Source of the DNA: Mesorhizobium huakuii
GTDB taxonomy: Bacteria; Pseudomonadota; Alphaproteobacteria; Rhizobiales; Rhizobiaceae
Assembly: GCF_014189455.1 (NCBI RefSeq)
Contig: NZ_CP050296.1
Location: forward strand, 5,638,001-5,702,000
DNA length: 64,000 bases
Reading direction: 5' to 3'
Shown here: piece by piece, positions 1-64,000 of the stretch
Position numbering within the stretch: position 1 is the first letter of the stretch
How the letters are laid out: every line of letters starts with the position of its first letter
Program-made: the position numbers and the translations under genes
The notes under the pieces: generated by a model
Seen by the model: the letters and a program-made list of their open reading frames with translations, nothing else
Told to the model about the DNA's origin: nothing
Databases searched by the model: none

Positions 1-116
1 TCACGATAGCGTGACGGCTTTCGGCTCTTGGCAAATCGCTTTTGAGCGGGCATGTTCCTGCTCGTCTCAGGCAACACTCCATTTTGATCAAACTCTTTCA
101 GCCACCGGAGTTGCCA

Positions 117-401
117 ATGCCCAACAATGCAAAAAGCCATGCCCTCTCCGAACCGTTAGCCAGTGAGATCGGGCCGGATTACACCACGCTCAGAGCCATG
201 CGGGAAACCCGCGGATACAGCGTGGAAGAGCTTTCCCTGACCTGCGGCCTCTCGGTCGGCGAGATCGAGGATATGGAGAACGGCCGGGCGGCCGATCCGT
301 CGAAGCTGCGCCGTATCGCGTCCGCGCTTCGCATGCCCGAGGACGCTCTCATCGCTTCCACCACACCGACGCCGGCCGCGCAAGGCCGACCCCTGGCCTA
401 G
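117..401 (+). CDS. XRE-family helix-turn-helix regulator
   Basis: A 94-residue protein carrying one HTH_3/XRE DNA-binding domain at about residues 25-80 (LRAMRETRGYSVEELS then SVGEIEDMENGRA, the usual turn and recognition helix layout). The C-terminal tail is short and Pro/Ala rich, so there is no sensor domain. I chose the ATG at 117 because CCGGAG lies just upstream. A longer frame from 42 has no such site. It is followed at once by a strong terminator, which suggests a monocistronic gene. The target is unknown. Confidence 0.8.
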   Translation: MPNNAKSHALSEPLASEIGPDYTTLRAMRETRGYSVEELSLTCGLSVGEIEDMENGRAADPSKLRRIASALRMPEDALIASTTPTPAAQGRPLA

Positions 402-423
402 ACCAGCACCAGGCATGCAGCAG

Positions 424-454
424 AACCCGCCAAGGCCCGCTTGGCGGGTTTCTT
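424..454 (+). terminator. Rho-independent terminator after the XRE gene
   Basis: An 11-bp perfect stem (AACCCGCCAAG with CTTGGCGGGTT), a 5-nt loop and a following TTTCTT run, 23 bases after the XRE stop codon. Confidence 0.85.
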
Positions 455-585
455 GTTGACACCACGGTATTATCAGGCGGGCCGGTCTTGCCGATCTACG
501 GATCGCGCGTGTTTATACCTGCGGCATCCAAATCTGCGCCAATCGCGCCTGCCCCTGCATCGTGTTGAACCGTGGGTTTTTCGAT

Positions 586-1047
586 ATGAGCCTGGACTCC
601 GTTCGTGCCTTCTTCGCCGCCCATGCGCCCGACATCGAGGTCATCGTCACGCAAGCGAGTTCGGCGACCGTGACGCTGGCGGCGGAGGCGCATGGCGTCC
701 TGCCGGCGCAGATCGCCAAGACCATCTGCCTGCGCGTCGGCGACCGCACCATGCTGGTCGTGACCAGTGGCATCGCCAGGCTGGACAACCGCAAGTTCAA
801 GGACCAGTTCGGCGGCAAGCCGCGCATGCTGGACGCAGGGGAAGTCGTCGCCGCCACCAGCCATCCGGTCGGCGGCGTATGCCCCTTCGGCCTGCCGGCG
901 CCGCTGCCGGTCTACTGCGACGTGTCGCTGCGGGAATTCGACGAGGTTGTGCCTGCCGCCGGCGCCACCAACGCGGCGGTACGGGTCACACCGCAGCGGA
1001 TGGTCGAGCTTGTCGGCGCTGAGTGGGTGGATGTGTGCCAAGGTTAG
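586..1047 (+). CDS. YbaK/ProX-family aminoacyl-tRNA deacylase
   Basis: A 153-residue single-domain YbaK/EbsC-like protein. Known members hydrolyse mischarged aminoacyl-tRNA in trans (for example Cys-tRNA-Pro). The family pattern is visible: a central KTICLRVGD strand, then ARLDNRKFKDQFG and the late glycine-rich segment GGVCPFGLP that lines the active site. The ATG at 586 is preferred to an in-frame GTG at 562 because the family starts close to the SLDSVRAFF helix. The neighbours give no further clue to the substrate tRNA. Confidence 0.85.
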   Translation: MSLDSVRAFFAAHAPDIEVIVTQASSATVTLAAEAHGVLPAQIAKTICLRVGDRTMLVVTSGIARLDNRKFKDQFGGKPRMLDAGEVVAATSHPVGGVCPFGLPAPLPVYCDVSLREFDEVVPAAGATNAAVRVTPQRMVELVGAEWVDVCQG

Positions 1048-1057
1048 CTGACACTTA

Positions 1058-1561
1058 TCACCATAGAGGCGTGTTTGCAGGGAATCCGGCAAGCATGTTG
1101 TAGGTCTGGACCTGAGCCGAAGGCGACACGCTATCAATTAAGACAGTGCTTATGGTCGTGAAGTCGGTGATCGCAAAGCAGGCGTCAAAATAGAAGCCAG
1201 ATCCTCTATCAAGACCAATACGCCACACACCAATCTTTGGACCATCTGCATAGAGATTTTCTCCAGCGAGCAGGTCTATTCCCCTGGCAGCGGAGAGCTG
1301 CATTACGGCCGATCTGACTGCCGTATTGTCGCTGCTCTCGGGATACTTCTCATCAAGCAGGCGTCGGCGAAATGTCTCTAAATTCGCCATGGGTTCCGGA
1401 GAGTCCATCAGTCTCTCGTCTAGGCCAATCCTGTCGAAAGCCGACAGCTTACTGGTAACTGAAAGGCGACATGCTTCGACAGGCCAACCTTTCGGCACCT
1501 TGGTGGGCAGACTCTTCATTCGTATTCCGAGTGATCGGATTAATCTCGGTGTGTTGATCAA
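1058..1561 (-). CDS. Hypothetical protein, possible C-terminal part of the ClpP-like neighbour
   Basis: 167 residues with no recognised domain. The start is a TTG at 1561 whose last bases overlap the TGA of the upstream ClpP-like frame (TTGA). Either this is translational coupling or one reading frame is broken at this point. The sequence has no signal peptide or membrane segment. It contains a soluble alpha/beta-looking C-terminal half (KIGVWRIGLDRGSGFYFDACF). The coordinate of its start is uncertain because the reading frame is also open upstream without a better initiation codon. Confidence 0.5.
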   Translation of the reverse strand: MINTPRLIRSLGIRMKSLPTKVPKGWPVEACRLSVTSKLSAFDRIGLDERLMDSPEPMANLETFRRRLLDEKYPESSDNTAVRSAVMQLSAARGIDLLAGENLYADGPKIGVWRIGLDRGSGFYFDACFAITDFTTISTVLIDSVSPSAQVQTYNMLAGFPANTPLW

Positions 1562-2166
1562 CGTGATTTCGGAAGGGGAGTGTTCAGCAATTGGGAGATG
1601 GCACCAAGATCGATATCCCCCATTTTCAGCGCATACTCGAGTATAAACGCATCAACTATTCTAGCGCTATTTAGTGTCTCGTTGGCGACCTCGATATGAT
1701 CATCGCTCAATCGAAAACCATGGAATCCCAGACTGGCACCGATTTCAAGCCATCGCCCAACGGCATCCGACGATACTCCAGAAATCTTGCCTCCCAGAAA
1801 CGCGATCGCACAAGCGCTTGCGCAGACATGGCCCTCTTCAACAATTGTAGGAACGCCTGCGGCTCGTATCGCTTCGCCGATACGAATACCTTCAAACAAG
1901 CTTCCGCCAGGGGAGTCGAACGAAACGATGACGTCCGGTACATCCATTTCGTCGCGAGGCGCGTTTCTGATCGCTGCGGTTAACTTCAGACCGTCTCCGT
2001 CCTTAATCTCACCAGTCGCATTGATTCTGCCGGCTGAAAGACTGAACTCCATTCCCTTCGAGCTCGTAGTGACGCTACTGAGCAAAAACGCCCCAACCGC
2101 TGCAACCAAAGAGATGTGGGCGAGATATTTCCACATATCGACGAATCCGATGTCGCGACATTTCAC
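1558..2166 (-). CDS. ClpP-like (COG3904-type) secreted or membrane-anchored protein
   Basis: 202 residues. An N-terminal hydrophobic segment (YLAHISLVAAVGAFLLSS, residues about 14-31) fits a signal anchor. The middle resembles the ClpP/crotonase-fold proteins of COG3904: VSFDSPGGSLFEGIRIGEAIR followed by VCASACAIAFLGG, where the Ser of ASAC sits at the nucleophile position of ClpP-type proteases. A Gly-Phe-His stretch (GFHGF) further on could supply the histidine. An alternative start is the ATG at 2136. It lies outside the tRNA-integrated element and shares a TTGA overlap with the downstream gene. Protease activity is inferred, not shown. Confidence 0.6.
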   Translation of the reverse strand: MKCRDIGFVDMWKYLAHISLVAAVGAFLLSSVTTSSKGMEFSLSAGRINATGEIKDGDGLKLTAAIRNAPRDEMDVPDVIVSFDSPGGSLFEGIRIGEAIRAAGVPTIVEEGHVCASACAIAFLGGKISGVSSDAVGRWLEIGASLGFHGFRLSDDHIEVANETLNSARIVDAFILEYALKMGDIDLGAISQLLNTPLPKSR

Positions 2167-2257
2167 GCAGGTTCGTTGATAGTCGCAGGAAATGCTTCGA
2201 AAGCAATGAAGGCTGAGATAGCCGTAGACCGGACTTCGGGGGCAAGTCCTGCTTCAA

Positions 2258-2306
2258 AATGGTCGGAGTGGCCGGATTCGAACCGACGACCCCTTGACCC
2301 CCAGTC
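2258..2306. repeat. attL: left copy of the 49-bp attachment repeat
   Basis: This matches 20383-20431 over 49 bases without a mismatch. It corresponds to the 3' half of tRNA-Pro (minus orientation), from the CCA end to part of the anticodon stem-loop. After 2306 the sequence no longer matches a tRNA, so this copy is a fragment and not a second tRNA gene. Confidence 0.93.
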
Positions 2307-2318
2307 TTAAATACTAGG

Positions 2319-2442
2319 TTTTATAGCCATTCCTAGCGTTGCACGGAGTAGGCCAAAACCGTAGAAATCCAACCCTCTCCAACTTGTGCCCACTTGACTA
2401 ATATGCTGCCGCTGCCTAAGTGCTGGCTACATAGTGGCTATA
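2319..2442. promoter_or_regulatory. Candidate integrase arm-binding sites, left end
   Basis: Two short motifs recur at the right end of the element. TTTTATAGCCAT at 2319-2330 matches TTTTATAGCCAC at 20340-20351. A 20-bp block at 2423-2442 beginning CTGGCTACATAG matches 20318-20337 at 17 of 20 positions. TAGTGGCTATAA within the left block is also a partial inverted copy of the first motif. Placement next to the core repeats at both ends fits arm-type sites. Binding is inferred. Confidence 0.5.
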
Positions 2443-2449
2443 AACGGGG

Positions 2450-3691
2450 GTGGGCGTGGCTACAATCAAGATCACGGCGGCGGCAGTTTCAGGCATCATG
2501 GAAGGCGCCAGGCCGAACAAAACAACTTACTATTTTGACGATGACCTAACCGGTTTCGGCCTCTACCGGACGACAGGCAACACAGGAACGTATTTCGCCG
2601 AATATCGGCCCGTGGCTGGCGGCGCCAAAAAGCGATTGAAGCTCGGCCGCGTCGGCACACTAAAAGCCAATGAGGCGCGCGAGGCTGCGCGCAAGGCGAT
2701 TGCGAACGCTGCACTTGGCAAGGATTTGGTCAAAGAGCGGGCGGACGAGCGGGCAAGCGGAACGGTAAGGCAGCTCGTCGCCGACTACATTTCTGAAAAG
2801 GAAATGAAGGAGTCGACACGCGCGTTCTACAAAATCACGCTAGCCAAACATATCGAACCGCAGATGGGTACAACGAAAGGCGTTGCCCTCACTCGTGTTG
2901 ACGTACAGCGCGCACATTCCGCCATGTCGAAGAAGGCGAAGTACTCCGCCAATCGGGCAATGGCTTTGCTGTCAGCGGCCTTTGTGTGGGGCGCCAAGCG
3001 CGGTTATGTTCCCGAGGGCGTGAACCCGGCCGCAAAGATCGACAGAAACAAGGAGGAAGCCCGCGAGCGGTTCTTGTCGGCTGGCGAGATGGCAAGGCTG
3101 GGCGACGCTATGCGCGAAGCTGAGACGATCGGCATTCCGCACAAATCATCTGAGAGCAAGCACGCGCCGAAAGAGAAAAACAGGACCGTCTACGGCCCAC
3201 ACGTGACCGGCGCCATTCGATTGCTGATGCTGACAGGCTGCCGCTTGCGGGAGATCCTGAACTTGCGCTGGTCCGAATACGACGAGAAGCGCGGACTGTT
3301 GTTGCTGCCCGACTCAAAGACCGGTCGCAAGACCGTAGTGCTATCCGCGGCAGCACAGGCGGTGTTGGACGCATTGCCGCGCGTGGGTAAGTTCGTGATA
3401 GCCGGTCATTCAGCAGCAACAGAGCATGAGGCACCACGCGCCGATCTTAAGAAGCCGTGGGCAGCAATAGCCGGGAGGGCAGGACTTGGTGACGTTCATC
3501 TTCACGACTTACGCCACACGTTCGCGTCGGTCGGCGCTGGCGACGGCATGTCCCTGCCAATCATAGGGAAGCTGCTCGGCCATGCCGATGCAGGCACGAC
3601 GCAACGCTACGCCCATCTTCATGTCGACCCTGTGCGCGCCGCTGCGGATGCCATCGCGGGCAAGATCGCCGACGCGATCGGAGGCAAGTGA
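2450..3691 (+). CDS. Tyrosine recombinase (P4-type integrase)
   Basis: 413 residues, normal length. The N-terminal part (about 1-95) fits the DUF4102 arm-binding domain of P4-like integrases, the middle (100-200) fits the SAM-like core-binding domain, and the C-terminal part is the catalytic domain. Active-site residues are visible: Arg in TGCRLREIL, Lys in SKTGRKT, His-x-x-Arg in HDLRHTFAS, His in GHADAGTTQ and the Tyr nucleophile in QRYAHL. The GTG at 2450 is the start used, and a second GTG lies six bases on. It catalyses integration at the tRNA-Pro attachment site 144 bp upstream. No residue appears missing. Confidence 0.95.
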   Translation: MGVATIKITAAAVSGIMEGARPNKTTYYFDDDLTGFGLYRTTGNTGTYFAEYRPVAGGAKKRLKLGRVGTLKANEAREAARKAIANAALGKDLVKERADERASGTVRQLVADYISEKEMKESTRAFYKITLAKHIEPQMGTTKGVALTRVDVQRAHSAMSKKAKYSANRAMALLSAAFVWGAKRGYVPEGVNPAAKIDRNKEEARERFLSAGEMARLGDAMREAETIGIPHKSSESKHAPKEKNRTVYGPHVTGAIRLLMLTGCRLREILNLRWSEYDEKRGLLLLPDSKTGRKTVVLSAAAQAVLDALPRVGKFVIAGHSAATEHEAPRADLKKPWAAIAGRAGLGDVHLHDLRHTFASVGAGDGMSLPIIGKLLGHADAGTTQRYAHLHVDPVRAAADAIAGKIADAIGGK

Positions 3692-3692
3692 A

Positions 3693-4070
3693 ATGGCACC
3701 GCTTCCAAAGGGGTTCGACGCCCACTCATTTTGGATACTTGACTTGCTCCACAGGGGAAAACGCAAGGAAGCGAAAGAGCGGATAATCAAGGTTCTGGCC
3801 ACGGGAAGGGCCGGTCCTGAGACACAGAAAATTGCTGCGGAGGTATTCGCGCCGAAGCGCGGAAGGCAGCCGTATGGAGCCAAGCACCTATGGTTCGAAA
3901 TCGGAACTGAAAATGACATCATGCGCGGGGCAGGCGTGGCCTACGAGAGGCGTATGGACGACTTGGGTGGCAGATACATGCTTGCCAAAACGCAGATCGA
4001 AATCGCCATCGCGAAGTACGAGGCGGCCATGATCGAAATCCGGGCGGAAAACGAAGCAAATTACAAATAG
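3693..4070 (+). CDS. Hypothetical protein downstream of the integrase
   Basis: 125 residues, not recognised. The ATG at 3693 lies one base after the integrase stop, so the two are probably co-transcribed and coupled. The N-terminal half (about 10-50) is helical and basic (HRGKRKEAKERIIKVL), and the C-terminal third is a long helix rich in Glu, Ala and Lys that could form a coiled coil. A role in excision or regulation is possible from position only. Confidence 0.65.
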   Translation: MAPLPKGFDAHSFWILDLLHRGKRKEAKERIIKVLATGRAGPETQKIAAEVFAPKRGRQPYGAKHLWFEIGTENDIMRGAGVAYERRMDDLGGRYMLAKTQIEIAIAKYEAAMIEIRAENEANYK

Positions 4071-4092
4071 CCGATTTAACCAAAGTACCGGC

Positions 4093-4110
4093 AATATGTG
4101 AAAACGCCTA
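4093..4110 (+). promoter_or_regulatory. Single GAAAACGCCT iteron upstream of alpA
   Basis: AATATGTGAAAACGCCTA lies 38 bp before the alpA start. The same 18-mer with one change (reverse strand) occurs at 18783-18800, and 4097-4110 recurs at 18872-18885. In this position it could be an operator for alpA and a second binding site for the replication protein. Confidence 0.55.
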
Positions 4111-4147
4111 TCTACCCCCATGCAACAACATGCACGGAGGTAAACGC

Positions 4148-4357
4148 ATGGCAAACCTACGAGTAAGTCAGGCTGCTGATTATGTCGGCCTCTCGAAATC
4201 CTTCCTCGACAAAGCGCGCTGTTACGGCACAGGCCCGACGTACATCAAGCTCGGAACCAGTGTCATTTACAACACCGACGATCTTGATGCGTGGGTCTCT
4301 GAAAACAGGCGCGCGCCATTGAACGACAATGCTCGAGCCACGCGGGCCGCCGCATGA
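4148..4357 (+). CDS. AlpA-family helix-turn-helix protein (excisionase or activator)
   Basis: 69 residues, the normal size for AlpA/MerR-like excisionase HTH proteins. RVSQAADYVGLSKSFLDKARCYGTGPTYIKLGTSVIY follows the family layout of helix, turn, recognition helix and a beta wing, ending in DDLDAWV. The start at 4148 has a strong GGAGG site at 4136-4140. In P4-like elements such proteins act as excision factors or activate the integrase. Here the gene sits just downstream of a repeat shared with the element's far end. Its 3' end overlaps the next small gene by ATGA. Confidence 0.85.
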   Translation: MANLRVSQAADYVGLSKSFLDKARCYGTGPTYIKLGTSVIYNTDDLDAWVSENRRAPLNDNARATRAAA

Positions 4358-4461
4358 AGCCCTACAGCCAAATGTCCCTCGCCGAACTCGACGCAGAGCT
4401 TCCCGCCATCCGCGCGGAGCAGGCTTGGCGTAAGGCGCAGCGGGAAGCCGCTCGCCAGTAG
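4354..4461 (+). CDS. 35-residue peptide translationally coupled to alpA
   Basis: A short frame (M-K-P-Y-S-Q-M-S-L-A-E-L-D-A-E-L...) that starts in an ATGA overlap with the alpA stop. The composition is helical and charged (RAEQAWRKAQREAARQ). The overlap and the tight packing of this operon support translation. No function can be assigned. Confidence 0.5.
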   Translation: MKPYSQMSLAELDAELPAIRAEQAWRKAQREAARQ

Positions 4462-4477
4462 CCCGAAAGGGTCATCG

Positions 4478-4807
4478 GTGTCATCGATAACCATTTCAAA
4501 AACCACCGTGGAACCAACCGCGGCTCTCCATCACGGGAACACCCACTTGCAAATTCTGAATATCAGACCGGTTCCGCCTGGCGGCGCCGGCAAGACGATT
4601 GCGCGTTTCGACATAGCGCTAGACGAGCACGTCAAGCTTTTCGACTTAAAACTGCTCGAGAGACCAGATGGCAGCAACTACGCCTTCGGCCCGAACACGG
4701 GGGGCGCTCGAGTGATGAGCTTCTCGCCGACATTTTCTGAAGAAATAGCACGGGCCGCCTCGGCCGCATTGGAGGGCGTAGCCGCCTATGACCGCACTAC
4801 AGCCTGA
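4478..4807 (+). CDS. Hypothetical element protein
   Basis: 109 residues, starting at a GTG with AAAGG eight bases upstream. The core pattern (LQILNIRPVPPGGAGKTIARFDIALDEHVKLFDLKLLERPDG, then VMSFSPTFSEEIARAASAAL) resembles small SpoVG-like or single-stranded DNA-associated beta-barrel proteins found beside phage replication genes, but I cannot place it firmly. It overlaps the next frame by 20 bp, so it belongs to the replication operon. Confidence 0.6.
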   Translation: MSSITISKTTVEPTAALHHGNTHLQILNIRPVPPGGAGKTIARFDIALDEHVKLFDLKLLERPDGSNYAFGPNTGGARVMSFSPTFSEEIARAASAALEGVAAYDRTTA

Positions 4808-4991
4808 AGCAGAGACCTTTCTCGACCTCATAAACAATTGCGACATTGAAAGGCTGGCCAGCTTCCACTACGGCAATATGGCTAGGACAGGCGGATCGAT
4901 CATGGTTGCGCCCCAAGGCGTGGCCTTTGACGATTACAACTTCAAGCGTGATCTTTGCAGCCGCGGGGCGACACCGAGCCTGCAGATCTAG
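4788..4991 (+). CDS. Small protein, possibly the N-terminus of the RepA-like ATPase
   Basis: 67 residues starting at ATG 4788 inside the end of the preceding gene. Its last 37 bases overlap the ATPase frame, which has only a TTG start without a ribosome-binding site. This is consistent either with a small separate gene or with one gene split by a single-base change near 4955-4990. It contains no recognised motif. Confidence 0.45.
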   Translation: MTALQPEAETFLDLINNCDIERLASFHYGNMARTGGSIMVAPQGVAFDDYNFKRDLCSRGATPSLQI

Positions 4992-6478
4992 ACGAAGCCT
5001 TGCGTTGGTGCGTCATTGTCGACGGCATCCCCGAGTGCGACGCGGACACGGCGGCTATCGTGTATTTGGAGCGCGAGACCGGCACCGCAATCATCGCGGC
5101 CCTTTGCGGTCCAGCCCACGACCACAATGTCGCCATCGGCATGGTGGCCCGCGACCTGAAGGCGGAACAGTCTGATGGCCTGCCGCGGTCGAAGAGCGCC
5201 GAGCGCATCCGCAGGAAGCGGAAGACAATCAAACTGGACTTCGTCCCTCCCAAGGCGGCGAATGACAACAAGCCAAAGTCCCGATTCCGGGTGACATGGT
5301 TTGACGACATAGCCAACAACATGCCCAAGGATGATCTCATCAAAGGTGTTCTTGGCGTAGGCGAGTTCACGATGGTTTCCGGCCTGCCAGGCAGCGGCAA
5401 GTCCGTTATTATGACCGATGCCGCCTGTCATGTTGCGTCAGGCAGAGAGTGGCACGGCCGACCGCTGAAGCAGGGCCTTGTCGTCTACGTGGCGGCCGAA
5501 CGACGGGCACTGACCGAGCGGCGCATGCTTGCCTTTCGTAAGGAGCATCGCGTTAAGGACGTGCCTCTTCTGGTGCTGGGCGGGATGATTGATCTCACCA
5601 CGAACCTGGCCGACGCTGAAGCCCTGGCCGCCGTTATTAAAGAAGCGGCAAAAGCATGCGATGAGCAATGCGTCTGGATCATCATCGACACACTCACGCG
5701 AACGTTTGGACCTGGCGATCAGCACCAGTCGAAAGACATGACCAAGTTCATCCGCTCTTGTGACCGCCTTAACGAGAAGACCGGCGCGCATGTCACGGTC
5801 ATCCACCACACTGCCTGGTCTGGCGAGCGTGGCAAGGGTGCGATTGACTTGGATGGCGCAGTCGATCTGAGCTTCATGGTGAAGAAGTCGGCCAGCGGCT
5901 ATGCCTTCGAGTGTGACGGCGCGAACGATAGCGACGAGGGAACGATTTGCCACTTCACGATGAAGGGCATCGAGGTTGGCGTAGATGATGAAGGTGAGCC
6001 GACCTTTGCTCCGGTGGTTGTCCCTTCGGATGGCGTCAGTGCCGGCGAGCGTCTCGTGTCATCGCTAAAGGGGCACCACGCCAGGGCGCTACAAGTCCTT
6101 GCCGACGCCTGCCGCCAGACAGGCAGTCCAGTAGGCGAAGAAGAGTGGCGAGAGGCGTTCTATGCCACCGATGCCAAAGCCAAGCCAGGCACACTCAAGA
6201 CGCGGTTCCGGCGCGCACGCGAAGCACTCACAGAGCAAGGAACCGTCTTCTATAGCGAAGGTAGGTACTGGGTCAGGCAGGACGGCACAGACGGTACATG
6301 TACCGCTGATGTACCGTGTACCGATAGTGATTTGGCACCAGACAGCAGCGGTACCGACGGTACACACCCTTTAGGGTGTACCGATGTACCGTCTGATGTG
6401 CCCTTGAATGAGGAAGATGTTTCTTCTGAAATCGGTGACGACGACATTCCCGCTTTCCTGAAAAAAGGTGCAGCATGA
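4955..6478 (+). CDS. RepA-like AAA ATPase (replicative helicase type, AAA_25)
   Basis: About 507 residues. Walker A is GLPGSGKSVI (near residue 148) and Walker B is CVWIIIDTLTR, with a sensor-like VTVIHHTAW further on. These match the RepA/KaiC-type AAA_25 helicases that replicate plasmids, phages and satellites. The C-terminal part after about 370 looks like a winged-helix region (EEEWREAFY...TLKTRFRRAREAL). The last 60 residues are low complexity (GTDGT, CTADVPCTD), because the DNA there is a repeat cluster. The TTG start is weak, so the true N-terminus may lie in the overlapping 67-residue frame. Confidence 0.8.
   Translation: MQPRGDTEPADLDEALRWCVIVDGIPECDADTAAIVYLERETGTAIIAALCGPAHDHNVAIGMVARDLKAEQSDGLPRSKSAERIRRKRKTIKLDFVPPKAANDNKPKSRFRVTWFDDIANNMPKDDLIKGVLGVGEFTMVSGLPGSGKSVIMTDAACHVASGREWHGRPLKQGLVVYVAAERRALTERRMLAFRKEHRVKDVPLLVLGGMIDLTTNLADAEALAAVIKEAAKACDEQCVWIIIDTLTRTFGPGDQHQSKDMTKFIRSCDRLNEKTGAHVTVIHHTAWSGERGKGAIDLDGAVDLSFMVKKSASGYAFECDGANDSDEGTICHFTMKGIEVGVDDEGEPTFAPVVVPSDGVSAGERLVSSLKGHHARALQVLADACRQTGSPVGEEEWREAFYATDAKAKPGTLKTRFRRAREALTEQGTVFYSEGRYWVRQDGTDGTCTADVPCTDSDLAPDSSGTDGTHPLGCTDVPSDVPLNEEDVSSEIGDDDIPAFLKKGAA
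6292..6391. repeat. TGTACCG repeat cluster inside the 3' end of the ATPase gene
   Basis: TGTACCG occurs at 6299, 6310, 6317, 6377 and 6385, with reverse copies CGGTACA at 6292 and 6358 and a CGGTACCG at 6349. CGGTACATGTACCG at 6292-6305 is a perfect 14-bp palindrome, and ACACCCT/AGGGTGT at 6363-6378 forms a second stem. Origins embedded in initiator genes are known from lambda O and related systems. The role here is inferred. Confidence 0.6.
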
Positions 6479-6848
6479 AGACGGCGGTCACTCCAGTAGA
6501 GCGGCCAGTCTTCGACATGGCCAACAGCAACTCGATTAAGACTGACTTTAGAGTTCCAACCGCAATCCCGACAGGAAAAGAAGCGGCTAGGGCTGAGCTT
6601 GCCAGACTCACGGCGGGCGCAGTGATCACATATTGCAAATATCGAAAGCCGCGTGGGCCGCAGAAATTTAAGCCTCGCAAAATCGCGGCGAACGATAACA
6701 CGCCACACGGCATACCCTTGTTAGAGGAATTGCGTCGTGACGGTCGTGAGGCCGATATCACATGGGTGATCCGGTATCGTCTGCTTTACCAAGTCGTCGG
6801 CGTCAGTCCATTCGATGACGAGATTGGGTTGGGTGAGGAAGGCATCAA

Positions 6849-8248
6849 GAGCTATGGCTGAAACTGGGTGATGACGGTTTGAGAAGGGCGGCGTATCGAG
6901 GCGGGTGATGAAGCCTGCCAGAACCTCTCAAGGAGAGCGATACGCCATGAACGAGACTATCAACATTGTTCGCCTTCGTCAGCCCGACGAAATCGATGAT
7001 CCCCCTGACGGATGTGCTTCGCACCGGCGCGCGCAAATTGCTGGCGCAGGCGATCGAGATGGAGGCCGAAGCGTTTCTTGCCGAGATGCGGGATCTCAAG
7101 CTTCCGGACGGACGTGACCGGCTGGTCCGGCACGGTCACGGGCCGGAGCGGAGCATCCAGACGGGGATCGGGGCGGTGCCCGTCAGCCGGGTGAAGGTCC
7201 GGGATCGCGGCGCGAACGGTGAAGCGGAGCGCATCCGTTTTTCCTCATCGATCCTGCCGAAATGGGCGCGTCGGACACGAAGTCTGGATGCGCTTCTTCC
7301 CGTTCTCTATCTGCGCGGCATTTCGACGGGCGACTTTCAGGAAGCTCTGGCAGCTCTGTTGGGCAAGGAGGCGCCGAACCTCTCACCCTCGGTGATCACG
7401 CGACTGACGGCGGAGTGGGGCATCGAATACGATCGTTGGCAAAAGCGCGATCTTTCGGCGCGCCGCTATGTGTATGTGTGGGCGGACGGGGTCTACCTGC
7501 AGGCCCGGATGGAAGATCATGCCGAATGCATGCTGGTCCTGATCGGCGCCACGCCCGAGGGCAAGAAAGAGCTGCTCGGCTTCCAGACCGGCATTCGTGA
7601 GAGCGCACAGAGCTGGCGCGAGCTGCTGGTCGACGTCAAGCGTCGTGGCCTGCAGATCGCGCCCGATCTTGCCGTCGGCGACGGCGCGCTTGGCTTCTGG
7701 AAAGCGCTCGATGAGCTCCTTCCCGGCACCAAGCACCAGCGATGCTGGGTGCACAAGACAGCCAACGTGCTCAACAAGGTGCCGAAATCGGTGCAGGCCG
7801 CCATGAAGACGGACTTGCGCGAAATCTTTTCCGCCCCGAACCGAGCCTCAGCCGAGACGGCGATTGCCGTCTTTGTCGAGAAATATGATGCGAAATACGG
7901 CAAGGCGGTCGACTGCCTGACCAAAGATCAGAATGCCTTGCTGGCGTTCTACGATTTCCCCGCCGAACATTGGGATCATCTGCGAACGTCCAATCCCATC
8001 GAGAGCGTCTTTGCGACCGTTCGCCATCGCACGGTGCGTACCAAGGGCTCACTCTCCTCGAAAACCGCCAGGCTGATGGTCTTCAAGCTGGTCATGGCCG
8101 CGGCCAGGACGTGGCGACGACTGAAAGGACAAAATCAGTTGCCTAAACTCATCGCAGGTGCAACGTTCCAGGATGGAATCGAGGTCATTGAACTGAAGCC
8201 GCAGAGCGCCGCTTGATCAGCCTCGTCACCCAAATTGCAGCATAGCTC
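6849..8248 (+). mobile_element. IS256-family insertion sequence, 1400 bp
   Basis: The termini are imperfect inverted repeats of about 29 bp: GAGCTATGGCTGAAACTGGG at the left against GAGCTATGCTGCAATTTGGG read from the right end. AAGGCATCAA directly precedes (6839-6848) and follows (8249-8258) the element, a 10-bp perfect target duplication (the family norm is 8-9, so one or two bases may be chance). It encodes one Mutator-type transposase. The intact duplication argues for recent insertion. Confidence 0.88.
6947..8216 (+). pseudogene. IS256-family transposase, frame broken near its start
   Basis: The protein has the Mutator/IS256 layout, with DDE residues plausibly in VWADGVYLQ, LAVGDGALGFW and SNPIESVFATVRHRT, and the family CWVHKTANVLNK motif. 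The natural start appears to be ATG 6947 behind AGGAG (MNETINIVRLRQPDEIDDP), but that frame shifts after five C bases at 7001-7005 and ends at 7117. The long frame (LTDVLRTGARKLLAQ onward, through 8216) can start only at TTG 6966 or ATG 6996. One C fewer would restore a 423-residue protein. The element may still move if an internal start works. Confidence 0.8.
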
Positions 8249-8947
8249 AAGGCATCAATATCGAGGTCCGCAGTCTGAACCCTGGTGGCGCGGCCTTTGA
8301 TAAGTCGTTCAAGATGATGACCGCAACCAACCTGCCAGGCGGCGAGATTTCCTATCGCGAGACTAGGCATACCGTGAAACAGCGTGTCAGTGTCGGCCAG
8401 CGCACCCTAGCTAGCAATGATGACAGTGACACGCGGACGCAAGCACCATTACGGCTGATGAAGTCGGAAGATGAACGTATAGCTCGGATCGACGGTCAGC
8501 CCATTCTTGCCGCCTTGCGTGTCGGCATTGGAAACGCGCTGGATCCGTTCGAAGATGCTGCCCTTGACGGAGCCACGCTCACCGAGATCGGCGACCGTCT
8601 CGGCTTCAGGTGGAAGGCGCGCAGCGCGGAAGCAAAGTGGCGGGTATATCTGGCGATCGACCGGATGCGCGACCAATGGCGGCTTATCGAGCGCCAGATG
8701 GCGGCCGAAGCCGCGGCATGTCGTCGGCGCGTAGAAACGCGACGTGCCGAACTCATTGCGGCGCAACGGTCCTATCTTGGCACGGCCGCGTAGTTATACC
8801 CCAAGTCGATTCCAAAGGTATAAGACGGGAATAGTGATCCTTTCCCAGTCAGGGCGATCCTGACATTTTTGAGCCGTGCCACCAGCGTGATGTTGTTGGC
8901 CGGCTCTCCCCCTTTTTGCCAAAATCAAAAACTTACAGAGGAAAACC

Positions 8948-9378
8948 ATGGACGCATGGCTGCACCGCGCATTCACGCGCGAAGAGTGCGCGATGCTGTG
9001 CGGCATCCCGCGTGGCTCGCTAGATGTGCTGACGCATCGCGCCCGCGAGTGTCGGTGCTTTTCACGGAAAAGCGCGGAACCAAACGATGGTTTTCCGTGA
9101 AAGACATCGCGGTGTTGAGAATCGCTCATGAATTGGAGCGCTCTGGCCGCTCCTGGCTAATGGCCATCGGCCAAGCGTTTGACCATCTTGAACGTCCGCC
9201 AGATCCTGACGCGCTCTTGATCGCTCCTGCAGTCATCCGGCGCGGCTGTGGCCTGCCCCGCATCGTCCGTGACCGAGACGTCCCGCGGCTTAACTTCGAA
9301 CGATCCGAGATCGTTATTCCGATCGGCCGCATCGTTTCCGAAATCACCAAAGAGGCGGCCCTCGTATGGTCGCCTTAA
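8948..9378 (+). pseudogene. MerR-like helix-turn-helix phage regulator, frame broken
   Basis: ATG 8948 follows a good GAGG site and gives MDAWLHRAFTREECAMLCGI, an HTH opening helix, but reads into a stop at 9101. The second frame continues the same fold (VLFTEKRGTKRWFSVKDIAVLRIAHELE, then GRSWLMAIGQAF) to 9378. Joining them near 9050-9058 needs one base. The combined protein, about 143 residues, looks like a MerR-type regulator of the kind found upstream of phage structural genes. The target is unknown. Confidence 0.55.
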
Positions 9379-9425
9379 CACCAGTTTCGAATCCGGCTGC
9401 CTCGTCGGAGACAGTCGTCGATCGA

Positions 9426-9453
9426 CCCCGGCCCACCTCAAAGTGGGTCGGGG
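9426..9453 (+). terminator. Strong hairpin before the head-gene block
   Basis: CCCCGGCCCAC pairs with GTGGGTCGGGG (10 of 11 positions) across a CTCAAA loop. The T run after it is weak (TTGAATTTTG), so it may be a terminator for the regulator gene or a structured leader of the gene at 9482. Confidence 0.5.
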
Positions 9454-9481
9454 TACCGCCTTGAATTTTGAAAGGAATAAC

Positions 9482-10087
9482 ATGGCCGCCAAACGACCGG
9501 AGCCAACCCCTGCCGCTGAGCAGTTAGAAGCGATTTCGCGTAAGCGGGTCGCCTTGAACGCACGAGATAAGGATATTCTCGCCGCAGTGCTCGACCTCGA
9601 GCACCAGGGTATACGACCGCAGGAAAAATCGACTTCTGGACCAGATCCCCGCGATCTTGCGGCATCGCTGCTTGACGGCTCTGCGTTGCCGGCCGCTCGA
9701 CCTCCCACGCCCGGCGAAGAACTGTTTCAACTATTGGTCGAACGTCAGGCCATTACAATCGCGCTCGACGCGCTGGCCGAACGCGAAAACCAAGCGCGCC
9801 GCATCGCCGCCGCTGAAGCTCTGCAGGAAACCGCAGCGGATTGGCTGGAGATCGTCCGCCAACGCGCACTCGCTGTTTTGACTCTAAGGCGCCTCAACCA
9901 AGAGGCCGCTGCCTTCAGGGATCGCCTCCGGCGCATCGCAGGAGGCAATCCAACCAACCTAATCTGCGACTTCAACTCAGGGCCAGTGTTCGGCCCGGCG
10001 ACAATCGGCGACCACGTCTACAGCTACCTCGAGGCCTGTGTGAAGGCTGGGGTCCTTTCACGTTCGGAGATTAACAATGCGGCATGA
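9482..10087 (+). CDS. Hypothetical element protein, coiled coil
   Basis: 201 residues. The ATG at 9482 has AAAGGAATA upstream; a longer frame from 9248 has no such signal. Two long helical blocks (AEQLEAISRKRVALNARDKDIL, and about 85-150 with ALAERENQARRIAAAEALQ) suggest a coiled coil. It overlaps the capsid gene start by ATGCGGCATGA. A scaffold or head-assembly role fits the position but there is no sequence proof. Confidence 0.65.
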   Translation: MAAKRPEPTPAAEQLEAISRKRVALNARDKDILAAVLDLEHQGIRPQEKSTSGPDPRDLAASLLDGSALPAARPPTPGEELFQLLVERQAITIALDALAERENQARRIAAAEALQETAADWLEIVRQRALAVLTLRRLNQEAAAFRDRLRRIAGGNPTNLICDFNSGPVFGPATIGDHVYSYLEACVKAGVLSRSEINNAA

Positions 10088-11161
10088 AGTATTTCAAATC
10101 GGCGCCCGTCGCGCCTTCGACGGCAAGTCGCCGCAATTAGCAGAGCGTGCTGGCCAGTGGGTTGCGGCGGCGTTGCTTCAGCAAGAAAAAGGCAGCAGCC
10201 TGGTGCGGTGATCGCGGCATCGCCATCGAAAAGGCGGCTCAGGGCGAACTGGTCGGTGGATCCGGTGGCTTCACTGTGCCGGAAGAGATCGAATCCGAGA
10301 TCATCGAATACCGAAATAGCCTGGCGGTTTTCAGGCAGGAAGCGCGCATCCGTCAAATGGGTTCAAGCTCACTGTCGGTGCCAAAGCGCACTGGTGCGCT
10401 TGCCGGGTACTACATCGGCGAAAATGTCCCCCTCACGGAGTCTGATAACGCTTGGGGCAACATAGAGCACGTGGCGAAGAAAGCCTGCGGCGCTGACCCG
10501 TCTCTCAAGCGAAATGTGGGAGGATTCCGCCGCGGATCTCGGCGCGTTCTTCGTGGAGGAACTCAGCGCTTGCTCCGCTGATTTGGAAGATGACGCTGGC
10601 TTCAACGGCGACGGCACGTCCACCTACGCGGGCATTTCGGGCATCTGCCCCAAGTTCGTTGCTGGTCTTGGTGGCGCAAGCCAGCTTGCCGGTGCGGTCG
10701 TTGCGACCTCCGCCCATGATACTTTCGAGGAAATTGATGCAACCGACATTGCCGCTCTGATGGCGGCGCTGCCCGAACGGTACTGGACCAGTGCGAAGTT
10801 CTACGTTTCTGGGTATGGCGCCGCAAAGTGCTTTGCCAGGATCGGTGCCACGGTCGGCGGCTGGATCATGACCGCAAATGGGTTGCGGCCGATGCTCTCG
10901 TTCATGGGCTTCCCAATCGTCCTGAGCCCGAAGTTGCCCGGCTCTGGTGATCTTAGCAATCGTGTCATGATCGTTTTTGGCGACATGCGTGCCGCTGTTT
11001 CCTTCGGCTCGCGCAAGGGCGTCTCTGTGGCGGTGAGCCAAAATCGCTATTTCGACCTAGATCAAATCGGCGTCCGAGGAATCGAGCGCTACGACATCAA
11101 TTGCCATGGTGTTGGCGATGCCACAACGGCGGGGCCTCTCGTTGCTCTGATCGGAAACTGA
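10077..11161 (+). pseudogene. HK97-type major capsid protein, two frame breaks
   Basis: Three overlapping frames together read like one HK97-fold capsid. The N-terminal piece (10077-10211) ends soon after AAAAA at 10186-10190. The middle frame continues with GIAIEKAAQGELVGGSGGFTVPEEIESEI and SDNAWGNIEHVAKK. The third begins near 10480 and contains ALTRLSSEMWEDSAADLG, EDDAGFNGDGTSTYAGI and the usual C-terminal fold to 11161. Each junction needs one base removed. Restored length is about 360 residues, normal for the unprocessed or delta-domain-less form. The capsid lies before the protease, the reverse of the usual order. Confidence 0.8.
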
Positions 11162-11163
11162 AC

Positions 11164-11697
11164 ATGGCTGAGTTGAAACACTTCTCCCCGACGACAATCC
11201 TGAAGACTGCTGGCGCCGGAATTGGTCCGCGCCAGGTTAAAGCGATCGTGAGCACAGGCGAACTCGACCGCATGGGCGACATCATCGACCAGGCTGGCAT
11301 CCGGCTCGACGCCTTTCGTAAGTCGCCGACCGTATTTTGGGGGCACGATACCAACGTGCCAATTGCCAAGGCGCTTTCGATTGGAATCGAGCTGGGCAAG
11401 CTGACGGCCTTAGTCCAATTCCCTGATCCGGGAGTCTCCGCAAAAGCGGACGAGATTTATGGCCTCGTCCGGGCCGGCATCGTCAACTCGACTAGCGTTG
11501 GTTTCGTGCCGTTGAAAGCGGTGCCGATCGACCCTTCGAAGCCGTATGGCGGGCAGCGTTTTACGAGCTGCGAACTGCTGGAATTCAGTTTTGTAGGGGT
11601 TCCGGCCAACGCCGGTGCCCTAATTACGGGGCGCTCGGCCAGCCAGACGCCGCGCCTCGACGCGGCCAAGCGCCGCTTCGCGCATCTCAGCCGGTAA
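11164..11697 (+). CDS. HK97-family prohead protease
   Basis: 177 residues, a typical size. The order VKAIVSTGELDRMGDIIDQAG, FWGHDTNVPIAKAL, LVRAGIVNSTSVGFVPL and LEFSFVGVPANAGALI matches the U35/S78 prohead protease family. The His of WGHD and the Ser of NSTSVGF are the expected catalytic pair. The ATG at 11164 follows the capsid stop by two bases, so expression is coupled. It would cleave the capsid delta domain during head maturation. It appears intact although the capsid frame is broken. Confidence 0.9.
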   Translation: MAELKHFSPTTILKTAGAGIGPRQVKAIVSTGELDRMGDIIDQAGIRLDAFRKSPTVFWGHDTNVPIAKALSIGIELGKLTALVQFPDPGVSAKADEIYGLVRAGIVNSTSVGFVPLKAVPIDPSKPYGGQRFTSCELLEFSFVGVPANAGALITGRSASQTPRLDAAKRRFAHLSR

Positions 11698-11735
11698 CAA
11701 CATCAAGATTGGGAAGCCAAGAGACGGGCAAACCC

Positions 11736-11783
11736 AGGCCGGCGGCAGGGTTCATGAGGGGGCTCAACCGCCGGCCTTTCTTT
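11736..11783 (+). terminator. Terminator after the prohead protease
   Basis: A 10-bp perfect stem (AGGCCGGCGG with CCGCCGGCCT), a 22-nt loop and TTTCTTT. It separates the capsid-protease pair from the following genes. Confidence 0.75.
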
Positions 11784-11803
11784 ACAACCACAAGGAATAC
11801 CAA

Positions 11804-12031
11804 ATGCAGAACCAAGACCGGCAAACCGGCACCGTCGTGACCTGGGTCGACAACGCAGCGTTCGGATTCGCAGCACCCCACGATGGCGGCCCAGATTTGT
11901 TCATCCACGTCACCCAACTGCCTAGTGGCACCGACGGGCTGCGCATCGGCCAGCGCGTTTCATACCTTGCCCAACTAGACCAGCGCACAGGCAAGCAGCG
12001 AGCCGTGAACGTCGAGGTCATCGACCGATGA
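11804..12031 (+). CDS. Cold-shock-domain protein
   Basis: 75 residues covering one complete CSD. GTVVTWVDNAAFGFAAP resembles the RNP1 region (here FGF instead of YGF), DLFIHVTQL fits RNP2, and the C-terminal strand is GKQRAVNVEVID. AAGGA precedes ATG 11804. CspA-type proteins bind single-stranded nucleic acid. Here the gene lies among head genes and overlaps the next gene by ATGA, so it is part of the element's late operon rather than a stray host gene. Confidence 0.75.
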   Translation: MQNQDRQTGTVVTWVDNAAFGFAAPHDGGPDLFIHVTQLPSGTDGLRIGQRVSYLAQLDQRTGKQRAVNVEVIDR

Positions 12032-12453
12032 GCGGCAAGGTCCACAGCGCGGCGGGTGGCGACTCGTTCGTTGTAGAATCCGGCGGCCAAATGCTCATCG
12101 AAAGCGGCGGTCGCTTAGTCGCTGAAGCCGGCTCGCTCGTTGAGATCATGCCGCGGTGGAAGACCTTTCCCTTGACGACACACGCCATCTCGCCTCTCGA
12201 AGCGGGAGTGCTAGTCAAGACCACGAACAGCAACCCAGTGTCGATCACTGTCCCGCCTGGCATTGCGCTTGCGGCACCGGTCACGGTGCACCAGCTCGGC
12301 GCTGGTCAGGTGACGTTCGTTGAAGGGTCTGGCGTCAACATCCGCACCCCAGAGACGTTGAAGATCGCAAAGCAAGGCGCTGCCGTCACCCTCTCCGCCA
12401 CTGACATCGCCGACGAATACGTGTTGGCCGGATATCTCGAACGGACGGCATGA
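12028..12453 (+). CDS. Putative phage structural protein (head decoration or fibre-like)
   Basis: 141 residues. The N-terminal 45 residues are Gly/Ser rich with an imperfect repeat (VESGGQMLIESGGRLVAEAG). The rest is a beta-rich segment (VTVHQLGAGQVTFVEGSGVNI, then GAAVTLSATDIADEYVLAGYL) of a kind found in phage tail and head decoration proteins. It starts in an ATGA overlap with the CSD gene. Function is inferred from position and pattern. Confidence 0.55.
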   Translation: MSGKVHSAAGGDSFVVESGGQMLIESGGRLVAEAGSLVEIMPRWKTFPLTTHAISPLEAGVLVKTTNSNPVSITVPPGIALAAPVTVHQLGAGQVTFVEGSGVNIRTPETLKIAKQGAAVTLSATDIADEYVLAGYLERTA

Positions 12454-12568
12454 CTACAACCCGGAGTGGTAGGCGGTCTAAAAAGGTTTGTGGCCGAACC
12501 CCTTGGGACCGCTTCGGGGCTTACCTTTGCTAAACGTCCAGTTTTTTTGTTTCTGAAGAAGGTTTTTC

Positions 12569-13009
12569 ATGGCAGCGCGAGGCAGAAAATCGACCGCCAG
12601 CTTGGCAATCCAGACCGTCAACATCGGTCAGGCGACCACGTTGCGACCGGCAGAAGGCCTGTCGGAAGCCGAGGCCGCGCTGTGGTTCGACATGATCGCG
12701 TGCATGCCGTCTGGCTTCTTTCGGCCGGAAAATGCCGAACTCCTGGCGAGCTATGTGAGGCATTCTGTTTCGGCGCGCGACTTGTCCAAGATGGTCGCGG
12801 ATTTTCACCCCGAATGGTTGGTGAAGGAAGGCGGCCTCGAGAGATTCGACAGGCTGCTGAAGATGCGCGAGCGGGAGTCGCGCGCAGCATCGGCTGCGGC
12901 TCGTTCCCTGCGAATGACGCCGCAATCCCAGCAAGATCCGAAGACTGCCGCTCGCAAGCGAAACAGCGGCTGGGAACCTAGCGCTTACGAAATGATGGCC
13001 AATGACTAA
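12569..13009 (+). CDS. Phage small terminase subunit, P27-like
   Basis: 146 residues. AEAALWFDMIACMPSGFFRPENAELLASY followed by HPEWLVKEGGLERFDRLLKMRERESRAASAAARSLRM is the P27-family small terminase pattern, with the long C-terminal helices and a basic tail. AGAAGG precedes ATG 12569. It normally recognises the packaging site and works with a large terminase ATPase, which is absent here. It could divert a helper's packaging motor. It overlaps the next gene by 8 bp. Confidence 0.75.
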   Translation: MAARGRKSTASLAIQTVNIGQATTLRPAEGLSEAEAALWFDMIACMPSGFFRPENAELLASYVRHSVSARDLSKMVADFHPEWLVKEGGLERFDRLLKMRERESRAASAAARSLRMTPQSQQDPKTAARKRNSGWEPSAYEMMAND

Positions 13010-13313
13010 AGACAAGAAAGCACTGAAACGCTGCATGGAAATAGCATCCCGCGATCCCAGCCGCGCCGGACAACTCGCCGACATGCTGAAGGATCGGCCA
13101 TGGGAAGAAGTGGCGGCGTTCGCCTGCTATTGCGTGCAATCCCAGGCGCTGAATTTGAAGCCCCACGAAACCGCCCCGGCCTTCGCTGATATTCTCTATC
13201 CCGAGGGGATCCGGCGCGATCCCGATGCCGGCGCGCTTCAAGACAAGATGCTGGCCGCCGGCCTATCGGTCTTCGAACCGGACCCTCTTTTTGCACTAAG
13301 GAACAACAGATGA
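13002..13313 (+). CDS. Hypothetical element protein
   Basis: 103 residues, starting inside the end of the terminase gene. The sequence is helical (RAGQLADMLKDRPWEEVAAFACYCVQ) and ends with a short conserved-looking segment (PAFADILYPEGIRRDPDAG). Not recognised. Its ATGA overlap with the next gene places it in the same operon. Confidence 0.65.
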   Translation: MTKDKKALKRCMEIASRDPSRAGQLADMLKDRPWEEVAAFACYCVQSQALNLKPHETAPAFADILYPEGIRRDPDAGALQDKMLAAGLSVFEPDPLFALRNNR

Positions 13314-13672
13314 ACACAGCACGTGACACGCTCACCGCAGCGTTTAAAACAATGAAGAAGACCGCGATAGCTGCCCACGCACTCGACATGGCTGACGAAC
13401 TCGAGCGCATGCACTACGCCTTTGGCAACGCGATCGAAGGGATGAACGCCGCCGCCGCCGCAGTCGGTTCCTTCGAAGAACTTGTTCGCATCATGAAGGC
13501 TGACATTCGAACCGCCAGCAATCTCTTCCAGAGCGGCAGGAAGCGCGCAGCGCGAGAACTGTTGTTGAGGATGGCGGCCACCCCTGACTTGGACCAGATC
13601 ACCTTGCCGACGCATCAGGTGGAATGGTCGGCGGCGGTGTTCAACCCTGCAGATGCGCAGGCTCGTCACTAA
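13310..13672 (+). CDS. Hypothetical element protein upstream of the tape measure
   Basis: 120 residues, all-helical composition (TAIAAHALDMADELERMHYAF, then ADIRTASNLFQSGRKRAARELLLRM). The position just before the tape measure is where phages keep tail assembly chaperones, so that role is possible, but no family motif is visible. The stop overlaps the tape-measure start (TAATG). Confidence 0.6.
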   Translation: MNTARDTLTAAFKTMKKTAIAAHALDMADELERMHYAFGNAIEGMNAAAAAVGSFEELVRIMKADIRTASNLFQSGRKRAARELLLRMAATPDLDQITLPTHQVEWSAAVFNPADAQARH

Positions 13673-15891
13673 TGGCCGATGAAGTCGTCGTAACAGAACT
13701 CACTATCGACGCGCGAGGTGCAGAAGCCGGCTCTGCCGCCTACGTCAAAGCGATGAAGTCCGCGCAGGCCGCCTACGACAAGGCGATGGATAGCGCCAAC
13801 GCTGCGACTGAGGCGGTTGCAAAGCAGACCACGGTCATGACCGGTGGGGCTAACTCTATCACATCTACCGCGCGCGCTTGGGACCGCTTCAAGGCATCAG
13901 TCGACCCAGCCTTTCAAGCAACGCAGCGGATGGAACGCGCACTCCTCACCGCTGACGCAGCTGCAAAGAAGCTCGGTGTCGACCAGAACGAAATCAACCG
14001 CGTTATGGACTTGGCTCGCGTGAAGCACCTTGGCACCGCCGTTGCGGTCGAGGAAGGCGCACGGGCAGCGACTATGGGCGCTACCCAATGGGCGTCGCTA
14101 GGCCACGCTGCGCGCTCTGCAGCCGAGAGTATCGCCATGGGACAGTCGCCGATGATGGTGATGACTCAGCAAGCCAATCATCTCTCCTACGCCATGAGCG
14201 GGCCGCAGGGGCTAATCGCGGCATCGGCTGGTGTGCGTGCTGCGTTTGGCACATGGTTGACCACAATCCCCGGCATGCTCTCCACGGCAGGTGTGGCCGC
14301 AGTCGCAGCGGTTGCCGTCTACATGGCTGCTACCCGCGAGAAGATTCTGTCAGTTGATGAGATTCTTGAGGGGCACAAGAAGCTGCTCGACGAGGTCGCC
14401 AACACCTACCCGCACCTCACTGAAGCATTGAAGAAATACGCGGACGAGGCTGCGAAGCTCCCCGGCTCCGTTATTGCTGCCGATGCGAAGACACAGATCG
14501 AAAACGATCAACGGTCTTTGGCAGCATCCTTGGACCATCTTAAGGTGGATCTGCGCGACCTGGCCAGGGCGTCTGATGTGGTCGGCACCTCTGGTGCAGA
14601 GGCATTTGGCAAGATCGCAGATACGATCGATGCCGGAAACGTCAATGTCGACAAGCTGGTAGCCTCTGTCGGCGATCTGCGCCTCGATCCGTCACTAACG
14701 CCGGATGCGCACCACTTCGCTGATGGCCTCCAGGCCGCGGTCAACGAAGTGAAGAAGCTCCAGGACATCCTTGACAAAGACCAGGGCATAAAGCGCATTG
14801 GTCCCGATGGCCAGAAGGCCACGCAGACCCTTGCCGAGGTTTCCGCCGGCTTCAAGGATGTCTCGGCCAAGGCCGGCACGGCAGACGCGACGATCGCCAA
14901 GCTGTTCGGCGATGCGAGCGCCTCCAGCGGATTCGGCGTCAGCAAGTCGCTGCAATCGACGCTGGGGCAATTCGAACAGATTGACCAGGCTGTCCAACAC
15001 GCCAGGCAGGACCAGTTGCAGGGCATGCTCAGCCTCGAGCAGCAATATCGGAACACCACCACGCAGGTCGATACGCTGAAGCAGGCCATCGCGACGGCCG
15101 GCAGCAAAGAGAATATGGCTGCTTTCTTCGATGACACCTCCAAAATCAAGGACGCCAGCGCCGACATCACCAGCGCGACGTCGACCGTGACGAAGCTGTT
15201 TGACGCGCTCAACCGCGGCGGAACGAGCGTTCAGAACGTCTACGCGGGCCTCGATATGGTGCGGCAGACGCTCATCCGCGACGGCTTCGGCGTCGACGCC
15301 GTCAATAAGTTCATCGACAGCTTGGTCCGTACCCGGATGCAGTTGGACGCCGACACGGCCGGCGCAAAGCAGCTTGGTGCCGCGGTTCAAGCCCTCAAGG
15401 ACAAGACCGTCACCATAACAGTCGTGACGCAGCAGGTGGGCACAGGTACGAAGTCGATTTACGATGTGCCAGGCGGCCCTGTAGGGGTCACCAGATATGG
15501 CGGCGATGGCAATCCAAGCTTCACGCAGCAGTCCTATCAGGTGCCCAGCGGCTCCGGCACCAGTGGCGTTACAGTCACCCGTTTCGGAGGCACACGCGCA
15601 GCAGGCGGCCCTGTGTCGGCTAGCACGCCCTATTGGGTAGGTGAGCATGGTCCTGAGCTTGTCGTGCCGCAGAACGCTGGCACGGTAATCCCCAACGCCC
15701 AGTCGATGGCGCTGGCCAATCCTCAATCCGCCTTTACCGGCCGCGAAGCCACGCGCGAGCAGGACCGCATCTGGACCGTCCTCCTCAACATCGAAGCGAA
15801 CACTCGCAAGACTTATGAGGGTGTGGATAAGTGGGGGTCAGTAGCACCTACAGCTCCGGCGGGTCTTCGTCTGGCTCAACTGGCACCATGA
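13672..15891 (+). CDS. Tail tape-measure protein
   Basis: 739 residues from ATG 13672; a longer upstream frame lacks support. The N-terminus (TELTIDARGAEAGSAAYVKAMK) and the long Ala-rich helical body are typical of tape-measure proteins. A hydrophobic segment lies at about 190-225 (AAFGTWLTTIPGM, then AGVAAVAAVAVYMAAT). The C-terminus has GGPVSASTPYWVGEHGPELVVP, the recurrent tape-measure tail motif. The length would correspond to a tail of roughly 100 nm if the usual scaling applies. It overlaps the next gene by 61 bp. Confidence 0.8.
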   Translation: MADEVVVTELTIDARGAEAGSAAYVKAMKSAQAAYDKAMDSANAATEAVAKQTTVMTGGANSITSTARAWDRFKASVDPAFQATQRMERALLTADAAAKKLGVDQNEINRVMDLARVKHLGTAVAVEEGARAATMGATQWASLGHAARSAAESIAMGQSPMMVMTQQANHLSYAMSGPQGLIAASAGVRAAFGTWLTTIPGMLSTAGVAAVAAVAVYMAATREKILSVDEILEGHKKLLDEVANTYPHLTEALKKYADEAAKLPGSVIAADAKTQIENDQRSLAASLDHLKVDLRDLARASDVVGTSGAEAFGKIADTIDAGNVNVDKLVASVGDLRLDPSLTPDAHHFADGLQAAVNEVKKLQDILDKDQGIKRIGPDGQKATQTLAEVSAGFKDVSAKAGTADATIAKLFGDASASSGFGVSKSLQSTLGQFEQIDQAVQHARQDQLQGMLSLEQQYRNTTTQVDTLKQAIATAGSKENMAAFFDDTSKIKDASADITSATSTVTKLFDALNRGGTSVQNVYAGLDMVRQTLIRDGFGVDAVNKFIDSLVRTRMQLDADTAGAKQLGAAVQALKDKTVTITVVTQQVGTGTKSIYDVPGGPVGVTRYGGDGNPSFTQQSYQVPSGSGTSGVTVTRFGGTRAAGGPVSASTPYWVGEHGPELVVPQNAGTVIPNAQSMALANPQSAFTGREATREQDRIWTVLLNIEANTRKTYEGVDKWGSVAPTAPAGLRLAQLAP

Positions 15892-16543
15892 CCAAGGTCG
15901 GCGGTGACCTGTACGATCTGAACGGGTTGAACGCCGCAGGTCACACTGCTGCGCAGGTAGCGGCCTTCAGAGATATTCTGACCTCCGCAATGTCCAACTA
16001 TTCGGCTATCGGCGGCATGGGCCTCATCGGCTATGGGGCAAACGCCCTGGCGGCCACGCCACAGCAGATCGCCTACAACCTGGCCTATGGCGGCGGGCAA
16101 TCAGTCGGCATCCCGGCGAATTCCAGAGTAGGGCCATCCGCCCCTACAGCACTGCATGGCGGCGATCCGTACAACGCCATGCTCAACGGGATTAGCCCAA
16201 GTTCTCCAGGCTATGCTGCGGCATATGCGCAGGCGCTTGCCGCATCGAACAAGGCGGCCGGCTTCTCGACGGGCGGTATGATCGGCGGCGATTCCCGTGA
16301 CACGCAGAAGGTCGAGTTCTTCAAGCGACCTTCTGAGCGGGTGATCATCGCAGACAACGACCAGTTGGATGATCAGCGCAGTGGGGGGTGCGATCGGGTG
16401 GTGGAAGCCAGCGGCCTATCCAGTTCAGCCAGACCAACCATTGGAACGGCAATGCGCCGCCGTCAAAGGACAGTCTAGCCGCTGTCCGTCGGGCAACGGC
16501 ACTTGGCTTCCAGGATGCGCAAAGGTCGCAATATGGTCGCTAA
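15831..16543 (+). pseudogene. Second tape-measure-like or tail protein, frame broken
   Basis: The first frame gives a Gly/Ser-rich N-terminus, then TGGMIGGDSRDTQKVEFFKRPSERVIIAD, the motif seen at the C-terminus of many tape-measure proteins. After six G bases at 16383-16388 the sense continues in another frame as GGSQRPIQFSQTN and DSLAAVRRATALGFQDAQRSQYG, ending at 16543. One more G would join them into about 237 residues. It starts inside the tape-measure gene and could be the separated C-terminal part of that protein. Confidence 0.65.
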
Positions 16544-16610
16544 AGCTGTGCCCTGGCTGGCCTTCACGCTTTCCGTTGGCCTCGTGTTGGCGCTGGCGTG
16601 GCCGTTCTAG
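16533..16610 (+). CDS. Very small hydrophobic peptide after the tail gene
   Basis: 25 residues (from ATG 16533), nearly all one membrane segment (PWLAFTLSVGLVLALAWPF). AAAGG lies eight bases upstream. Its place after the tail genes recalls holin or spanin peptides, but the length is extreme and the call is tentative. Confidence 0.35.
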   Translation: MVAKAVPWLAFTLSVGLVLALAWPF

Positions 16611-16682
16611 AAATCGCTGGGCTTGCCCTGGCGCCGCCGTCGACTGCGGATGTACCAGCGACGGCGGACTAAAGCGGGCGGT

Positions 16683-16691
16683 TTATCCACA
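16683..16691 (+). promoter_or_regulatory. Perfect DnaA box TTATCCACA
   Basis: This matches the DnaA consensus at all nine positions. A weaker relative, TAGTCCACA, follows at 16695-16703. It lies in the gene-poor right arm of the element about 2 kb from the iteron cluster. A single box can be chance. Confidence 0.45.
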
Positions 16692-16791
16692 GCTAGTCCA
16701 CAACCGTGGACGACGGGCAATCGGTTAACGACAAGAGCGCCTTCCCGAACTAATGTTAGGGCGGGCTCAATTGCCCTCCAAAAGCGCACTC

Positions 16792-16830
16792 AGCCCGTTG
16801 CCACGATGGGACAGGCAGCGGGCTTTTTTT
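16792..16830 (+). terminator. Terminator at the end of the structural operon
   Basis: AGCCCGTTGCC pairs with GGCAGCGGGCT across an 11-nt loop and is followed by seven T bases. It closes the rightward late operon. The 180 bases before it hold only the DnaA box and no convincing gene. Confidence 0.85.
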
Positions 16831-16899
16831 GAAGCGGCCGGCGATCAATGCCCTGAGGCTTAACCGAATTGCCTCCGAGGTCGAGTCCGGGAGGGAAGC

Positions 16900-17154
16900 A
16901 TGCAGGACCAGCGTTTCGATGAGCCGGTGCGGGTTGCGCTCGGCAGATCAAAGAACACGACTTTCAAGGTTGAGCGCGTCGCCCAGGCCGCGGACATCCT
17001 GCTAAACCGCTGGCCTGTGAAGACGGGCCGCTGTCACGTTGCCGCCCGCAAGGCATGCTTGGGCGTGCTCGAGGGGCTAAAAGAGGCCGGCTATGCCCGC
17101 GCCGCCTTCGTCAATGCGGCGATCGAGGCAGATATTCTTAGGGACCCGGATTGA
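16900..17154 (+). CDS. DUF982-type small protein
   Basis: 84 residues. The pattern (EPVRVALGRSKNTTFKVERVAQAADILLNRWPVKTG, then HVAARKACLGVLEG and ARAAFVNAAIEADIL) matches the DUF982 family, abundant in Rhizobiales chromosomes and plasmids. Its molecular role is unknown. GGGAGG precedes the ATG. Presence in the element suggests cargo picked up from rhizobial hosts. Confidence 0.75.
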   Translation: MQDQRFDEPVRVALGRSKNTTFKVERVAQAADILLNRWPVKTGRCHVAARKACLGVLEGLKEAGYARAAFVNAAIEADILRDPD

Positions 17155-17230
17155 TAGACCTTGCCGACGCCACCAATATCAGGAATATAATCCTCCCGTT
17201 GCGGCGATCCCCTCAAAACGGAGATCGCCA

Positions 17231-17479
17231 ATGGCCAGGTCAAAACCCTCAAAGCAGTTATCGCAGGCTGAAATCGAACGCTTTCTAGCAGCAGCGGAAG
17301 CGCTGCACCTAAGCATCGTCAAACCGTTCATATCCCCGTTCTGCGACCACTACAGGCAGACGCGTGTCTTGCATGAGGTGCTGTTGAAGGCCGTGCGGGA
17401 CGTCACCGGGGCGGAAGTCCCGTTCATCCGGTGGAAACACCACGGGACCGGTGCGACCCCCTTTAAGCTAATTGCGTGA
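17231..17479 (+). CDS. Hypothetical small protein
   Basis: 82 residues, helical N-terminal half (SQAEIERFLAAAEALHLSI) and a short basic C-terminus. The start ATG 17231 is preceded by GGAG, which lies in the 3' arm of a hairpin (GGCGATC with GATCGCC), so its translation could be structure-controlled. Not recognised. Confidence 0.55.
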   Translation: MARSKPSKQLSQAEIERFLAAAEALHLSIVKPFISPFCDHYRQTRVLHEVLLKAVRDVTGAEVPFIRWKHHGTGATPFKLIA

Positions 17480-17564
17480 TTGCTAATATACTAATATTCA
17501 ATCAGCGCGGGGGAATGCTCCCGCAGTGGCCGGTGTATCGGGGAGATTGTCCTGGTTAATGGCC

Positions 17565-17861
17565 TCAGCCATGATACGACCGGACGTTTTGATCAGAGCC
17601 GTGACGGAAATAGCTTGTGGCTCCCCGATCCCATTTCACCTTGGCATTGTGATAGGTGACTTCAACGACGGTCCCGCACTCCGTCCCACGAGTACGTATC
17701 ACGCGCTGCCCTAGCTTTAGAGCGGCGGGCCTATTGGATTCGGAGGATTTTGTCAGTAGCACAGGCCTTTCTCCCTTTGGGGGCGAAAGCACCTGAGTTG
17801 ACTTCCAAGCGCCCGTTTGCCGGATAAGGCGGGCGACTTGGGGATTGTACGCTTCCGACAA
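17565..17861 (-). CDS. Small protein with an SH3/KOW-like barrel
   Basis: 98 residues if it starts at TTG 17861, which lies in a 35-bp repeat. The convincing part is the C-terminal 55 residues (KLGQRVIRTRGTECGTVVEV, then VKWDRGATSYFRHG), a KOW/SH3-type barrel common in small Rhizobiales phage proteins. A shorter start is possible. Function is unknown. Confidence 0.5.
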   Translation of the reverse strand: MSEAYNPQVARLIRQTGAWKSTQVLSPPKGERPVLLTKSSESNRPAALKLGQRVIRTRGTECGTVVEVTYHNAKVKWDRGATSYFRHGSDQNVRSYHG

Positions 17862-17881
17862 TCTATTAGCGAGTCATTCCG
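17847..17881. repeat. 35-bp repeat, copy 1
   Basis: 33 of 35 bases equal those at 18406-18440. The copy covers the 5' end of the leftward gene ending at 17565. Confidence 0.8.
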
Positions 17882-17934
17882 CTGGGGGAACCCGTAACGG
17901 TAAGTTGCGTTGTGACGCCAAGGGACAACTTTTG

Positions 17935-18099
17935 ATGAGCGACGAGCAGCGCAAGCAGCCGACCGCAGCGGACGAACTTATCCGTAGGTTGGTCAAAGAG
18001 ACCGGGATAACCGAAGCGCAGGCTCGGGAGCTTGTCCTGTTCCTCGGCTACAACTGGTCATCGTTGGTGCGAGAAGCCCGGATGCTGAAGGAACCTTAG
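17935..18099 (+). CDS. 54-residue helical protein
   Basis: ATG 17935 follows AAGGGACAAC. The sequence is charged and helical, and its C-terminal part (TGITEAQARELVLFLGYNWSSL) resembles the C-terminal part of the DUF2934 protein at 19538-19894 (TGITGDQAQDLIDRLGDDRAAI), pointing to a shared small module. It converges on and overlaps the leftward gene at 18096. Confidence 0.55.
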   Translation: MSDEQRKQPTAADELIRRLVKETGITEAQARELVLFLGYNWSSLVREARMLKEP

Positions 18100-18323
18100 A
18101 ACGGGTGCGCGCCGTTTGGTTTCCAGTCCTTCACTACCCCGTCAAGAGCCATCTTGATATGGTCTGGGCTATCGATGCCACCAGTGAAAAGAGCGATCAG
18201 GCGCCGCGCCAGATGCTCGCGGGCTGGGTGTGTGCCTTCCATGCCAGCTTGCTCGCAATAATCGTCCAAAATCCTGGTGAGTGTTGCCAGCTGAATTTCG
18301 TCAGCCGTTCCGCGAATGGTCAT
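18096..18323 (-). CDS. Conserved hypothetical protein of Rhizobiales type
   Basis: 75 residues. LATLTRILDDYCEQAGMEGTHPAREHLARRLIALFTGG is a pattern seen in many small Rhizobiales proteins of unknown role (helical, no motif for catalysis). A copy of the 35-bp repeat lies 83 bp upstream of its ATG and may hold its promoter. The 3' end overlaps that of the rightward neighbour by 4 bp. Confidence 0.6.
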   Translation of the reverse strand: MTIRGTADEIQLATLTRILDDYCEQAGMEGTHPAREHLARRLIALFTGGIDSPDHIKMALDGVVKDWKPNGAHPF

Positions 18324-18405
18324 CTCGCATACTCCCTATTGGGCGAAAGCGTGATCGACTCTTTCAAGCGCTCTTTGCCATTGAAGACCGAGCGACAAAG
18401 GAAGG

Positions 18406-18440
18406 GTACGCTTCCGACAATCGGTTAGCGAGTCATTCCG
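18406..18440. repeat. 35-bp repeat, copy 2
   Basis: Differs from 17847-17881 at two adjacent bases. Placed 83 bp before the leftward gene at 18096-18323. Confidence 0.8.
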
Positions 18441-18532
18441 TTGTCTAGTTTGTCACACCCTTAATTTCTGATGTTTACCAGGGATGCCCTTCCGCAGCCT
18501 CATCCCAGCCCGCCGCCGTTCTTTTGAGGGCC

Positions 18533-18701
18533 TCAGCCCGCCAGCGCGCGACCGACAGCAATTCCAATTCCAATAGCAAGGCCTGTCGCGAGCTTGCCGC
18601 CGAGTTCAATGGCAATGGCGCCAACTACGCCGCGCCAATCCCTGCGGTGGGGCAGTGCCAGCGCCTTGGAGAGTTCATCGAAGGTACGGTCGTGTTTTCA
18701 T
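18533..18701 (-). pseudogene. Short membrane peptide, frame broken (holin-like)
   Basis: On the minus strand ATG 18701 has AGGAT upstream, but four A bases at 18695-18698 throw the frame. With three A bases a 55-residue peptide results: a charged start (HDRTFDELSKAL), WRGVVGAIAIELGGKL, and a Gly/Ile/Ala-rich membrane segment (ATGLAIGIGIAVGRALAG). It could be a small membrane protein of the phage. The call depends on one base. Confidence 0.35.
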
Positions 18702-18733
18702 GGTGTCATCCTGCCGTTGGCCAGATGACGTAT

Positions 18734-18906
18734 TGATCCACAAAATAACGGTAGAGTCCACATGGATTCTCCCAAATACATTTAGGCGTTTTCGCATATT
18801 CAATCCTGATACTTAAGGCGAAAACGCCTTGGAGCGAAGTTGTGTAAACGCCTTGTTTCTTGGACAAAAAATGTGAAAACGCCTAGTTGCTAGGCGAAAG
18901 CGCCTT
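18734..18906. repeat. Iteron cluster, candidate replication origin of the element
   Basis: Five GAAAACGCCT-type units: reverse copy 18783-18800, palindrome AAGGCGAAAACGCCTT 18815-18830, forward 18841-18854, forward 18871-18885, and palindrome AGGCGAAAGCGCCT 18892-18905. A DnaA-box-like TGATCCACA lies at 18734-18742 and the surroundings are AT richer than the rest. The same unit occurs once before alpA at 4093. No gene of note lies in 18702-19165. Confidence 0.6.
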
Positions 18907-19090
18907 GCCGAGTGGATAGCGAAAATAAATATTGTGAAGGTTCTTGCAACCGGTCCGATTCTCGGCCATGCTTTTAGACAAGGGTAAGGGGTTAACTGCA
19001 AAAAAAGGTCGAAACGGCGCGGACCAAGATCGTCTTGGCCGGGGTGGCAAGCCATGTCCAAGGCTAAGCGCCTAAAAGCTTGCCAGCGAT

Positions 19091-19157
19091 CTCCAGTCGC
19101 CTCTCTCCCCCGGCAGCCGGGCCATCCGGCGTGGGGCCTGGAGAGGCCAAACTGGAG
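19091..19157 (+). promoter_or_regulatory. Structured leader of the gene at 19166
   Basis: CTCCAGT (19091-19097) pairs with ACTGGAG (19151-19157), and CCTCTC (19100-19105) with GAGAGG (19141-19146), enclosing a GC-rich arm with CCGG repeats. The stem ends nine bases before the ATG and includes the likely ribosome-binding GGAG, so it may control translation. Confidence 0.4.
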
Positions 19158-19165
19158 AACTGAGA

Positions 19166-19492
19166 ATGACCGTTTTAGATGAAGGTCAGGAATTTCACTC
19201 GAGTAGCAGCGCGGCTAACGCCGAACAGCCGCCAACCACCTGGCGCTTCAAGCTAGGCCAGTGCATCTCCCACAAAGACCAAATCTTACCGTCGCTTGTT
19301 ATGGGGCGGGTTAAGACCAGCAAAGGGCGCGAGGTGTACGGCCTGCGCTCTTTTATGAACGTGGATCCGAACCGCGACAGGATGATACTGGGTGACAGCC
19401 TGGTGGACGTCGTACCGGGCAGCGAGCCGTGCTTAGAGTGCTTGCTGCATCAGACGGCGTTGTGTCCTGCATGTTGGCTGGCCGACGCCTAA
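19166..19492 (+). CDS. Hypothetical element protein, Cys-rich C-terminus
   Basis: 108 residues. The middle (FKLGQCISHKDQILPSLVMGRVKTSKGREVYGLRSF) looks like a small beta barrel, and the C-terminus holds four cysteines (CLECLLHQTALCPACW) that could bind zinc or an iron-sulfur centre. Not recognised. It is followed by a strong bidirectional terminator. Confidence 0.65.
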   Translation: MTVLDEGQEFHSSSSAANAEQPPTTWRFKLGQCISHKDQILPSLVMGRVKTSKGREVYGLRSFMNVDPNRDRMILGDSLVDVVPGSEPCLECLLHQTALCPACWLADA

Positions 19493-19515
19493 CCGCTCCC
19501 ACATCACAACGACAG

Positions 19516-19543
19516 AACCCCGCCTAGTGCGGGGTTTCTATTT
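19516..19543. terminator. Terminator between convergent genes
   Basis: AACCCCGC pairs with GCGGGGTT across CTAGT, followed by TCTATTT. It lies between the rightward gene ending at 19492 and the leftward DUF2934 gene. Confidence 0.8.
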
Positions 19544-19894
19544 GCTGAAATTCTGCTGCCCAGCGGCCAAGCTCCGCGCCGCATCCTCTATTGCCGCCCG
19601 GTCATCGCCCAGCCGGTCTATAAGGTCTTGTGCCTGATCGCCGGTGATGCCGGTTCGCATCGCCAGGGCCTCGACGGTCATGACGTCAGAAATGGAGGTC
19701 TCGCCGCGGCGCGGCTTCTTTGCCTTGCTCGATAACGCGGTAGTGGTGCCTTGGCGGGCCTCCAGTGCAGCCTCGCGCTCGATTTCAGCCTCAGCTTGGT
19801 GCCAATGTTTCTCCGGATCGCCATGCACGCCGCCTTCGCGCTCCCAAATTTCGTATGCGCGTCGCTGAATTGCTTCGTCCCGTTCGTCGTCCAT
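19538..19894 (-). CDS. DUF2934 protein
   Basis: 118 residues from ATG 19894. The N-terminus (DEAIQRRAYEIWEREGGVHGDPEKHWHQAEAEI) is the DUF2934 signature, common in Rhizobiales. A Lys/Arg linker (SSKAKKPRRGE) precedes a helical C-terminal module that resembles the 54-residue protein at 17935. The function of the family is unknown. Confidence 0.75.
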   Translation of the reverse strand: MDDERDEAIQRRAYEIWEREGGVHGDPEKHWHQAEAEIEREAALEARQGTTTALSSKAKKPRRGETSISDVMTVEALAMRTGITGDQAQDLIDRLGDDRAAIEDAARSLAAGQQNFSK

Positions 19895-19984
19895 GGTGAT
19901 GCTCCGTGTTGATATCAACCAACGCTGAGCGCGACGGAATGATCCAGCACGGAATGGGTGATTTTTCTTGTATGGCCCCACCAC

Positions 19985-20021
19985 GAAAAAACCCGCTGCC
20001 GGGAGGGGTTGGCAGCGGGTT
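19985..20021 (-). terminator. Leftward terminator in the right arm
   Basis: AACCCGCTGCC and GGCAGCGGGTT form an 11-bp perfect stem with a 10-nt loop. Read leftward it ends in TTTTTT. It may stop transcription that runs from the tRNA-Pro promoter into the element. Confidence 0.65.
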
Positions 20022-20382
20022 GATTTCAAGCTCGCGGGGGGAGCTTGGTTCGCGCCATCGCTTGGGGGGGGTTGATGGCCGACAGCTAATAAAGTATCGG
20101 CTGCAATGACGCGCTGCAATTGTACGAGGGTATTGCCGCCCTAAGCGAAGGTGCTACGGGCATACGTCGCGCGGTAGGCGTGACGGCGAATAAGGGTACG
20201 AGGCCCGACGTCCGCATGAGGGACAAACAAATGCTCCGCCGTCACGAGACTCAACCTATCGGACTAGGGAAGGTTCCGAGGCTGCTGGAGCGACTGCTCT
20301 GGGCCTCGCGAGGCTCGCTGGCTACAATGTGGCTAGAAATTTTATAGCCACCTCTGGGGGAAACGGCTAAGCCTTTGTTTTT
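20022..20382. other. Gene-free right end of the element
   Basis: No reliable coding frame is visible in this 361-bp stretch. It holds the right-hand arm motifs (20318-20337 and 20340-20351) shared with the left end. Confidence 0.5.
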
Positions 20383-20461
<79 letters not shown>

Positions 20462-20515
20462 GACCGGTCGCGATGTATCGTGATAACCCCGCCCGGGTCA
20501 ACCGAAATTCGGTGT

Positions 20516-21775
20516 TTATCGCGCGATCGCCGATACGCCCGGAAATGCCGGCCGCAACAGCCGCTGATGGCGGTATTCCAGCGCGATGGCACCCCAGATC
20601 AGGCCGAGCAGCAGATACATATGGCGCCAGTGATCGATGTCGATGAAGGTGCCGAGCCCGATATTGCCGATGAAGGCGACATAGGCGCACAGGAGATAGG
20701 GCTGCCACGGCCGGTCGCGCAGCAGGATGCGGAACCCGGCCACTATGGTCCAGGCGACCAGCGTCAGGAACGACACGAAGCCGAGCCAGCCATAGTCCAT
20801 CAGCATTTTCAGCCAGATGTCGTGCGTGTCCTCGCCGAACATCTTGCCGAAGACCAGCGGCCCGATGCCAAACGGACGCTCCATCGCCATCTGGAAGCCG
20901 ATTCCGTAGCGGGCGAAGCGGCCGAGGCGGGCGGTGTCATAGCTCTGTTCGAGATGCGCGCGGCTGGAGAACATCTCCGACACGCCGGGCAGTTGCAGGA
21001 TGACGATGATGGCGATCGTCAGCAGTGACAGCGCGGCGATGGTCATGATCACCACGCGCAGCCGGAACTTGCCGCTGGCGCTCTGCAGGAACAGGCAGCC
21101 GGTGAGCAGCACGGCAGAGACGGCGAACATGCCCCAGGCGCCGCGCGAGAAAGAGAAGAAGATGCCCAATGTGATGATCAGCAGCGGCACCGCCAGCAAC
21201 GGCATGCGCGAGACCGAACCGGTCAGGATCAGATAGAGCAGATAGATGCCGGGCAGCACCAGAAACGGCCCGAAAACGTTCGGGTCCTGGAAGGCACCAG
21301 CGGCGCGATCGTATTTGGTGAACATCTCGGCGCCGGGGAAGGCATGGAAATAGCCTGCTATGCCGAGCAGCGAGGTCGCCACCGCCGAGACGACATAGGC
21401 ATTGAAGATCAGCCGGTAGAGGCCTGGCTGTGTGGCGGTGACGGAGGCGAAGAACACCGCGCTGAAGGCAAGAAACAGCGACACGGAGAGATAGAGCGGC
21501 GTGAAGGCGAGGTCCGCCATCTGCGTCATCGAAATCATGCCGCCGATGTTCATCGTCACCAGCAGCACCAGCAGCGGCATGGCCGCGCGGGAAATCCGCA
21601 AGCCGAAGAGCGCCCAGATGGCGATCAGCCCGGCCATGTAGATTTCGTAAGGCGCCGGCTCGCTGATGACGAAGCCGGACAGAAGGATACCGACCACCAC
21701 CGCAGCGGAAGAAATCAGCGCGATCAGCTTGGCGTTGACCGCGGCTCGCGGCAGCTCATGGGAAATCGCGCTCAA
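20516..21775 (-). CDS. O-antigen ligase/polymerase-like membrane protein (Wzy type)
   Basis: 419 residues if started at TTG 21775, whose TTGA overlaps the stop of the upstream glucosyl-phosphotransferase gene. About ten to twelve membrane segments are visible (for example LIALISSAAVVVGILLSGFVI, YIWALFGL-like blocks and MPLLAVPLLIITLGIFF). The Wzy_C-type region FSFSRGAWG and the large periplasmic loop (FARYGIGFQMAMERPFGIGP) match O-antigen ligase family members. In this locus it would polymerise lipid-linked exopolysaccharide repeat units. The reading frame is open further upstream, but only as a shadow of the neighbouring gene. Confidence 0.8.
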   Translation of the reverse strand: MSAISHELPRAAVNAKLIALISSAAVVVGILLSGFVISEPAPYEIYMAGLIAIWALFGLRISRAAMPLLVLLVTMNIGGMISMTQMADLAFTPLYLSVSLFLAFSAVFFASVTATQPGLYRLIFNAYVVSAVATSLLGIAGYFHAFPGAEMFTKYDRAAGAFQDPNVFGPFLVLPGIYLLYLILTGSVSRMPLLAVPLLIITLGIFFSFSRGAWGMFAVSAVLLTGCLFLQSASGKFRLRVVIMTIAALSLLTIAIIVILQLPGVSEMFSSRAHLEQSYDTARLGRFARYGIGFQMAMERPFGIGPLVFGKMFGEDTHDIWLKMLMDYGWLGFVSFLTLVAWTIVAGFRILLRDRPWQPYLLCAYVAFIGNIGLGTFIDIDHWRHMYLLLGLIWGAIALEYRHQRLLRPAFPGVSAIAR

Positions 21776-23307
21776 TAGGCGTTTTCCGTGTTGAGCAGCC
21801 GGACCGGCGTCAGGAACAGGATTCTGAGATCGAACAGCAGCGACCAGTTCTCGATGTAGTAGAGGTCGTACTCTGTCCGCATGCGGATCTTCTCGTTGGT
21901 GTCCATCTCGCCGCGCCAGCCATTGATCTGCGCCCAGCCGGTGACGCCGGGCTTGACCTTGTGGCGGGCGAAATAGCCGTCGACCACCTCGTTGTAGAGG
22001 AGGTTGTGCGATTGCGCGGCAATCGCGTGCGGACGCGGGCCGATCAGCGACAGCGAGCCCAGCAGCGAATTGACGAACTGCGGCAGTTCGTCGATCGACG
22101 TCTTGCGGATGAAGCGGCCGACGCGGGTGACGCGCGGATCGTTCTTGGTCACCGTCTGCTTGGCGGTCGGATCCGACCGGTCGGTGTACATCGAGCGGAA
22201 CTTGTAGACCTCGATGATCTCGTTGTTGAAGCCGTGCCGCTTCTGCTTGAACAGCACCGGTCCCTTGCTGTCGAGTTTTATGGCGATCGCGGTCGCCAGC
22301 ATCACCGGCGAGAAGACGATGATGCCGATCAGCGAGAAGATTATGTCGAAGGCGCGCTTGGCGACCGAATCCCAGTCGTTGATCGGCTTGTCGAATATGT
22401 CGAGCATCGGCACCGAGCCGATGAAGGAATAGGCGCGCGGGCGAAACTGCAGCGCGTTGGAATGCGCCGAAAGCCGGATATCGACCGGCAGCACCCACAG
22501 CTTCTTCAACAGCTGCAGCACACGCGTTTCGGCGGTCAACGGCAGCGATACGATCAGCATGTCGATGCGGGCGATGCGGGCGAATTCGATCAGTTCCGAA
22601 ATGGTGCCGAGCTTGGGATAGCCGGCGACGATCGGCGGCGAGCGCTTGTCTGAGCGGTCATCGAAGATGCCGCAGATGCGGATGTCGTTGTAAGGCTGCT
22701 TCTCGACCGAGCGGATCAGGACTTCCGCCGCCTTGCCGCCGCCGACGATGACGGCGCGCCGCTCCATGCGTCCATCGCGTGCCCAGCGCCGGATCAGTCT
22801 CGACATCACCAGCCTGAGGCCGAAGAGGAGGACGAAGCCGACGACGAACCAGGTGCCGAACAAAAGCCGCGAATAGTCTTCCGACATCTTCATGGCAAAG
22901 GCCGTCAACGCCATCAGCGCGAAGGCGCCGGCCCAGGCCAACAGGATCCGGCCAAAGTTGGCGATCGGCCGCATCAGGGAGACGACCTGGTAACAGTCGG
23001 TGACATCGAGCAGCACCACGGCGAGGAACGACGCGGCGGCCATCGTCACCGGATATTGCCAGGCGAGGTAATTGAAGAACCCGACAAAGTAGAAATAGAC
23101 GCAGAGCCCCGAAAGGAACAGCACCCCGAATTCGATCATGCGCAGGACGCCGCTGACCATGATCGGCGACATCGTATCGCGCCGGTATTGCGACGCGACC
23201 TGCCGGGCAACGTCGTTCATGCCGCCGGGCGCATCGCCATCGGCCGGGCCGTCGAATTTACGCACCGCTTCGGGTGAAAAGCGGTGCGCGGGATCGATCT
23301 CATTCAT
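21772..23307 (-). CDS. Undecaprenyl-phosphate sugar phosphotransferase (WcaJ/ExoY type)
   Basis: 511 residues from ATG 23307. Four to five membrane helices at about 55-180, then a CoA-binding_3-like domain (RRAVIVGGGKAAEVLIRSVE), and a C-terminal bacterial sugar transferase domain with a membrane helix (AFDIIFSLIGIIVFSP), VLFKQKRHGFNN, YKFRSMYTD and the motifs TSIDELPQ and LIGPRPH. It starts assembly of the repeat unit on undecaprenyl phosphate at the inner membrane, probably with glucose. It overlaps the polymerase gene by 4 bp. Confidence 0.9.
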   Translation of the reverse strand: MNEIDPAHRFSPEAVRKFDGPADGDAPGGMNDVARQVASQYRRDTMSPIMVSGVLRMIEFGVLFLSGLCVYFYFVGFFNYLAWQYPVTMAAASFLAVVLLDVTDCYQVVSLMRPIANFGRILLAWAGAFALMALTAFAMKMSEDYSRLLFGTWFVVGFVLLFGLRLVMSRLIRRWARDGRMERRAVIVGGGKAAEVLIRSVEKQPYNDIRICGIFDDRSDKRSPPIVAGYPKLGTISELIEFARIARIDMLIVSLPLTAETRVLQLLKKLWVLPVDIRLSAHSNALQFRPRAYSFIGSVPMLDIFDKPINDWDSVAKRAFDIIFSLIGIIVFSPVMLATAIAIKLDSKGPVLFKQKRHGFNNEIIEVYKFRSMYTDRSDPTAKQTVTKNDPRVTRVGRFIRKTSIDELPQFVNSLLGSLSLIGPRPHAIAAQSHNLLYNEVVDGYFARHKVKPGVTGWAQINGWRGEMDTNEKIRMRTEYDLYYIENWSLLFDLRILFLTPVRLLNTENAY

Positions 23308-23396
23308 GGAACAGTCCGCAAGCTTCCCCAGGGTGATTAGCAAAAGAGAGCTAAGAAACCCTTGAAACAACGCATGGCTTTGGAAAGGCCTGGGCG

Positions 23397-24527
23397 TTAC
23401 CTGTCGAGCGCGGCGAAATAGGCCTTCTCGATTTCGGCGGCCATGACGTCGGCGCCGAAGCGCGCCCTGAGGCCGGCGCCATCGGGCATCAGCCTGCCAT
23501 AGGCGGCAAGGTCGGCCAGCGCCTCGCTCATCTTGTCGGCGAGTTCGAGCGGATCGGGCCGGATCAAGGCAAGGGAGTCGGAACCGAAGATCTCCGGTAT
23601 GCCGCCGACGGCGGTGGCGATCATCGGTCTCGCCGCGGCAAGTGTCTCCAGCACGATATAGGGCATGGCTTCCGCGCGGGAGGGAACGACGACGAGCGCC
23701 GCCAGCGCGAAGGCCTCCCTGGCCGGCATGGGCGGCAGGAAGCGGACATGGGCTTGAAGCCCCAGGCGCTCCACTTGCGCGTGGTAGCGCGGCAGGTCGT
23801 CACCATCGCCGACCATCACCGCGGTCAGCGCGCGGCCAAGCCGGGGACCGGCGGCGGCCAGGGCGTCGATGAAGATGTCGGGTCCCTTCAGGTCCCGCAT
23901 CATGCCGATATAGAGCAGATCCGCTGCGTCCGGTGTGATGAGTACCGGCTCGAATTCGGCGGCGCGCAGTCCGTTGTAGACCAGCATGTTGGGGATCGGC
24001 GGCTCGCCCACCTTCCTGCGATAGGCCCGCCGCTCGTAGTCCGAGACGAACAGCAGGCAATCGGTGAAGCGCGCCATGGAGCGCTCCAGCGCGAAGAACA
24101 GCTTCCCCGTGGCTGTCGTTTCGTCATAGTGGAGGGAGCCGCCATGCGGCGAATAAAGGCGGGCTACGCGAGACCTTGATACCCGCAACAATGAGCCGAA
24201 CAGACGGGCATAGGCGCCACCCTTGGCGCCGTGCCCGTGCAACACGTCCGGCCGCAATTCCTTGATGATCCTGTAGGTGCGCCGGGCCGAGGCGAGATCG
24301 CCCGGGCCGACATGGCGCTGCATTGGCGTGCGATGGATGCCGAGCGCCAGCATGTCCTTCATCTGCTCGAACAGGTGCTCCTCGAATTCGCCGCCGGTGG
24401 TCGAGTCGCAGACGATGCCCACCACATGGCCGGCGGCGACCTGCGCTTCGGTCAGGTCGCGCACATGCCGGAAAATTCCTCCGACGGGTGAACGAAAGCA
24501 GTGGACGATCCTGAGCTTGTCCGCCAC
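23397..24527 (-). CDS. Glycosyltransferase family 4
   Basis: 376 residues with a two-domain GT-B layout. The N-terminus has CFRSPVGGIFRHVRDL, LHGHGAKGGAYARLFG and an acceptor-side Rossmann domain. The C-terminal GT1-type domain contains LYIGMMRDLKGPDIFIDALA, MVGDGDDLPRYHAQVERLGL and the E-x7-E region PSRAEAMPYIVLETLAA. It would add a sugar to the lipid-linked exopolysaccharide unit. It lies 11 bp from the export lipoprotein gene. Confidence 0.88.
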   Translation of the reverse strand: MADKLRIVHCFRSPVGGIFRHVRDLTEAQVAAGHVVGIVCDSTTGGEFEEHLFEQMKDMLALGIHRTPMQRHVGPGDLASARRTYRIIKELRPDVLHGHGAKGGAYARLFGSLLRVSRSRVARLYSPHGGSLHYDETTATGKLFFALERSMARFTDCLLFVSDYERRAYRRKVGEPPIPNMLVYNGLRAAEFEPVLITPDAADLLYIGMMRDLKGPDIFIDALAAAGPRLGRALTAVMVGDGDDLPRYHAQVERLGLQAHVRFLPPMPAREAFALAALVVVPSRAEAMPYIVLETLAAARPMIATAVGGIPEIFGSDSLALIRPDPLELADKMSEALADLAAYGRLMPDGAGLRARFGADVMAAEIEKAYFAALDR

Positions 24528-24537
24528 GTGGTGTCTG

Positions 24538-25101
24538 TCAGAACAGGCGTTCGCGGACGTAGACGGTATCTCCGGGCAGCAGCGGATCGGACGTGACCAC
24601 GCGGCCGGTCATCACCTTGCCGTTGATGTCGCGGGTGATGTCGACGCTTTCCTGGTTGGCGCGCGCCGAGAAGCCGCCGGCAATGGCGATGGCCTTCTGC
24701 ACGGTCAGGCCGGGCACATAGGAATACTGGCCGGCAGCCCCCACTTCGCCCATGACGAAGATCGGCCGGTAGCGATCAATCTCGACCGAGACGTCGGGGT
24801 CGCGCAGATAGCCTTGCCGCAATTTGTCGGCGATCTCTTTTTCCATCTGCTGCGCGGTGTGGCCACGCGCAGGAATGGCGCCGACGAGCGGGAAGGAGAG
24901 GTAGCCGGACTGGTCGACACTGTAGGTGTTGGTCAGCCCGTCCTGCTCGAACACGGTGACGCGGATGCGGTCGCCGGCGCCGAGACGATAGGGTTGATCG
25001 AGAACCTCGTGGAAGGCGGCCGGCGTCGGCCGGTAACTGGAGCAGCCGGCGAGCATCGATACGGCAAGCAGAGCGTGAAAGAGGGAAGCAGTGCTTTTCA
25101 T
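24538..25101 (-). CDS. Polysaccharide export lipoprotein (Wza/OPX type)
   Basis: 187 residues from ATG 25101. The signal peptide ends in a lipobox (MLAGC). PYRLGAGDRIRVTVFEQDGLTNTY is the Poly_export domain, followed by SLBB-like repeats (RPIFVMGEVGAAGQYSYVPGLTVQKAIAIAGG). The short length is normal for rhizobial ExoF-type members that lack the C-terminal barrel helix. It works with the Wzc-like protein transcribed divergently 256 bp away. Confidence 0.88.
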   Translation of the reverse strand: MKSTASLFHALLAVSMLAGCSSYRPTPAAFHEVLDQPYRLGAGDRIRVTVFEQDGLTNTYSVDQSGYLSFPLVGAIPARGHTAQQMEKEIADKLRQGYLRDPDVSVEIDRYRPIFVMGEVGAAGQYSYVPGLTVQKAIAIAGGFSARANQESVDITRDINGKVMTGRVVTSDPLLPGDTVYVRERLF

Positions 25102-25357
25102 GACCGGATACGTACCTTCGACTGGCCGCTGCGGCGTCGCAGCAAACATCTGGGATCGGGTTCGTTATCATCCTGTTAGGGTTAATGGCCGGTAAAGGAG
25201 CCGGCCGATAGCGCTGCGCGAAGCAAGGGTTTTGCCATTTTTATCGATTTTCTTGGGTGCTTGCAGTAATCCCTAACGGAGTATTACCGCGATCTTAACG
25301 GCTGAGTTACCATAGTTGTTTACGGTGCACCCTGACCCAGTTTCGGAGTAGGGATGC

Positions 25358-27640
25358 ATGTCCGTTCAGTCCGCGGCCGCAGATGTCGACGTTGACCTCA
25401 GGCAGCTCTTCGCCAGCCTGGCGAGGAACTGGCTGCGCATATTGCTCTTCGTTCTGGTGGTGACGGGTCTGGCGTTTGCCTTCGCTTCGTTCGCGACCAA
25501 GCACTACAAGGCCCAGACGCAGGTGGAAATCGCACCGCGCGAATCCGTCTACACCCGTCCGGCCGGCAGCAACAATGACGGCGACAAGCCGATCCTCGAC
25601 GAGCAAGGCGTCGCCACCCAGGTCCAGATCATTTCGTCCAACGAAATCCTCAAACAGGTGGCGCAGAAGCTCGGCCTGGGGCGACTGCCTGAGTTCGACG
25701 AAACGATCAACATGTCGTCGCTGAGCCGCGTGCTGATCCTGCTTGGGCTGAAGAACGACCCGATGGATGTTCCGGCCGACGAGCGCGTGTTGAAGAAGAT
25801 GCGCGAGAAGCTCAACGTCTTTGGCGTTGAAAAGACCCGCATCATCGCCATCGAGTTCTCCTCCGAGGACCCGAAGCTCGCCGCCGCCATCCCCGACGCC
25901 ATTGCCGCTGCCTATATTGCCGGGCAGGGCGCGGCCAAGAGCGAGATCGAACACCGCCGCCGCGGACTTTCTGGCGCCCGAGATCGCCGATCTGTCGAAG
26001 CAGGTCAGGGATGCCGAGGCCAAGGTCGCGGCCTACCGCGGCCAATCAGACCTGTTGATGGGCGGCAACAATGCCACCCTGGCCACCCAGCAACTGGCCG
26101 AGCTGTCGACCGAATTGTCGCGGGTGCGGGCCAACCGCGCCGCGCCGAAGGCACTGCCGACAACGTGCGCAAGGCGCTGCAGAATGGCGGCTCGCTCGAC
26201 TCGCTGCCGGAAGTGCTGTCGTCCGACCTGATCCAGCGTTTGCGGGAGCGGCAGGTCGAGTTGCGCGCCACCATCGCCGACTTGTCGACGACGATGCTCG
26301 ACAACCATCCGCGCGTTCGCGCCGCGAAGTCACAGCTCGCCGATCTCGACGCGCAGATCCGCAGCGAAGCCCAGAAGATCATGAAGGGCCTGGTGATGCA
26401 GGCCGATGCGGCCAAGGCGCGCGAAAGCCAGCTCATCTCCGACGTCAATCAACTGAAGGCAGCGTCGGCACAGGCAGGCAACGAGCAGGTCGGTCTCGAC
26501 GCGCTGCAGCGCGATGCGGCCGCCAAGCGCCAGCAGCTCGAACTCTATCTGACCAACTACCGCGAGGCGGCATCGCGTCAGGACCGCAACTATGTGCCGG
26601 TCGACGCCCGGGTTTCCTCACCGGCCTCGGTGCCCTCCGAGCCATACTTCCCCAAGGTCGGGCCGATCGTTGGCGCGGCTGCGGCGGCTTCGCTTCTGCT
26701 GGCGGCTATATTCACGCTGCTCAAGGAGCTCTTCTCGGGCCGCGCCATGCGCCCAGCCCCGGGCGCCCGTTTCGCGCCGATCGACGAAGTGGAGATGCCG
26801 CCGACTGCCTACCAGGAGCAGGCGGTTCCGCAGCCATCCGTCCGCCTGGAGCCGGCCGTCGCCAGTGAGTTCGCCAATCGTGCCGCCGGGGCGCCATGGC
26901 CCGAAACAGTGACGGAGCCGGAGATGGTGGTGCAGCCGGTGCCCGTTGCCGAGCCCGATCCGGCCGCCAAGGCCGAGCCTGTCGCAGAGGCCGCATCCGT
27001 GGCCGAGCCGGAGCCCGTTATAAAGGCCGAGCGGCCGCGCTCGGTGCTTGGCGAGATCGACATCGAGAAGGCCGCGGAAAAGCTGATCGCCAGCGGGGCC
27101 GCGCGCGCCATATTCGTGTCGCCCGAAGGCGACGAGGCGGCCGCGTCGGCGATCCTGGTGGCGCGCGAAGTGTCCGACGCCGGCCTGCGCGTGCTGCTGC
27201 TCGACCTCACCGCCTCGGGTGCTGCTTCGCGGCCGATGCTGGACAGCGGGCTTTTCCCGGGGATCACCGATCTGCTCGCCTCGCAGGCGCAGTTCAGCGA
27301 CGTCATCCATGCCGATCTCTATTCCGACTGCCACGTCATTCCCGTCGGCACCGCCGATCCGGTTCGCGCCATGCGCGCCGCCGACCGGCTGCCGATCATC
27401 ATGCAGTCGCTGACCACCGCCTATGATCTTGTGGTGGTCGAATGCGGGCCGGCCGATGCGCAAGGCATCAGCCGCCTGGGCGGCGAGGCCACCGAAGTGT
27501 TCCTGTCCATGCTCGAGCCGGACGACGAGGTGACGAAAGCCGCGGTCAAGCTGATCGAGAGCGGCTACCCCGACCTGACGCTGGTGACGCCGCTTGGCCA
27601 CGAACCGCCGGGCACGCCGGGACGGCGCTCCGCGGCCTGA
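25358..27640 (+). CDS. Wzc/GumC-like chain-length determinant fused to a kinase-like domain
   Basis: 760 residues as written. The Wzz domain starts with a membrane helix (ILLFVLVVTGLAFAFASF) and ends with a second (IVGAAAAASLLLAAIFTLL) near 425. The C-terminal domain resembles the CpsD/CapB ATPase fold (LRVLLLDLTASG, VVVECGPAD) but I see no clear Walker A lysine and no Tyr-rich tail, so kinase activity is doubtful. A Pro/Glu linker lies between them. Codons at about 25949-26146 are out of frame. A +1 change at one end and a -1 change at the other hide a normal coiled coil (AADFLAPEIADLSKQVRDAE). Confidence 0.8.
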   Translation: MSVQSAAADVDVDLRQLFASLARNWLRILLFVLVVTGLAFAFASFATKHYKAQTQVEIAPRESVYTRPAGSNNDGDKPILDEQGVATQVQIISSNEILKQVAQKLGLGRLPEFDETINMSSLSRVLILLGLKNDPMDVPADERVLKKMREKLNVFGVEKTRIIAIEFSSEDPKLAAAIPDAIAAAYIAGQGAAKSEIEHRRRGLSGARDRRSVEAGQGCRGQGRGLPRPIRPVDGRQQCHPGHPATGRAVDRIVAGAGQPRRAEGTADNVRKALQNGGSLDSLPEVLSSDLIQRLRERQVELRATIADLSTTMLDNHPRVRAAKSQLADLDAQIRSEAQKIMKGLVMQADAAKARESQLISDVNQLKAASAQAGNEQVGLDALQRDAAAKRQQLELYLTNYREAASRQDRNYVPVDARVSSPASVPSEPYFPKVGPIVGAAAAASLLLAAIFTLLKELFSGRAMRPAPGARFAPIDEVEMPPTAYQEQAVPQPSVRLEPAVASEFANRAAGAPWPETVTEPEMVVQPVPVAEPDPAAKAEPVAEAASVAEPEPVIKAERPRSVLGEIDIEKAAEKLIASGAARAIFVSPEGDEAAASAILVAREVSDAGLRVLLLDLTASGAASRPMLDSGLFPGITDLLASQAQFSDVIHADLYSDCHVIPVGTADPVRAMRAADRLPIIMQSLTTAYDLVVVECGPADAQGISRLGGEATEVFLSMLEPDDEVTKAAVKLIESGYPDLTLVTPLGHEPPGTPGRRSAA

Positions 27641-27656
27641 AAGCCGCGCCCTCGGC

Positions 27657-28493
27657 CTATCCCAACTCCAGCGTCGTCACCCCGAATATCCTGTTGGCAT
27701 CGAGCTTTGGCGGGGGGCCTTTGTACATGCGGGTGGTGCTGAAGGTCGGTGCGAAACCCGCCGCCTCGAGCGCCGCGATGAAATCCACCTGGGTGGCCGG
27801 GACGTCGATGTTCAATTCGCCACCCTCGCATACGCTCGCCAGCTCTCCGACCAATTCAAGTGCTGTCTGCGCGTCGTCGGCGAAGAGCGGGCCGATCTTG
27901 AAGCCGCTGCGGCAGGATCGCGCCACCGCATAGCCGGCCGTTCCCCGCGATGTGATCGCTGTCAGGGCACGGTGAGGCGGCAGCAACCATCGCTGCAGGA
28001 AAGAGCGCCGGGGTGCGGGAAAGCAAAGCGCGTCATATCCGATGATGTCGGGCACAGGCTGCGCGGTCACGATACGAGGCCGATCGGCGCCGACGGGCAA
28101 GGCCGTAGGGCGTCCGCTGTAACGGATGGTCTCGTAGACCGGCTTGAACCCCTTGCTCCGGTAGTTGGACTGCTGCTCTTCGACGCCGTCGAGGCCGATG
28201 GTGCGCCCGGCCAGCCTGTCCATGCCCGCGGTCCAAACCGCCTTGCCGTAGCCCTTGCCGCGCATGTCCGGACGGCAGATGTAGAGCCCGATGAACCCAA
28301 AATCGGGGCCATAGGCCACCGCCGAGATCGCGGCGACCATGTCGTTGCCGACAAAAGCACCGATGAAACCCTCTGGATCCGCCGCCTGGAACATCGCCGC
28401 GTCTTCAAGGCCGGGGTTCCAGCCCTCCGCCGCCGCCCAGTCGATGAGGTCGGCCAATTCCCCCAGCGACAGCGTGCGGATGGTCGGTTCCAT
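27657..28493 (-). CDS. GNAT acetyltransferase with a C-terminal GNAT-like domain
   Basis: 278 residues. The N-terminal domain has the acetyl-CoA motif ICRPDMRGKGYGKAVW and ends with GLDGVEEQQSNYRSKGFKPVYE. The C-terminal part (about 140-278) matches the YitH/HolE-type second domain (RGTAGYAVARSCRSGFKIGPLFADD). It closes the leftward racemase-transporter run and lies 5 bp from the racemase. The substrate may be an amino compound handled by that cluster. Confidence 0.8.
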   Translation of the reverse strand: MEPTIRTLSLGELADLIDWAAAEGWNPGLEDAAMFQAADPEGFIGAFVGNDMVAAISAVAYGPDFGFIGLYICRPDMRGKGYGKAVWTAGMDRLAGRTIGLDGVEEQQSNYRSKGFKPVYETIRYSGRPTALPVGADRPRIVTAQPVPDIIGYDALCFPAPRRSFLQRWLLPPHRALTAITSRGTAGYAVARSCRSGFKIGPLFADDAQTALELVGELASVCEGGELNIDVPATQVDFIAALEAAGFAPTFSTTRMYKGPPPKLDANRIFGVTTLELG

Positions 28494-28497
28494 GTGC

Positions 28498-29250
28498 TCA
28501 CTCCGCGGCGACAGCTCCGGGCGAGAACGATTTCAGCATACCACGATAGGGCTTGGCCAGCGGGCTGGCATAGGCACCGCGCTTCGATGTCGACAGGCCG
28601 AGCGCAATCAGCGCTTCGGCCTGCTTGATCGCGGCGCCGACACCGTCGATGACCGGCAGACCGAAATCGGCCTGCAACTGATGGGCAAGGTCGGCCATGC
28701 CGGCGCAGCCAAGCACAATGGCCTCGGCACGATCCTCCTCCACAGCGCGGGCGATTTCGTCGCGCAGCTTACCGACCGCGCCTGATGCCGGATCCTCGAG
28801 CGCCAGCACCGGAATGTCGGCGGCCCGCACACGCGCCCGTCCTGCCATGCCGTAGCGCTGCACCAGCCCCTCCACCGGCACGCGCGAGCGTTCGGTGGTG
28901 GTGACGACGGTGAAACGCTGGGCGATGAAGGAGGCCATGCTGAGTGCCGCCTCGCAAATACCGATGACGGGGATGGCGGCCATGGCCCGCGCGGCGTCGA
29001 GGCCGGTGTCGTCGAAACAGGCGATGACCGCGGCTTGAGCACCGACGCGTTCGCCGGCGGCGATCTCCATCAGTAGGCCCGGCACGGCCAGCGCCTCGTC
29101 ATAATAGCCCTCGATCGAAGCTGGTCCCGTTGATGAGGTGACGGCGACGATTTCGGTCCAGGCGCCGGCGACTGCGCGCGCCGCCGCACCGATGGTCTCG
29201 GTCATGCTGGCCGTCGTATTGGGGTTCACCACCAGGATCTGCACGGTCAC
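28498..29250 (-). CDS. Asp/Glu/hydantoin racemase family protein
   Basis: 250 residues. LVVNPNTTASMTETIGAAA is the N-terminal signature. The two catalytic cysteines are in VIACFDDTGLDAAR and VLGCAGMADLAHQL. The family racemises hydantoins, aspartate or glutamate, or isomerises maleate. An ATGA overlap with the permease gene shows the cluster is one operon, so the racemase probably acts on the imported compound. Confidence 0.88.
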   Translation of the reverse strand: MTVQILVVNPNTTASMTETIGAAARAVAGAWTEIVAVTSSTGPASIEGYYDEALAVPGLLMEIAAGERVGAQAAVIACFDDTGLDAARAMAAIPVIGICEAALSMASFIAQRFTVVTTTERSRVPVEGLVQRYGMAGRARVRAADIPVLALEDPASGAVGKLRDEIARAVEEDRAEAIVLGCAGMADLAHQLQADFGLPVIDGVGAAIKQAEALIALGLSTSKRGAYASPLAKPYRGMLKSFSPGAVAAE

Positions 29251-30065
29251 GCTCTCGCCCGGCGGCGGCCGACGTAGAGGATGGCACCCAGCGTCGCCAG
29301 GATCACCAGGAACGAAAACACGGTGGTCACCGTGCCCAGCGCATAGAGCACCGGCGTCGTGACATTGGTGGTCATGCCATAGATCTCGAGCGGCAGCGTG
29401 TTGAAGGTTCCCGATGTCATCAGCGTGCGGGCGAACTCGTCATACGAGAGCGTGAAGCCGAACAGGCCGACCCCGATCAGGCTCGGCGCGATCATCGGAA
29501 GCACGACATGGACGAAGGTCTGCCAGGAGGTGGCGCCAAGATCGCGCGCGGCCTCCTCGTAAGCCGGCGAGAAGCGGTTGAAGACGGCGAACATGATGAG
29601 CACGCCGAACGGCAAGGTCCAGGTCAGATGCGCGCCGAAGGCCGACGTATACCAGGCAGGGCGCAAGCCGACCTGCTGGAAGACCACGCCGATGCCCAGC
29701 GAGATGATGATGGAGGGCACGACGAGACTGGCCACCGCCAGATAGAAAAGTGCTGTGGCGCCGCGAAATTTTTGCCGGAAGGCAAGGCCGGCGAGCAGCG
29801 ACACGATGACGGTGACGATCATCACCATCAGGCCCAGCACCAGCGAACGCTTGAAGCTGCCGCCGAAATCGCCAACCGCCTGGCGTTCGAACAGATTGGC
29901 GAACCAGTGCAGCGACACGCCGTTGAGCGGGAAGGTGAGGCCGCCGGTCTCGCCCTGGAAGGAGAGGATCAGGATCGCCGACAGCGGACCGTAGAGGAAC
30001 AGCACGAACAGCGCGAAGAAGGCCGCGAGCACGTAGAATTCGAGGGTGCGTTTTTCGTGGCTCAC
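29247..30065 (-). CDS. ABC transporter permease, PotC type
   Basis: 272 residues with six membrane helices. The EAA loop is EEAARDLGATSWQTFVHVVLPMIAPSL. Together with the next gene it would form the inner-membrane channel of a polyamine/spermidine-type importer (type I). It overlaps the racemase start by 4 bp and begins 1 bp after the PotB-type stop. Confidence 0.92.
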   Translation of the reverse strand: MSHEKRTLEFYVLAAFFALFVLFLYGPLSAILILSFQGETGGLTFPLNGVSLHWFANLFERQAVGDFGGSFKRSLVLGLMVMIVTVIVSLLAGLAFRQKFRGATALFYLAVASLVVPSIIISLGIGVVFQQVGLRPAWYTSAFGAHLTWTLPFGVLIMFAVFNRFSPAYEEAARDLGATSWQTFVHVVLPMIAPSLIGVGLFGFTLSYDEFARTLMTSGTFNTLPLEIYGMTTNVTTPVLYALGTVTTVFSFLVILATLGAILYVGRRRARA

Positions 30066-30066
30066 G

Positions 30067-30978
30067 TCAAAGCTCCCGGCGGATATCGACGATGCGCAGG
30101 ATGCCGGCGACCATCAGAAGCACCAGCACCAAAAGCACCACGGCGTTGGCGGCTGCGGCCGGATATTGCAGCAGCGACATCTGGTTCTTCATCATCAGCG
30201 CAACAGATGCGCTCTGGCCGCCCGACATCACCTGCACGGTGGAGAAATCGGCCATCACCAGCGTGACGACGAAAATGGTGCCGATCGCCATGCCGGGCTT
30301 CGCCAGCGGAATGATGACGTTCCACAGCACCTGCCAGCCGGAGGCCCCAGCATCGCGTGCGGCCTCGACCAGCGAGCGGTCGATGCGCATCAGCGTGTTG
30401 AAGATCGGCGTCACCATGAACAGCGTGTAGAGATGCACCATGGCCAGCACGACCGCGAATTCGGAATAGAGCAGCCATTCGATGGGTTTTGGCACCAGTC
30501 CCAGATGCACCAGCGTCGAGTTGATCAGCCCGTTGCGGCCGAGCACCGGGATCCACGAGATCATGCGGATGATGTTGGAGGTCAGGAACGGCACGGTGCA
30601 GACCAGGAACAGCACCATCTGCATGGCTGTCGTGCGGATGTGGAAGGCGAGGAAATAGGCGACCCAGAAGCCGATGAACAAGGTCAGCGCCCAGACGATG
30701 GCCGCGAATTTGATGGTGTTGAGATAGGTCTTCCAGGTGACCCAGGAGCCCAGCACATCGGAATAGTTGGTGGTCAGGAAATCCGGATACATGGCGGCGA
30801 AGTCGTAATCCCAGAAGGACACGACGACGATCATGATGATGGGCAAAAGCAGGAACGCGCCGAGGATCAGCGCCAGCGGAGCCGACTGCAGATAGGGCGT
30901 GACGGCGCCGAGCGAAAAGCGGCGGCCTCGCCTGGTGGGGCTGGCGGCGATGGTGGGGCGTTCGAGCGCGACTGTCAT
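30067..30978 (-). CDS. ABC transporter permease, PotB type
   Basis: 303 residues from ATG 30978, preceded by GGGAG. There are six membrane segments and an EAA loop, EAARDAGASGWQVLWNVIIPLAKPG. It pairs with the PotC-type permease. A 250-bp gap with an intergenic palindromic repeat separates it from the binding-protein gene. Confidence 0.92.
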   Translation of the reverse strand: MTVALERPTIAASPTRRGRRFSLGAVTPYLQSAPLALILGAFLLLPIIMIVVVSFWDYDFAAMYPDFLTTNYSDVLGSWVTWKTYLNTIKFAAIVWALTLFIGFWVAYFLAFHIRTTAMQMVLFLVCTVPFLTSNIIRMISWIPVLGRNGLINSTLVHLGLVPKPIEWLLYSEFAVVLAMVHLYTLFMVTPIFNTLMRIDRSLVEAARDAGASGWQVLWNVIIPLAKPGMAIGTIFVVTLVMADFSTVQVMSGGQSASVALMMKNQMSLLQYPAAAANAVVLLVLVLLMVAGILRIVDIRREL

Positions 30979-31020
30979 CAATTCTCCCGGTGCAGGTTCG
31001 CGGTGCGGGCAGAGCGGGCA

Positions 31021-31204
31021 CCTTCTCCCTTTGTGGGGTCCGAAGGACGGGGCGAGACCCGTGGCTCGCCCCGGGGCGGTGGCCTCACGAAGTGAGGTCG
31101 GATGAGGGGTGCTCCAGGGAACACCAACGTCTCACTCCGCTGGAACACCCCTCATCCGTCTCGGCGCTACGCGTCGATCCCCCTCCTCCCACAAGGGGAG
31201 AAGG
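31021..31204. repeat. Palindromic intergenic repeat (RIME-like) inside the transporter operon
   Basis: The outer arms CCTTCTCCCTTTGTGGG (31021-31037) and 31188-31204 are inverted with 16 of 17 matches. The inner arms CGGATGAGGGGTG (31099-31111) and 31146-31158 are perfectly inverted. Similar CTTCTCCC/GGGAGAAGG mosaics occur between genes in many rhizobial genomes. In RNA the whole block could fold into one long hairpin between the two operon genes. Confidence 0.7.
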
Positions 31205-31228
31205 GGAAGAGGAGGGGCGCTTGTTTCC

Positions 31229-32518
31229 TTACGCCGCGATGAACTCGTTCCAGCGCTTCACCATGTAGCGGTCCTCGTCCATCACCGAATTCCAGCAGGC
31301 GACCTTGCCCATGCGCTCCTCGAACGAGCCGCCGTCGCGCACGGCGCCGGCCTTTTCCATGACGGTGCCGTCGGGTGCCTTGATCTCGCCCTTGGCCGGC
31401 TTGCCCTCGATCCAGTAGCCCCACTCGTCCTCGGTCATGAACTTCTTGGCCGAGACCATGTTGGCCGAGTAGTAGCCCTGGCGGTTGAGGTAGCCGCCGA
31501 CCCAACCCGACGTGTACCAGTTGATGTATTCATAGGCCGCGTCGAGCTCGGCGCCCTTGAGATGGGCGGCAAGGCCAAGGCCGCCGCCCCATGAGCGGTA
31601 ACCTTCCTTGAGCGGCTGGAAGCGGCAAGGGATGCCCTTGGAACGCACGGCGGCCACCGCCGGCGACCACATGGACTGGATGACCACTTCGCCCGACGCC
31701 ATCAGATTGACGCTCTCGTCGAAGGACTTCCAGAAGGCGCGGAACTGACCGCCCTGCTTGGCCTTGATCAGGAAGTCGATCGTCTTGTCGATCTCGTCCT
31801 TGGTCATGTTGCCCTTGTCGGCATATTTGATGTTGCCGGTGGCTTCCATGATCATGGCGGCATCCATGATGCCGATGGACGGGATGTTGAGGATGGCGGT
31901 CTTGCCCTTGAAGGCCGGGTCCATAATGTCGGCCCAGGTGGTGATGTCGCGACCGACGAGGTCGGGGCGGATGCCCAGCGTATCGGCGTTGTAGATGGTC
32001 GGCACCATGGTGAACCAGTTGGTCGGCGCCTTGGCGAAGGTCTTGGAGTCCTGTGCCTCGACATAGCCGACCGTGTGCGGCGCCGTGCCCTGGGCGATCA
32101 CGCTGTCGGGGGTGAGTTTGCCGGTTTTGAACAGCGGCACCAGCTCGTCGTAATATTTCAGCTTGCTGACATCCATCGGCTGCAGCACGCCGGTGGGGAA
32201 CACCTTCTTGCAGATCCAGTATTCGATATCGGCGATGTCGTAGCTGTCGGGCTGGGTCACGGCGCGCTGCGCGGCGGCGTCGGAATCCGTCGCCGTCATC
32301 TCCAGCGTGATGCCGAGGTCGGCCTTGCACTTGTCAGCGATGGCGTTGAGGTTCGACACGCCGGTGCCGAATTGGCGCAGCGTGATGTTGGACTGCGCCC
32401 AGATGGTCGGGAAGCCGGTGATGACGCCCGAGCCGGCGGCGAGGCCAACGGCGGCGGCACCTGTCTTGAGCAGAGAGCGGCGCGAAATGCCAGTCTTGGT
32501 TTCTTTGGTGTTTGTCAT
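31229..32518 (-). CDS. Periplasmic binding protein of the polyamine-type ABC importer
   Basis: 429 residues from ATG 32518 with AGGGG upstream. A Tat-type signal is visible (SRRSLLKTGAAAVGLAAGSG), then a PotD/SBP_bac_6-like two-lobe protein (YDIADIEYWICKKVFPTGVLQPM, and LTFPKAGG-like regions replaced by KGIPCRFQPLKEGYRSWGGGL). It would capture the substrate in the periplasm. The ligand cannot be read from the sequence. Confidence 0.88.
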   Translation of the reverse strand: MTNTKETKTGISRRSLLKTGAAAVGLAAGSGVITGFPTIWAQSNITLRQFGTGVSNLNAIADKCKADLGITLEMTATDSDAAAQRAVTQPDSYDIADIEYWICKKVFPTGVLQPMDVSKLKYYDELVPLFKTGKLTPDSVIAQGTAPHTVGYVEAQDSKTFAKAPTNWFTMVPTIYNADTLGIRPDLVGRDITTWADIMDPAFKGKTAILNIPSIGIMDAAMIMEATGNIKYADKGNMTKDEIDKTIDFLIKAKQGGQFRAFWKSFDESVNLMASGEVVIQSMWSPAVAAVRSKGIPCRFQPLKEGYRSWGGGLGLAAHLKGAELDAAYEYINWYTSGWVGGYLNRQGYYSANMVSAKKFMTEDEWGYWIEGKPAKGEIKAPDGTVMEKAGAVRDGGSFEERMGKVACWNSVMDEDRYMVKRWNEFIAA

Positions 32519-32552
32519 GTCTATTCCCCTGTCTTGTTTTGCTTGGTTGGAG

Positions 32553-33641
32553 TCATGAATGAAGGCGGCCGAGCACGATCGCGTCTTGCGGATCCCAGGC
32601 GAGCGGTACGGCGTCGCCAATGGCGACGGGTTTGGCGAAGAAGTCGGAATCGTCGACGATGACGGTGAAATCGTCGATGCCGGCACCGGTAACGGAAAGT
32701 TTCACGGTGGCGCCGCGATACTCGATGTTGGCGACGATGCCGGTGAAGCCGAGGCCGGGCGAGGGCGCGTCGCCGATGCGCACATGGTCGGTGCGGATGG
32801 CGATGTCGATCGGCGCTCCCGCTTCCTGCGGTGCACCGCTGGCGGCGAGCGAGCCGCCGCCATTGACGCCGAAGGTGACCATGCCGTCCTGGCTGCCGGT
32901 GACCCGGCCGGAGATGACATTGTGGTCGCCCATGAAGCGGGCGACGAAAGCCGTGGCCGGCCGCTCGAAGACGTGGCGGGGCGGGGCCGCCTGTTCGATG
33001 CGGCCGTCATTCATCACCACGATCAGGTCCGCCAAGGCCATGGCCTCCTCCTGGCTGTGGGTGACGTGGACGAAGGTGATGCCGAGCGACGTCTGCAGCT
33101 TCTTCAACTCGGCCCGCATGCGGATCTTCAGGAACGGATCGAGCGCCGAAAGCGGCTCGTCGAGCAGCAGCGCCTCGGGATCGGTGATCAGGGCGCGAGC
33201 CAGCGCGACGCGCTGCTGCTGGCCGCCGGAAAGCTGTGCCGGGCGTCGCGTCGCATAGGCTTCCATCTGCATCAGTTTGAGCATGTCGAGCGCCTTGGCG
33301 CGGCGCTCACCCTTGTCGACGCCCTTCATCTTCAGGCTGAAGGCGACATTGTCGATGAGGTCGAGATGCGGAAACAGCGCGTAGGACTGGAACATCATCG
33401 CCGTGCCGCGCTTGGCCGGCGGCAGGTCGGTGACGACGGTGTTGCCGAGGCGGACATCGCCGGACGAGATGCTTTCGTGGCCGGCGATCATGCGCAGCGT
33501 CGAGGTCTTGCCGCAGCCGGAGGGGCCGAGCAGGCAGCAATAGGTGCCCGCCGGTATCTTCAGGCTGATGTCCTCGACGGCGGTCGTCGTTCCATAGATT
33601 TTCGAAACGGACACGATGTCGATCTCGGCGGCTTTGGACAT
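32553..33641 (-). CDS. ABC transporter ATP-binding protein, PotA type
   Basis: 362 residues. Walker A is GPSGCGKTST, the signature is LSGGQQQRVALARAL, Walker B is ALLLDEPLSAL, and the switch is HVTHSQEEAM. The C-terminal TOBE domain starts near 270. It energises the importer made of the following binding protein and two permeases. The divergent GntR gene starts 260 bp away, so the intergenic region should hold both promoters. Confidence 0.94.
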   Translation of the reverse strand: MSKAAEIDIVSVSKIYGTTTAVEDISLKIPAGTYCCLLGPSGCGKTSTLRMIAGHESISSGDVRLGNTVVTDLPPAKRGTAMMFQSYALFPHLDLIDNVAFSLKMKGVDKGERRAKALDMLKLMQMEAYATRRPAQLSGGQQQRVALARALITDPEALLLDEPLSALDPFLKIRMRAELKKLQTSLGITFVHVTHSQEEAMALADLIVVMNDGRIEQAAPPRHVFERPATAFVARFMGDHNVISGRVTGSQDGMVTFGVNGGGSLAASGAPQEAGAPIDIAIRTDHVRIGDAPSPGLGFTGIVANIEYRGATVKLSVTGAGIDDFTVIVDDSDFFAKPVAIGDAVPLAWDPQDAIVLGRLHS

Positions 33642-33900
33642 TCAGACTTCCCTTTTGGTCGCATTAACCAATGCATCATGCGTGCCAATATCGGAGCGAC
33701 CGGCCAAGTATTTGAATTGTCTTAAAAATCAGGGTTCCTGGGCATTGCCTGTCAGGCGAGCCATCTTGCGCATTGCACAAATAATGGGCGATTGTGCGCG
33801 ATCTGCACAAGAATCGTATGCAATCTTTTTTGCCTTCGTGTCCACTTTGCCTCTCGTACGACAAGGATGAGTCGCGTTAGAAGGGTGCGGGAACATCGCC

Positions 33901-34614
33901 ATGAACATCGCCGACCAGATCTATTCCGCCACCGACAGCGCCACGCAGGATCGCGCTCAGGCGATCCGCGACCAGCTGCGCGACGCCATCGTCGATCGTC
34001 GGCTGGCGCCGGGCACCAAACTGTCGGAAGGCGAGGTCGGCACGCTGTTCGACGTGTCGCGCACTGTCGCCCGCGCGGCCTTGCAGATGCTGTCGTTCGA
34101 AGGCCTGGTGCGCACCGAGCGCAACCGCGGCGCGTTCGTCGCCAACCCGTCGCCCGAGGAAGCACGTCAGGTCTTCGCTTCGCGCCGGTTGATCGAACCA
34201 GGCATTGCCATCGCCGCCTGCGGGCGCGTCACATCAGCCGACATCGTCGCCTTCAGGGCGCAACTCGACGAGGAAGGCCGCTTCATCGCCGAGCGCGGCC
34301 CGAATGCGCGACGCTCCGAGATCAAGGCGTCGGGCGATTTCCATTTGTTGCTGGCTTCGGTCGCCGGCAACGCCATCCTGCAGCGCTTCATGGAGGAGCT
34401 GGTAGCACGTTCGTCGCTGGTCATCGCGCTTTACGGGCGGTCCGGTGTGTCAGCCTGCGGTCACAGCGAGCACACGGAAATTGTCGGTGCACTGGAAAGC
34501 AGCGATTGCGAACGGGCGAGCCGGCTGATGCTGCATCACATCGATCACATCGAGGCCGATCTCGATCTGCGCGTCAGGGCGGGCCCAGCGCTCAAGGAAG
34601 CTCTCAATTTCTGA
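33901..34614 (+). CDS. GntR-family regulator, FCD subfamily
   Basis: 237 residues. The winged helix at about 18-80 has RDQLRDAIVDRRLAPGTKLSEGEVGTLFDVSRTVAR and RNRGAFVANP. The C-terminal all-helical FCD ligand domain spans 85-225. The histidines typical of FCD metal sites are in GDFHLLL, SEHTEI and MLHHIDHI. Divergence from the transporter operon suggests it represses that operon and answers to the imported compound. Confidence 0.9.
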   Translation: MNIADQIYSATDSATQDRAQAIRDQLRDAIVDRRLAPGTKLSEGEVGTLFDVSRTVARAALQMLSFEGLVRTERNRGAFVANPSPEEARQVFASRRLIEPGIAIAACGRVTSADIVAFRAQLDEEGRFIAERGPNARRSEIKASGDFHLLLASVAGNAILQRFMEELVARSSLVIALYGRSGVSACGHSEHTEIVGALESSDCERASRLMLHHIDHIEADLDLRVRAGPALKEALNF

Positions 34615-34617
34615 GAG

Positions 34618-35847
34618 TTAGCTCTCGTCCTCGCCAGCCGTGGGCGCTGCCTGCCCAACCGCCTTGCGGCGCAGCATCTTGGTCAGCTTCCAGATCGTCG
34701 GGCTGTTCTTGACGAAAGCCTTCAGCCGTGCGCCCTGGCGAAGCGTCTGCGCCAGCGCGCGGCCCTTCAGCGTCAGCGGCACCAGCACTTCGAAATGCCG
34801 GGTTTCGAGATCGCACCACTGCCGCTTGTAGGGCTCGTCGCCGACGGAGAAATCATAGACGGCAAAACCGGTCTCACAGGCTTCCTGGATGTTGTCGAAG
34901 AACAGGAAATCACCGGGACTGCTGTGCGCGAGATCGTCCTCGGCGATCGCGCCGAACTCACAGATCAGGCGTTTGCCGGAACGGCTCGACCCGGTGACGG
35001 CGCGCAGCTTGCCGGCGACCTCCAGCCCGTGCAGCACGAAAGTCGGCGGGTCCCAGGCCAGCGCTTGCGTGAACAGCCCCCGGAAAAAGGCGCGGGTCTG
35101 ATCGTCGCCGAAGACATTGGCAATGCCCATCTTGCGAAAGCGGTGCTCCTTCATGTCGAAGAAGGCGTCGAGCAGCCTGTCCACCTCGTCCGCGCTGCGC
35201 GCCTCGATGCGCCGGTGGCTGCCGACAGCCTCGAATTTGCGCGTCTGTGAACGATGCTTCTTGCGTTTGCGCTTGCCGCTGGCGCGCAGCAGCAGCGCAT
35301 CGAAGCCACCGGCAAGGTCGACGGCCAGCGAAAGATTGGGGCTGGCGAAATGATCGAGCGATGCGAGCGGGTTGGCGATGCCGTCGAGATCGGGCAGCAG
35401 TCGTTCCAGCGTGATGAGATCGATGTCCGGACGGGCCCTGGCGATGGCTGCAAGCATCAAGCGGATAGCCGCGCTATCCGCCTTGGCCAGCCATTGCGGA
35501 TCGGCGGCGGCGAAATTGCCGTTGGCGTGGCGGCCACCCATGAAACGGGCGACCCGAAACGGGCCCTGGTTGACGACTTCCAGAGCCAGGGCGAAGACCG
35601 GTTTGCCTTCGAGCGTGAGCGTCGCCACGACAAGATCAGGCTTGAGCTGAGCGGCCCAGTTCAGGATCCATGTCGCGCCCTGTGCCGGCGCGCTAAGCGC
35701 CGAGCGGCAGAACCCCGCATAGGCCGCCAGCCCGTCGGCCGCGGCAACGGAAACCGACAGCCCCTGGGCATCCTTCGGCAGGGCGCGTGGCGAAGCCTCG
35801 GTCGCCGCGAGCCGATTGCCGTCAAATGACGCCATTGCGTCAACCAT
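34618..35847 (-). CDS. CelD/BcsL-type acetyltransferase (GNAT_6)
   Basis: 409 residues. The pattern RKFEAVGSHRRIEARSADEVDRLLDAFFDMKEHRFRKMG and FRGLFTQALAWDPPTFVLHGLEVAGKLRAVTGS matches the CelD/Acetyltransf_6 family linked to cellulose or exopolysaccharide synthesis in rhizobia. An ATG at 35835 is an alternative start. It is divergent from the polysaccharide deacetylase gene 90 bp away, a common pairing in envelope polysaccharide modification. Confidence 0.82.
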   Translation of the reverse strand: MVDAMASFDGNRLAATEASPRALPKDAQGLSVSVAAADGLAAYAGFCRSALSAPAQGATWILNWAAQLKPDLVVATLTLEGKPVFALALEVVNQGPFRVARFMGGRHANGNFAAADPQWLAKADSAAIRLMLAAIARARPDIDLITLERLLPDLDGIANPLASLDHFASPNLSLAVDLAGGFDALLLRASGKRKRKKHRSQTRKFEAVGSHRRIEARSADEVDRLLDAFFDMKEHRFRKMGIANVFGDDQTRAFFRGLFTQALAWDPPTFVLHGLEVAGKLRAVTGSSRSGKRLICEFGAIAEDDLAHSSPGDFLFFDNIQEACETGFAVYDFSVGDEPYKRQWCDLETRHFEVLVPLTLKGRALAQTLRQGARLKAFVKNSPTIWKLTKMLRRKAVGQAAPTAGEDES

Positions 35848-35937
35848 ACCTCAATCCTTAAGGCGTATTGATCCCGATTTGGGGGGCGCTCAGGCGTATT
35901 CCGTGCTTGGATCAGCCTAGGCGCAAAAGGTGAATGA

Positions 35938-36997
35938 ATGATCGACGGTGGGGAGGCAATCCGGAAGCTGGCGCTCAACGTCGCGCGCTATACCGGCCTC
36001 GCACCGCTGGCCAGGCCGTTTGTCGGCGGCATCGGCGCCATCCTGATGCTGCACCGCGTGACGGCGACCCCCCGAGAAGCCCGACAGCGTCAACCGGCAC
36101 CTCAACATTGCGCCGAGTTTCCTCGACGCGGTGATCGCCGACATGAAGGCGGACGGCTATGCCTTCGTCTCGATGGACGAAGCCGTCGAGCGCATCAAGG
36201 CAGGCGGCAAGGGCGGCCGGTTCGCCACGATCACCGCCGACGATGCCTATCGCGACAACATGACCGAGGCGCTGCCGGTGCTGGAAAAGCACGGTGCGCC
36301 GATCACCATCTATGTCGCGCCGGGGCTGATCGATGGCACCGCCGATCTGTGGTGGGATGTCGCCGAGGACATAGTCAATGCCAGCGAACGCCTGACGCTG
36401 GCGACCTCGAACGGTCCGGCGGTGATCGATTGCGCGACCCCGGCCAGGAAAACCCAGGCGATAACCCGGCTGCATGCCTATCTCGCCACCGAGGTCCGCG
36501 AGGAAGATCTGCGGACCGTGCTGCGCGATCTCGCCGCTTCAAATGGCGTCGACGCGGATGCTCCGCGCCTGCGGACACTGATGAACTGGGATGAGATTCG
36601 TACCGTTGCCGCGCACCCGCTTGTGACGATCGGCGCCCATACGATCAACCACAGCAACCTGAAGCGGCTTTCCGAAGCCGATGCGCGGCACGAGATCGGC
36701 GCCGTGAAGGATATGTTGCGGGCCGAACTCGGTAGGGAACTCAGCCATTTCGCCTATCCCTACGGCTATGCCAGCGCCGTCGGCTGCCGCGAAGTCGGCT
36801 TTGTCCGTGACGCCGGCTATACCTCCGCCGTGACGACCCGCCATGGCGTGCTGCGAGCCGAACATGCCGGCTTCCTGCATGCCTTGCCGCGCATTTCAAT
36901 CAACGGCCGCTACCAGAACCTCGCCCACATCCGCACCATGCTGTCGGGTGTGACGACGCCGCTTGCCAATGCCGGCAAGATGCTCGTCACCATCTGA
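35938..36997 (+). pseudogene. Polysaccharide deacetylase family protein, frame broken
   Basis: ATG 35938 gives an N-terminus with GGIGAILMLHRV, then the frame shifts at six C bases (36068-36073). Sense continues in the frame that reaches 36997: FATITADDAYRDNMTEALPVLEKHGAPITIYVAPGLID (the NodB-type TXDD motif) and VTIGAHTINHSNL (the metal HxxxH). One C fewer restores about 352 residues. It would remove acetyl groups from a cell-surface polysaccharide. A start at 36131 could give a shortened but catalytic domain. Confidence 0.75.
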
Positions 36998-37010
36998 TCA
37001 ACGGGCAGGC

Positions 37011-37226
37011 TCAGCGCTTCGCCCGCGGCTCCAGCATCAGCCACTTGATGATGCCCATCGCCGGCAGCACCCAGAGCAGGCCGCTGAACAGGAAGAACAG
37101 GAATTGCACCAACGCGCCGGACTCCGACAGCCGCGCGACCGCGAAGATCGATGCGACCAGCGCATAGATGATGACCAGTGCCACCAGCAGGAACATTCCG
37201 ATCAGCTTTTTCAGGCGAATAGGCAT
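37011..37226 (-). CDS. DUF2842 small membrane protein
   Basis: 71 residues from ATG 37226. Two membrane helices (FLLVALVIIYALVASIFAVA and FLFFLFSGLLWVLPAMGIIKWLM) separated by a short loop are typical of the DUF2842 family of alphaproteobacteria, often found near ctaA. The function is unknown. Confidence 0.82.
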   Translation of the reverse strand: MPIRLKKLIGMFLLVALVIIYALVASIFAVARLSESGALVQFLFFLFSGLLWVLPAMGIIKWLMLEPRAKR

Positions 37227-37379
37227 GGTATGGTCTCGTTGATGGCTATCGCTTAGGCCGAACGCAAGACGCACGCAACCCGCGACATCAGGCGCGACGG
37301 CGTGCCGCGCTGCACAGTCTTGCCAGTGCCGGTGCGATGGTTCACCAATCCGCGACATTCAACCGGACGGGACAAGATC

Positions 37380-38471
37380 ATGGCTGCCATATCAGCCGCC
37401 GCACCATACGTCGCCCGCGACCGTGACCTGCGCAACCGCGCGCTGGTGCGCGGCTGGCTTTATATCGTGCTTCTGGTGCTGTTTGCGCTGGTGCTGGTGG
37501 GCGGCGCCACGCGGCTTACCGAGTCGGGCCTGTCGATCACCGAATGGCAGCCGATCCATGGCGTCATTCCGCCGCTCAACGACACCGAGTGGCAGGAGGA
37601 ATTCCAGCGCTATCAGCAGATCCCGCAATACACCGAGCTCAACAAGGGCATGAGCATCGAGGCGTTCAAGTCGATCTTCTGGTGGGAGTGGGCGCACCGC
37701 ATCCTGGCGCGTAGCGTCGGCCTGGTCTTTGCCTTGCCGCTGCTGGCCTTCTGGGCAACACGCCGCATCGAGCGTGGCCTCGGGCCAAAGCTGGTCGGCA
37801 TTCTGCTTCTCGGTGGCCTGCAGGGCGCCATCGGCTGGTGGATGGTGGCCTCCGGCCTGGTTGATCGGGTTTCCGTCAGCCAGTACCGGTTGGCGACGCA
37901 TTTGACGCTGGCGGCGCTGATCTTCACCGCCACCATGGTCGTCGCGCGCGGGCTGGCGCCGCATTCCGAGCCTGCGGCCGATCGTTCGACGCAGCGCCTG
38001 GCCGGCTTCATCGTACTTCTGGCGCTGATCCAGATCTATCTCGGCGGTCTGGTCGCCGGGCTTGATGCGGGCTTGAGTTACAACACCTGGCCGCTGATGG
38101 ACGGCAAGATCATCCCCGGCGATCTGCTGATCCTCGAACCTGCATGGCGCAATTTCTTCGAGAGCCCGAAGACGGTGCAGTTCGTGCATCGGCTCGGCGC
38201 CTATACGGTCTTCGCCGTCGCGCTCTGGCACATGATCGCCACGCGTCGGCGGCTGCCGGGCTCAACCCATGCGCGCCGTGCGACGCTGTTGTTTGTGCTG
38301 GTGCTGGTGCAGGCCTCGATCGGCATCGGCACGCTGCTCATGCATGTGCCGCTGCATATGGCGCTCACCCATCAGGGTTTCGCACTGATCGTGCTGGGCT
38401 TTGCCGCCGCACATTGGCGCGGCACCAAAGGGGCTTACCCCTTGCCGCAGGAGATCGCGCTTAGGAGATGA
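37380..38471 (+). CDS. ctaA: Heme A synthase (type 2 CtaA)
   Basis: 363 residues from ATG 37380. Eight membrane helices in two four-helix halves. The conserved histidines are in [30 protein letters not shown] and [10 protein letters not shown], which ligate the two hemes, and the family [16 protein letters not shown] motif is complete. It oxidises heme O to heme A for aa3-type oxidases. It sits divergently from DUF2842. Confidence 0.95.
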
Positions 38472-38490
38472 TGCAGGGCCCCTGGCCCCG

Positions 38491-38814
38491 TCACATCCAG
38501 AATTCATTGGACTGCGTGGTTTTCTCTCCGTCGAACTCGGCCTGACGCACAGCGGCGGCGGACGGCGTCGACTGGCTCTGAGCGGCCTTGGCAGCCTTGT
38601 CGGCGTCGGCGGCTCTGAGGGCGTCAAGCTTGGCCTGGGCCACGGCGATGTCCTGCCGCACCTGGGCGGCCTTGACCTCATCGGTGATCGCCTTGGCCTG
38701 GTCTTCCAGCTCCTGGATCTGCTTTTCGAGCGCGGCCTCCTGGGCTGCATTGCTCGAGGAACTGGACGAGGAATACTGGGTTGCGGAGGAGGAACCCGAG
38801 ATTGCGCTGACCAT
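38491..38814 (-). CDS. Hypothetical coiled-coil protein
   Basis: 107 residues from ATG 38814, with AAGGA upstream. After a Ser-rich N-terminus (SATQYSSSSSSSN) a long heptad-like helix follows (AALEKQIQELEDQAKAITDEVKAAQ...). There is no membrane segment. It starts close to ctaA's 3' end, convergent to it. The role is unknown. Confidence 0.65.
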   Translation of the reverse strand: MVSAISGSSSATQYSSSSSSSNAAQEAALEKQIQELEDQAKAITDEVKAAQVRQDIAVAQAKLDALRAADADKAAKAAQSQSTPSAAAVRQAEFDGEKTTQSNEFWM

Positions 38815-38896
38815 GACAAATCCTTGGGGTGGGCGCCAGGACATGGTCAGTAGCCGATCATGGTGAACAATCGATTACTTCAGCTGTTCCCTGAGG

Positions 38897-39739
38897 TCAG
38901 AAATGCGTCCGCACCGTCCGGATCGCCTCGGCGATCGACAGTTCACGATTCTCCTCGACCGCGTTGTCGTCCCCGTGGTGCCAGGCCGCGGACAGGCAGC
39001 CATAGGCGATGGCATGGTCCAGTATCGCCGCCGGTGACTGCCCAAGCGTCTTGGCAAAGACTTCTGCCATGTACGCGATCCGGAGGGGATCGAGGCAAAG
39101 CGCGTCGCGGTCAAGCGGGTTGTAGAACATGTTGGCGGCATCGAAGCCGGGATCGCCAAGCACGCCCTTCGGATCGATCACCAGCCAGCCACGCGGCCCG
39201 TGCAGGATGTTGTCGTGGTGCAGGTCGCCATGCAGCGGCCTGATATCGTACGGATTTTCCAGCAGTCGCTCGGCGATGGCTGCGGCCTCGACATAGAGGC
39301 TGTCATCACCGGTAGCGCGATCCGTCGCGGCCTTCCTGAACAGGCTGGCGTACCGCTCCCTGAGCGGCTGAAGTTCGGGCGGGTAGGGATGTTTGGATGG
39401 CGAAAACAGTTTTGCCATCACCTCAGCCGCGATCGCGGTCGCGGCGTTGTCGCCCTGTTCATCGAGAACCCGCGTAAGCAGGGTTTCGCCGGCATATTCC
39501 AGCAGCATGCTGTGGCCGTCGCGGCCAAGCAGGCGCACCGCGCCTTCGCCGCGCCGCCAGGCGAGGAAATGTTCGCCGCGCAATTCGTCAGCGACATCGT
39601 CGAAAGGCTTGAGCGCCTTGACGATGGCCGGCGAGCCGTCTTCGCGAACAACCTTCCAGATGCGGCTCGAAAAGGTTTCGGCAATGAGTTCCGGCGCGCT
39701 GACTTTCCAGCGCGCCGGGAAGGCTGGTGCGTCCGTCAA
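38897..39739 (-). CDS. Aminoglycoside 6-phosphotransferase-like kinase (APH_6_hur)
   Basis: 280 residues. The protein-kinase-like catalytic loop is LHGDLHHDNIL and the metal motif is VIDPKGVLGDPGFDAANM, as in streptomycin 6-kinase and hydroxyurea phosphotransferase relatives. It could phosphorylate a small molecule or drug. Chromosomal location beside argC suggests a housekeeping copy more than acquired resistance. It overlaps argC by 4 bp. Confidence 0.8.
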   Translation of the reverse strand: MTDAPAFPARWKVSAPELIAETFSSRIWKVVREDGSPAIVKALKPFDDVADELRGEHFLAWRRGEGAVRLLGRDGHSMLLEYAGETLLTRVLDEQGDNAATAIAAEVMAKLFSPSKHPYPPELQPLRERYASLFRKAATDRATGDDSLYVEAAAIAERLLENPYDIRPLHGDLHHDNILHGPRGWLVIDPKGVLGDPGFDAANMFYNPLDRDALCLDPLRIAYMAEVFAKTLGQSPAAILDHAIAYGCLSAAWHHGDDNAVEENRELSIAEAIRTVRTHF

Positions 39740-40662
39740 AGACCGAGCATCAGGTCCATGTTCTGGACGGCGGCGCCCGAGGCACCCTTGCCGAGATTGT
39801 CATAGACCGCCAGCAGCAGCGCCTGCGCGCGTTTGTCGTTGGCAAAGACATAGACTTTCATGCGGTTGGTGCCGTTGTAGATCTCGGGATCGATCTCCGG
39901 CATGCGCTCCAGATGCGCATAGGGCGCCACCTCGACCACGCCGCCCTTGATGGCAGCGAAATGGTCGGCAATGGCGGCATGAAGCTCCACACCCGTCGGC
40001 ACATGGTCGAGGCTGCCAAGCTGCAGCGGCACGACCGTGATCATGCCCTGGGCGAAATTGCCGACCGCCGGCTGCATGATCGGGTCATGCGACAGCTTCG
40101 CATAGGCCCGCAGTTCCGGCACATGCTTGTGCTGCAGGGTGAGGCCATAGGGCAGGAACTCCGAGGCGTCCTCGCCCTTGGCGACATAATCCTCGATCAT
40201 CGGCCGACCGCCGCCCGAATAGCCCGAAATGCCGTTGACGGCGATCGGGAAATCGGCCGGCAGCAGCCCGGCGGTGACCAGCGGCCTGAGCGTCGCGATC
40301 GGTCCCTGCGGCCAGCAGCCGGGGTTGGCGACGCGCTTGGCCATGGCGATCGCCTTGGCCTGATCCTTGTCCATTTCGGCGAAGCCATAGGCCCAGCCTT
40401 CGGCGACGCGATGCGCGGTCGACGCATCGATGACCTTGGTGGTGTCGTTGGCGATCAGCGAGACGCTCTCCTTCGCCGCATCGTCCGGCAGGCAGAGGAT
40501 CGCGATATCGGCGGCATTGAGGAATTCGGCGCGCGCCGCCGTTTCCTTGCGACGCTCCGTCGGGATGGAAATGATCTCCAGGTCGCCACGCTCGGCAAGC
40601 AGCGCCCGGATCTGGAGGCCGGTGGTGCCGTGCTCGCCGTCGATGAAGATTTTCGGTTTCAT
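39736..40662 (-). CDS. argC: N-acetyl-gamma-glutamyl-phosphate reductase, class 2
   Basis: 308 residues, the shorter class 2 form common in alphaproteobacteria. FIDGEHGTTGLQIRALL is the NADP loop and NPGCWPQG holds the catalytic cysteine. The dimer region has HKHVPEL and GNFAQGMI. It reduces N-acetylglutamyl phosphate in arginine synthesis. Co-transcription with the agmatinase-like gene upstream (30 bp gap) links arginine synthesis to arginine or agmatine turnover. Confidence 0.94.
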   Translation of the reverse strand: MKPKIFIDGEHGTTGLQIRALLAERGDLEIISIPTERRKETAARAEFLNAADIAILCLPDDAAKESVSLIANDTTKVIDASTAHRVAEGWAYGFAEMDKDQAKAIAMAKRVANPGCWPQGPIATLRPLVTAGLLPADFPIAVNGISGYSGGGRPMIEDYVAKGEDASEFLPYGLTLQHKHVPELRAYAKLSHDPIMQPAVGNFAQGMITVVPLQLGSLDHVPTGVELHAAIADHFAAIKGGVVEVAPYAHLERMPEIDPEIYNGTNRMKVYVFANDKRAQALLLAVYDNLGKGASGAAVQNMDLMLGL

Positions 40663-40692
40663 GGACTGATTAAATTCCCTGACGTTTCAACA

Positions 40693-41700
40693 CTATATGC
40701 CGTTACCGTGATTTACCGCGGCACCGTTGTGATTGCCGTTGTTCATCTCTTCCTGCCGCGCCTTTCGTTCAGCCAGCAGGCCGAGATATTGCATGGCCAC
40801 CATCGAGCCGGCGATCGCCGTTATATCGGCGTGATCATAGGCCGGCGCAACCTCCACGACATCGGCGCCGACAATATCGACCTGATTGAGCTGGCGCAGC
40901 GTCGACAGGATCTTCGCCGAGGACGGCCCACCGGCCACCGGCGTGCCGGTTCCCGGCGCATAGGCCGGGTCGAGGCAGTCGATGTCGAAGGTGAGGTACG
41001 TCTTCTTGCCGCCCGTGCGGTCGACGATGGCGTAGGCGATGTCGGACGCCCGCATTTCCTCGATTTCGTGCCCGTAGAGGATCTTGATGCCGAACGTATC
41101 GGGCGCGTGCGTCCGGATGCCGATCTGGATCGATCGGTCGGGATCGATGATGCCTTCCTTGACCGCGCGGCCGACGAAGGATCCGTGGTCGATGCGCTTG
41201 CCGTCATCCTCCCACGTGTCCTGATGCGCGTCGAACTGCACCAAGGCGAGCGGGCCATGGATTGCGGCATGCGCCTTGAGCAGCGGCCAGGTGACGAAAT
41301 GGTCGCCGCCGAGCGTCAAAAGGAAAGCGCCAGATTTCAGAATCTTCGCCGCCTCGCGCTCGATCGTGCCGGGTGTTTTCTGGTGATTACCGGAGTCGAG
41401 CAGGCAGTCGCCGTAATCGACCACCGCGAGATGTTCAAACAGATCGCGCGAGAACGGATATTGCGGATCATTGTCGAGGATCGCCGAGGCGCGGCGTATA
41501 GCCTGCGGCCCGAATCGGGCGCCGGGCCGGTTGGTGACGGCGGCGTCGAAGGGAATGCCCCACACCACCGCATCCGCGCCCTTCACGTCCTTGGTGTATT
41601 TGCGCCGCATGAACGACAGCGCGCCGGAATAGGTCGGCTCAAGGGCGCCGCCCGTTTTGGAGCGGGCGGTGAAGGCGTGGTCGATGTTCTTGGTCGCCAT
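40693..41700 (-). CDS. speB: Agmatinase or related ureohydrolase
   Basis: 335 residues. All Mn-binding motifs of the ureohydrolase family are present: GGDHFVT, DAHQDTWED and DIDCLDPAYAPGTGTP. The sequence is longest in the N-terminus (SGALSFMRRKYTKDVKGADAVVWGIPFD), as in agmatinases. It would split agmatine into putrescine and urea. A guanidinobutyrase or arginase role cannot be excluded. The His/Asn-rich tail (NNGNHNGAAVNHGNG) is unusual. Confidence 0.86.
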   Translation of the reverse strand: MATKNIDHAFTARSKTGGALEPTYSGALSFMRRKYTKDVKGADAVVWGIPFDAAVTNRPGARFGPQAIRRASAILDNDPQYPFSRDLFEHLAVVDYGDCLLDSGNHQKTPGTIEREAAKILKSGAFLLTLGGDHFVTWPLLKAHAAIHGPLALVQFDAHQDTWEDDGKRIDHGSFVGRAVKEGIIDPDRSIQIGIRTHAPDTFGIKILYGHEIEEMRASDIAYAIVDRTGGKKTYLTFDIDCLDPAYAPGTGTPVAGGPSSAKILSTLRQLNQVDIVGADVVEVAPAYDHADITAIAGSMVAMQYLGLLAERKARQEEMNNGNHNGAAVNHGNGI

Positions 41701-41823
41701 TACTGGTCCTCGTTTTCATCGGGGTGCAACAACTACAGAACCGGCATGGAAGATGCCAGTCACAGCTTGGGGAGACGAAACGGCGCCGCCCGGGTGCCAC
41801 GGCAAGACAGGATTTGTACCATC

Positions 41824-43032
41824 ATGACGCAGGCCGCGTTTCTTAGTCCGTCCGATGCCATGGTGTCGACCCATGCCGGTACGATAGCAGGCGAGCGCTT
41901 CCAGGTTCTCGATTCGTGGCGCGGCATCTGCGCGCTGCTGGTGGCGCTGTTTCATTTCCCGACCGCTTCCGCGATCTCGCAGAGCAGCCTCGTTGGTTCG
42001 TCCTATCTTTTCGTCGACTTCTTCTTCGTCCTTTCCGGCTTTGTCATCGCCAGCAGCCATGGCAATCGGCTGAGCCAGCCGGTACAGGTCGCCCGCTTCG
42101 CTTTGGTGCGTTTTGGCCGCATCTATCCGCTGCACCTCGTCATGCTTGCCGCCTTTGCCGGGTTCGAGCTGCTGCGGCTGATGCTGCCGCAACTGCATGG
42201 CGCCGGCGCCGCCCCCTTCACCGGCGGTTTCGATTTGACAAGCCTGCTTGCCAATCTGTTCCTGCTGCAAGGGATGGGCTTCGAGGATCATCTGACCTGG
42301 AATGCGCCGAGCTGGAGCATTTCGGCGGAGTTCTTCGCCTATCTCCTGTTCGCGGGCGTGGTCTTCATCGCCGGCGCGCGTGCCTGGATATGGTTTGTCG
42401 CCGCCGCCGTCACCGCGCCGCTGTTCCTGCTCGGCTTCTCCACGCATCATATGGATGTGTCCTACGATTTCGGCTTCATCCGCTGCCTCTATGGCTTCTC
42501 GCTCGGAGCCCTGCTGGCCTGGTTTCAGCATGATTCCATTGCAGGGGCGCGACAGCTCCTCGCCAGGGGCGGCCCGCGGCTGAGCTGGACCCTTGCCGAA
42601 ATCGTCATGGTGGCGGTCATCGTGCTTTTCGTCTCGATGGCGGGCGGCAATGATTTCGGCATCGCCGCACCCCTGGTGTTTGCGCTGGCGCTGTTTCTGT
42701 TCGCCCATGAGGGTGGCTGGATTTCTGCTCTGCTGAGGACGCCGTTCATGCTGACGCTCGGCGCACTGTCCTACTCGATCTACATGGTCCATATCTTCGT
42801 CCAGGCGCGCCTGATCAACATTGCCGGGCTCGTCGAGCACAAGCTCGGCCTGAGCCTGGTCGGCGACATCGTGCTGCGCGGCTCGCCGGCGACGGGCTTC
42901 GGCGCCGGCTGGACCGGGACCGTGGCGATCGTCTTGATGCTCATTGCCACCATCGCCGCCTCCTGGGTCTCCTGGCGTCTGGTCGAAATGCCGGCCCTGG
43001 CCTGGTTCCGCCGGCTGTCGAAGCGCATCTGA
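41824..43032 (+). CDS. Acyltransferase 3 family membrane protein
   Basis: 402 residues from ATG 41824. About ten membrane segments. The motif HFPTASAI after LDSWRGICALLVAL is the OafA/NodX-type N-terminus (RGxxALxV...H), and WSISAEFFAYLLFA follows as in other family members. It likely acetylates a surface polysaccharide. An open frame extends far upstream on this strand across argC and speB, but only as an antisense shadow. Confidence 0.86.
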   Translation: MTQAAFLSPSDAMVSTHAGTIAGERFQVLDSWRGICALLVALFHFPTASAISQSSLVGSSYLFVDFFFVLSGFVIASSHGNRLSQPVQVARFALVRFGRIYPLHLVMLAAFAGFELLRLMLPQLHGAGAAPFTGGFDLTSLLANLFLLQGMGFEDHLTWNAPSWSISAEFFAYLLFAGVVFIAGARAWIWFVAAAVTAPLFLLGFSTHHMDVSYDFGFIRCLYGFSLGALLAWFQHDSIAGARQLLARGGPRLSWTLAEIVMVAVIVLFVSMAGGNDFGIAAPLVFALALFLFAHEGGWISALLRTPFMLTLGALSYSIYMVHIFVQARLINIAGLVEHKLGLSLVGDIVLRGSPATGFGAGWTGTVAIVLMLIATIAASWVSWRLVEMPALAWFRRLSKRI

Positions 43033-43128
43033 CGCCCCATATCGCGACCATTCGCTAGCCGGCTTCGTTCACCTGGATGTCACGGGCATCGCCTATCCCG
43101 GCTTCGATCCGGCAAGGAGCGATTCTCG

Positions 43129-44187
43129 ATGCGGACGATCTGGCTAAGCCTTCTGCTTTCCACGGCCCTTGCGGTCGCATCCGGTCAGGCCTTGGCTGGC
43201 GAAAGCGGCGCCAGACAGATCCTCGACCGCTTCGAACACGCCAACCAGTGGCGCGACCATGTCATGGTGGCCGCGCATCGCGCCGGCAGCATGCAGGCCG
43301 GCAAGACGCTTTACGCGGAAAATTCACTTGCTGCCGTCGAAGGCTCGATCGCCATGGGCGCAGAGATTGTCGAGGTCGACATCAGGCGCTCGAAGGACAA
43401 CGAATTCGTCGTCATGCACGACAGCTGGCTCGACCGCACCACGACCTGCAAGGGCGAGGTCATCAAATACACGCTGGCCGAACTGAAGGCCTGCCGGCTG
43501 GTGGTCGAGGGCACCCACGCCGTCACCGACGAGAGGGTTTCGACGCTGCGCGAGATGCTGCTGGCGACCAGGGACCGGATCCTCATCAATCTCGACAACA
43601 AGCTCGAAGTCGGCGACCTGCTAGGCATGATCGCGGTGGCGCGCGATCTCGGCATGGCCGACCAGGTCATCGTCAAGGAGAACCTCTGGAACCAGACCAG
43701 GATTGCCACGGTAAAGGCGGCCATGGCCGCTATCGGCGGCGGCATCCAGTTCATGCCGATCATCGCCGATGACGCGGTGCATGATGCCGGTTTTGCCGAG
43801 ACCGTCGACCATGCTTTCTCACCGCGCGCGATCGAGCTGATCAACTGGCGGGCGGGCGCCGAAACGCTGACCGAGACCGGTGGAGCGCTGTTCAGCACGC
43901 GCATGCGCGCGGCCGCGGTGCGGGGCAACTGGCACATCTGGGCCGACACCTACGCCATCGTCAACAAGCCGGGCGGTTTCCTGGCCGGCGGCCGTGGCGA
44001 CGAACTGGCGGTGCAGGCCAGCCTGCCGCGCGAAGCCTGGGGTTTCTGGGCCGATCGCGGCGCCACCATCATTCAGACCGACGAGCCGAAGGCGGCCATC
44101 GACTGGCTGGCGGCAAACGGCTATCGCGTGCCCTATGCCGGGACCGGCGAACGCATCGAGCCTGCCGCGACCGCCAGCATCAATTGA
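43129..44187 (+). CDS. Secreted glycerophosphodiester phosphodiesterase family protein
   Basis: 352 residues. Signal peptide (LLLSTALAVASGQALA). The GDPD signature is VAAHRAGSMQAGKTLYAENSLAA, then IVEVDIRRSKDNEFVVMHD and DRTTTCKGEV, and the C-terminal WADRGATIIQTDEP. It would hydrolyse glycerophosphodiesters in the periplasm. A modified His-Arg pair (HRAGS rather than HRG) is visible and family-compatible. Confidence 0.85.
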   Translation: MRTIWLSLLLSTALAVASGQALAGESGARQILDRFEHANQWRDHVMVAAHRAGSMQAGKTLYAENSLAAVEGSIAMGAEIVEVDIRRSKDNEFVVMHDSWLDRTTTCKGEVIKYTLAELKACRLVVEGTHAVTDERVSTLREMLLATRDRILINLDNKLEVGDLLGMIAVARDLGMADQVIVKENLWNQTRIATVKAAMAAIGGGIQFMPIIADDAVHDAGFAETVDHAFSPRAIELINWRAGAETLTETGGALFSTRMRAAAVRGNWHIWADTYAIVNKPGGFLAGGRGDELAVQASLPREAWGFWADRGATIIQTDEPKAAIDWLAANGYRVPYAGTGERIEPAATASIN

Positions 44188-44268
44188 TTTGCCGAGATCG
44201 GCATCCCCACCTGGTTGTCGCAGGCTGGCCTCTCCTGACGGAACGGTGTCAGCGACAAACCGTTACCC

Positions 44269-45657
44269 ATGGGCATGTCCGACACCATCGTTTTCAAGCC
44301 CCGCGCCGCCTATGCCGCCACCGTCGCCGCGACCAGTCTCGGTTTCGTCGTGGTGCAGCTCGATGTCTCCATCGTCAATGTTGCGCTGAACAGGATCGGC
44401 GCCGCACTTTCGATGGGCATAGGCGGCCTGCAATGGGTGGTCGATGCCTACACGCTGGCCTTTGCTTCGCTGCTGCTTGCCGGCGGCGCGCTCGGCGACA
44501 GGATCGGCGCCCGCCGCGTGTTCGTCGGTGGTATGGCATTGTTCAGCTTAGCTTCTCTGGTCTGTGGCCTGGCGCAGAGCCCTTGGGTGCTGATCGCGGC
44601 GCGCGCCGTGCAGGGCGCGGGAGCTGCGCTGCTGATGCCGTGTTCGCTGGCGCTGCTCAACCGCGCCTATGCCTCCGACAAGCCACGCCGGGCACGCGCC
44701 GTCGGCCTGTGGACGGCCGCGGGCGGCATCGCGCTGTCGGCCGGGCCGGTGCTCGGCGGCTTCATGGTCGCGTCGCTCGGCTGGGCCAGCATTTTTCTGG
44801 TCAACCTGCCCATCGGCGCTCTCGCCATCTGGATGGCCTACCGGTTTCTGCCGGAGACGGCGCCCAAGGCCGAGAAGCCGCCGATCGACTGGGCCGGGCA
44901 GGGGCTTGTCGTGCTGACGCTGTTTTCGCTGACCGGCGCCTTCATCGAAACAGGCTCGTCGGGCTGGACTTCCTTGCCGGTTATTGGCGGATTGATCTTG
45001 GCGGTGGTGGCCGGAAGCCTGTTCCTGTTGGTCGAGAGCCGGAGCAAGGCGCCGATGTTTCCGCTAAAGCTGTTTGCCAGTCGCATCCCGGCTGTAACGA
45101 GCCTCGTAGGGCTGGCGGTCAACCTGACGCTCTACGGCACGATCTTCATGCTCAGTCTCTACTTCCAGAAGGAAAGGCATTTTTCGCCCGAGATGACAGG
45201 GCTCGCCTTCCTGCCCTTCATGGCGGCGGTCACCGTGTCGAATGTCGCCGCGGGACGCATCGCGGCAAATTATGGCTCACGCTTGCCGATGACGATCGGT
45301 CTGCTCATTGGCGCGGCCGGTTTCGGCCTGATGGCGCTGATCCAGGCCGACACGTCCTATCTGTCGCTGCTGTGGCGGCTGCTGTTCCTGCCGGTCGGCA
45401 TTGGTCTCGCCGTTCCTGCCATGACCACGGCGCTGTTGTCGTCCGTGCCGACGACGATGTCGGGAACAGCCTCGGGCGTGCTCAACACCGTGCGGCAGTC
45501 GGGCGGGGCGATCGGCGTCGCGTTGTTCGGCTCAGCTTTGGCGCTGGGCACGATCCAGGGCATGCAGATTGCTTTCCTCGCCTCCACGCTCGCCGTGGCG
45601 TTCTCGGCGCTCTGCGCCTTCCTGTTCATCCGCGCCGCCGACCATTCCGCCGGATAG
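44269..45657 (+). CDS. MFS exporter, DHA2 (EmrB/QacA) family
   Basis: 462 residues, about 14 membrane segments. QLDVSIVNVALNRIGAAL resembles motif D1 and GGALGDRIGARRVFVGG is motif A. QGAGAALLMPCSLALL fits the motif B region. A second ATG six bases on is possible. The likely role is proton-driven drug or metabolite export. It is followed by a convergent terminator shared with rpsI. Confidence 0.9.
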   Translation: MGMSDTIVFKPRAAYAATVAATSLGFVVVQLDVSIVNVALNRIGAALSMGIGGLQWVVDAYTLAFASLLLAGGALGDRIGARRVFVGGMALFSLASLVCGLAQSPWVLIAARAVQGAGAALLMPCSLALLNRAYASDKPRRARAVGLWTAAGGIALSAGPVLGGFMVASLGWASIFLVNLPIGALAIWMAYRFLPETAPKAEKPPIDWAGQGLVVLTLFSLTGAFIETGSSGWTSLPVIGGLILAVVAGSLFLLVESRSKAPMFPLKLFASRIPAVTSLVGLAVNLTLYGTIFMLSLYFQKERHFSPEMTGLAFLPFMAAVTVSNVAAGRIAANYGSRLPMTIGLLIGAAGFGLMALIQADTSYLSLLWRLLFLPVGIGLAVPAMTTALLSSVPTTMSGTASGVLNTVRQSGGAIGVALFGSALALGTIQGMQIAFLASTLAVAFSALCAFLFIRAADHSAG

Positions 45658-45672
45658 GGATGCGCAATGCAA

Positions 45673-45696
45673 AAAGGCCGCCCGGAGGCGGCCTTT
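45673..45696. terminator. Bidirectional terminator between the MFS gene and rpsI
   Basis: A 10-bp perfect stem (AAAGGCCGCC with GGCGGCCTTT) and a CGGA loop, with A and T runs on both sides, so it can end transcription from both directions. Confidence 0.88.
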
Positions 45697-45720
45697 CGAT
45701 TGTCCAAAACTGCGGAGCGC

Positions 45721-46203
45721 TTAGCGCTTCGAGAACTGGAAGCTGCGGCGGGCTTTCGCCTTGCCGTACTTCTTGCGCTCGACGACGCGGCTGTCGCGGG
45801 TCAGGAAGCCGCCCTTCTTGAGCACGGCGCGCAGTGCCGGCTCGTAGTAGGTCAGCGCCTTGGAGATGCCGTGACGGACCGCACCGGCCTGGCCGGAGAG
45901 GCCGCCGCCGACAACTGTGGCGACGATGTCGTACTGGCCGGCACGGTTGGAGGCGATGATCGGCTGGTTGAGGATCATCTGCAGGACCGGACGCGCGAAA
46001 TAGGTCGCGAATTCCTTGTCGTTGACGACGATCTTGCCGGAACCCGGCTTCACCCAGACGCGTGCAATGGCGTTCTTGCGCTTGCCGGTGGCATAGGCGC
46101 GGCCCGACTTGTCGAGCTTCTGGACGTGGACGGGGGCTGCCGGCTGGGTGTTCGTGTTGCCGGTGGCGGCGCCCAGTTCTGCGAGCGAGGAAAGCTCAGC
46201 CAT
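45721..46203 (-). CDS. rpsI: 30S ribosomal protein S9
   Basis: 160 residues with the alphaproteobacterial N-terminal extension. [21 protein letters not shown] and the C-terminal [17 protein letters not shown] (tail reaching the P-site tRNA) are diagnostic. It follows rplM by one base, the universal L13-S9 operon. Confidence 0.98.
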
Positions 46204-46204
46204 C

Positions 46205-46669
46205 TTATGCGACCTTCTTGTTCTTGGAATTCAGCTTGGCCACGTCGAGGACTTCTGGCTGCTGGGCGACATGCGGATGCTCTGCGCCTGCATAGACGCG
46301 CAGGTTCTTCATCTGGCGACGGCCGAGCGGGCCACGCGGGACCATGCGCTCAACGGCCTTCTCGACGACACGCTCGGGGAAACGGCCCTCGAGCAGCTGG
46401 CGCGCCGTGCGCTCCTTGATGCCGCCGGGGTGGCCGGTGTGCCAGTAATAGACCTTGTCGGTGAATTTCTTGCCGGTGAACACCACCTTGTCGGCATTGA
46501 TGACGATGACATTGTCGCCGTCGTCGACATGCGGGGTGAAGGTCGGCTTGTGCTTGCCGCGAAGATGATTGGCGATGACAGTGGCGAGACGGCCGACGAC
46601 GAGACCCTCGGCGTCGATCAGGATCCACTTCTTCACCACATCCGCAGGCTTCTGCGAAAAGGTTGTCAT
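46205..46669 (-). CDS. rplM: 50S ribosomal protein L13
   Basis: 154 residues. [34 protein letters not shown] and [30 protein letters not shown] match L13 over its full length. It is the first gene of the L13-S9 operon. The 257 bp upstream (46670-46926) have AT-rich stretches fitting a promoter but no gene. Confidence 0.98.
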
Positions 46670-46926
46670 GTTTTCTGCTCTCGGTTCTGACCTTCAAAGG
46701 GAAGGCGTTTCTTGTTGCTTGGATTGGCGATAAGCGCTTGCCCGCCGCCAATAACAAAACGGCGACCTTTGCGGGCCGCTGCTTCGTGAGGGCTTATAGG
46801 CGAGGGCGGTTGTTGCGTCAAGGCGCGGGAAAAAGCAGATGCCTGCAAAAATTAAGCAAAAACAATGGGTTGAACAAAAGGTATTATTTTACCACATCGA
46901 TCAACGATTGCTTGTTTGGGGTGATC

Positions 46927-47325
46927 TCAGTGCTTTGCCTCGATTTCCTTGCGAGCCGCGCTGGAAAGGAATGCTGATCGCGTAATGCCACGCTCCCGTG
47001 CCGCTGCGTCGATCGCCCGCAGGACGCCACGTTCGAAAGTCACATTCGCCCTCACGACCGCGCTGTCATTGTCGATGAGCGGCACCGAGACCAGATAGCC
47101 GCCTTCGGCAAGCGCGGTGCGTATGTCGGGGAGGGCGACAATCGCTTCGTGGCTGGACGGCTTTGGAACCGGCATATCCTCCGCCCACAATTGCAAGGCT
47201 TCAACCGCATTGGGTACGATGTCTTCGGCCGTATCCGCGGCCGAAAAACAGCCGGGAATGTCGGGAAAGCGAATACCGAACGCGCTGTCGGGGTCTTTCT
47301 CGACCAAGGCGAAATAGTTCTTCAT
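46927..47325 (-). CDS. hicB: HicB-type antitoxin
   Basis: 132 residues from ATG 47325. The N-terminal HicB domain (YFALVEKDPDSAFGIRFPDIPGCFSAAD, TAEDIVPNAVEALQLW) is a degenerate RNase-H-like fold. The C-terminal part (LRAIDAAARERGITRSAFLSSAARKEI) is a ribbon-helix-helix-like DNA-binding domain. It neutralises the toxin encoded just upstream and probably represses the pair. Confidence 0.9.
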   Translation of the reverse strand: MKNYFALVEKDPDSAFGIRFPDIPGCFSAADTAEDIVPNAVEALQLWAEDMPVPKPSSHEAIVALPDIRTALAEGGYLVSVPLIDNDSAVVRANVTFERGVLRAIDAAARERGITRSAFLSSAARKEIEAKH

Positions 47326-47348
47326 TAAGGTCTCCGGCGCAACTCCGC

Positions 47349-47537
47349 CTATCCGATCCAACCAGCTTGCTTGGCGATCGCACGAGCAGTGCCAGTGGGC
47401 AGGTCTTTTTCGGGATGCGGAACAATCAACACGATCTCGCCCTTCCGGAATTTGTGGTGCGAGCCGCGTATCGAAATCAGCTCGAACCCGTCCTCCTTGA
47501 GGCGCTTTATGATCTTACGGCTGTCACGCTCAAGCAA
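47349..47537 (-). CDS. hicA: HicA-type mRNA interferase toxin
   Basis: 62 residues. DSRKIIKRLKEDGFELISIRGSHHKFRKGEIVLIVPHPEKDLPTGTARAIAKQAG is the complete HicA dsRBD-like fold, with the catalytic His in GSHHKF. A TTG start at 47537 follows AGGTGA by eight bases. It would cleave mRNA when free of HicB. The AT-rich stretch at 47552-47565 just upstream is the probable promoter or operator. Confidence 0.88.
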   Translation of the reverse strand: MLERDSRKIIKRLKEDGFELISIRGSHHKFRKGEIVLIVPHPEKDLPTGTARAIAKQAGWIG

Positions 47538-47584
47538 AAGTCACCTATGCGCATATATATACACATTGCCCGGAAGTTCAATGA

Positions 47585-48034
47585 TCACACCCGCTTCGGC
47601 GGGATCGAATAGGTGCCCGTGGCATGCGCGATCGTGTGTCCGTCCGCACCGGCGACGATGTCGATGTCGAACACCATCAGGCTCTTTCCCAGCTTCAGGA
47701 TGCGGCAATGGCCATCGATCGGCCCGGCCTCGGCCTTGCGGACGAAGTTGATGTCGAGGTTCACCGTAACCGAGAGCGCGTCCGGTCCGGCATGGGAGAG
47801 CACGCAGACATAGCCACCAATGTCGGCCAGCGTGAACAGCGACGGACCGGACACGGTTCCACCGGGGCGCAAATGCCGCTCGCCGGCATTGAGCCGCACG
47901 GTGCAGCCGCCCGGGAAAACGTCGATCGCCTCGTAATATTTGAACTGCTCGTTGAGTTGCGGATAGACGGTTTCCATCAGCACATTGACTTGTGCCGCGG
48001 TCAGCACCGGTTTGAGATTGGTCTGGGCGGGCAT
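47585..48034 (-). CDS. Hotdog-fold thioesterase (PaaI/4HBT family)
   Basis: 149 residues. RPGGTVSGPSLFTLADIGGYVCVLSHAG is the hotdog helix with the Asp/Gly pattern of PaaI-type acyl-CoA thioesterases, followed by VNLDINFVRKAEAGPIDGHCRILKLGKSLMVFDIDI. The substrate is unknown. It diverges from the enoyl-CoA hydratase gene, and fatty or aromatic acid metabolism would fit both. Confidence 0.85.
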   Translation of the reverse strand: MPAQTNLKPVLTAAQVNVLMETVYPQLNEQFKYYEAIDVFPGGCTVRLNAGERHLRPGGTVSGPSLFTLADIGGYVCVLSHAGPDALSVTVNLDINFVRKAEAGPIDGHCRILKLGKSLMVFDIDIVAGADGHTIAHATGTYSIPPKRV

Positions 48035-48188
48035 GTCGGTCTCTCATTCTGCGCCAGACCTGTATGAGCGCGGCAGGGCGTTCCTGGCAACACCTTCGAT
48101 CCTCTGGCGCAAGCGATGGGTGTTGGATGAAAGCCGATCCGATATTAGATAGTCTGCCAGCCCGACCGGAATCGTGGAGACCTTAGCC

Positions 48189-49010
48189 ATGGCCGAAATC
48201 CTTGCCATCAAGCCTGCTCCTGTTGAAGGTCCGGTTGTCGCACAACTGGACAAGGGCGTGCTGCGTCTCACGCTCGCCAATCCGCCCGCCAACGCTCTTT
48301 CCCTGGCGGTGATGGCGGCGCTGACGGCGGAACTTGAGACCGCCAAGGACAACAAGGCTGTTCGCGTCATCGTCCTGTCGGCGGCCGGAAAAGTGTTCTG
48401 CGCCGGCCATGATCTCAAGGAAATGACCGCGCGCCGTGCCGATGCCGATCGTGGCAAGGCCTTCTTCGAAGAGACGTTTGCCGCTTGTGCCGCGCTGATG
48501 CAGGCGATCGTGCGCCATCCCTTGCCTGTCATCGCCGAAGTCGACGGTCTCGCCACCGCCGCCGGGCTTCAGCTGGTCGCAAGCTGTGACCTGGCGATCG
48601 CCTCGCATGAGGCGACCTTCTGCACGCCGGGGGTCAACATCGGCCTGTTCTGCTCGACGCCGATGGTGGCGCTGTCGCGCAACGTCTCGCGCAAGCAGGC
48701 GATGGAAATGCTCCTGACCGGCGAGACGATCGACGCGGCAACGGCCAAGGAGTTCGGCCTGGTCAACCGCGTCGTGCCGCGCGAATATCTGAATCAGATT
48801 GTCACCAAATACGCGCAAACCATTGCTTCCAAATCATCTTTGGTGGTGAAGACCGGTAAGGAGGCCTTTTACGCGCAGGCCGAAATGGGGCTGGCGGATG
48901 CCTATGCCTATACCGGCCGCGTCATGGTCGAGAACATGCTGGCGCGCGACGCGGAGGAGGGCATCGGCGCCTTCATCGGCAAGCGCAAGCCGGAATGGAC
49001 GGACGAGTAG
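48189..49010 (+). CDS. Enoyl-CoA hydratase/isomerase family protein
   Basis: 273 residues from ATG 48189. The crotonase fold is clear: ANPPANALSLAVMAALTAELE, VFCAGHDLKEMTAR (oxyanion loop) and ATAAGLQLVASCDLAIASHEATF. It would hydrate or isomerise an unsaturated acyl-CoA. It heads a rightward run of six genes whose starts and stops overlap or nearly touch (48189-52940). Confidence 0.88.
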   Translation: MAEILAIKPAPVEGPVVAQLDKGVLRLTLANPPANALSLAVMAALTAELETAKDNKAVRVIVLSAAGKVFCAGHDLKEMTARRADADRGKAFFEETFAACAALMQAIVRHPLPVIAEVDGLATAAGLQLVASCDLAIASHEATFCTPGVNIGLFCSTPMVALSRNVSRKQAMEMLLTGETIDAATAKEFGLVNRVVPREYLNQIVTKYAQTIASKSSLVVKTGKEAFYAQAEMGLADAYAYTGRVMVENMLARDAEEGIGAFIGKRKPEWTDE

Positions 49011-49012
49011 TC

Positions 49013-49435
49013 GTGGAACCACGAATCTCCATCGTCACGATCGCGACGGACGATCTCGATCGCGCGGTGCGTTTCTACGAGGCAATGGGCCTGAAACGGC
49101 ATGCCGGCATCACCGACGGTGTCGCCTTCTTCCAGATGGGTGGCGCCATTCTCGGCCTGTTTCCGCGCGCCAGCGCCGAGGAGGATGCGGGGCTTGCCTT
49201 CGCCAAGGCGCCTTCCGCCCTCTATCTCGCCTACAACACCCGCTCCGATGCCGAAGTCGACGAGGTGCTCGCCATGGCCGAGAAGGCCGGCGGCCGCATC
49301 GTCAAGCCGGCCGGTCGCGCCTTCTGGGGCGGCTGGTACGGCTATTTCGCCGATGCCGACGGCCATGTCTGGGAAGTGGCGCACAATCCGGCCTTTCCGA
49401 TCGCGGAAGACGGCACGATTTCGCTGCCCGGGTGA
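49013..49435 (+). CDS. VOC/glyoxalase-fold protein
   Basis: 140 residues from a GTG at 49013 (ATG 48995 overlapping the previous gene is the alternative). ISIVTIATDDLDRAVRFYEAMGLKR and GYFADADGHVWEVAHNPAFPI are the paired VOC motifs with the metal Glu in VWEVAHNP. It may be a lactoylglutathione-lyase relative. The stop overlaps the next start. Confidence 0.85.
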   Translation: MEPRISIVTIATDDLDRAVRFYEAMGLKRHAGITDGVAFFQMGGAILGLFPRASAEEDAGLAFAKAPSALYLAYNTRSDAEVDEVLAMAEKAGGRIVKPAGRAFWGGWYGYFADADGHVWEVAHNPAFPIAEDGTISLPG

Positions 49436-50217
49436 TGGCCTACCGCAAGCAGCTGACGCGGCTCAAGGCGCCCTATCTCAAACGCATCCTGCTCGATCCG
49501 GAGCGGGTGTCCGACTGGGAAAAATACCCCTGGAACCTGCCGCTCTTTCGCGGCCGTGAATTCGAACTCGAATTCACCACGCCGATCACCATCATCGTCG
49601 GCGAGAACGGCACCGGCAAATCCACGCTTCTCGAGGCGATCGGCGCGCTGGCCGGCTATGACGAGGCCGGCGGCGGCAAGGGCTATCGGCCAGTCGACCA
49701 TTCCAGCGCCATCGACAAGAGTGGCGCCGCGCTGGCAAACACATTCCGTGGCCACTGGCTGCCGAAAGTCACCGCCGGCTGGTTCTTTCGTGCCGAGTCC
49801 TTCTATTCGGTGGCCCGCTACCTCGACCAGGCAGCGCTGGAAGACCCGTTCAAACCGCCGCCGCCGGATTTCCTGTCGTGGTCGCATGGCGAGGGGTTCA
49901 TCCGTTTCTTCGAGGAGCGCTGCCGCAGGCAAGGCATCTACATCCTCGACGAGCCCGAGAGCGCGCTGTCTCCATCGCGCCAGATCGAACTGCTGAAGAT
50001 GCTGCGGCGCATGGACCAGTCGGGCACCGCGCAGGTGATCATGGCGACGCATTCGCCGCTGTTGATGGCGTGTCCCGGTGCGCGGCTGTTCCGCATCAGC
50101 CGTTTCGGCCTCGACCCCACCGATTTCACCGACACCGATCATTTTCGCATGATGCGCGACTTCTGTAGCGATCCTGACATGTTTATGGAGGAAGCGCTGC
50201 GGGAAGACGACGCGTGA
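49435..50217 (+). CDS. AAA/ABC-type ATPase, YbbL/RecF-like single-chain
   Basis: 260 residues. Walker A is GENGTGKSTLLE, Walker B is GIYILDEPESALS, and the H-motif is MATHSPLLM. It lacks an ABC signature of the transporter type and membrane domains, which fits the conserved AAA_23/COG3910 family. It is encoded between VOC and GNAT genes with overlapping starts. The biological role is not known. Confidence 0.82.
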   Translation: MAYRKQLTRLKAPYLKRILLDPERVSDWEKYPWNLPLFRGREFELEFTTPITIIVGENGTGKSTLLEAIGALAGYDEAGGGKGYRPVDHSSAIDKSGAALANTFRGHWLPKVTAGWFFRAESFYSVARYLDQAALEDPFKPPPPDFLSWSHGEGFIRFFEERCRRQGIYILDEPESALSPSRQIELLKMLRRMDQSGTAQVIMATHSPLLMACPGARLFRISRFGLDPTDFTDTDHFRMMRDFCSDPDMFMEEALREDDA

Positions 50218-50981
50218 CGGTGCGCATGACTGACGACGATCTCAATTGGCGGATGGAAGAGGCGTGCCGCGGCGCCTGGCCGGCGGCGATCGAGACGGTC
50301 GTCGACGGTTGGCTGCTGAGACGTTCGGGCGGCAGGATCCGACGCGCCAATTCCGTCAATCCCTTGCGTGGCAGGCGCGGCGCGCCTGACGCGGTGATCG
50401 ATGCTGCCGAGGCCTTTTATGCCGGTCACGGCCAGACGCCGCTGTTTCGCGTGCCCGATATCGCCAACGAGCTCGAAGCCGCGCTCGTCGGCCGCGGCTA
50501 CCAGTTGGAAGGCGGAACGATCCATCTCCATGCGGGAATCGACGATCTGGCGGAGGTTCGCGACGAACATGTCACGGTTTCGCCGATGCCAGGCGAGGAC
50601 TGGTTCGCGGCGCGGTTTCGCATGGGCGCCTATGACGACACCGACCGCCGCGTCTTTCGCGCCATGACCGGGCTGATCGCCGATGACAAGGCGTTCGTGT
50701 CGTGCGAGCGCGACAATGAAATTGCCGCCTTGGCCTATGGCGTCATCCGCGATGGGCTGCTTGTGGTGGAGTCGGTCGAAACCGATGCCAGGTTCAGGCT
50801 GCAGGGCTTGGGCCGCAGAACGGTTGGCGGCCTGATCGATTGGGCATGGCGGGCAGGTGCGTCGGCGGCATGTCTACAGGTCGTCGCCGACAACACGCCG
50901 GCTCGCGCGCTTTACGCCTCACTCGGCTTCAGCCGCGAACTCTACCGTTACCACTACCGCAGGAAGGCGATTGCCGCATGA
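50214..50981 (+). CDS. GNAT-family N-acetyltransferase
   Basis: 255 residues. VVESVETDARFRLQGLGRRTVGGLIDWAWRAGAS is the acetyl-CoA binding segment (an R-x-x-G-x-G-x-x variant), and LQVVADNTPARALYASLGFSRE is the C-terminal GNAT motif. An N-terminal extension (about 100 residues) is unlike simple GNATs. GTG 50214 overlaps the ATPase end, with ATG 50226 as the other start. Confidence 0.8.
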   Translation: MTVRMTDDDLNWRMEEACRGAWPAAIETVVDGWLLRRSGGRIRRANSVNPLRGRRGAPDAVIDAAEAFYAGHGQTPLFRVPDIANELEAALVGRGYQLEGGTIHLHAGIDDLAEVRDEHVTVSPMPGEDWFAARFRMGAYDDTDRRVFRAMTGLIADDKAFVSCERDNEIAALAYGVIRDGLLVVESVETDARFRLQGLGRRTVGGLIDWAWRAGASAACLQVVADNTPARALYASLGFSRELYRYHYRRKAIAA

Positions 50982-51499
50982 ACCACGATGCCTACGACAA
51001 CACCTACATAGGCGGCATCCTCAATTCGGTGAAGACCATCGCCATGGTCGGCGCGTCGGCCAATGACGTCAGGCCGAGCTATTTCGTGCTGAAATACCTG
51101 CTGGCCAAGGGCTTTTCGGTGATACCGATCAATCCTGGCCAGGCCGGCAAGGAGATCCTCGGCCGAATGACCTATGCCAGGCTGGCCGATATTCCGGAGC
51201 CGATCGACATGGTCGACATTTTTCGCGCCGCATCGGCCGTGCCCGGCATCATCGACGAGGTGTTGCGGCTCGATCCCTTGCCGAAAGTCGTCTGGATGCA
51301 GCTTGGCGTGCGCCATGACGAGGCCGCCGCACGCGCCGAGGCGGCCGGCATCAAGGTGGTGATGAACCGCTGCCCCAAGATCGAGTACGGCAAGCTGTCC
51401 GGCGAGATCGGCTGGACCGGCGTCAATTCAGGCGTCCTGTCGTCGAAGAAGCCGCTGATGCGCCAGGGCTTCCAGAGCTTTGGCGTACGGCAGAAATAG
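50978..51499 (+). CDS. CoA-binding domain protein (YccU type)
   Basis: 173 residues in an ATGA overlap with the GNAT gene. KTIAMVGASANDVRPSYFVLKYLLAKGFSVIPINPG is the CoA_binding_2 Rossmann motif, and KVVWMQLGVRHDEAAARAEAAGIKVVMNRCPKIEY completes the family. It probably binds CoA as a regulator or chaperone of acyl metabolism. Immediately upstream of the methionine gene. Confidence 0.88.
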   Translation: MNHDAYDNTYIGGILNSVKTIAMVGASANDVRPSYFVLKYLLAKGFSVIPINPGQAGKEILGRMTYARLADIPEPIDMVDIFRAASAVPGIIDEVLRLDPLPKVVWMQLGVRHDEAAARAEAAGIKVVMNRCPKIEYGKLSGEIGWTGVNSGVLSSKKPLMRQGFQSFGVRQK

Positions 51500-51601
51500 G
51501 TAGCGGGAGAGAAGCGCAAAATTATTCCGGCTAGCGCCGTATTTCCCTGCAGCTTGGTCGAAGGTCCCACGCCGAAGGGTATTTTCTTCTTTGCATTCCG
51601 A

Positions 51602-51627
51602 GCCGGGCTTCGCCAAAAATGCCCGGC
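51602..51627 (+). promoter_or_regulatory. Hairpin in the leader of the sulfhydrylase gene
   Basis: GCCGGGC and GCCCGGC pair around a 12-nt A-rich loop, 33 bases before the GTG start. It may be an attenuator or protect the messenger. I found no SAM-II consensus here. Confidence 0.4.
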
Positions 51628-51659
51628 GAATTTCAGAAGGTTCTTGAGGGAGGTTTTCA

Positions 51660-52940
51660 GTGACCCGTACGCCCGGTTTCAACACGCTCGCCGTCCATGC
51701 CGGCGCCAAGCCCGATCCGGCCACCGGCGCGCGCGCCACGCCGATCTACCAGACGACCTCCTTCGTCTTCGACGATGCCGACCACGCCGCCTCGCTGTTC
51801 GGCCTGAAGGCCTTCGGCAACATCTACACCCGCATCATGAACCCGACGCAGGCCGTACTTGAAGAGCGCGTCGCGGCACTTGAGGGCGGCACGGCTGCCC
51901 TTGCGGTCGCATCCGGCCATGCCGCGCAGGTCATCGTGTTCCACAATCTGATGCAGCCGGGCGACAATTTCGTTGCCGCGACAAGGCTTTATGGCGGCTC
52001 GATCAACCAGTTCGGCCATGCCTTCAAGAATTATGGCTGGGAGGTGCGCTGGGCCGACACCAACGACGTCTCGACCTTCGAAAGCCAGATCGACGACAGG
52101 ACCAAGGCGATCTTCATCGAGAGCCTGGCCAATCCGGGCGGCACCTTCGTCGACATCGAGAAGATCGGCGATATCGCCCGCAAGCACGGCCTGCCGCTGA
52201 TCGTCGACAACACGCTGGCCTCGCCGTACCTGATCCGGCCGATCGAGCACGGCGCCGACATTGTCGTCCATTCGCTGACCAAGTTCATCGGCGGCCATGG
52301 CAATTCGATCGGCGGCGTCATCGTCGACGGCGGCACCTTCGACTGGTCGAAGTCGGGCAAATACCCGATGCTGTCGGAACCGCGTCCCGAATATGGCGGC
52401 CTCATCCTGCACGAGACCTTCGGCAATTTCGCTTTCGCCATTGCCGCGCGCGTGCTTGGCCTGCGCGACCTCGGCCCGGCGATATCGCCGTTCAACGCCT
52501 TCCTCATCCTGACCGGCCTGGAAACCTTGCCGCTGCGCATGCAGCGTCATTGCGACAATGCGGTCACCGTCGCCGGCTGGCTGTCCAACCACCCCAAGGT
52601 CGCCTGGGTGAACTATCCCGGCCTGCCCAGCGACAAGAACAACGCGCTGCAGAAGAAATACTCGCCGCTCGGCGCAGGCGCCGTGTTCACTTTCGGCTTG
52701 AAGGGCGGCTATGAGGCCGGCGTCAAATTCGTCGAGGCGCTGGAACTGTTCTCGCATCTGGCCAATGTCGGCGACACCAAGTCGCTGGTCATCCACCCGG
52801 CCTCGACCACGCATCGCCAGCTTTCCGACGAGCAGAAGGTCAAGGCTGGAGCCGGCCCGGACACCGTGCGGCTTTCGATCGGCATCGAGGATGTCACCGA
52901 CATCGTCGCCGACCTCGAACAGGCGCTCGCCAAGGTCTGA
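51660..52940 (+). CDS. metY: O-acetylhomoserine sulfhydrylase (MetY type)
   Basis: 426 residues, the length of MetY rather than the shorter MetZ. Full-length Cys/Met metabolism PLP enzyme: GNIYTRIMNPTQAVLEERVAALEGG, the phosphate-binding region, and the PLP lysine in VHSLTKFIGGHGNSIGG. It makes homocysteine from O-acetylhomoserine and sulfide. GTG at 51660 is preceded by GGGAGG. Confidence 0.92.
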   Translation: MTRTPGFNTLAVHAGAKPDPATGARATPIYQTTSFVFDDADHAASLFGLKAFGNIYTRIMNPTQAVLEERVAALEGGTAALAVASGHAAQVIVFHNLMQPGDNFVAATRLYGGSINQFGHAFKNYGWEVRWADTNDVSTFESQIDDRTKAIFIESLANPGGTFVDIEKIGDIARKHGLPLIVDNTLASPYLIRPIEHGADIVVHSLTKFIGGHGNSIGGVIVDGGTFDWSKSGKYPMLSEPRPEYGGLILHETFGNFAFAIAARVLGLRDLGPAISPFNAFLILTGLETLPLRMQRHCDNAVTVAGWLSNHPKVAWVNYPGLPSDKNNALQKKYSPLGAGAVFTFGLKGGYEAGVKFVEALELFSHLANVGDTKSLVIHPASTTHRQLSDEQKVKAGAGPDTVRLSIGIEDVTDIVADLEQALAKV

Positions 52941-52948
52941 TTTCTTGG

Positions 52949-53048
52949 GCAGTAGTGAGAAGTGAGTGAGTAGTCAGTAGTGATTAGTGAGTAGTTAATC
53001 GCGCGTTGGCGGAGTGCTTACTCACTACTCACTACTCACTACTCACTG
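52949..53048. repeat. Imperfect AGTAGTGAG/CTCACTACT hairpin repeat
   Basis: The left arm has several TAGTGAG-like units. The right arm (53021-53048) has four 7-bp units CTCACTA. They are complementary and could fold into one long stem. Such tracts are seen between genes in rhizobial genomes. It separates metY from the cupin gene and may act as a terminator. Confidence 0.65.
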
Positions 53049-53061
53049 TTGGAGGCAAATC

Positions 53062-53409
53062 CTGTCCGCGCATTACCTGACAATATCGACTGACGGCATC
53101 GAACCCGATTCCGGCGCGCCGACGCCGGACCGGCTGATCTCGGGTGATCCGAAATTCCGCACCTGGAACGTCGAGGAGCGGGATGGCGGCCTCTATGCCG
53201 GCATCTGGGAATCGACCCCCGGCAAATGGCGCATCGTCTATGACGAATGGGAATTCTGCCACATCCTGTCCGGCGTTTCGGTGATCGCGGAAGACGGCGG
53301 CGAAGCGCGCACCGTACGCGCGGGCGACAGTTTCGTGCTGAGGCCGGGCTTCAAGGGCAGCTGGGAAGTGCTTGAAACGACCCGCAAGGAGTATGTGATC
53401 AAGCTGTAG
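53062..53409 (+). CDS. Cupin-fold protein (DUF861-like), unusual start
   Basis: The frame is open from GTG 53014, inside the repeat, but the only good ribosome-binding site (GGAGG at 53051-53055) points to a CTG codon at 53062 (then SAHYLTISTD). From there it has 115 residues. GGLYAGIWESTPGKWRIVYDEWEFCHILSG and VIAEDGGEARTVRAGDSFVLRPGFKGSWEV fit the RmlC-like cupin of (S)-ureidoglycine aminohydrolase type. The start needs confirmation. Confidence 0.7.
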   Translation: MSAHYLTISTDGIEPDSGAPTPDRLISGDPKFRTWNVEERDGGLYAGIWESTPGKWRIVYDEWEFCHILSGVSVIAEDGGEARTVRAGDSFVLRPGFKGSWEVLETTRKEYVIKL

Positions 53410-53636
53410 GCGCCCGGGGCGGGATCAGACGATGCGGTCTATATCGCTATCGGAAAATCCGTACCGGGCATCTGGCTCTGCGGCCACAAGCATTCGGCAG
53501 CCACCCAAAGTTGACTGCCGTTTAGCGCGCTCTTATAGGGACGTCGACAGGCGACAATGACTACCGGTGAACTTCCCGACCAAAGCGGAGACACGAAGTA
53601 GAGATCGCCAACAGCTTTCATGCCTCGAGGACGACA

Positions 53637-54434
53637 GTGAAGTGTTTGGTGATCAATCTTGACCGATCAGCCGATCGGCTCGCGGAAGTCACGGCAGAAT
53701 TTGCCCGCATTGGAATTCCTTTCGAGCGTGTTGCGGCGATCGATGCGGCCACTGGGGCTCCTGTCATCGCCCCTCCGCTCACCGAGGCGGAAGTCTGCTG
53801 CTTTCTCAGCCATCGTCTCTGCTGGCAAATCATCGCGGACGGCCCCGATCGGTACGGCGTCGTCTTCGAGGATGATGTCGTCTTCAGCCACGACGCCGGA
53901 CCCATGCTGGCCGATGACAGCTGGATTCCGCGAGATGCGGACGTGGTCAAGCTCGAAACATTCTTTGTTCCGGTGAGGCTCGGGGGCCGGCATGTCCCCG
54001 TCAAGAATGGATACTCCGCAACGCGGCTGTTCGGGCAACATATGGGCGCATGCGGCTATATTCTTTCGAAGAAGGCCGCACAGAAGCTGCTCAAGAGCAC
54101 CAGGCGCCTTAAGGCAACGGTCGATTTCGTGCTCTTCAGTCCAACCGAGATGACGACCGCGCGCAGCACGACCTACCAGCTGATGCCCGCGCTCTGCGCC
54201 CAGGCCCAGTTCGTTGCGGAGAACGGCGGCCCTGCAACCTTGATTCAGTTCGCTCCGCCGCCGCCCAGAAACAAGCGTATCCTTGACAGGATCCAGGCAG
54301 AGGCGACGCGCGCCCTGGCGCGTCTTCGAAACAGGAACTTTTTCGCGACGCAGAAGGTCGACGCCGTGCCGCTGCGTTTTCCGCTGGCGATGCAAGCCGA
54401 CATCGACCCCAACCCGATCCCGGCATTGGCATAA
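53637..54434 (+). CDS. Glycosyltransferase family 25 (LPS-type)
   Basis: 265 residues. CLVINLDRSADRLAEVTAEFARIGIPFERV is the GT25 opening, with EAEVCCFLSHRLCW and YGVVFEDDVVFS holding the DxD-like motif. It would transfer galactose or a similar sugar to lipopolysaccharide. GTG 53637 is used. An 80-bp gap follows before the leftward gene at 54514. The 228 bp before it (53410-53636) hold no gene. Confidence 0.84.
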   Translation: MKCLVINLDRSADRLAEVTAEFARIGIPFERVAAIDAATGAPVIAPPLTEAEVCCFLSHRLCWQIIADGPDRYGVVFEDDVVFSHDAGPMLADDSWIPRDADVVKLETFFVPVRLGGRHVPVKNGYSATRLFGQHMGACGYILSKKAAQKLLKSTRRLKATVDFVLFSPTEMTTARSTTYQLMPALCAQAQFVAENGGPATLIQFAPPPPRNKRILDRIQAEATRALARLRNRNFFATQKVDAVPLRFPLAMQADIDPNPIPALA

Positions 54435-54513
54435 GCGCCTCCCGGAGGGGATCGCCAAACGAGCGTCGATGCGAGCTCGTTTCAGGTGATTGGGACGCCT
54501 GATTTCCGCAGGT

Positions 54514-55584
54514 CTACTTCGCCGGAAACTGGCTAAGACAGGCTTCCGATGCCTTGTCGTGTGCGGTTAGCAGATCGGCGTCCTGTGCCTCGATATCGGC
54601 GTCGGAGATCTCGTTGCGATAATATTGCGCCAGGAGGTCGAGCCCCTCCTGGCTGACACCATAGGTCGGAATTTCACGGGCAAGACAGCCGCACAGGCTG
54701 AGCGCACGATCGGGCGAGCCGGTCCTGTGGTTGGTCAGGATGAAATCCTGCGCCGGGCCGGCATCGAGAAAGGCGCCGAAGTTCAGCTTCTGCTGCGGCT
54801 TATCGCCATGATCGAAATAGGCAGGCGGCCATTGGCTTTTGCCGCTCGCGACATCGCAGCCTGTGGCGACGTCCTGGGCACTTTTCGACAAAGCGAGCCA
54901 GGCATCCTCCTTGTCGCCTATTGGATACTCGACTTCCTGCCCGGCAATCGAAGCCGTATAGGCGTCAAGGTCGGCCTGTTTGAAGCCGACGACCTGAAAT
55001 CGGTTGAACTGGCATTGGCATGCCGTGGCCGCCTGTTCCGCTTCGCCCTCGGCCGGCTGCTCGCCCAACTTGCTTTTCTGGCAGGCGGCCACGAAGGCGG
55101 CGCCATCGAGCGTCGAAGCTGGAAAGGTGGAAACGTCGACATAGCGTGTACCATTCCAGCCGATCGTCATCGTGTCGGACTGGATGTCGAAAAAGCCGTT
55201 TCGCTTGAAGGGGCTGAGCGCGATCTTGTCCTGCGGCACCAGCCGCGCGCCAGGAATGTCGCCCAAAACCTCATGATAGCTGTCACCTTCCAGGACGAAC
55301 AGGAAGTTGCCGCATTTGATGCCGTCGCAGCCCGGCGCGTAGCGGTAGGCGAAGATTTCAGGCAAGCCGTCGAGATTGAGATCGACCTCGATGGCAAAGG
55401 AGGCCAGCGGCAGGCCTTTCGATCCGGTCTGCCGTTCCAGAAGCCCCATCGCCATTTTCTGGGCGATGGCCATGCTGTTTTCCCAAGGGATGTTTTCCGG
55501 CTGTTGCTGGGCGCGTGCGACCCCCAGGCAAGCGCATAGCAACGCCAATGCGAACGCCGTCGCCGGTCTCCAAGACAGTCTCAT
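54514..55584 (-). CDS. Secreted hypothetical protein, FG-GAP/VCBS-less
   Basis: 356 residues from ATG 55584. Signal peptide (FALALLCACLGVARA). The mature part begins with an Asp-rich segment (AIEVDLNLDGLPEIFAYRY, like a calcium-binding DxDxDG) and GCDGIKCGNFLFVL. Four to six cysteines suggest disulfides in the periplasm. The rest is not recognised. Confidence 0.65.
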   Translation of the reverse strand: MRLSWRPATAFALALLCACLGVARAQQQPENIPWENSMAIAQKMAMGLLERQTGSKGLPLASFAIEVDLNLDGLPEIFAYRYAPGCDGIKCGNFLFVLEGDSYHEVLGDIPGARLVPQDKIALSPFKRNGFFDIQSDTMTIGWNGTRYVDVSTFPASTLDGAAFVAACQKSKLGEQPAEGEAEQAATACQCQFNRFQVVGFKQADLDAYTASIAGQEVEYPIGDKEDAWLALSKSAQDVATGCDVASGKSQWPPAYFDHGDKPQQKLNFGAFLDAGPAQDFILTNHRTGSPDRALSLCGCLAREIPTYGVSQEGLDLLAQYYRNEISDADIEAQDADLLTAHDKASEACLSQFPAK

Positions 55585-55609
55585 CGCGCAGCCCTGGGCC
55601 CGCGATCGT

Positions 55610-56860
55610 TCAGAAGCCGACGGCGAGCGTTTCCAGCCCATGGAAGTGGTAAGTGTCGCGGAAGCGCGGGCTTTCGGCAAGATGCAGTTCCGGATGCCGT
55701 TCGAACAAAGTCTTCAGCGACACCTGCAATTCGAGCCGCGCCAGCGGCGCGCCGATGCAAAAATGGATGCCGGCGCCGAAGGAGACGTTCTTCTGGTCGG
55801 TCCTATCAGGCCGGAAAGCCTGCGGTTCGGCAAAGGCGCGTGGATCTTGATTGGCCATGCCAAGCAGGAGCCCGATCGTCTGTCCCGGCTGCACGACGAT
55901 TCCGGGCGCAATCTCAATCTCCTGATAGGCGTAGCGCATGAACATATGCAGCGGCGCGTCGAAACGCAGGCATTCCTCGACGGTTGCTGCGGTCGTTTCC
56001 GCCGAGGTGAAGAAGCGGCTGGGATCACCGCCTTGCGCCAGGATCGAGCGCACCGCATTGCCTGTCTGGTGCACGGTCGCTTCATGGCCGGCATTGAGCA
56101 GCAGGATGGCCGAGGACACCATCTCATCCTCGGTCAGCCTCTGGCCGTCCTCCTGCGCCGAGATCAGCAGCGACAGCAGGTCGTCGCCAGGGTTCTTGCG
56201 CCGCTCGGTGACGTAACCGCGCAGGAAAGCGGCGAATTCGCCCGCTGCGCGATTGGCCGTCTCTTCGGTCTCGCGCGTGCGCCCATGGATGTACATGGCG
56301 ACCATTTGATGGGACCAGTCGAGCAGTTGCGGCCCCATCTCCACCGGCACGCCGAGCATTTCGGCAATAATGGTGATCGGCAACGGCGCCGCGAAGGCGG
56401 GCAAGAGGTCGACCGGTCCGGTCGGATCAAAACGGTCGATCAACTCGTTGGCGAGCGCCTCGACCCGCGGTCGCAGCCGCTCGACCTGGCGCGAGACGAA
56501 GGCGCGGTTGACCAGTGTTCTCAGCCGCGTGTGCACCGGCGGTTCCAGTTCGAGCATGGAGTTGGCTTCAATGCCGTCGAAGGCCTTGAGATGGCTGCGA
56601 TCCTGGCCGACGCCGCGGCTGTCGGGAATGCCGGCGGGGTTCTGGCGGCCGAAGCGGCGGTCGCGCAGCAGCCGGTTGACATCGTCGAAGCCGCCAAAGC
56701 ACCAGAATCCGAATTCCTCCCAGAAGAAGGCATTCGAGACGCCATGCAGAGAGGCATAGGCCTCGTACGGATTCAGGAAGAAAGCCGGCTCGTGCGGGTC
56801 GAGCCTGAGGCGCCGGGTGGCTGGATCAAGGGCGAGGTAAGGGAGCGTCGATTTGGTCAT
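55610..56860 (-). CDS. Cytochrome P450
   Basis: 416 residues from ATG 56860. The I-helix is LLLNAGHEATVHQTG, the ExxR is ECLRFD within VEECLRFDAPLHMF, and the heme loop is SFGAGIHFCIGAPLAR with the Cys ligand. It resembles the CYP107/CYP1xx class of soluble bacterial P450s that oxidise hydrophobic substrates. No ferredoxin gene lies next to it. It diverges from the flavin oxidase. Confidence 0.92.
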   Translation of the reverse strand: MTKSTLPYLALDPATRRLRLDPHEPAFFLNPYEAYASLHGVSNAFFWEEFGFWCFGGFDDVNRLLRDRRFGRQNPAGIPDSRGVGQDRSHLKAFDGIEANSMLELEPPVHTRLRTLVNRAFVSRQVERLRPRVEALANELIDRFDPTGPVDLLPAFAAPLPITIIAEMLGVPVEMGPQLLDWSHQMVAMYIHGRTRETEETANRAAGEFAAFLRGYVTERRKNPGDDLLSLLISAQEDGQRLTEDEMVSSAILLLNAGHEATVHQTGNAVRSILAQGGDPSRFFTSAETTAATVEECLRFDAPLHMFMRYAYQEIEIAPGIVVQPGQTIGLLLGMANQDPRAFAEPQAFRPDRTDQKNVSFGAGIHFCIGAPLARLELQVSLKTLFERHPELHLAESPRFRDTYHFHGLETLAVGF

Positions 56861-56964
56861 GCCAGACCCATAGCGCGGCTTGCCAGCCTCATTCCAGACC
56901 GTACGTTGGCGCGCGATACCCCATGAGTTGAGCCAGCCGGTGCGGCTGCGGAAGGTCTGAGCGG

Positions 56965-58068
56965 ATGAATGTGATCGTCGTCGGCGCGGGGATTGCCGGT
57001 CTCTCCACGGCATGGTCGCTGGTCAAGGCCGGCCACAGCGTTTCCATCGTCGAGCAGGGGCCGATCCCCAATCCGTTGGCGGCATCGGGCGACCATCATC
57101 GGGTCATCCGCCGCGCCTACCGGGCCGGAAGCGGCTATGGAAGGCTGATCACCGAGGCCTATCAGGCCTGGGACGAGATGTGGGCCGATCTCGGTGAAAG
57201 CCATCTCGATGCGCGCGGGTTCGTCTGTATTTCGCGTAAGCCGGGCGACGAGGCAGAGGAGTACCGCGAGGGTCTGGAAGAGGGGAATTTCCCCTTTGAA
57301 TTGCTGGAACCGGACGCGGCCGTGAAACGCTGGCCGTTTTTGCAAGCCGGCTCGTTCCGCTATGCTTATTTCTCGACCGAGGGCGGCGCGCTGCATTGCC
57401 GCAAGATCGCCCCCGGCCTGGCAAAGTGGCTGCGCGCCAGCGGCGCCAATGTCTATGAACACAGCAAAGTAACGAAAATCGATGCCGAGGCCGGCCATAT
57501 CGTGCTGGAAAGCGGCGAAACCATGCAGGCCGACCGCATCGTCGTTGCCGCCGGCGCCTGGGTGCTGAAACTCTTTCCGGAACTCGACGGTGAGTTGAAG
57601 ACCTATCGGACTGCGCTCGCCTATGTCGAACCGCCAGCGGACCTCAAGGCCGTCTGGCAAGCCGCACCGGTCGTCCTCGACATTGGCGGTTCGGTCGACG
57701 GTTATGCGATTCCGCCCTCCGGCGGCGCCGGCATGAAATTCGGGTCAGGCCTTCACCGGGTCCCGACCAGCGACGCCGACTGGAACCGTCAGCCGGTGCC
57801 GGGTGAGGGCGAGGCAATCCGCAACCTGTTTTCGCCGCCCATCGCCCGCATCGAGGAATATGAGGTGACCGAAGTGGTCACCTGCGCCTACACCTTCACC
57901 GCCGACGAGAAATTCATGGCGCACGAGAAGGGCAAGTGCCTGATCGTCTCGGCCTGTTCCGGCCACGGCTACAAGTTCGGCGCGGCGGTCGGCAGGCGTG
58001 TTGCGGCGGCCGTCGGCGACGGCGACGTCGCGGGGCTGAAGGCATGGCTGCGGGCAGAGGTGGCCTGA
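56965..58068 (+). CDS. FAD-dependent oxidoreductase (DAO, sarcosine-oxidase-like)
   Basis: 367 residues. The dinucleotide loop is VIVVGAGIAGLSTAWSLVKAGHSVSIVEQG, and the C-terminus has SACSGHGYKFGAAVGRRV, the DAO family signature. It would oxidise an N-methyl or D-amino compound at the FAD. It shares a 104-bp divergent promoter region with the P450 gene, so the two may be coregulated. Confidence 0.9.
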   Translation: MNVIVVGAGIAGLSTAWSLVKAGHSVSIVEQGPIPNPLAASGDHHRVIRRAYRAGSGYGRLITEAYQAWDEMWADLGESHLDARGFVCISRKPGDEAEEYREGLEEGNFPFELLEPDAAVKRWPFLQAGSFRYAYFSTEGGALHCRKIAPGLAKWLRASGANVYEHSKVTKIDAEAGHIVLESGETMQADRIVVAAGAWVLKLFPELDGELKTYRTALAYVEPPADLKAVWQAAPVVLDIGGSVDGYAIPPSGGAGMKFGSGLHRVPTSDADWNRQPVPGEGEAIRNLFSPPIARIEEYEVTEVVTCAYTFTADEKFMAHEKGKCLIVSACSGHGYKFGAAVGRRVAAAVGDGDVAGLKAWLRAEVA

Positions 58069-58093
58069 GCTATAGCCCCGTCAGCACACTTCG

Positions 58094-58288
58094 CTAGCCA
58101 ACAGGGTAAAAGAAAAGCGCTACCCCGGCGATCGTCAGAAAAACGAAGAACGCCGCATAGGCATAGTATACTTCGGATCCAGACACGGTTTTCCACTTAA
58201 GCACGGCCGCGTCATACAGATCGTACCGCAACAAGACATAAGCTGCTGCAACACCGAAAGCGATGACGACCCAGCCGAGGCTATCCAT
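58094..58288 (-). CDS. Small membrane protein
   Basis: 64 residues with two membrane helices (WVVIAFGVAAAYVLL and YYAYAAFFVFLTIAGVALFFY) joined by a charged loop. It overlaps the envelope protein gene end by 8 bp. Not recognised. Confidence 0.6.
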   Translation of the reverse strand: MDSLGWVVIAFGVAAAYVLLRYDLYDAAVLKWKTVSGSEVYYAYAAFFVFLTIAGVALFFYPVG

Positions 58289-58871
58289 TGCAATGCCTGG
58301 GAATATGCACGCGCCGCCAGCCTGACGACCCTTCCCTGACCACCACGCGCCGCGCGACGGTCTGGTAGGAGGCCGGAACGTCGATGATGCGTCTTTGCTC
58401 GGGCTGTATCAGCACTTCCTCGGCGATCCGGTCGTATTGCGCCGGAATGACGACGCGCCGCGTGCGTTCAGGCTGGATAACCACCGTCTCGGCGACGCGT
58501 TCATAACGGGCCTTGTGCCAGATCTTGCACAGCACCTTGCGGCCGTGGATGACGCGCCATTCCCAGGAATAGCCGCCGCCGTCGACTCGCACCGTATGAT
58601 AGACGGTGCGAGTGATGGCGGGCACGACCTCGTAGCTCACCTGTGCCGGAATGGTCATCACCACGCGTTCGCGCGTGCCGTAGATGGGCGGTGTATAGTC
58701 GACCTGCTGGCCGGGCGGATTGACCATCACGTCTTCGTAGACGGTGTCGTAGACGGCAGGTGTACGGACCGGTTCGTAACATTCCACGGCACGGCCGCCG
58801 GCCGCCGTCTGAGAAGTCGTGCCGAGCATAGCCAGCCCGGCAAGGGCGAAGGATGCGCTTCTCCTGAACAT
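58281..58871 (-). CDS. Secreted repeat protein of the envelope
   Basis: 196 residues from ATG 58871. Signal peptide (FALAGLAMLGTTSQTAAG). The mature part carries about four similar units of beta type (VYDTVYEDVMVNPPG, YERVAETVVIQPERTRRVVIPA, YDRIAEEVLIQPEQRRIIDVPA, YQTVARRVVVREG), a pattern I know from alphaproteobacterial secreted proteins of unknown role. A cell-wall or adhesion function is possible. Confidence 0.7.
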   Translation of the reverse strand: MFRRSASFALAGLAMLGTTSQTAAGGRAVECYEPVRTPAVYDTVYEDVMVNPPGQQVDYTPPIYGTRERVVMTIPAQVSYEVVPAITRTVYHTVRVDGGGYSWEWRVIHGRKVLCKIWHKARYERVAETVVIQPERTRRVVIPAQYDRIAEEVLIQPEQRRIIDVPASYQTVARRVVVREGSSGWRRVHIPRHCNG

Positions 58872-59095
58872 GACACTCCCCCTGTTTGAACCTTGCACAC
58901 AAGTTCAACGTTGAATTGTAGGGGAAGCTGCCGCTGAGAAAAGCGGTTTTGCCGCATTTCGTTAAGTGACGCGGTTAAGAAATTGCTACGTTGCGGACCG
59001 GTCACGCCTGTTCCTGGTCGGCGCTGGCGTCCGCGATGCGAATCCTTGGCCGTAAAGCTTGATTCGACTTACCCAGATGGCTAGGACGGGGCGGC

Positions 59096-59125
59096 CTTGC
59101 ACAAGGATGAGCCGGCATCCTATCT
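59096..59125 (+). promoter_or_regulatory. Heat-shock (RpoH-type) promoter candidate for clpP
   Basis: CTTGCA at 59096-59101, 17 bases, then CCTATCT at 59119-59125 fits the alphaproteobacterial sigma-32 pattern (CTTG, 17-18, CCTAT). It lies 84 bp upstream of the clpP ATG. The rest of 58872-59208 has no gene. Confidence 0.5.
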
Positions 59126-59208
59126 ACGGAACAACGATCCAGAACCGATTCTGCCTAATCTGCCAGCATCCCGGCGCCGGAATCCCACCGCGAGATAAGA
59201 GATAACCG

Positions 59209-59838
59209 ATGAAGAACCCCGTCGAAACCTACATGAACCTCGTTCCGATGGTGGTCGAACAGACCAATCGCGGCGAGCGGGCCTACGACATCTTCTCGCG
59301 CCTCCTCAAGGAGCGCATCATTTTCATCACCGGTCCGGTCGAGGACGGCATGGCGACGCTGGTCTGCGCGCAGCTCCTGTTCCTCGAAGCCGAGAACCCG
59401 AAGAAGGAAATCAACCTTTACATCAATTCGCCGGGCGGCGTCGTCACCTCCGGCATGGCGATCTACGACACCATGCAGTTCATCAAGCCGGCCGTATCGA
59501 CGCTCTGCATTGGCCAGGCCGCCTCGATGGGCTCGCTGCTGCTGACCGCCGGCCACAAGGACATGCGCTTCGCCACGCCGAACGCCCGTATCATGGTTCA
59601 CCAGCCGTCCGGCGGCTTCCAGGGCCAGGCCTCCGACATCGAGCGCCACGCCATGGATATCGTCAAGCTGAAGCGCCGTCTCAACGAGGTCTATGTCAAA
59701 CACACCGGCAAAAGCTACGAAGAGATTGAGCGGACGCTCGACCGCGACCATTTCATGACCGCCGACGAAGCCAAGGATTTCGGCCTCATCGACAAGGTCA
59801 TTTCGTCGCGCGAGCCGGCTGAAGGTGCCGTGGCATAA
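59209..59838 (+). CDS. clpP: ATP-dependent Clp protease proteolytic subunit
   Basis: 209 residues, full length. The Ser nucleophile is in [11 protein letters not shown] and the His in [10 protein letters not shown]; the Asp follows in the usual place (near RTLDRDHF). The N-terminal axial loop region [29 protein letters not shown] is complete. It forms the 14-mer that degrades substrates handed over by ClpX, encoded 297 bp downstream. Confidence 0.98.
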
Positions 59839-60134
59839 GGGCTGGGTGGCAGTTGGATGACACCATCACGCGCTTTTAGCGTGTTTTGCGGCATTTCGGC
59901 CACAATTGGCTGTTCCCTCGACGGTTGGGATTGCCTACGTTAAGGCTATGTTGATTTTCGACGGCTTAGCTTTGTGTGGGGTTGCTGCGAATCATTGCCA
60001 CGTTTTCTGATTTGTGTTTCGTACGGAATACGTTGCGGGAGCCGGGACACTGGCGGCGGCGGATTCCCGCGATAAATTAGAGTATGCGCCCTTTCAGCCA
60101 GACCATCGGCGGGCGGCCATGAAAGGACAGGAAA

Positions 60135-61409
60135 ATGAGCAAGGTCGGCAACAACAGCGGTGACTCGAAGAACACGCTTTATTGCTCGTTTTGCGGCAAA
60201 AGCCAGCATGAGGTGCGCAAGCTGATCGCCGGTCCGACGGTCTTCATCTGCGACGAATGCGTCGAGCTCTGCATGGACATCATCCGCGAGGAGAACAAAA
60301 CCTCGATGGTGAAGTCGCGCGAGGGCGTGCCGACACCGCAGGAAATCCTCAAGGTTCTCGACGACTACGTCATCGGCCAGCCCTACGCCAAGCGCGTGCT
60401 GTCGGTGGCCGTCCACAACCACTACAAGCGCCTCGCCCATGCCGGCAAGAACAACGATGTCGAGTTGGCCAAGTCCAACATTCTGCTGATCGGCCCGACC
60501 GGTTGCGGCAAGACGCTGCTCGCGCAGACGTTGGCCCGCATCATCGACGTGCCCTTCACCATGGCCGACGCCACGACGCTGACCGAAGCCGGTTATGTCG
60601 GCGAGGACGTCGAGAACATCATCCTGAAACTGCTGCAGTCGGCCGACTACAATGTCGAGCGGGCCCAGCGCGGCATCGTCTACATCGACGAGATCGACAA
60701 GATTTCGCGCAAGTCCGACAATCCCTCGATCACCCGCGACGTGTCGGGCGAGGGCGTGCAGCAGGCGCTGTTGAAGATCATGGAAGGCACGGTCGCCTCC
60801 GTGCCGCCGCAGGGCGGCAGGAAGCATCCGCAGCAGGAATTCCTGCAGGTCGACACCGCCAACATCCTGTTCATCTGCGGCGGCGCCTTCGCCGGGCTGG
60901 ACAAGATCATCTCGGATCGCGGCAGAAAGACCTCGATCGGCTTCGGCGCCATCGTCGCTTCGCCTGAGGATCGCCGCACTGGCGATGTGTTCCGTCTGGT
61001 CGAGCCCGAGGATCTCTTGAAATTCGGTCTCATTCCGGAGTTTGTCGGCCGTCTGCCGGTCCTGGCGACGCTGGAGGACCTCGACGAGCCGGCGCTGATC
61101 CAGATCCTGACTGAGCCGAAGAACGCGCTGGTCAAGCAGTATCAGCGGCTGTTCGAGATGGAGAATGTCGACCTGACCTTCCATGAAAATGCCCTGTCGG
61201 CGATCGCCAAGCGCGCCATTGAGCGCAAGACCGGCGCCCGCGGCCTGCGTTCGATCATGGAAGCGATCCTGCTCGACACCATGTTCGAACTGCCCGCGCT
61301 CGAAGGCGTGCGCGAAGTGGTGATTTCGGAGGAAGTGGTGACCGGCAGTGCCCGGCCGCTCTACATCTACTCCGAACAGAAGGAAAAGAAGGGCAATGTC
61401 AGCGCCTGA
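60135..61409 (+). CDS. clpX: ATP-dependent protease ATPase subunit ClpX
   Basis: 424 residues. The zinc finger is [20 protein letters not shown] with CDECVELC. Walker A is [10 protein letters not shown], Walker B is VYIDEIDK, and the IGF-type ClpP-binding loop is in [10 protein letters not shown]. It unfolds ssrA-tagged and other proteins. AGGACAGG precedes the ATG. It has its own 296-bp upstream region without a gene. Confidence 0.98.
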
Positions 61410-61437
61410 CATGGCACCTGACCCCATATTTTTGTGG

Positions 61438-61464
61438 AACGGCGCCGTTGCGGCGCCGTTTTGC
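61438..61464 (+). terminator. Terminator after clpX
   Basis: AACGGCGCC and GGCGCCGTT form a 9-bp perfect stem around GTTGC, followed by TTTTGC. It lies 28 bp after the clpX stop, so lon has its own promoter. Confidence 0.8.
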
Positions 61465-61517
61465 TGTGTAGGGCACGCGACCTCAGTGATGGAGTGGATT
61501 TGCAGGCGATGTTAACT

Positions 61518-61547
61518 CTTGATCTTTGCCCCGCTTGCATCCACCTA
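61518..61547 (+). promoter_or_regulatory. Possible RpoH-type promoter for lon
   Basis: CTTGAT at 61518-61523, 17 bases, then CCACCTA at 61541-61547. The -35 part fits sigma-32; the -10 part is weak. It lies 138 bp before the lon ATG and downstream of the clpX terminator. Confidence 0.35.
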
Positions 61548-61684
61548 ACACTGGAAGGCCGAGGTGCCCGATTTCTGTGCTGTAAAACTCCCGTCACAAA
61601 CGGTGGTAGGCGGAACGATCCCCGGTCGTTAATATAAGATTCGCGGTTGGCCTGATGGGTGGCCGCGACATGAAAGGTTGGACA

Positions 61685-64000
<2,316 letters not shown>

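Follow-up and report, generated by a model that had tools for sequence, protein, structure and literature searches.

The window analysed here, a stretch of 64,000 nucleotides from Mesorhizobium huakuii, contains an integrated element of 18.2 kb (2258-20431) bounded by 49 bp copies of the end of a tRNA-Pro gene. The left attachment repeat, a copy of the 3' part of the gene (2258-2306), is identical to the right one (20383-20431), which overlaps tRNA-Pro(GGG) on the reverse strand (20385-20461). The forward strand encodes an inward-pointing tyrosine integrase (2450-3691; PF00589, 1.9e-19; Arm-DNA-bind_3, 8.2e-9), an alpA-type protein of the excisionase/transcriptional regulator family (4148-4357; HTH_17, PF12728, 1.7e-5; phrog_66, 8.1e-6), a RepA-like AAA_25 ATPase (4955-6478; PF13481, 7.4e-37), a major capsid protein split over two overlapping ORFs with PF05065 matches (10147-11161; ORFs at 10147-10581 and 10514-11161) and a tail tape measure-like protein (13624-15891; phrog_8892, 7.9e-14, with PF06791 under cut-off). 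A Mutator-family transposase gene, assigned by family match, lies between the rep and capsid genes (6966-8216), and a protease gene was likewise recognised by family matches. The PF12728 match of the alpA-type protein, at 25.4 bits, falls slightly below the Pfam cut-off of 27, and the Pfam scan returned no Phage_AlpA match for it. The ATPase is related to the C-terminal part of the polymerase/primase of Rhizobium phage 16-3 (50.6% to p101). Within the subset of ORFs scanned, tape measure, protease and capsid genes were matched and no terminase, portal or lysis gene was. In a sister element from the same genus (G021), the capsid gene is a single ORF (G021 10399-11481) and the attachment repeat is just 14 bp.

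The gene order int, alpA-type, replication gene with int facing inward, a size of 18.2 kb within the 10-20 kb range, and the location of all family-matched genes on the forward strand correspond to the mostly unidirectional organisation of PICIs. The element resembles a partly decayed Gram-negative PICI (int-alpA-rep-capsid, 18 kb). As described in the available portions of PMC6092414, PMC10111431 and PMC10803314, Gram-negative PICIs with an AlpA activator likewise have an inward int, an alpA-type gene, a replication gene, mostly one direction of transcription, a size of about 18 kb and a capsid gene; the present element differs in its alphaproteobacterial host, AAA_25 Rep, tape measure gene and the putative CI-type operator in its alpA promoter. 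Given the tape measure gene, the split capsid gene and a small gene lacking a start, it may be a dead relic. An uncultivated viral contig of 15.2 kb (L192, UViG_2876787635_000003) has the order int-alpA-rep-protease-capsid and an AlpA 45% identical to that of the window, with no such operator, which suggests a wider family of int-alpA-rep elements lacking the CI-type operator.

A 15-mer unit, WKGYGWAARCGCCTW, is present in six copies in the window, five clustered near the right end of the element (18783-18906) and one ahead of the alpA-type gene, where a preliminary description had located them. Site 1 (18783-18797) lies on the reverse strand, on the side of the leftward promoter. The other four are on the forward strand: site 2 (18816-18830), which is 33 bp from site 1 and forms an inverted pair with it, site 3 (18840-18854), site 4 (18871-18885) and site 5 (18892-18906), 21 bp after site 4. 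The distal copy, ATGTGAAAACGCCTA, occupies 4096-4110 on the forward strand. Two of the units had been called perfect palindromes; these are more precisely inverted repeats, whose perfect arms of 5-6 bp stand around AAAA or AAAG. The AT-richer character noted for the cluster was borne out, with a G+C content of 0.432 across 18734-18960 against 0.59 for the element.

A 10-mer, GAAAACGCCT, occurs 10 times in the window with up to one mismatch against 4.35 expected, a count reached by none of 100 shuffles. The exact 10-mer is common across the genome (43 places in 8.45 Mb), so that wide occurrence in the host, which the preliminary description had held would count against its proposal, does apply to the bare 10-mer; six of the nine exact 15-mers in the 8.45 Mb genome, by comparison, fall inside the 18 kb element. 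With one mismatch the 15-mer is at background level (36 matches in the whole genome; reversed control, 46). Same-strand pairs of exact 15-mers less than 60 bp apart are found in the window's genome only at the right-end cluster, and across the genus 9 of 146 genomes contain such a pair (reversed control, 0). Neighbouring sites are spaced by 31-33 bp in 29 of 44 cases and by 21-28 bp in 8 of 44, alike in phages and elements.

The cluster belongs to a right-end module. On its left is a leftward small gene (18536-18697, reverse strand; 85% to a G021 protein of 54 codons), whose product has a glycine-rich hydrophobic tail and whose window copy has no in-frame start codon. Between this gene and the cluster lies a conserved TGGANTCCA-type segment (18734-18777), similar in G006, G021, G144 and G003, which may be a second control site. 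It contains the stretch TGATCCACA that had been read as DnaA-like; judged against the DnaA box consensus, this is not a DnaA box and instead represents the window's version of a segment reading TGGATTCCACA or similar in relatives. On the right, the gene for a 108-aa protein, P0003 (19166-19492, forward strand), is transcribed towards the right attachment site. Its relatives stand beside sites in G006, G021, G044, G138, G003, G014, G096, G001 and G142, as in the window. The module forms the tRNA-adjacent end, with P0003 reading towards the tRNA gene, in the window, G006, G021 and G044; in G142, the module with its site is on a contig other than that of the alpA-type locus. The small-protein family was matched in 51 of 146 genomes. 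Among 20 of these loci that were fetched, the eight best matches adjoin a site, and the other 12 have none scoring at least 13 with the matrix described below. Among the fetched viral contigs, tblastn identified P0003 relatives in L163 and L164, with no site directly adjacent; one of the two also carries a CI gene flanked by sites. Searching viral contigs by conserved stretches of the P0003 family confirmed no member. The predicted structure of P0003 (mean pLDDT 50) was too poor to use.

Promoters were read by eye. The alpA-type gene is preceded by a forward-strand promoter (4086-4114) with -35 TACCGG (4086-4091), a 17 bp spacer and -10 TATCTA (4109-4114), and the distal site lies within that spacer. 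A rightward promoter is proposed at the cluster (18861-18889, forward strand), with -35 TGGACA (18861-18866), 17 bp and a -10-like TAGTTG (18884-18889), its spacer filled by site 4. The site also fills the 17 bp -35/-10 spacer of the alpA or alpA-type promoters of G021, G044, G100, G001, G016, G054 and G014. Including that of the window, seven of the eight alpA-type promoters with a site have a TTGAC- or TCGAC-type -35, with a TA-type -10; the window's own has its -10 in the shared register and a poor -35. The rightward promoters of the module keep the same register in the window, G006 and G044. As read by eye, the sites thus lie in a fixed register relative to promoters, as would be expected of CI operators. 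A generic sigma-70 promoter scan of 18600-19560 returned no promoter.

The same sites surround repressor genes in prophages of the genus. In G042 and G116, six sites each are arranged around a gene for a protein with HTH_3 and Peptidase_S24 domains: the upstream sites form a cluster that faces a small divergent HTH-like gene, and downstream of cI there is an inverted pair. The G042 locus was found via the paired-unit search; G116 has a Rep relative, and its sites deviate slightly. In phage lambda, the operators of CI are arranged as OR and OL, and the G042 and G116 arrays are OR/OL-like, with the same 31-33 bp spacing as in the window. The small divergent gene in the cro position recurs at the other cI loci having sites. 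Aligned, the G042 and G116 CI proteins contain the Ala-Gly, Ser and Lys residues characteristic of S24 autocleavage. Queried with this CI, the genus yielded 38 matches, spread over 35 of 146 genomes. Thirty loci were fetched, in which the two closest CIs had six sites each (at most one mismatch), L092 had one and 27 had none. When viral contigs were scanned with the inverted-pair pattern alone, seven stretches on five contigs were recovered, of which one (L165) scored only 14.9 and was set aside. Three of the five contigs encode a CI 64-68% identical to that of G042 and flanked by sites.

A matrix was trained on 36 cI-flanking sites from seven loci, the window excluded. Applied to the 64 kb window, it placed the six sites at ranks 1-6 (15.1-32.5, the next match scoring 10.9), a test that is not wholly independent and is partly circular, since the training sites were chosen with the window-derived consensus (at most two mismatches); the bases beyond the 15-mer, the spacing and the positions are independent of that consensus. 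Sites 1 to 5 scored 32.5 (rank 1), 22.5, 15.1, 28.9 and 20.0, and the alpA site 31.0 (rank 2). Across 988 kb of other loci, a background that excludes operator loci and 20 loci picked for matches, no site reached 24 and two reached 20 (the G001 alpA site and one in L187). The recognition helix D[QE][SA][TS][VI]S[KR][YW]ER is common to six of the seven CIs with sites that were used for the matrix. The L150 CI differs partly at this helix yet has sites, and L149 is intermediate in both helix and sites. Eight further viral-contig CIs and that of G009 have no such helix and no site with at most one mismatch, except for one in L159; this comparison leaves out G034, G127 and G031, three of the four outlying CI relatives. 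Rhizobium phage 16-3 (NC_011103), despite its related replication gene, had no site scoring at least 13 in the 20 of 60 kb scanned.

The window sites thus match in sequence those flanking a CI-type repressor gene, and we consider it very probable, on this comparative evidence, that all six serve as operators for a phage repressor of the CI type, with an N-terminal HTH and a C-terminal S24 domain. This identity is well supported; binding of CI to the window sites would follow from it. The arrangement is like that of lambdoid CI operators in comprising inverted-repeat arrays in or beside promoters, which at the cI loci flank an HTH-S24 repressor gene with a divergent small HTH-like gene. It differs in that the window array stands 14.7 kb from the alpA-type site and that neither the element nor the genome yielded a repressor gene of this kind.

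To follow the recurrence of this arrangement, a composite promoter-operator pattern, TTGACWNNNWNKGYGAAANCGCCTA, was sought in the 146 genomes. At up to two mismatches, it matched in 37 genomes, with the reversed control also matching many. Its 17 matches with no or one mismatch all fell at cI (four), upstream of a phage trypsin-like gene (two, with an intervening ORF in G116), at int/alpA-type junctions (five: G044, G100, G001, G014 and G021) or beside right-end genes (six: G000, G006, G014, G021, G044 and G140). Two-mismatch matches were mostly assessed by the matrix and a tblastn scan; G016 among them is an alpA junction. Overall, a site precedes the alpA-type gene in eight elements (window, G021, G054, G044, G100, G001, G016 and G014), a count that is not an unbiased rate because five of the alpA sites were found using the operator pattern. 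Six of the eight alpA-type proteins match Phage_AlpA above the Pfam cut-off, and those of the window and G014 match HTH_17 only. Within the genus, alpA-type genes without a site there were those of G142 (at C23) and G006; six alpA-rep loci from elsewhere (L175, L192, L193, L196, L198 and L216) had no site scoring at least 17.

Four elements (window, G021, G001 and G014) have sites at both ends, in the alpA-type promoter and in the right-end module. At least three kinds of integrase and Rep are represented among them: those of G001 and G021 are related (integrase and Rep 44% and 60%), and the window and G014 have no integrase match to that of G021. The suggestion in the preliminary description that the protein binding the cluster also uses the alpA site as an operator is well supported, and the two-place layout is present in three other elements. 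No convincing motif common to the alpA promoter and other parts of the element emerged from a search in G142, L175, L192, L193 and L196, and L198 yielded nine matches against about two expected without a clear motif; this test is weak, as it recovers the window motif (21 against about 4) but misses the known G021 sites. Elsewhere, a direct pair of sites 31 bp apart was seen at G102:C1:315034-315079, with no cI, alpA or module gene matched nearby, and the window's own genome has one further strong site standing alone (G000:C1:6413860), between ORFs that by eye resemble etfA and bioB and with none of these genes nearby; it scores 25.0 and belongs to the loci excluded from the 988 kb background.

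At E 1e-3, no CI of this class was matched in the window's genome or in the host genomes of the other site-bearing elements, so that neither the element nor its present host has a recognised repressor of this type. G016 gave a weak HTH match to CI only, with no sites nearby, and the three S24 matches in the window's genome had no site with up to two mismatches near them. A 32-residue match to a cro-like query (929-1024; E 0.002) lies outside the element and was set aside. CIs of this class with sites occur in 2 of 146 genomes and, in this set, never in one genome with site-bearing elements; co-residence therefore does not demonstrate control by a helper.

The reading that best accounts for these observations as a whole is that of CI-type operators on a PICI-like satellite which is under its helper's repressor; we put its probability at roughly 0.6. 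For the component of control in trans by the helper's CI, the balance tips slightly in favour. With one operator in the -35/-10 spacer of the alpA-type promoter, and the five right-end operators acting as a bidirectional switch between the leftward small gene and the rightward 108-aa gene towards attR, the CI of a helper with this immunity would, in a lysogen, bind and keep alpA and the right-end genes silent. Upon helper induction CI would cleave itself, the satellite's activator would be released alongside the helper's lytic promoters, and the alpA-type protein would then start excision and replication. More broadly, and at even odds, a rhizobial satellite family may have given up its own repressor and taken over helper-immunity operators at its alpA promoter and right-end module, so that helper CI autocleavage fires the satellite directly; the right-end promoter may additionally read via the joined attachment site into int in the circle.

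In Gram-negative PICIs, alpA acts as an activator dependent on the helper, the inducing signal being left open in the available portions of PMC6092414, PMC10111431 and PMC10803314; the first of these (2018) describes the PICI inducer as under study and the existence of a global repressor as unclear. If correct, the presence of a helper-type CI operator within the alpA promoter would explain directly, for this group, how alpA comes to be activated by helpers, and helper-satellite pairs would become predictable from sequence. SaPI Stl systems are comparable in that the satellite is silenced by a repressor and released by the helper; according to the text available from PMC6092414, the SaPI repressor is encoded by the island itself and is lifted by a protein of the helper, whereas no own repressor was found here and the operators correspond to those of phage repressors. 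No published satellite under its helper's repressor, or with its operators, was found at the level of titles and abstracts, with subscription journals thinly covered, which is no proof of novelty. The RS1 satellite and its CTX phage share the RstR repressor and so also place satellite and helper under one repressor specificity; RS1, however, is filamentous and encodes RstR itself; in the window element, a repressor copy was not found.

The chief rival to a satellite listening to its helper's repressor, which is the simplest functional reading, is a relic origin: a complete temperate phage of this immunity would have given rise to the element, losing cI by deletion and leaving operators that now lack a function. 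The capsid gene in two ORFs, the startless small gene and the transposase gene would fit such decay, as would the presence of P0003 relatives in two viral contigs, one of which encodes the CI. We nevertheless regard this as unlikely. The satellite reading is favoured since the two-end layout persists in four elements whose integrases and Reps fall into at least three kinds; their promoter register is kept as well. In addition, three AlpA queries found no alpA in the 40 kb surrounding cI in either G042 or G116, and int-alpA-rep is the order given for PICIs in the available part of PMC10111431.

It is less probable again that the sites are bound, for autoregulation, by a protein of the element itself, whether the AlpA-type protein, P0003 or the small protein, with CI phages having arrived at a similar sequence by convergence. 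The sites do adjoin the alpA-type, P0003 and small-protein genes, and in an E. coli PICI the alpA promoter is activated by AlpA itself (PMC6092414, in the portion available). However, the alpA-type proteins of the window and G021 have no significant similarity (E 0.47), yet both elements have the site; G100 and G001 have a site where G142 has none, although their AlpA proteins share 67-69% identity with the G142 protein; and the cI loci have sites without AlpA.

The preliminary description had favoured a replication origin, with iterons bound by the RepA-like ATPase at two places. Satellite P4 has a two-site arrangement of this kind at ori and crr. The direct repeats do lie in an AT-richer stretch of an element having a Rep gene, but this candidate was rejected, and we hold it to be highly improbable, as the motif follows CI, not Rep. 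G021 carries the same sites though its Rep is barely similar to that of the window (27% over 110 aa), whereas the G142 Rep gene, 79% identical to the window's but stop-interrupted, has no site scoring at least 13 in the surrounding 40 kb. In other prophages these sites lie on either side of CI-type repressor genes, the alpA sites are in promoters and in one register, and the cluster is 12 kb from rep, with a TGGATTCCACA-type segment in place of a DnaA box. Rep relatives in viral contigs numbered 30 loci by alignment search and none by single-sequence search. A global chromosomal regulator of the host, which the presence of sites in hosts without a CI gene and the strong single site elsewhere in the genome might suggest, has similarly little to commend it, as 17 of the 20 places inspected, from 30 listed outside the element, are inside an open frame of at least 180 codons (six-frame measure) and none of the 20 has, by eye, TTGAC in register.

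In phages and prophages of this immunity (L247, L260, L164 and L169), a site or pair is also found upstream of genes near one for a trypsin-like secreted protease. These sites, which in G042 and G116 are about 44 kb from cI on the same contig, are perhaps part of a dispersed CI regulon.

Several minor features of the right end were also recorded. A MucR/Ros-like gene beside the module, considered as a common binder, is present in G006 and G138, with a copy in G054; it was not taken as such since none was matched in the window. A second group of small proteins has no operators and a different upstream segment with GGGATTCACA. An Rfam scan of 16700-20600 returned only the tRNA and a sub-threshold match to the sRNA ar14 at 19985-20087 (39.4 bits; gathering threshold 58.8), and by eye a similar segment follows the G138 module. 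The leader ahead of P0003 (18965-19180) shows strong RNA folding (z -2.86, equalled by 1 of 200 shuffles), its stem-loop part being similar, by eye, in G021 and G044. Portions of 16700-20380 were matched in 132 of 146 genus genomes, and near-identical segments, TACGCTTCCGACAATC..TTAGCGAGTCATTCCG, are present at 17848-17885 and 18406-18443.
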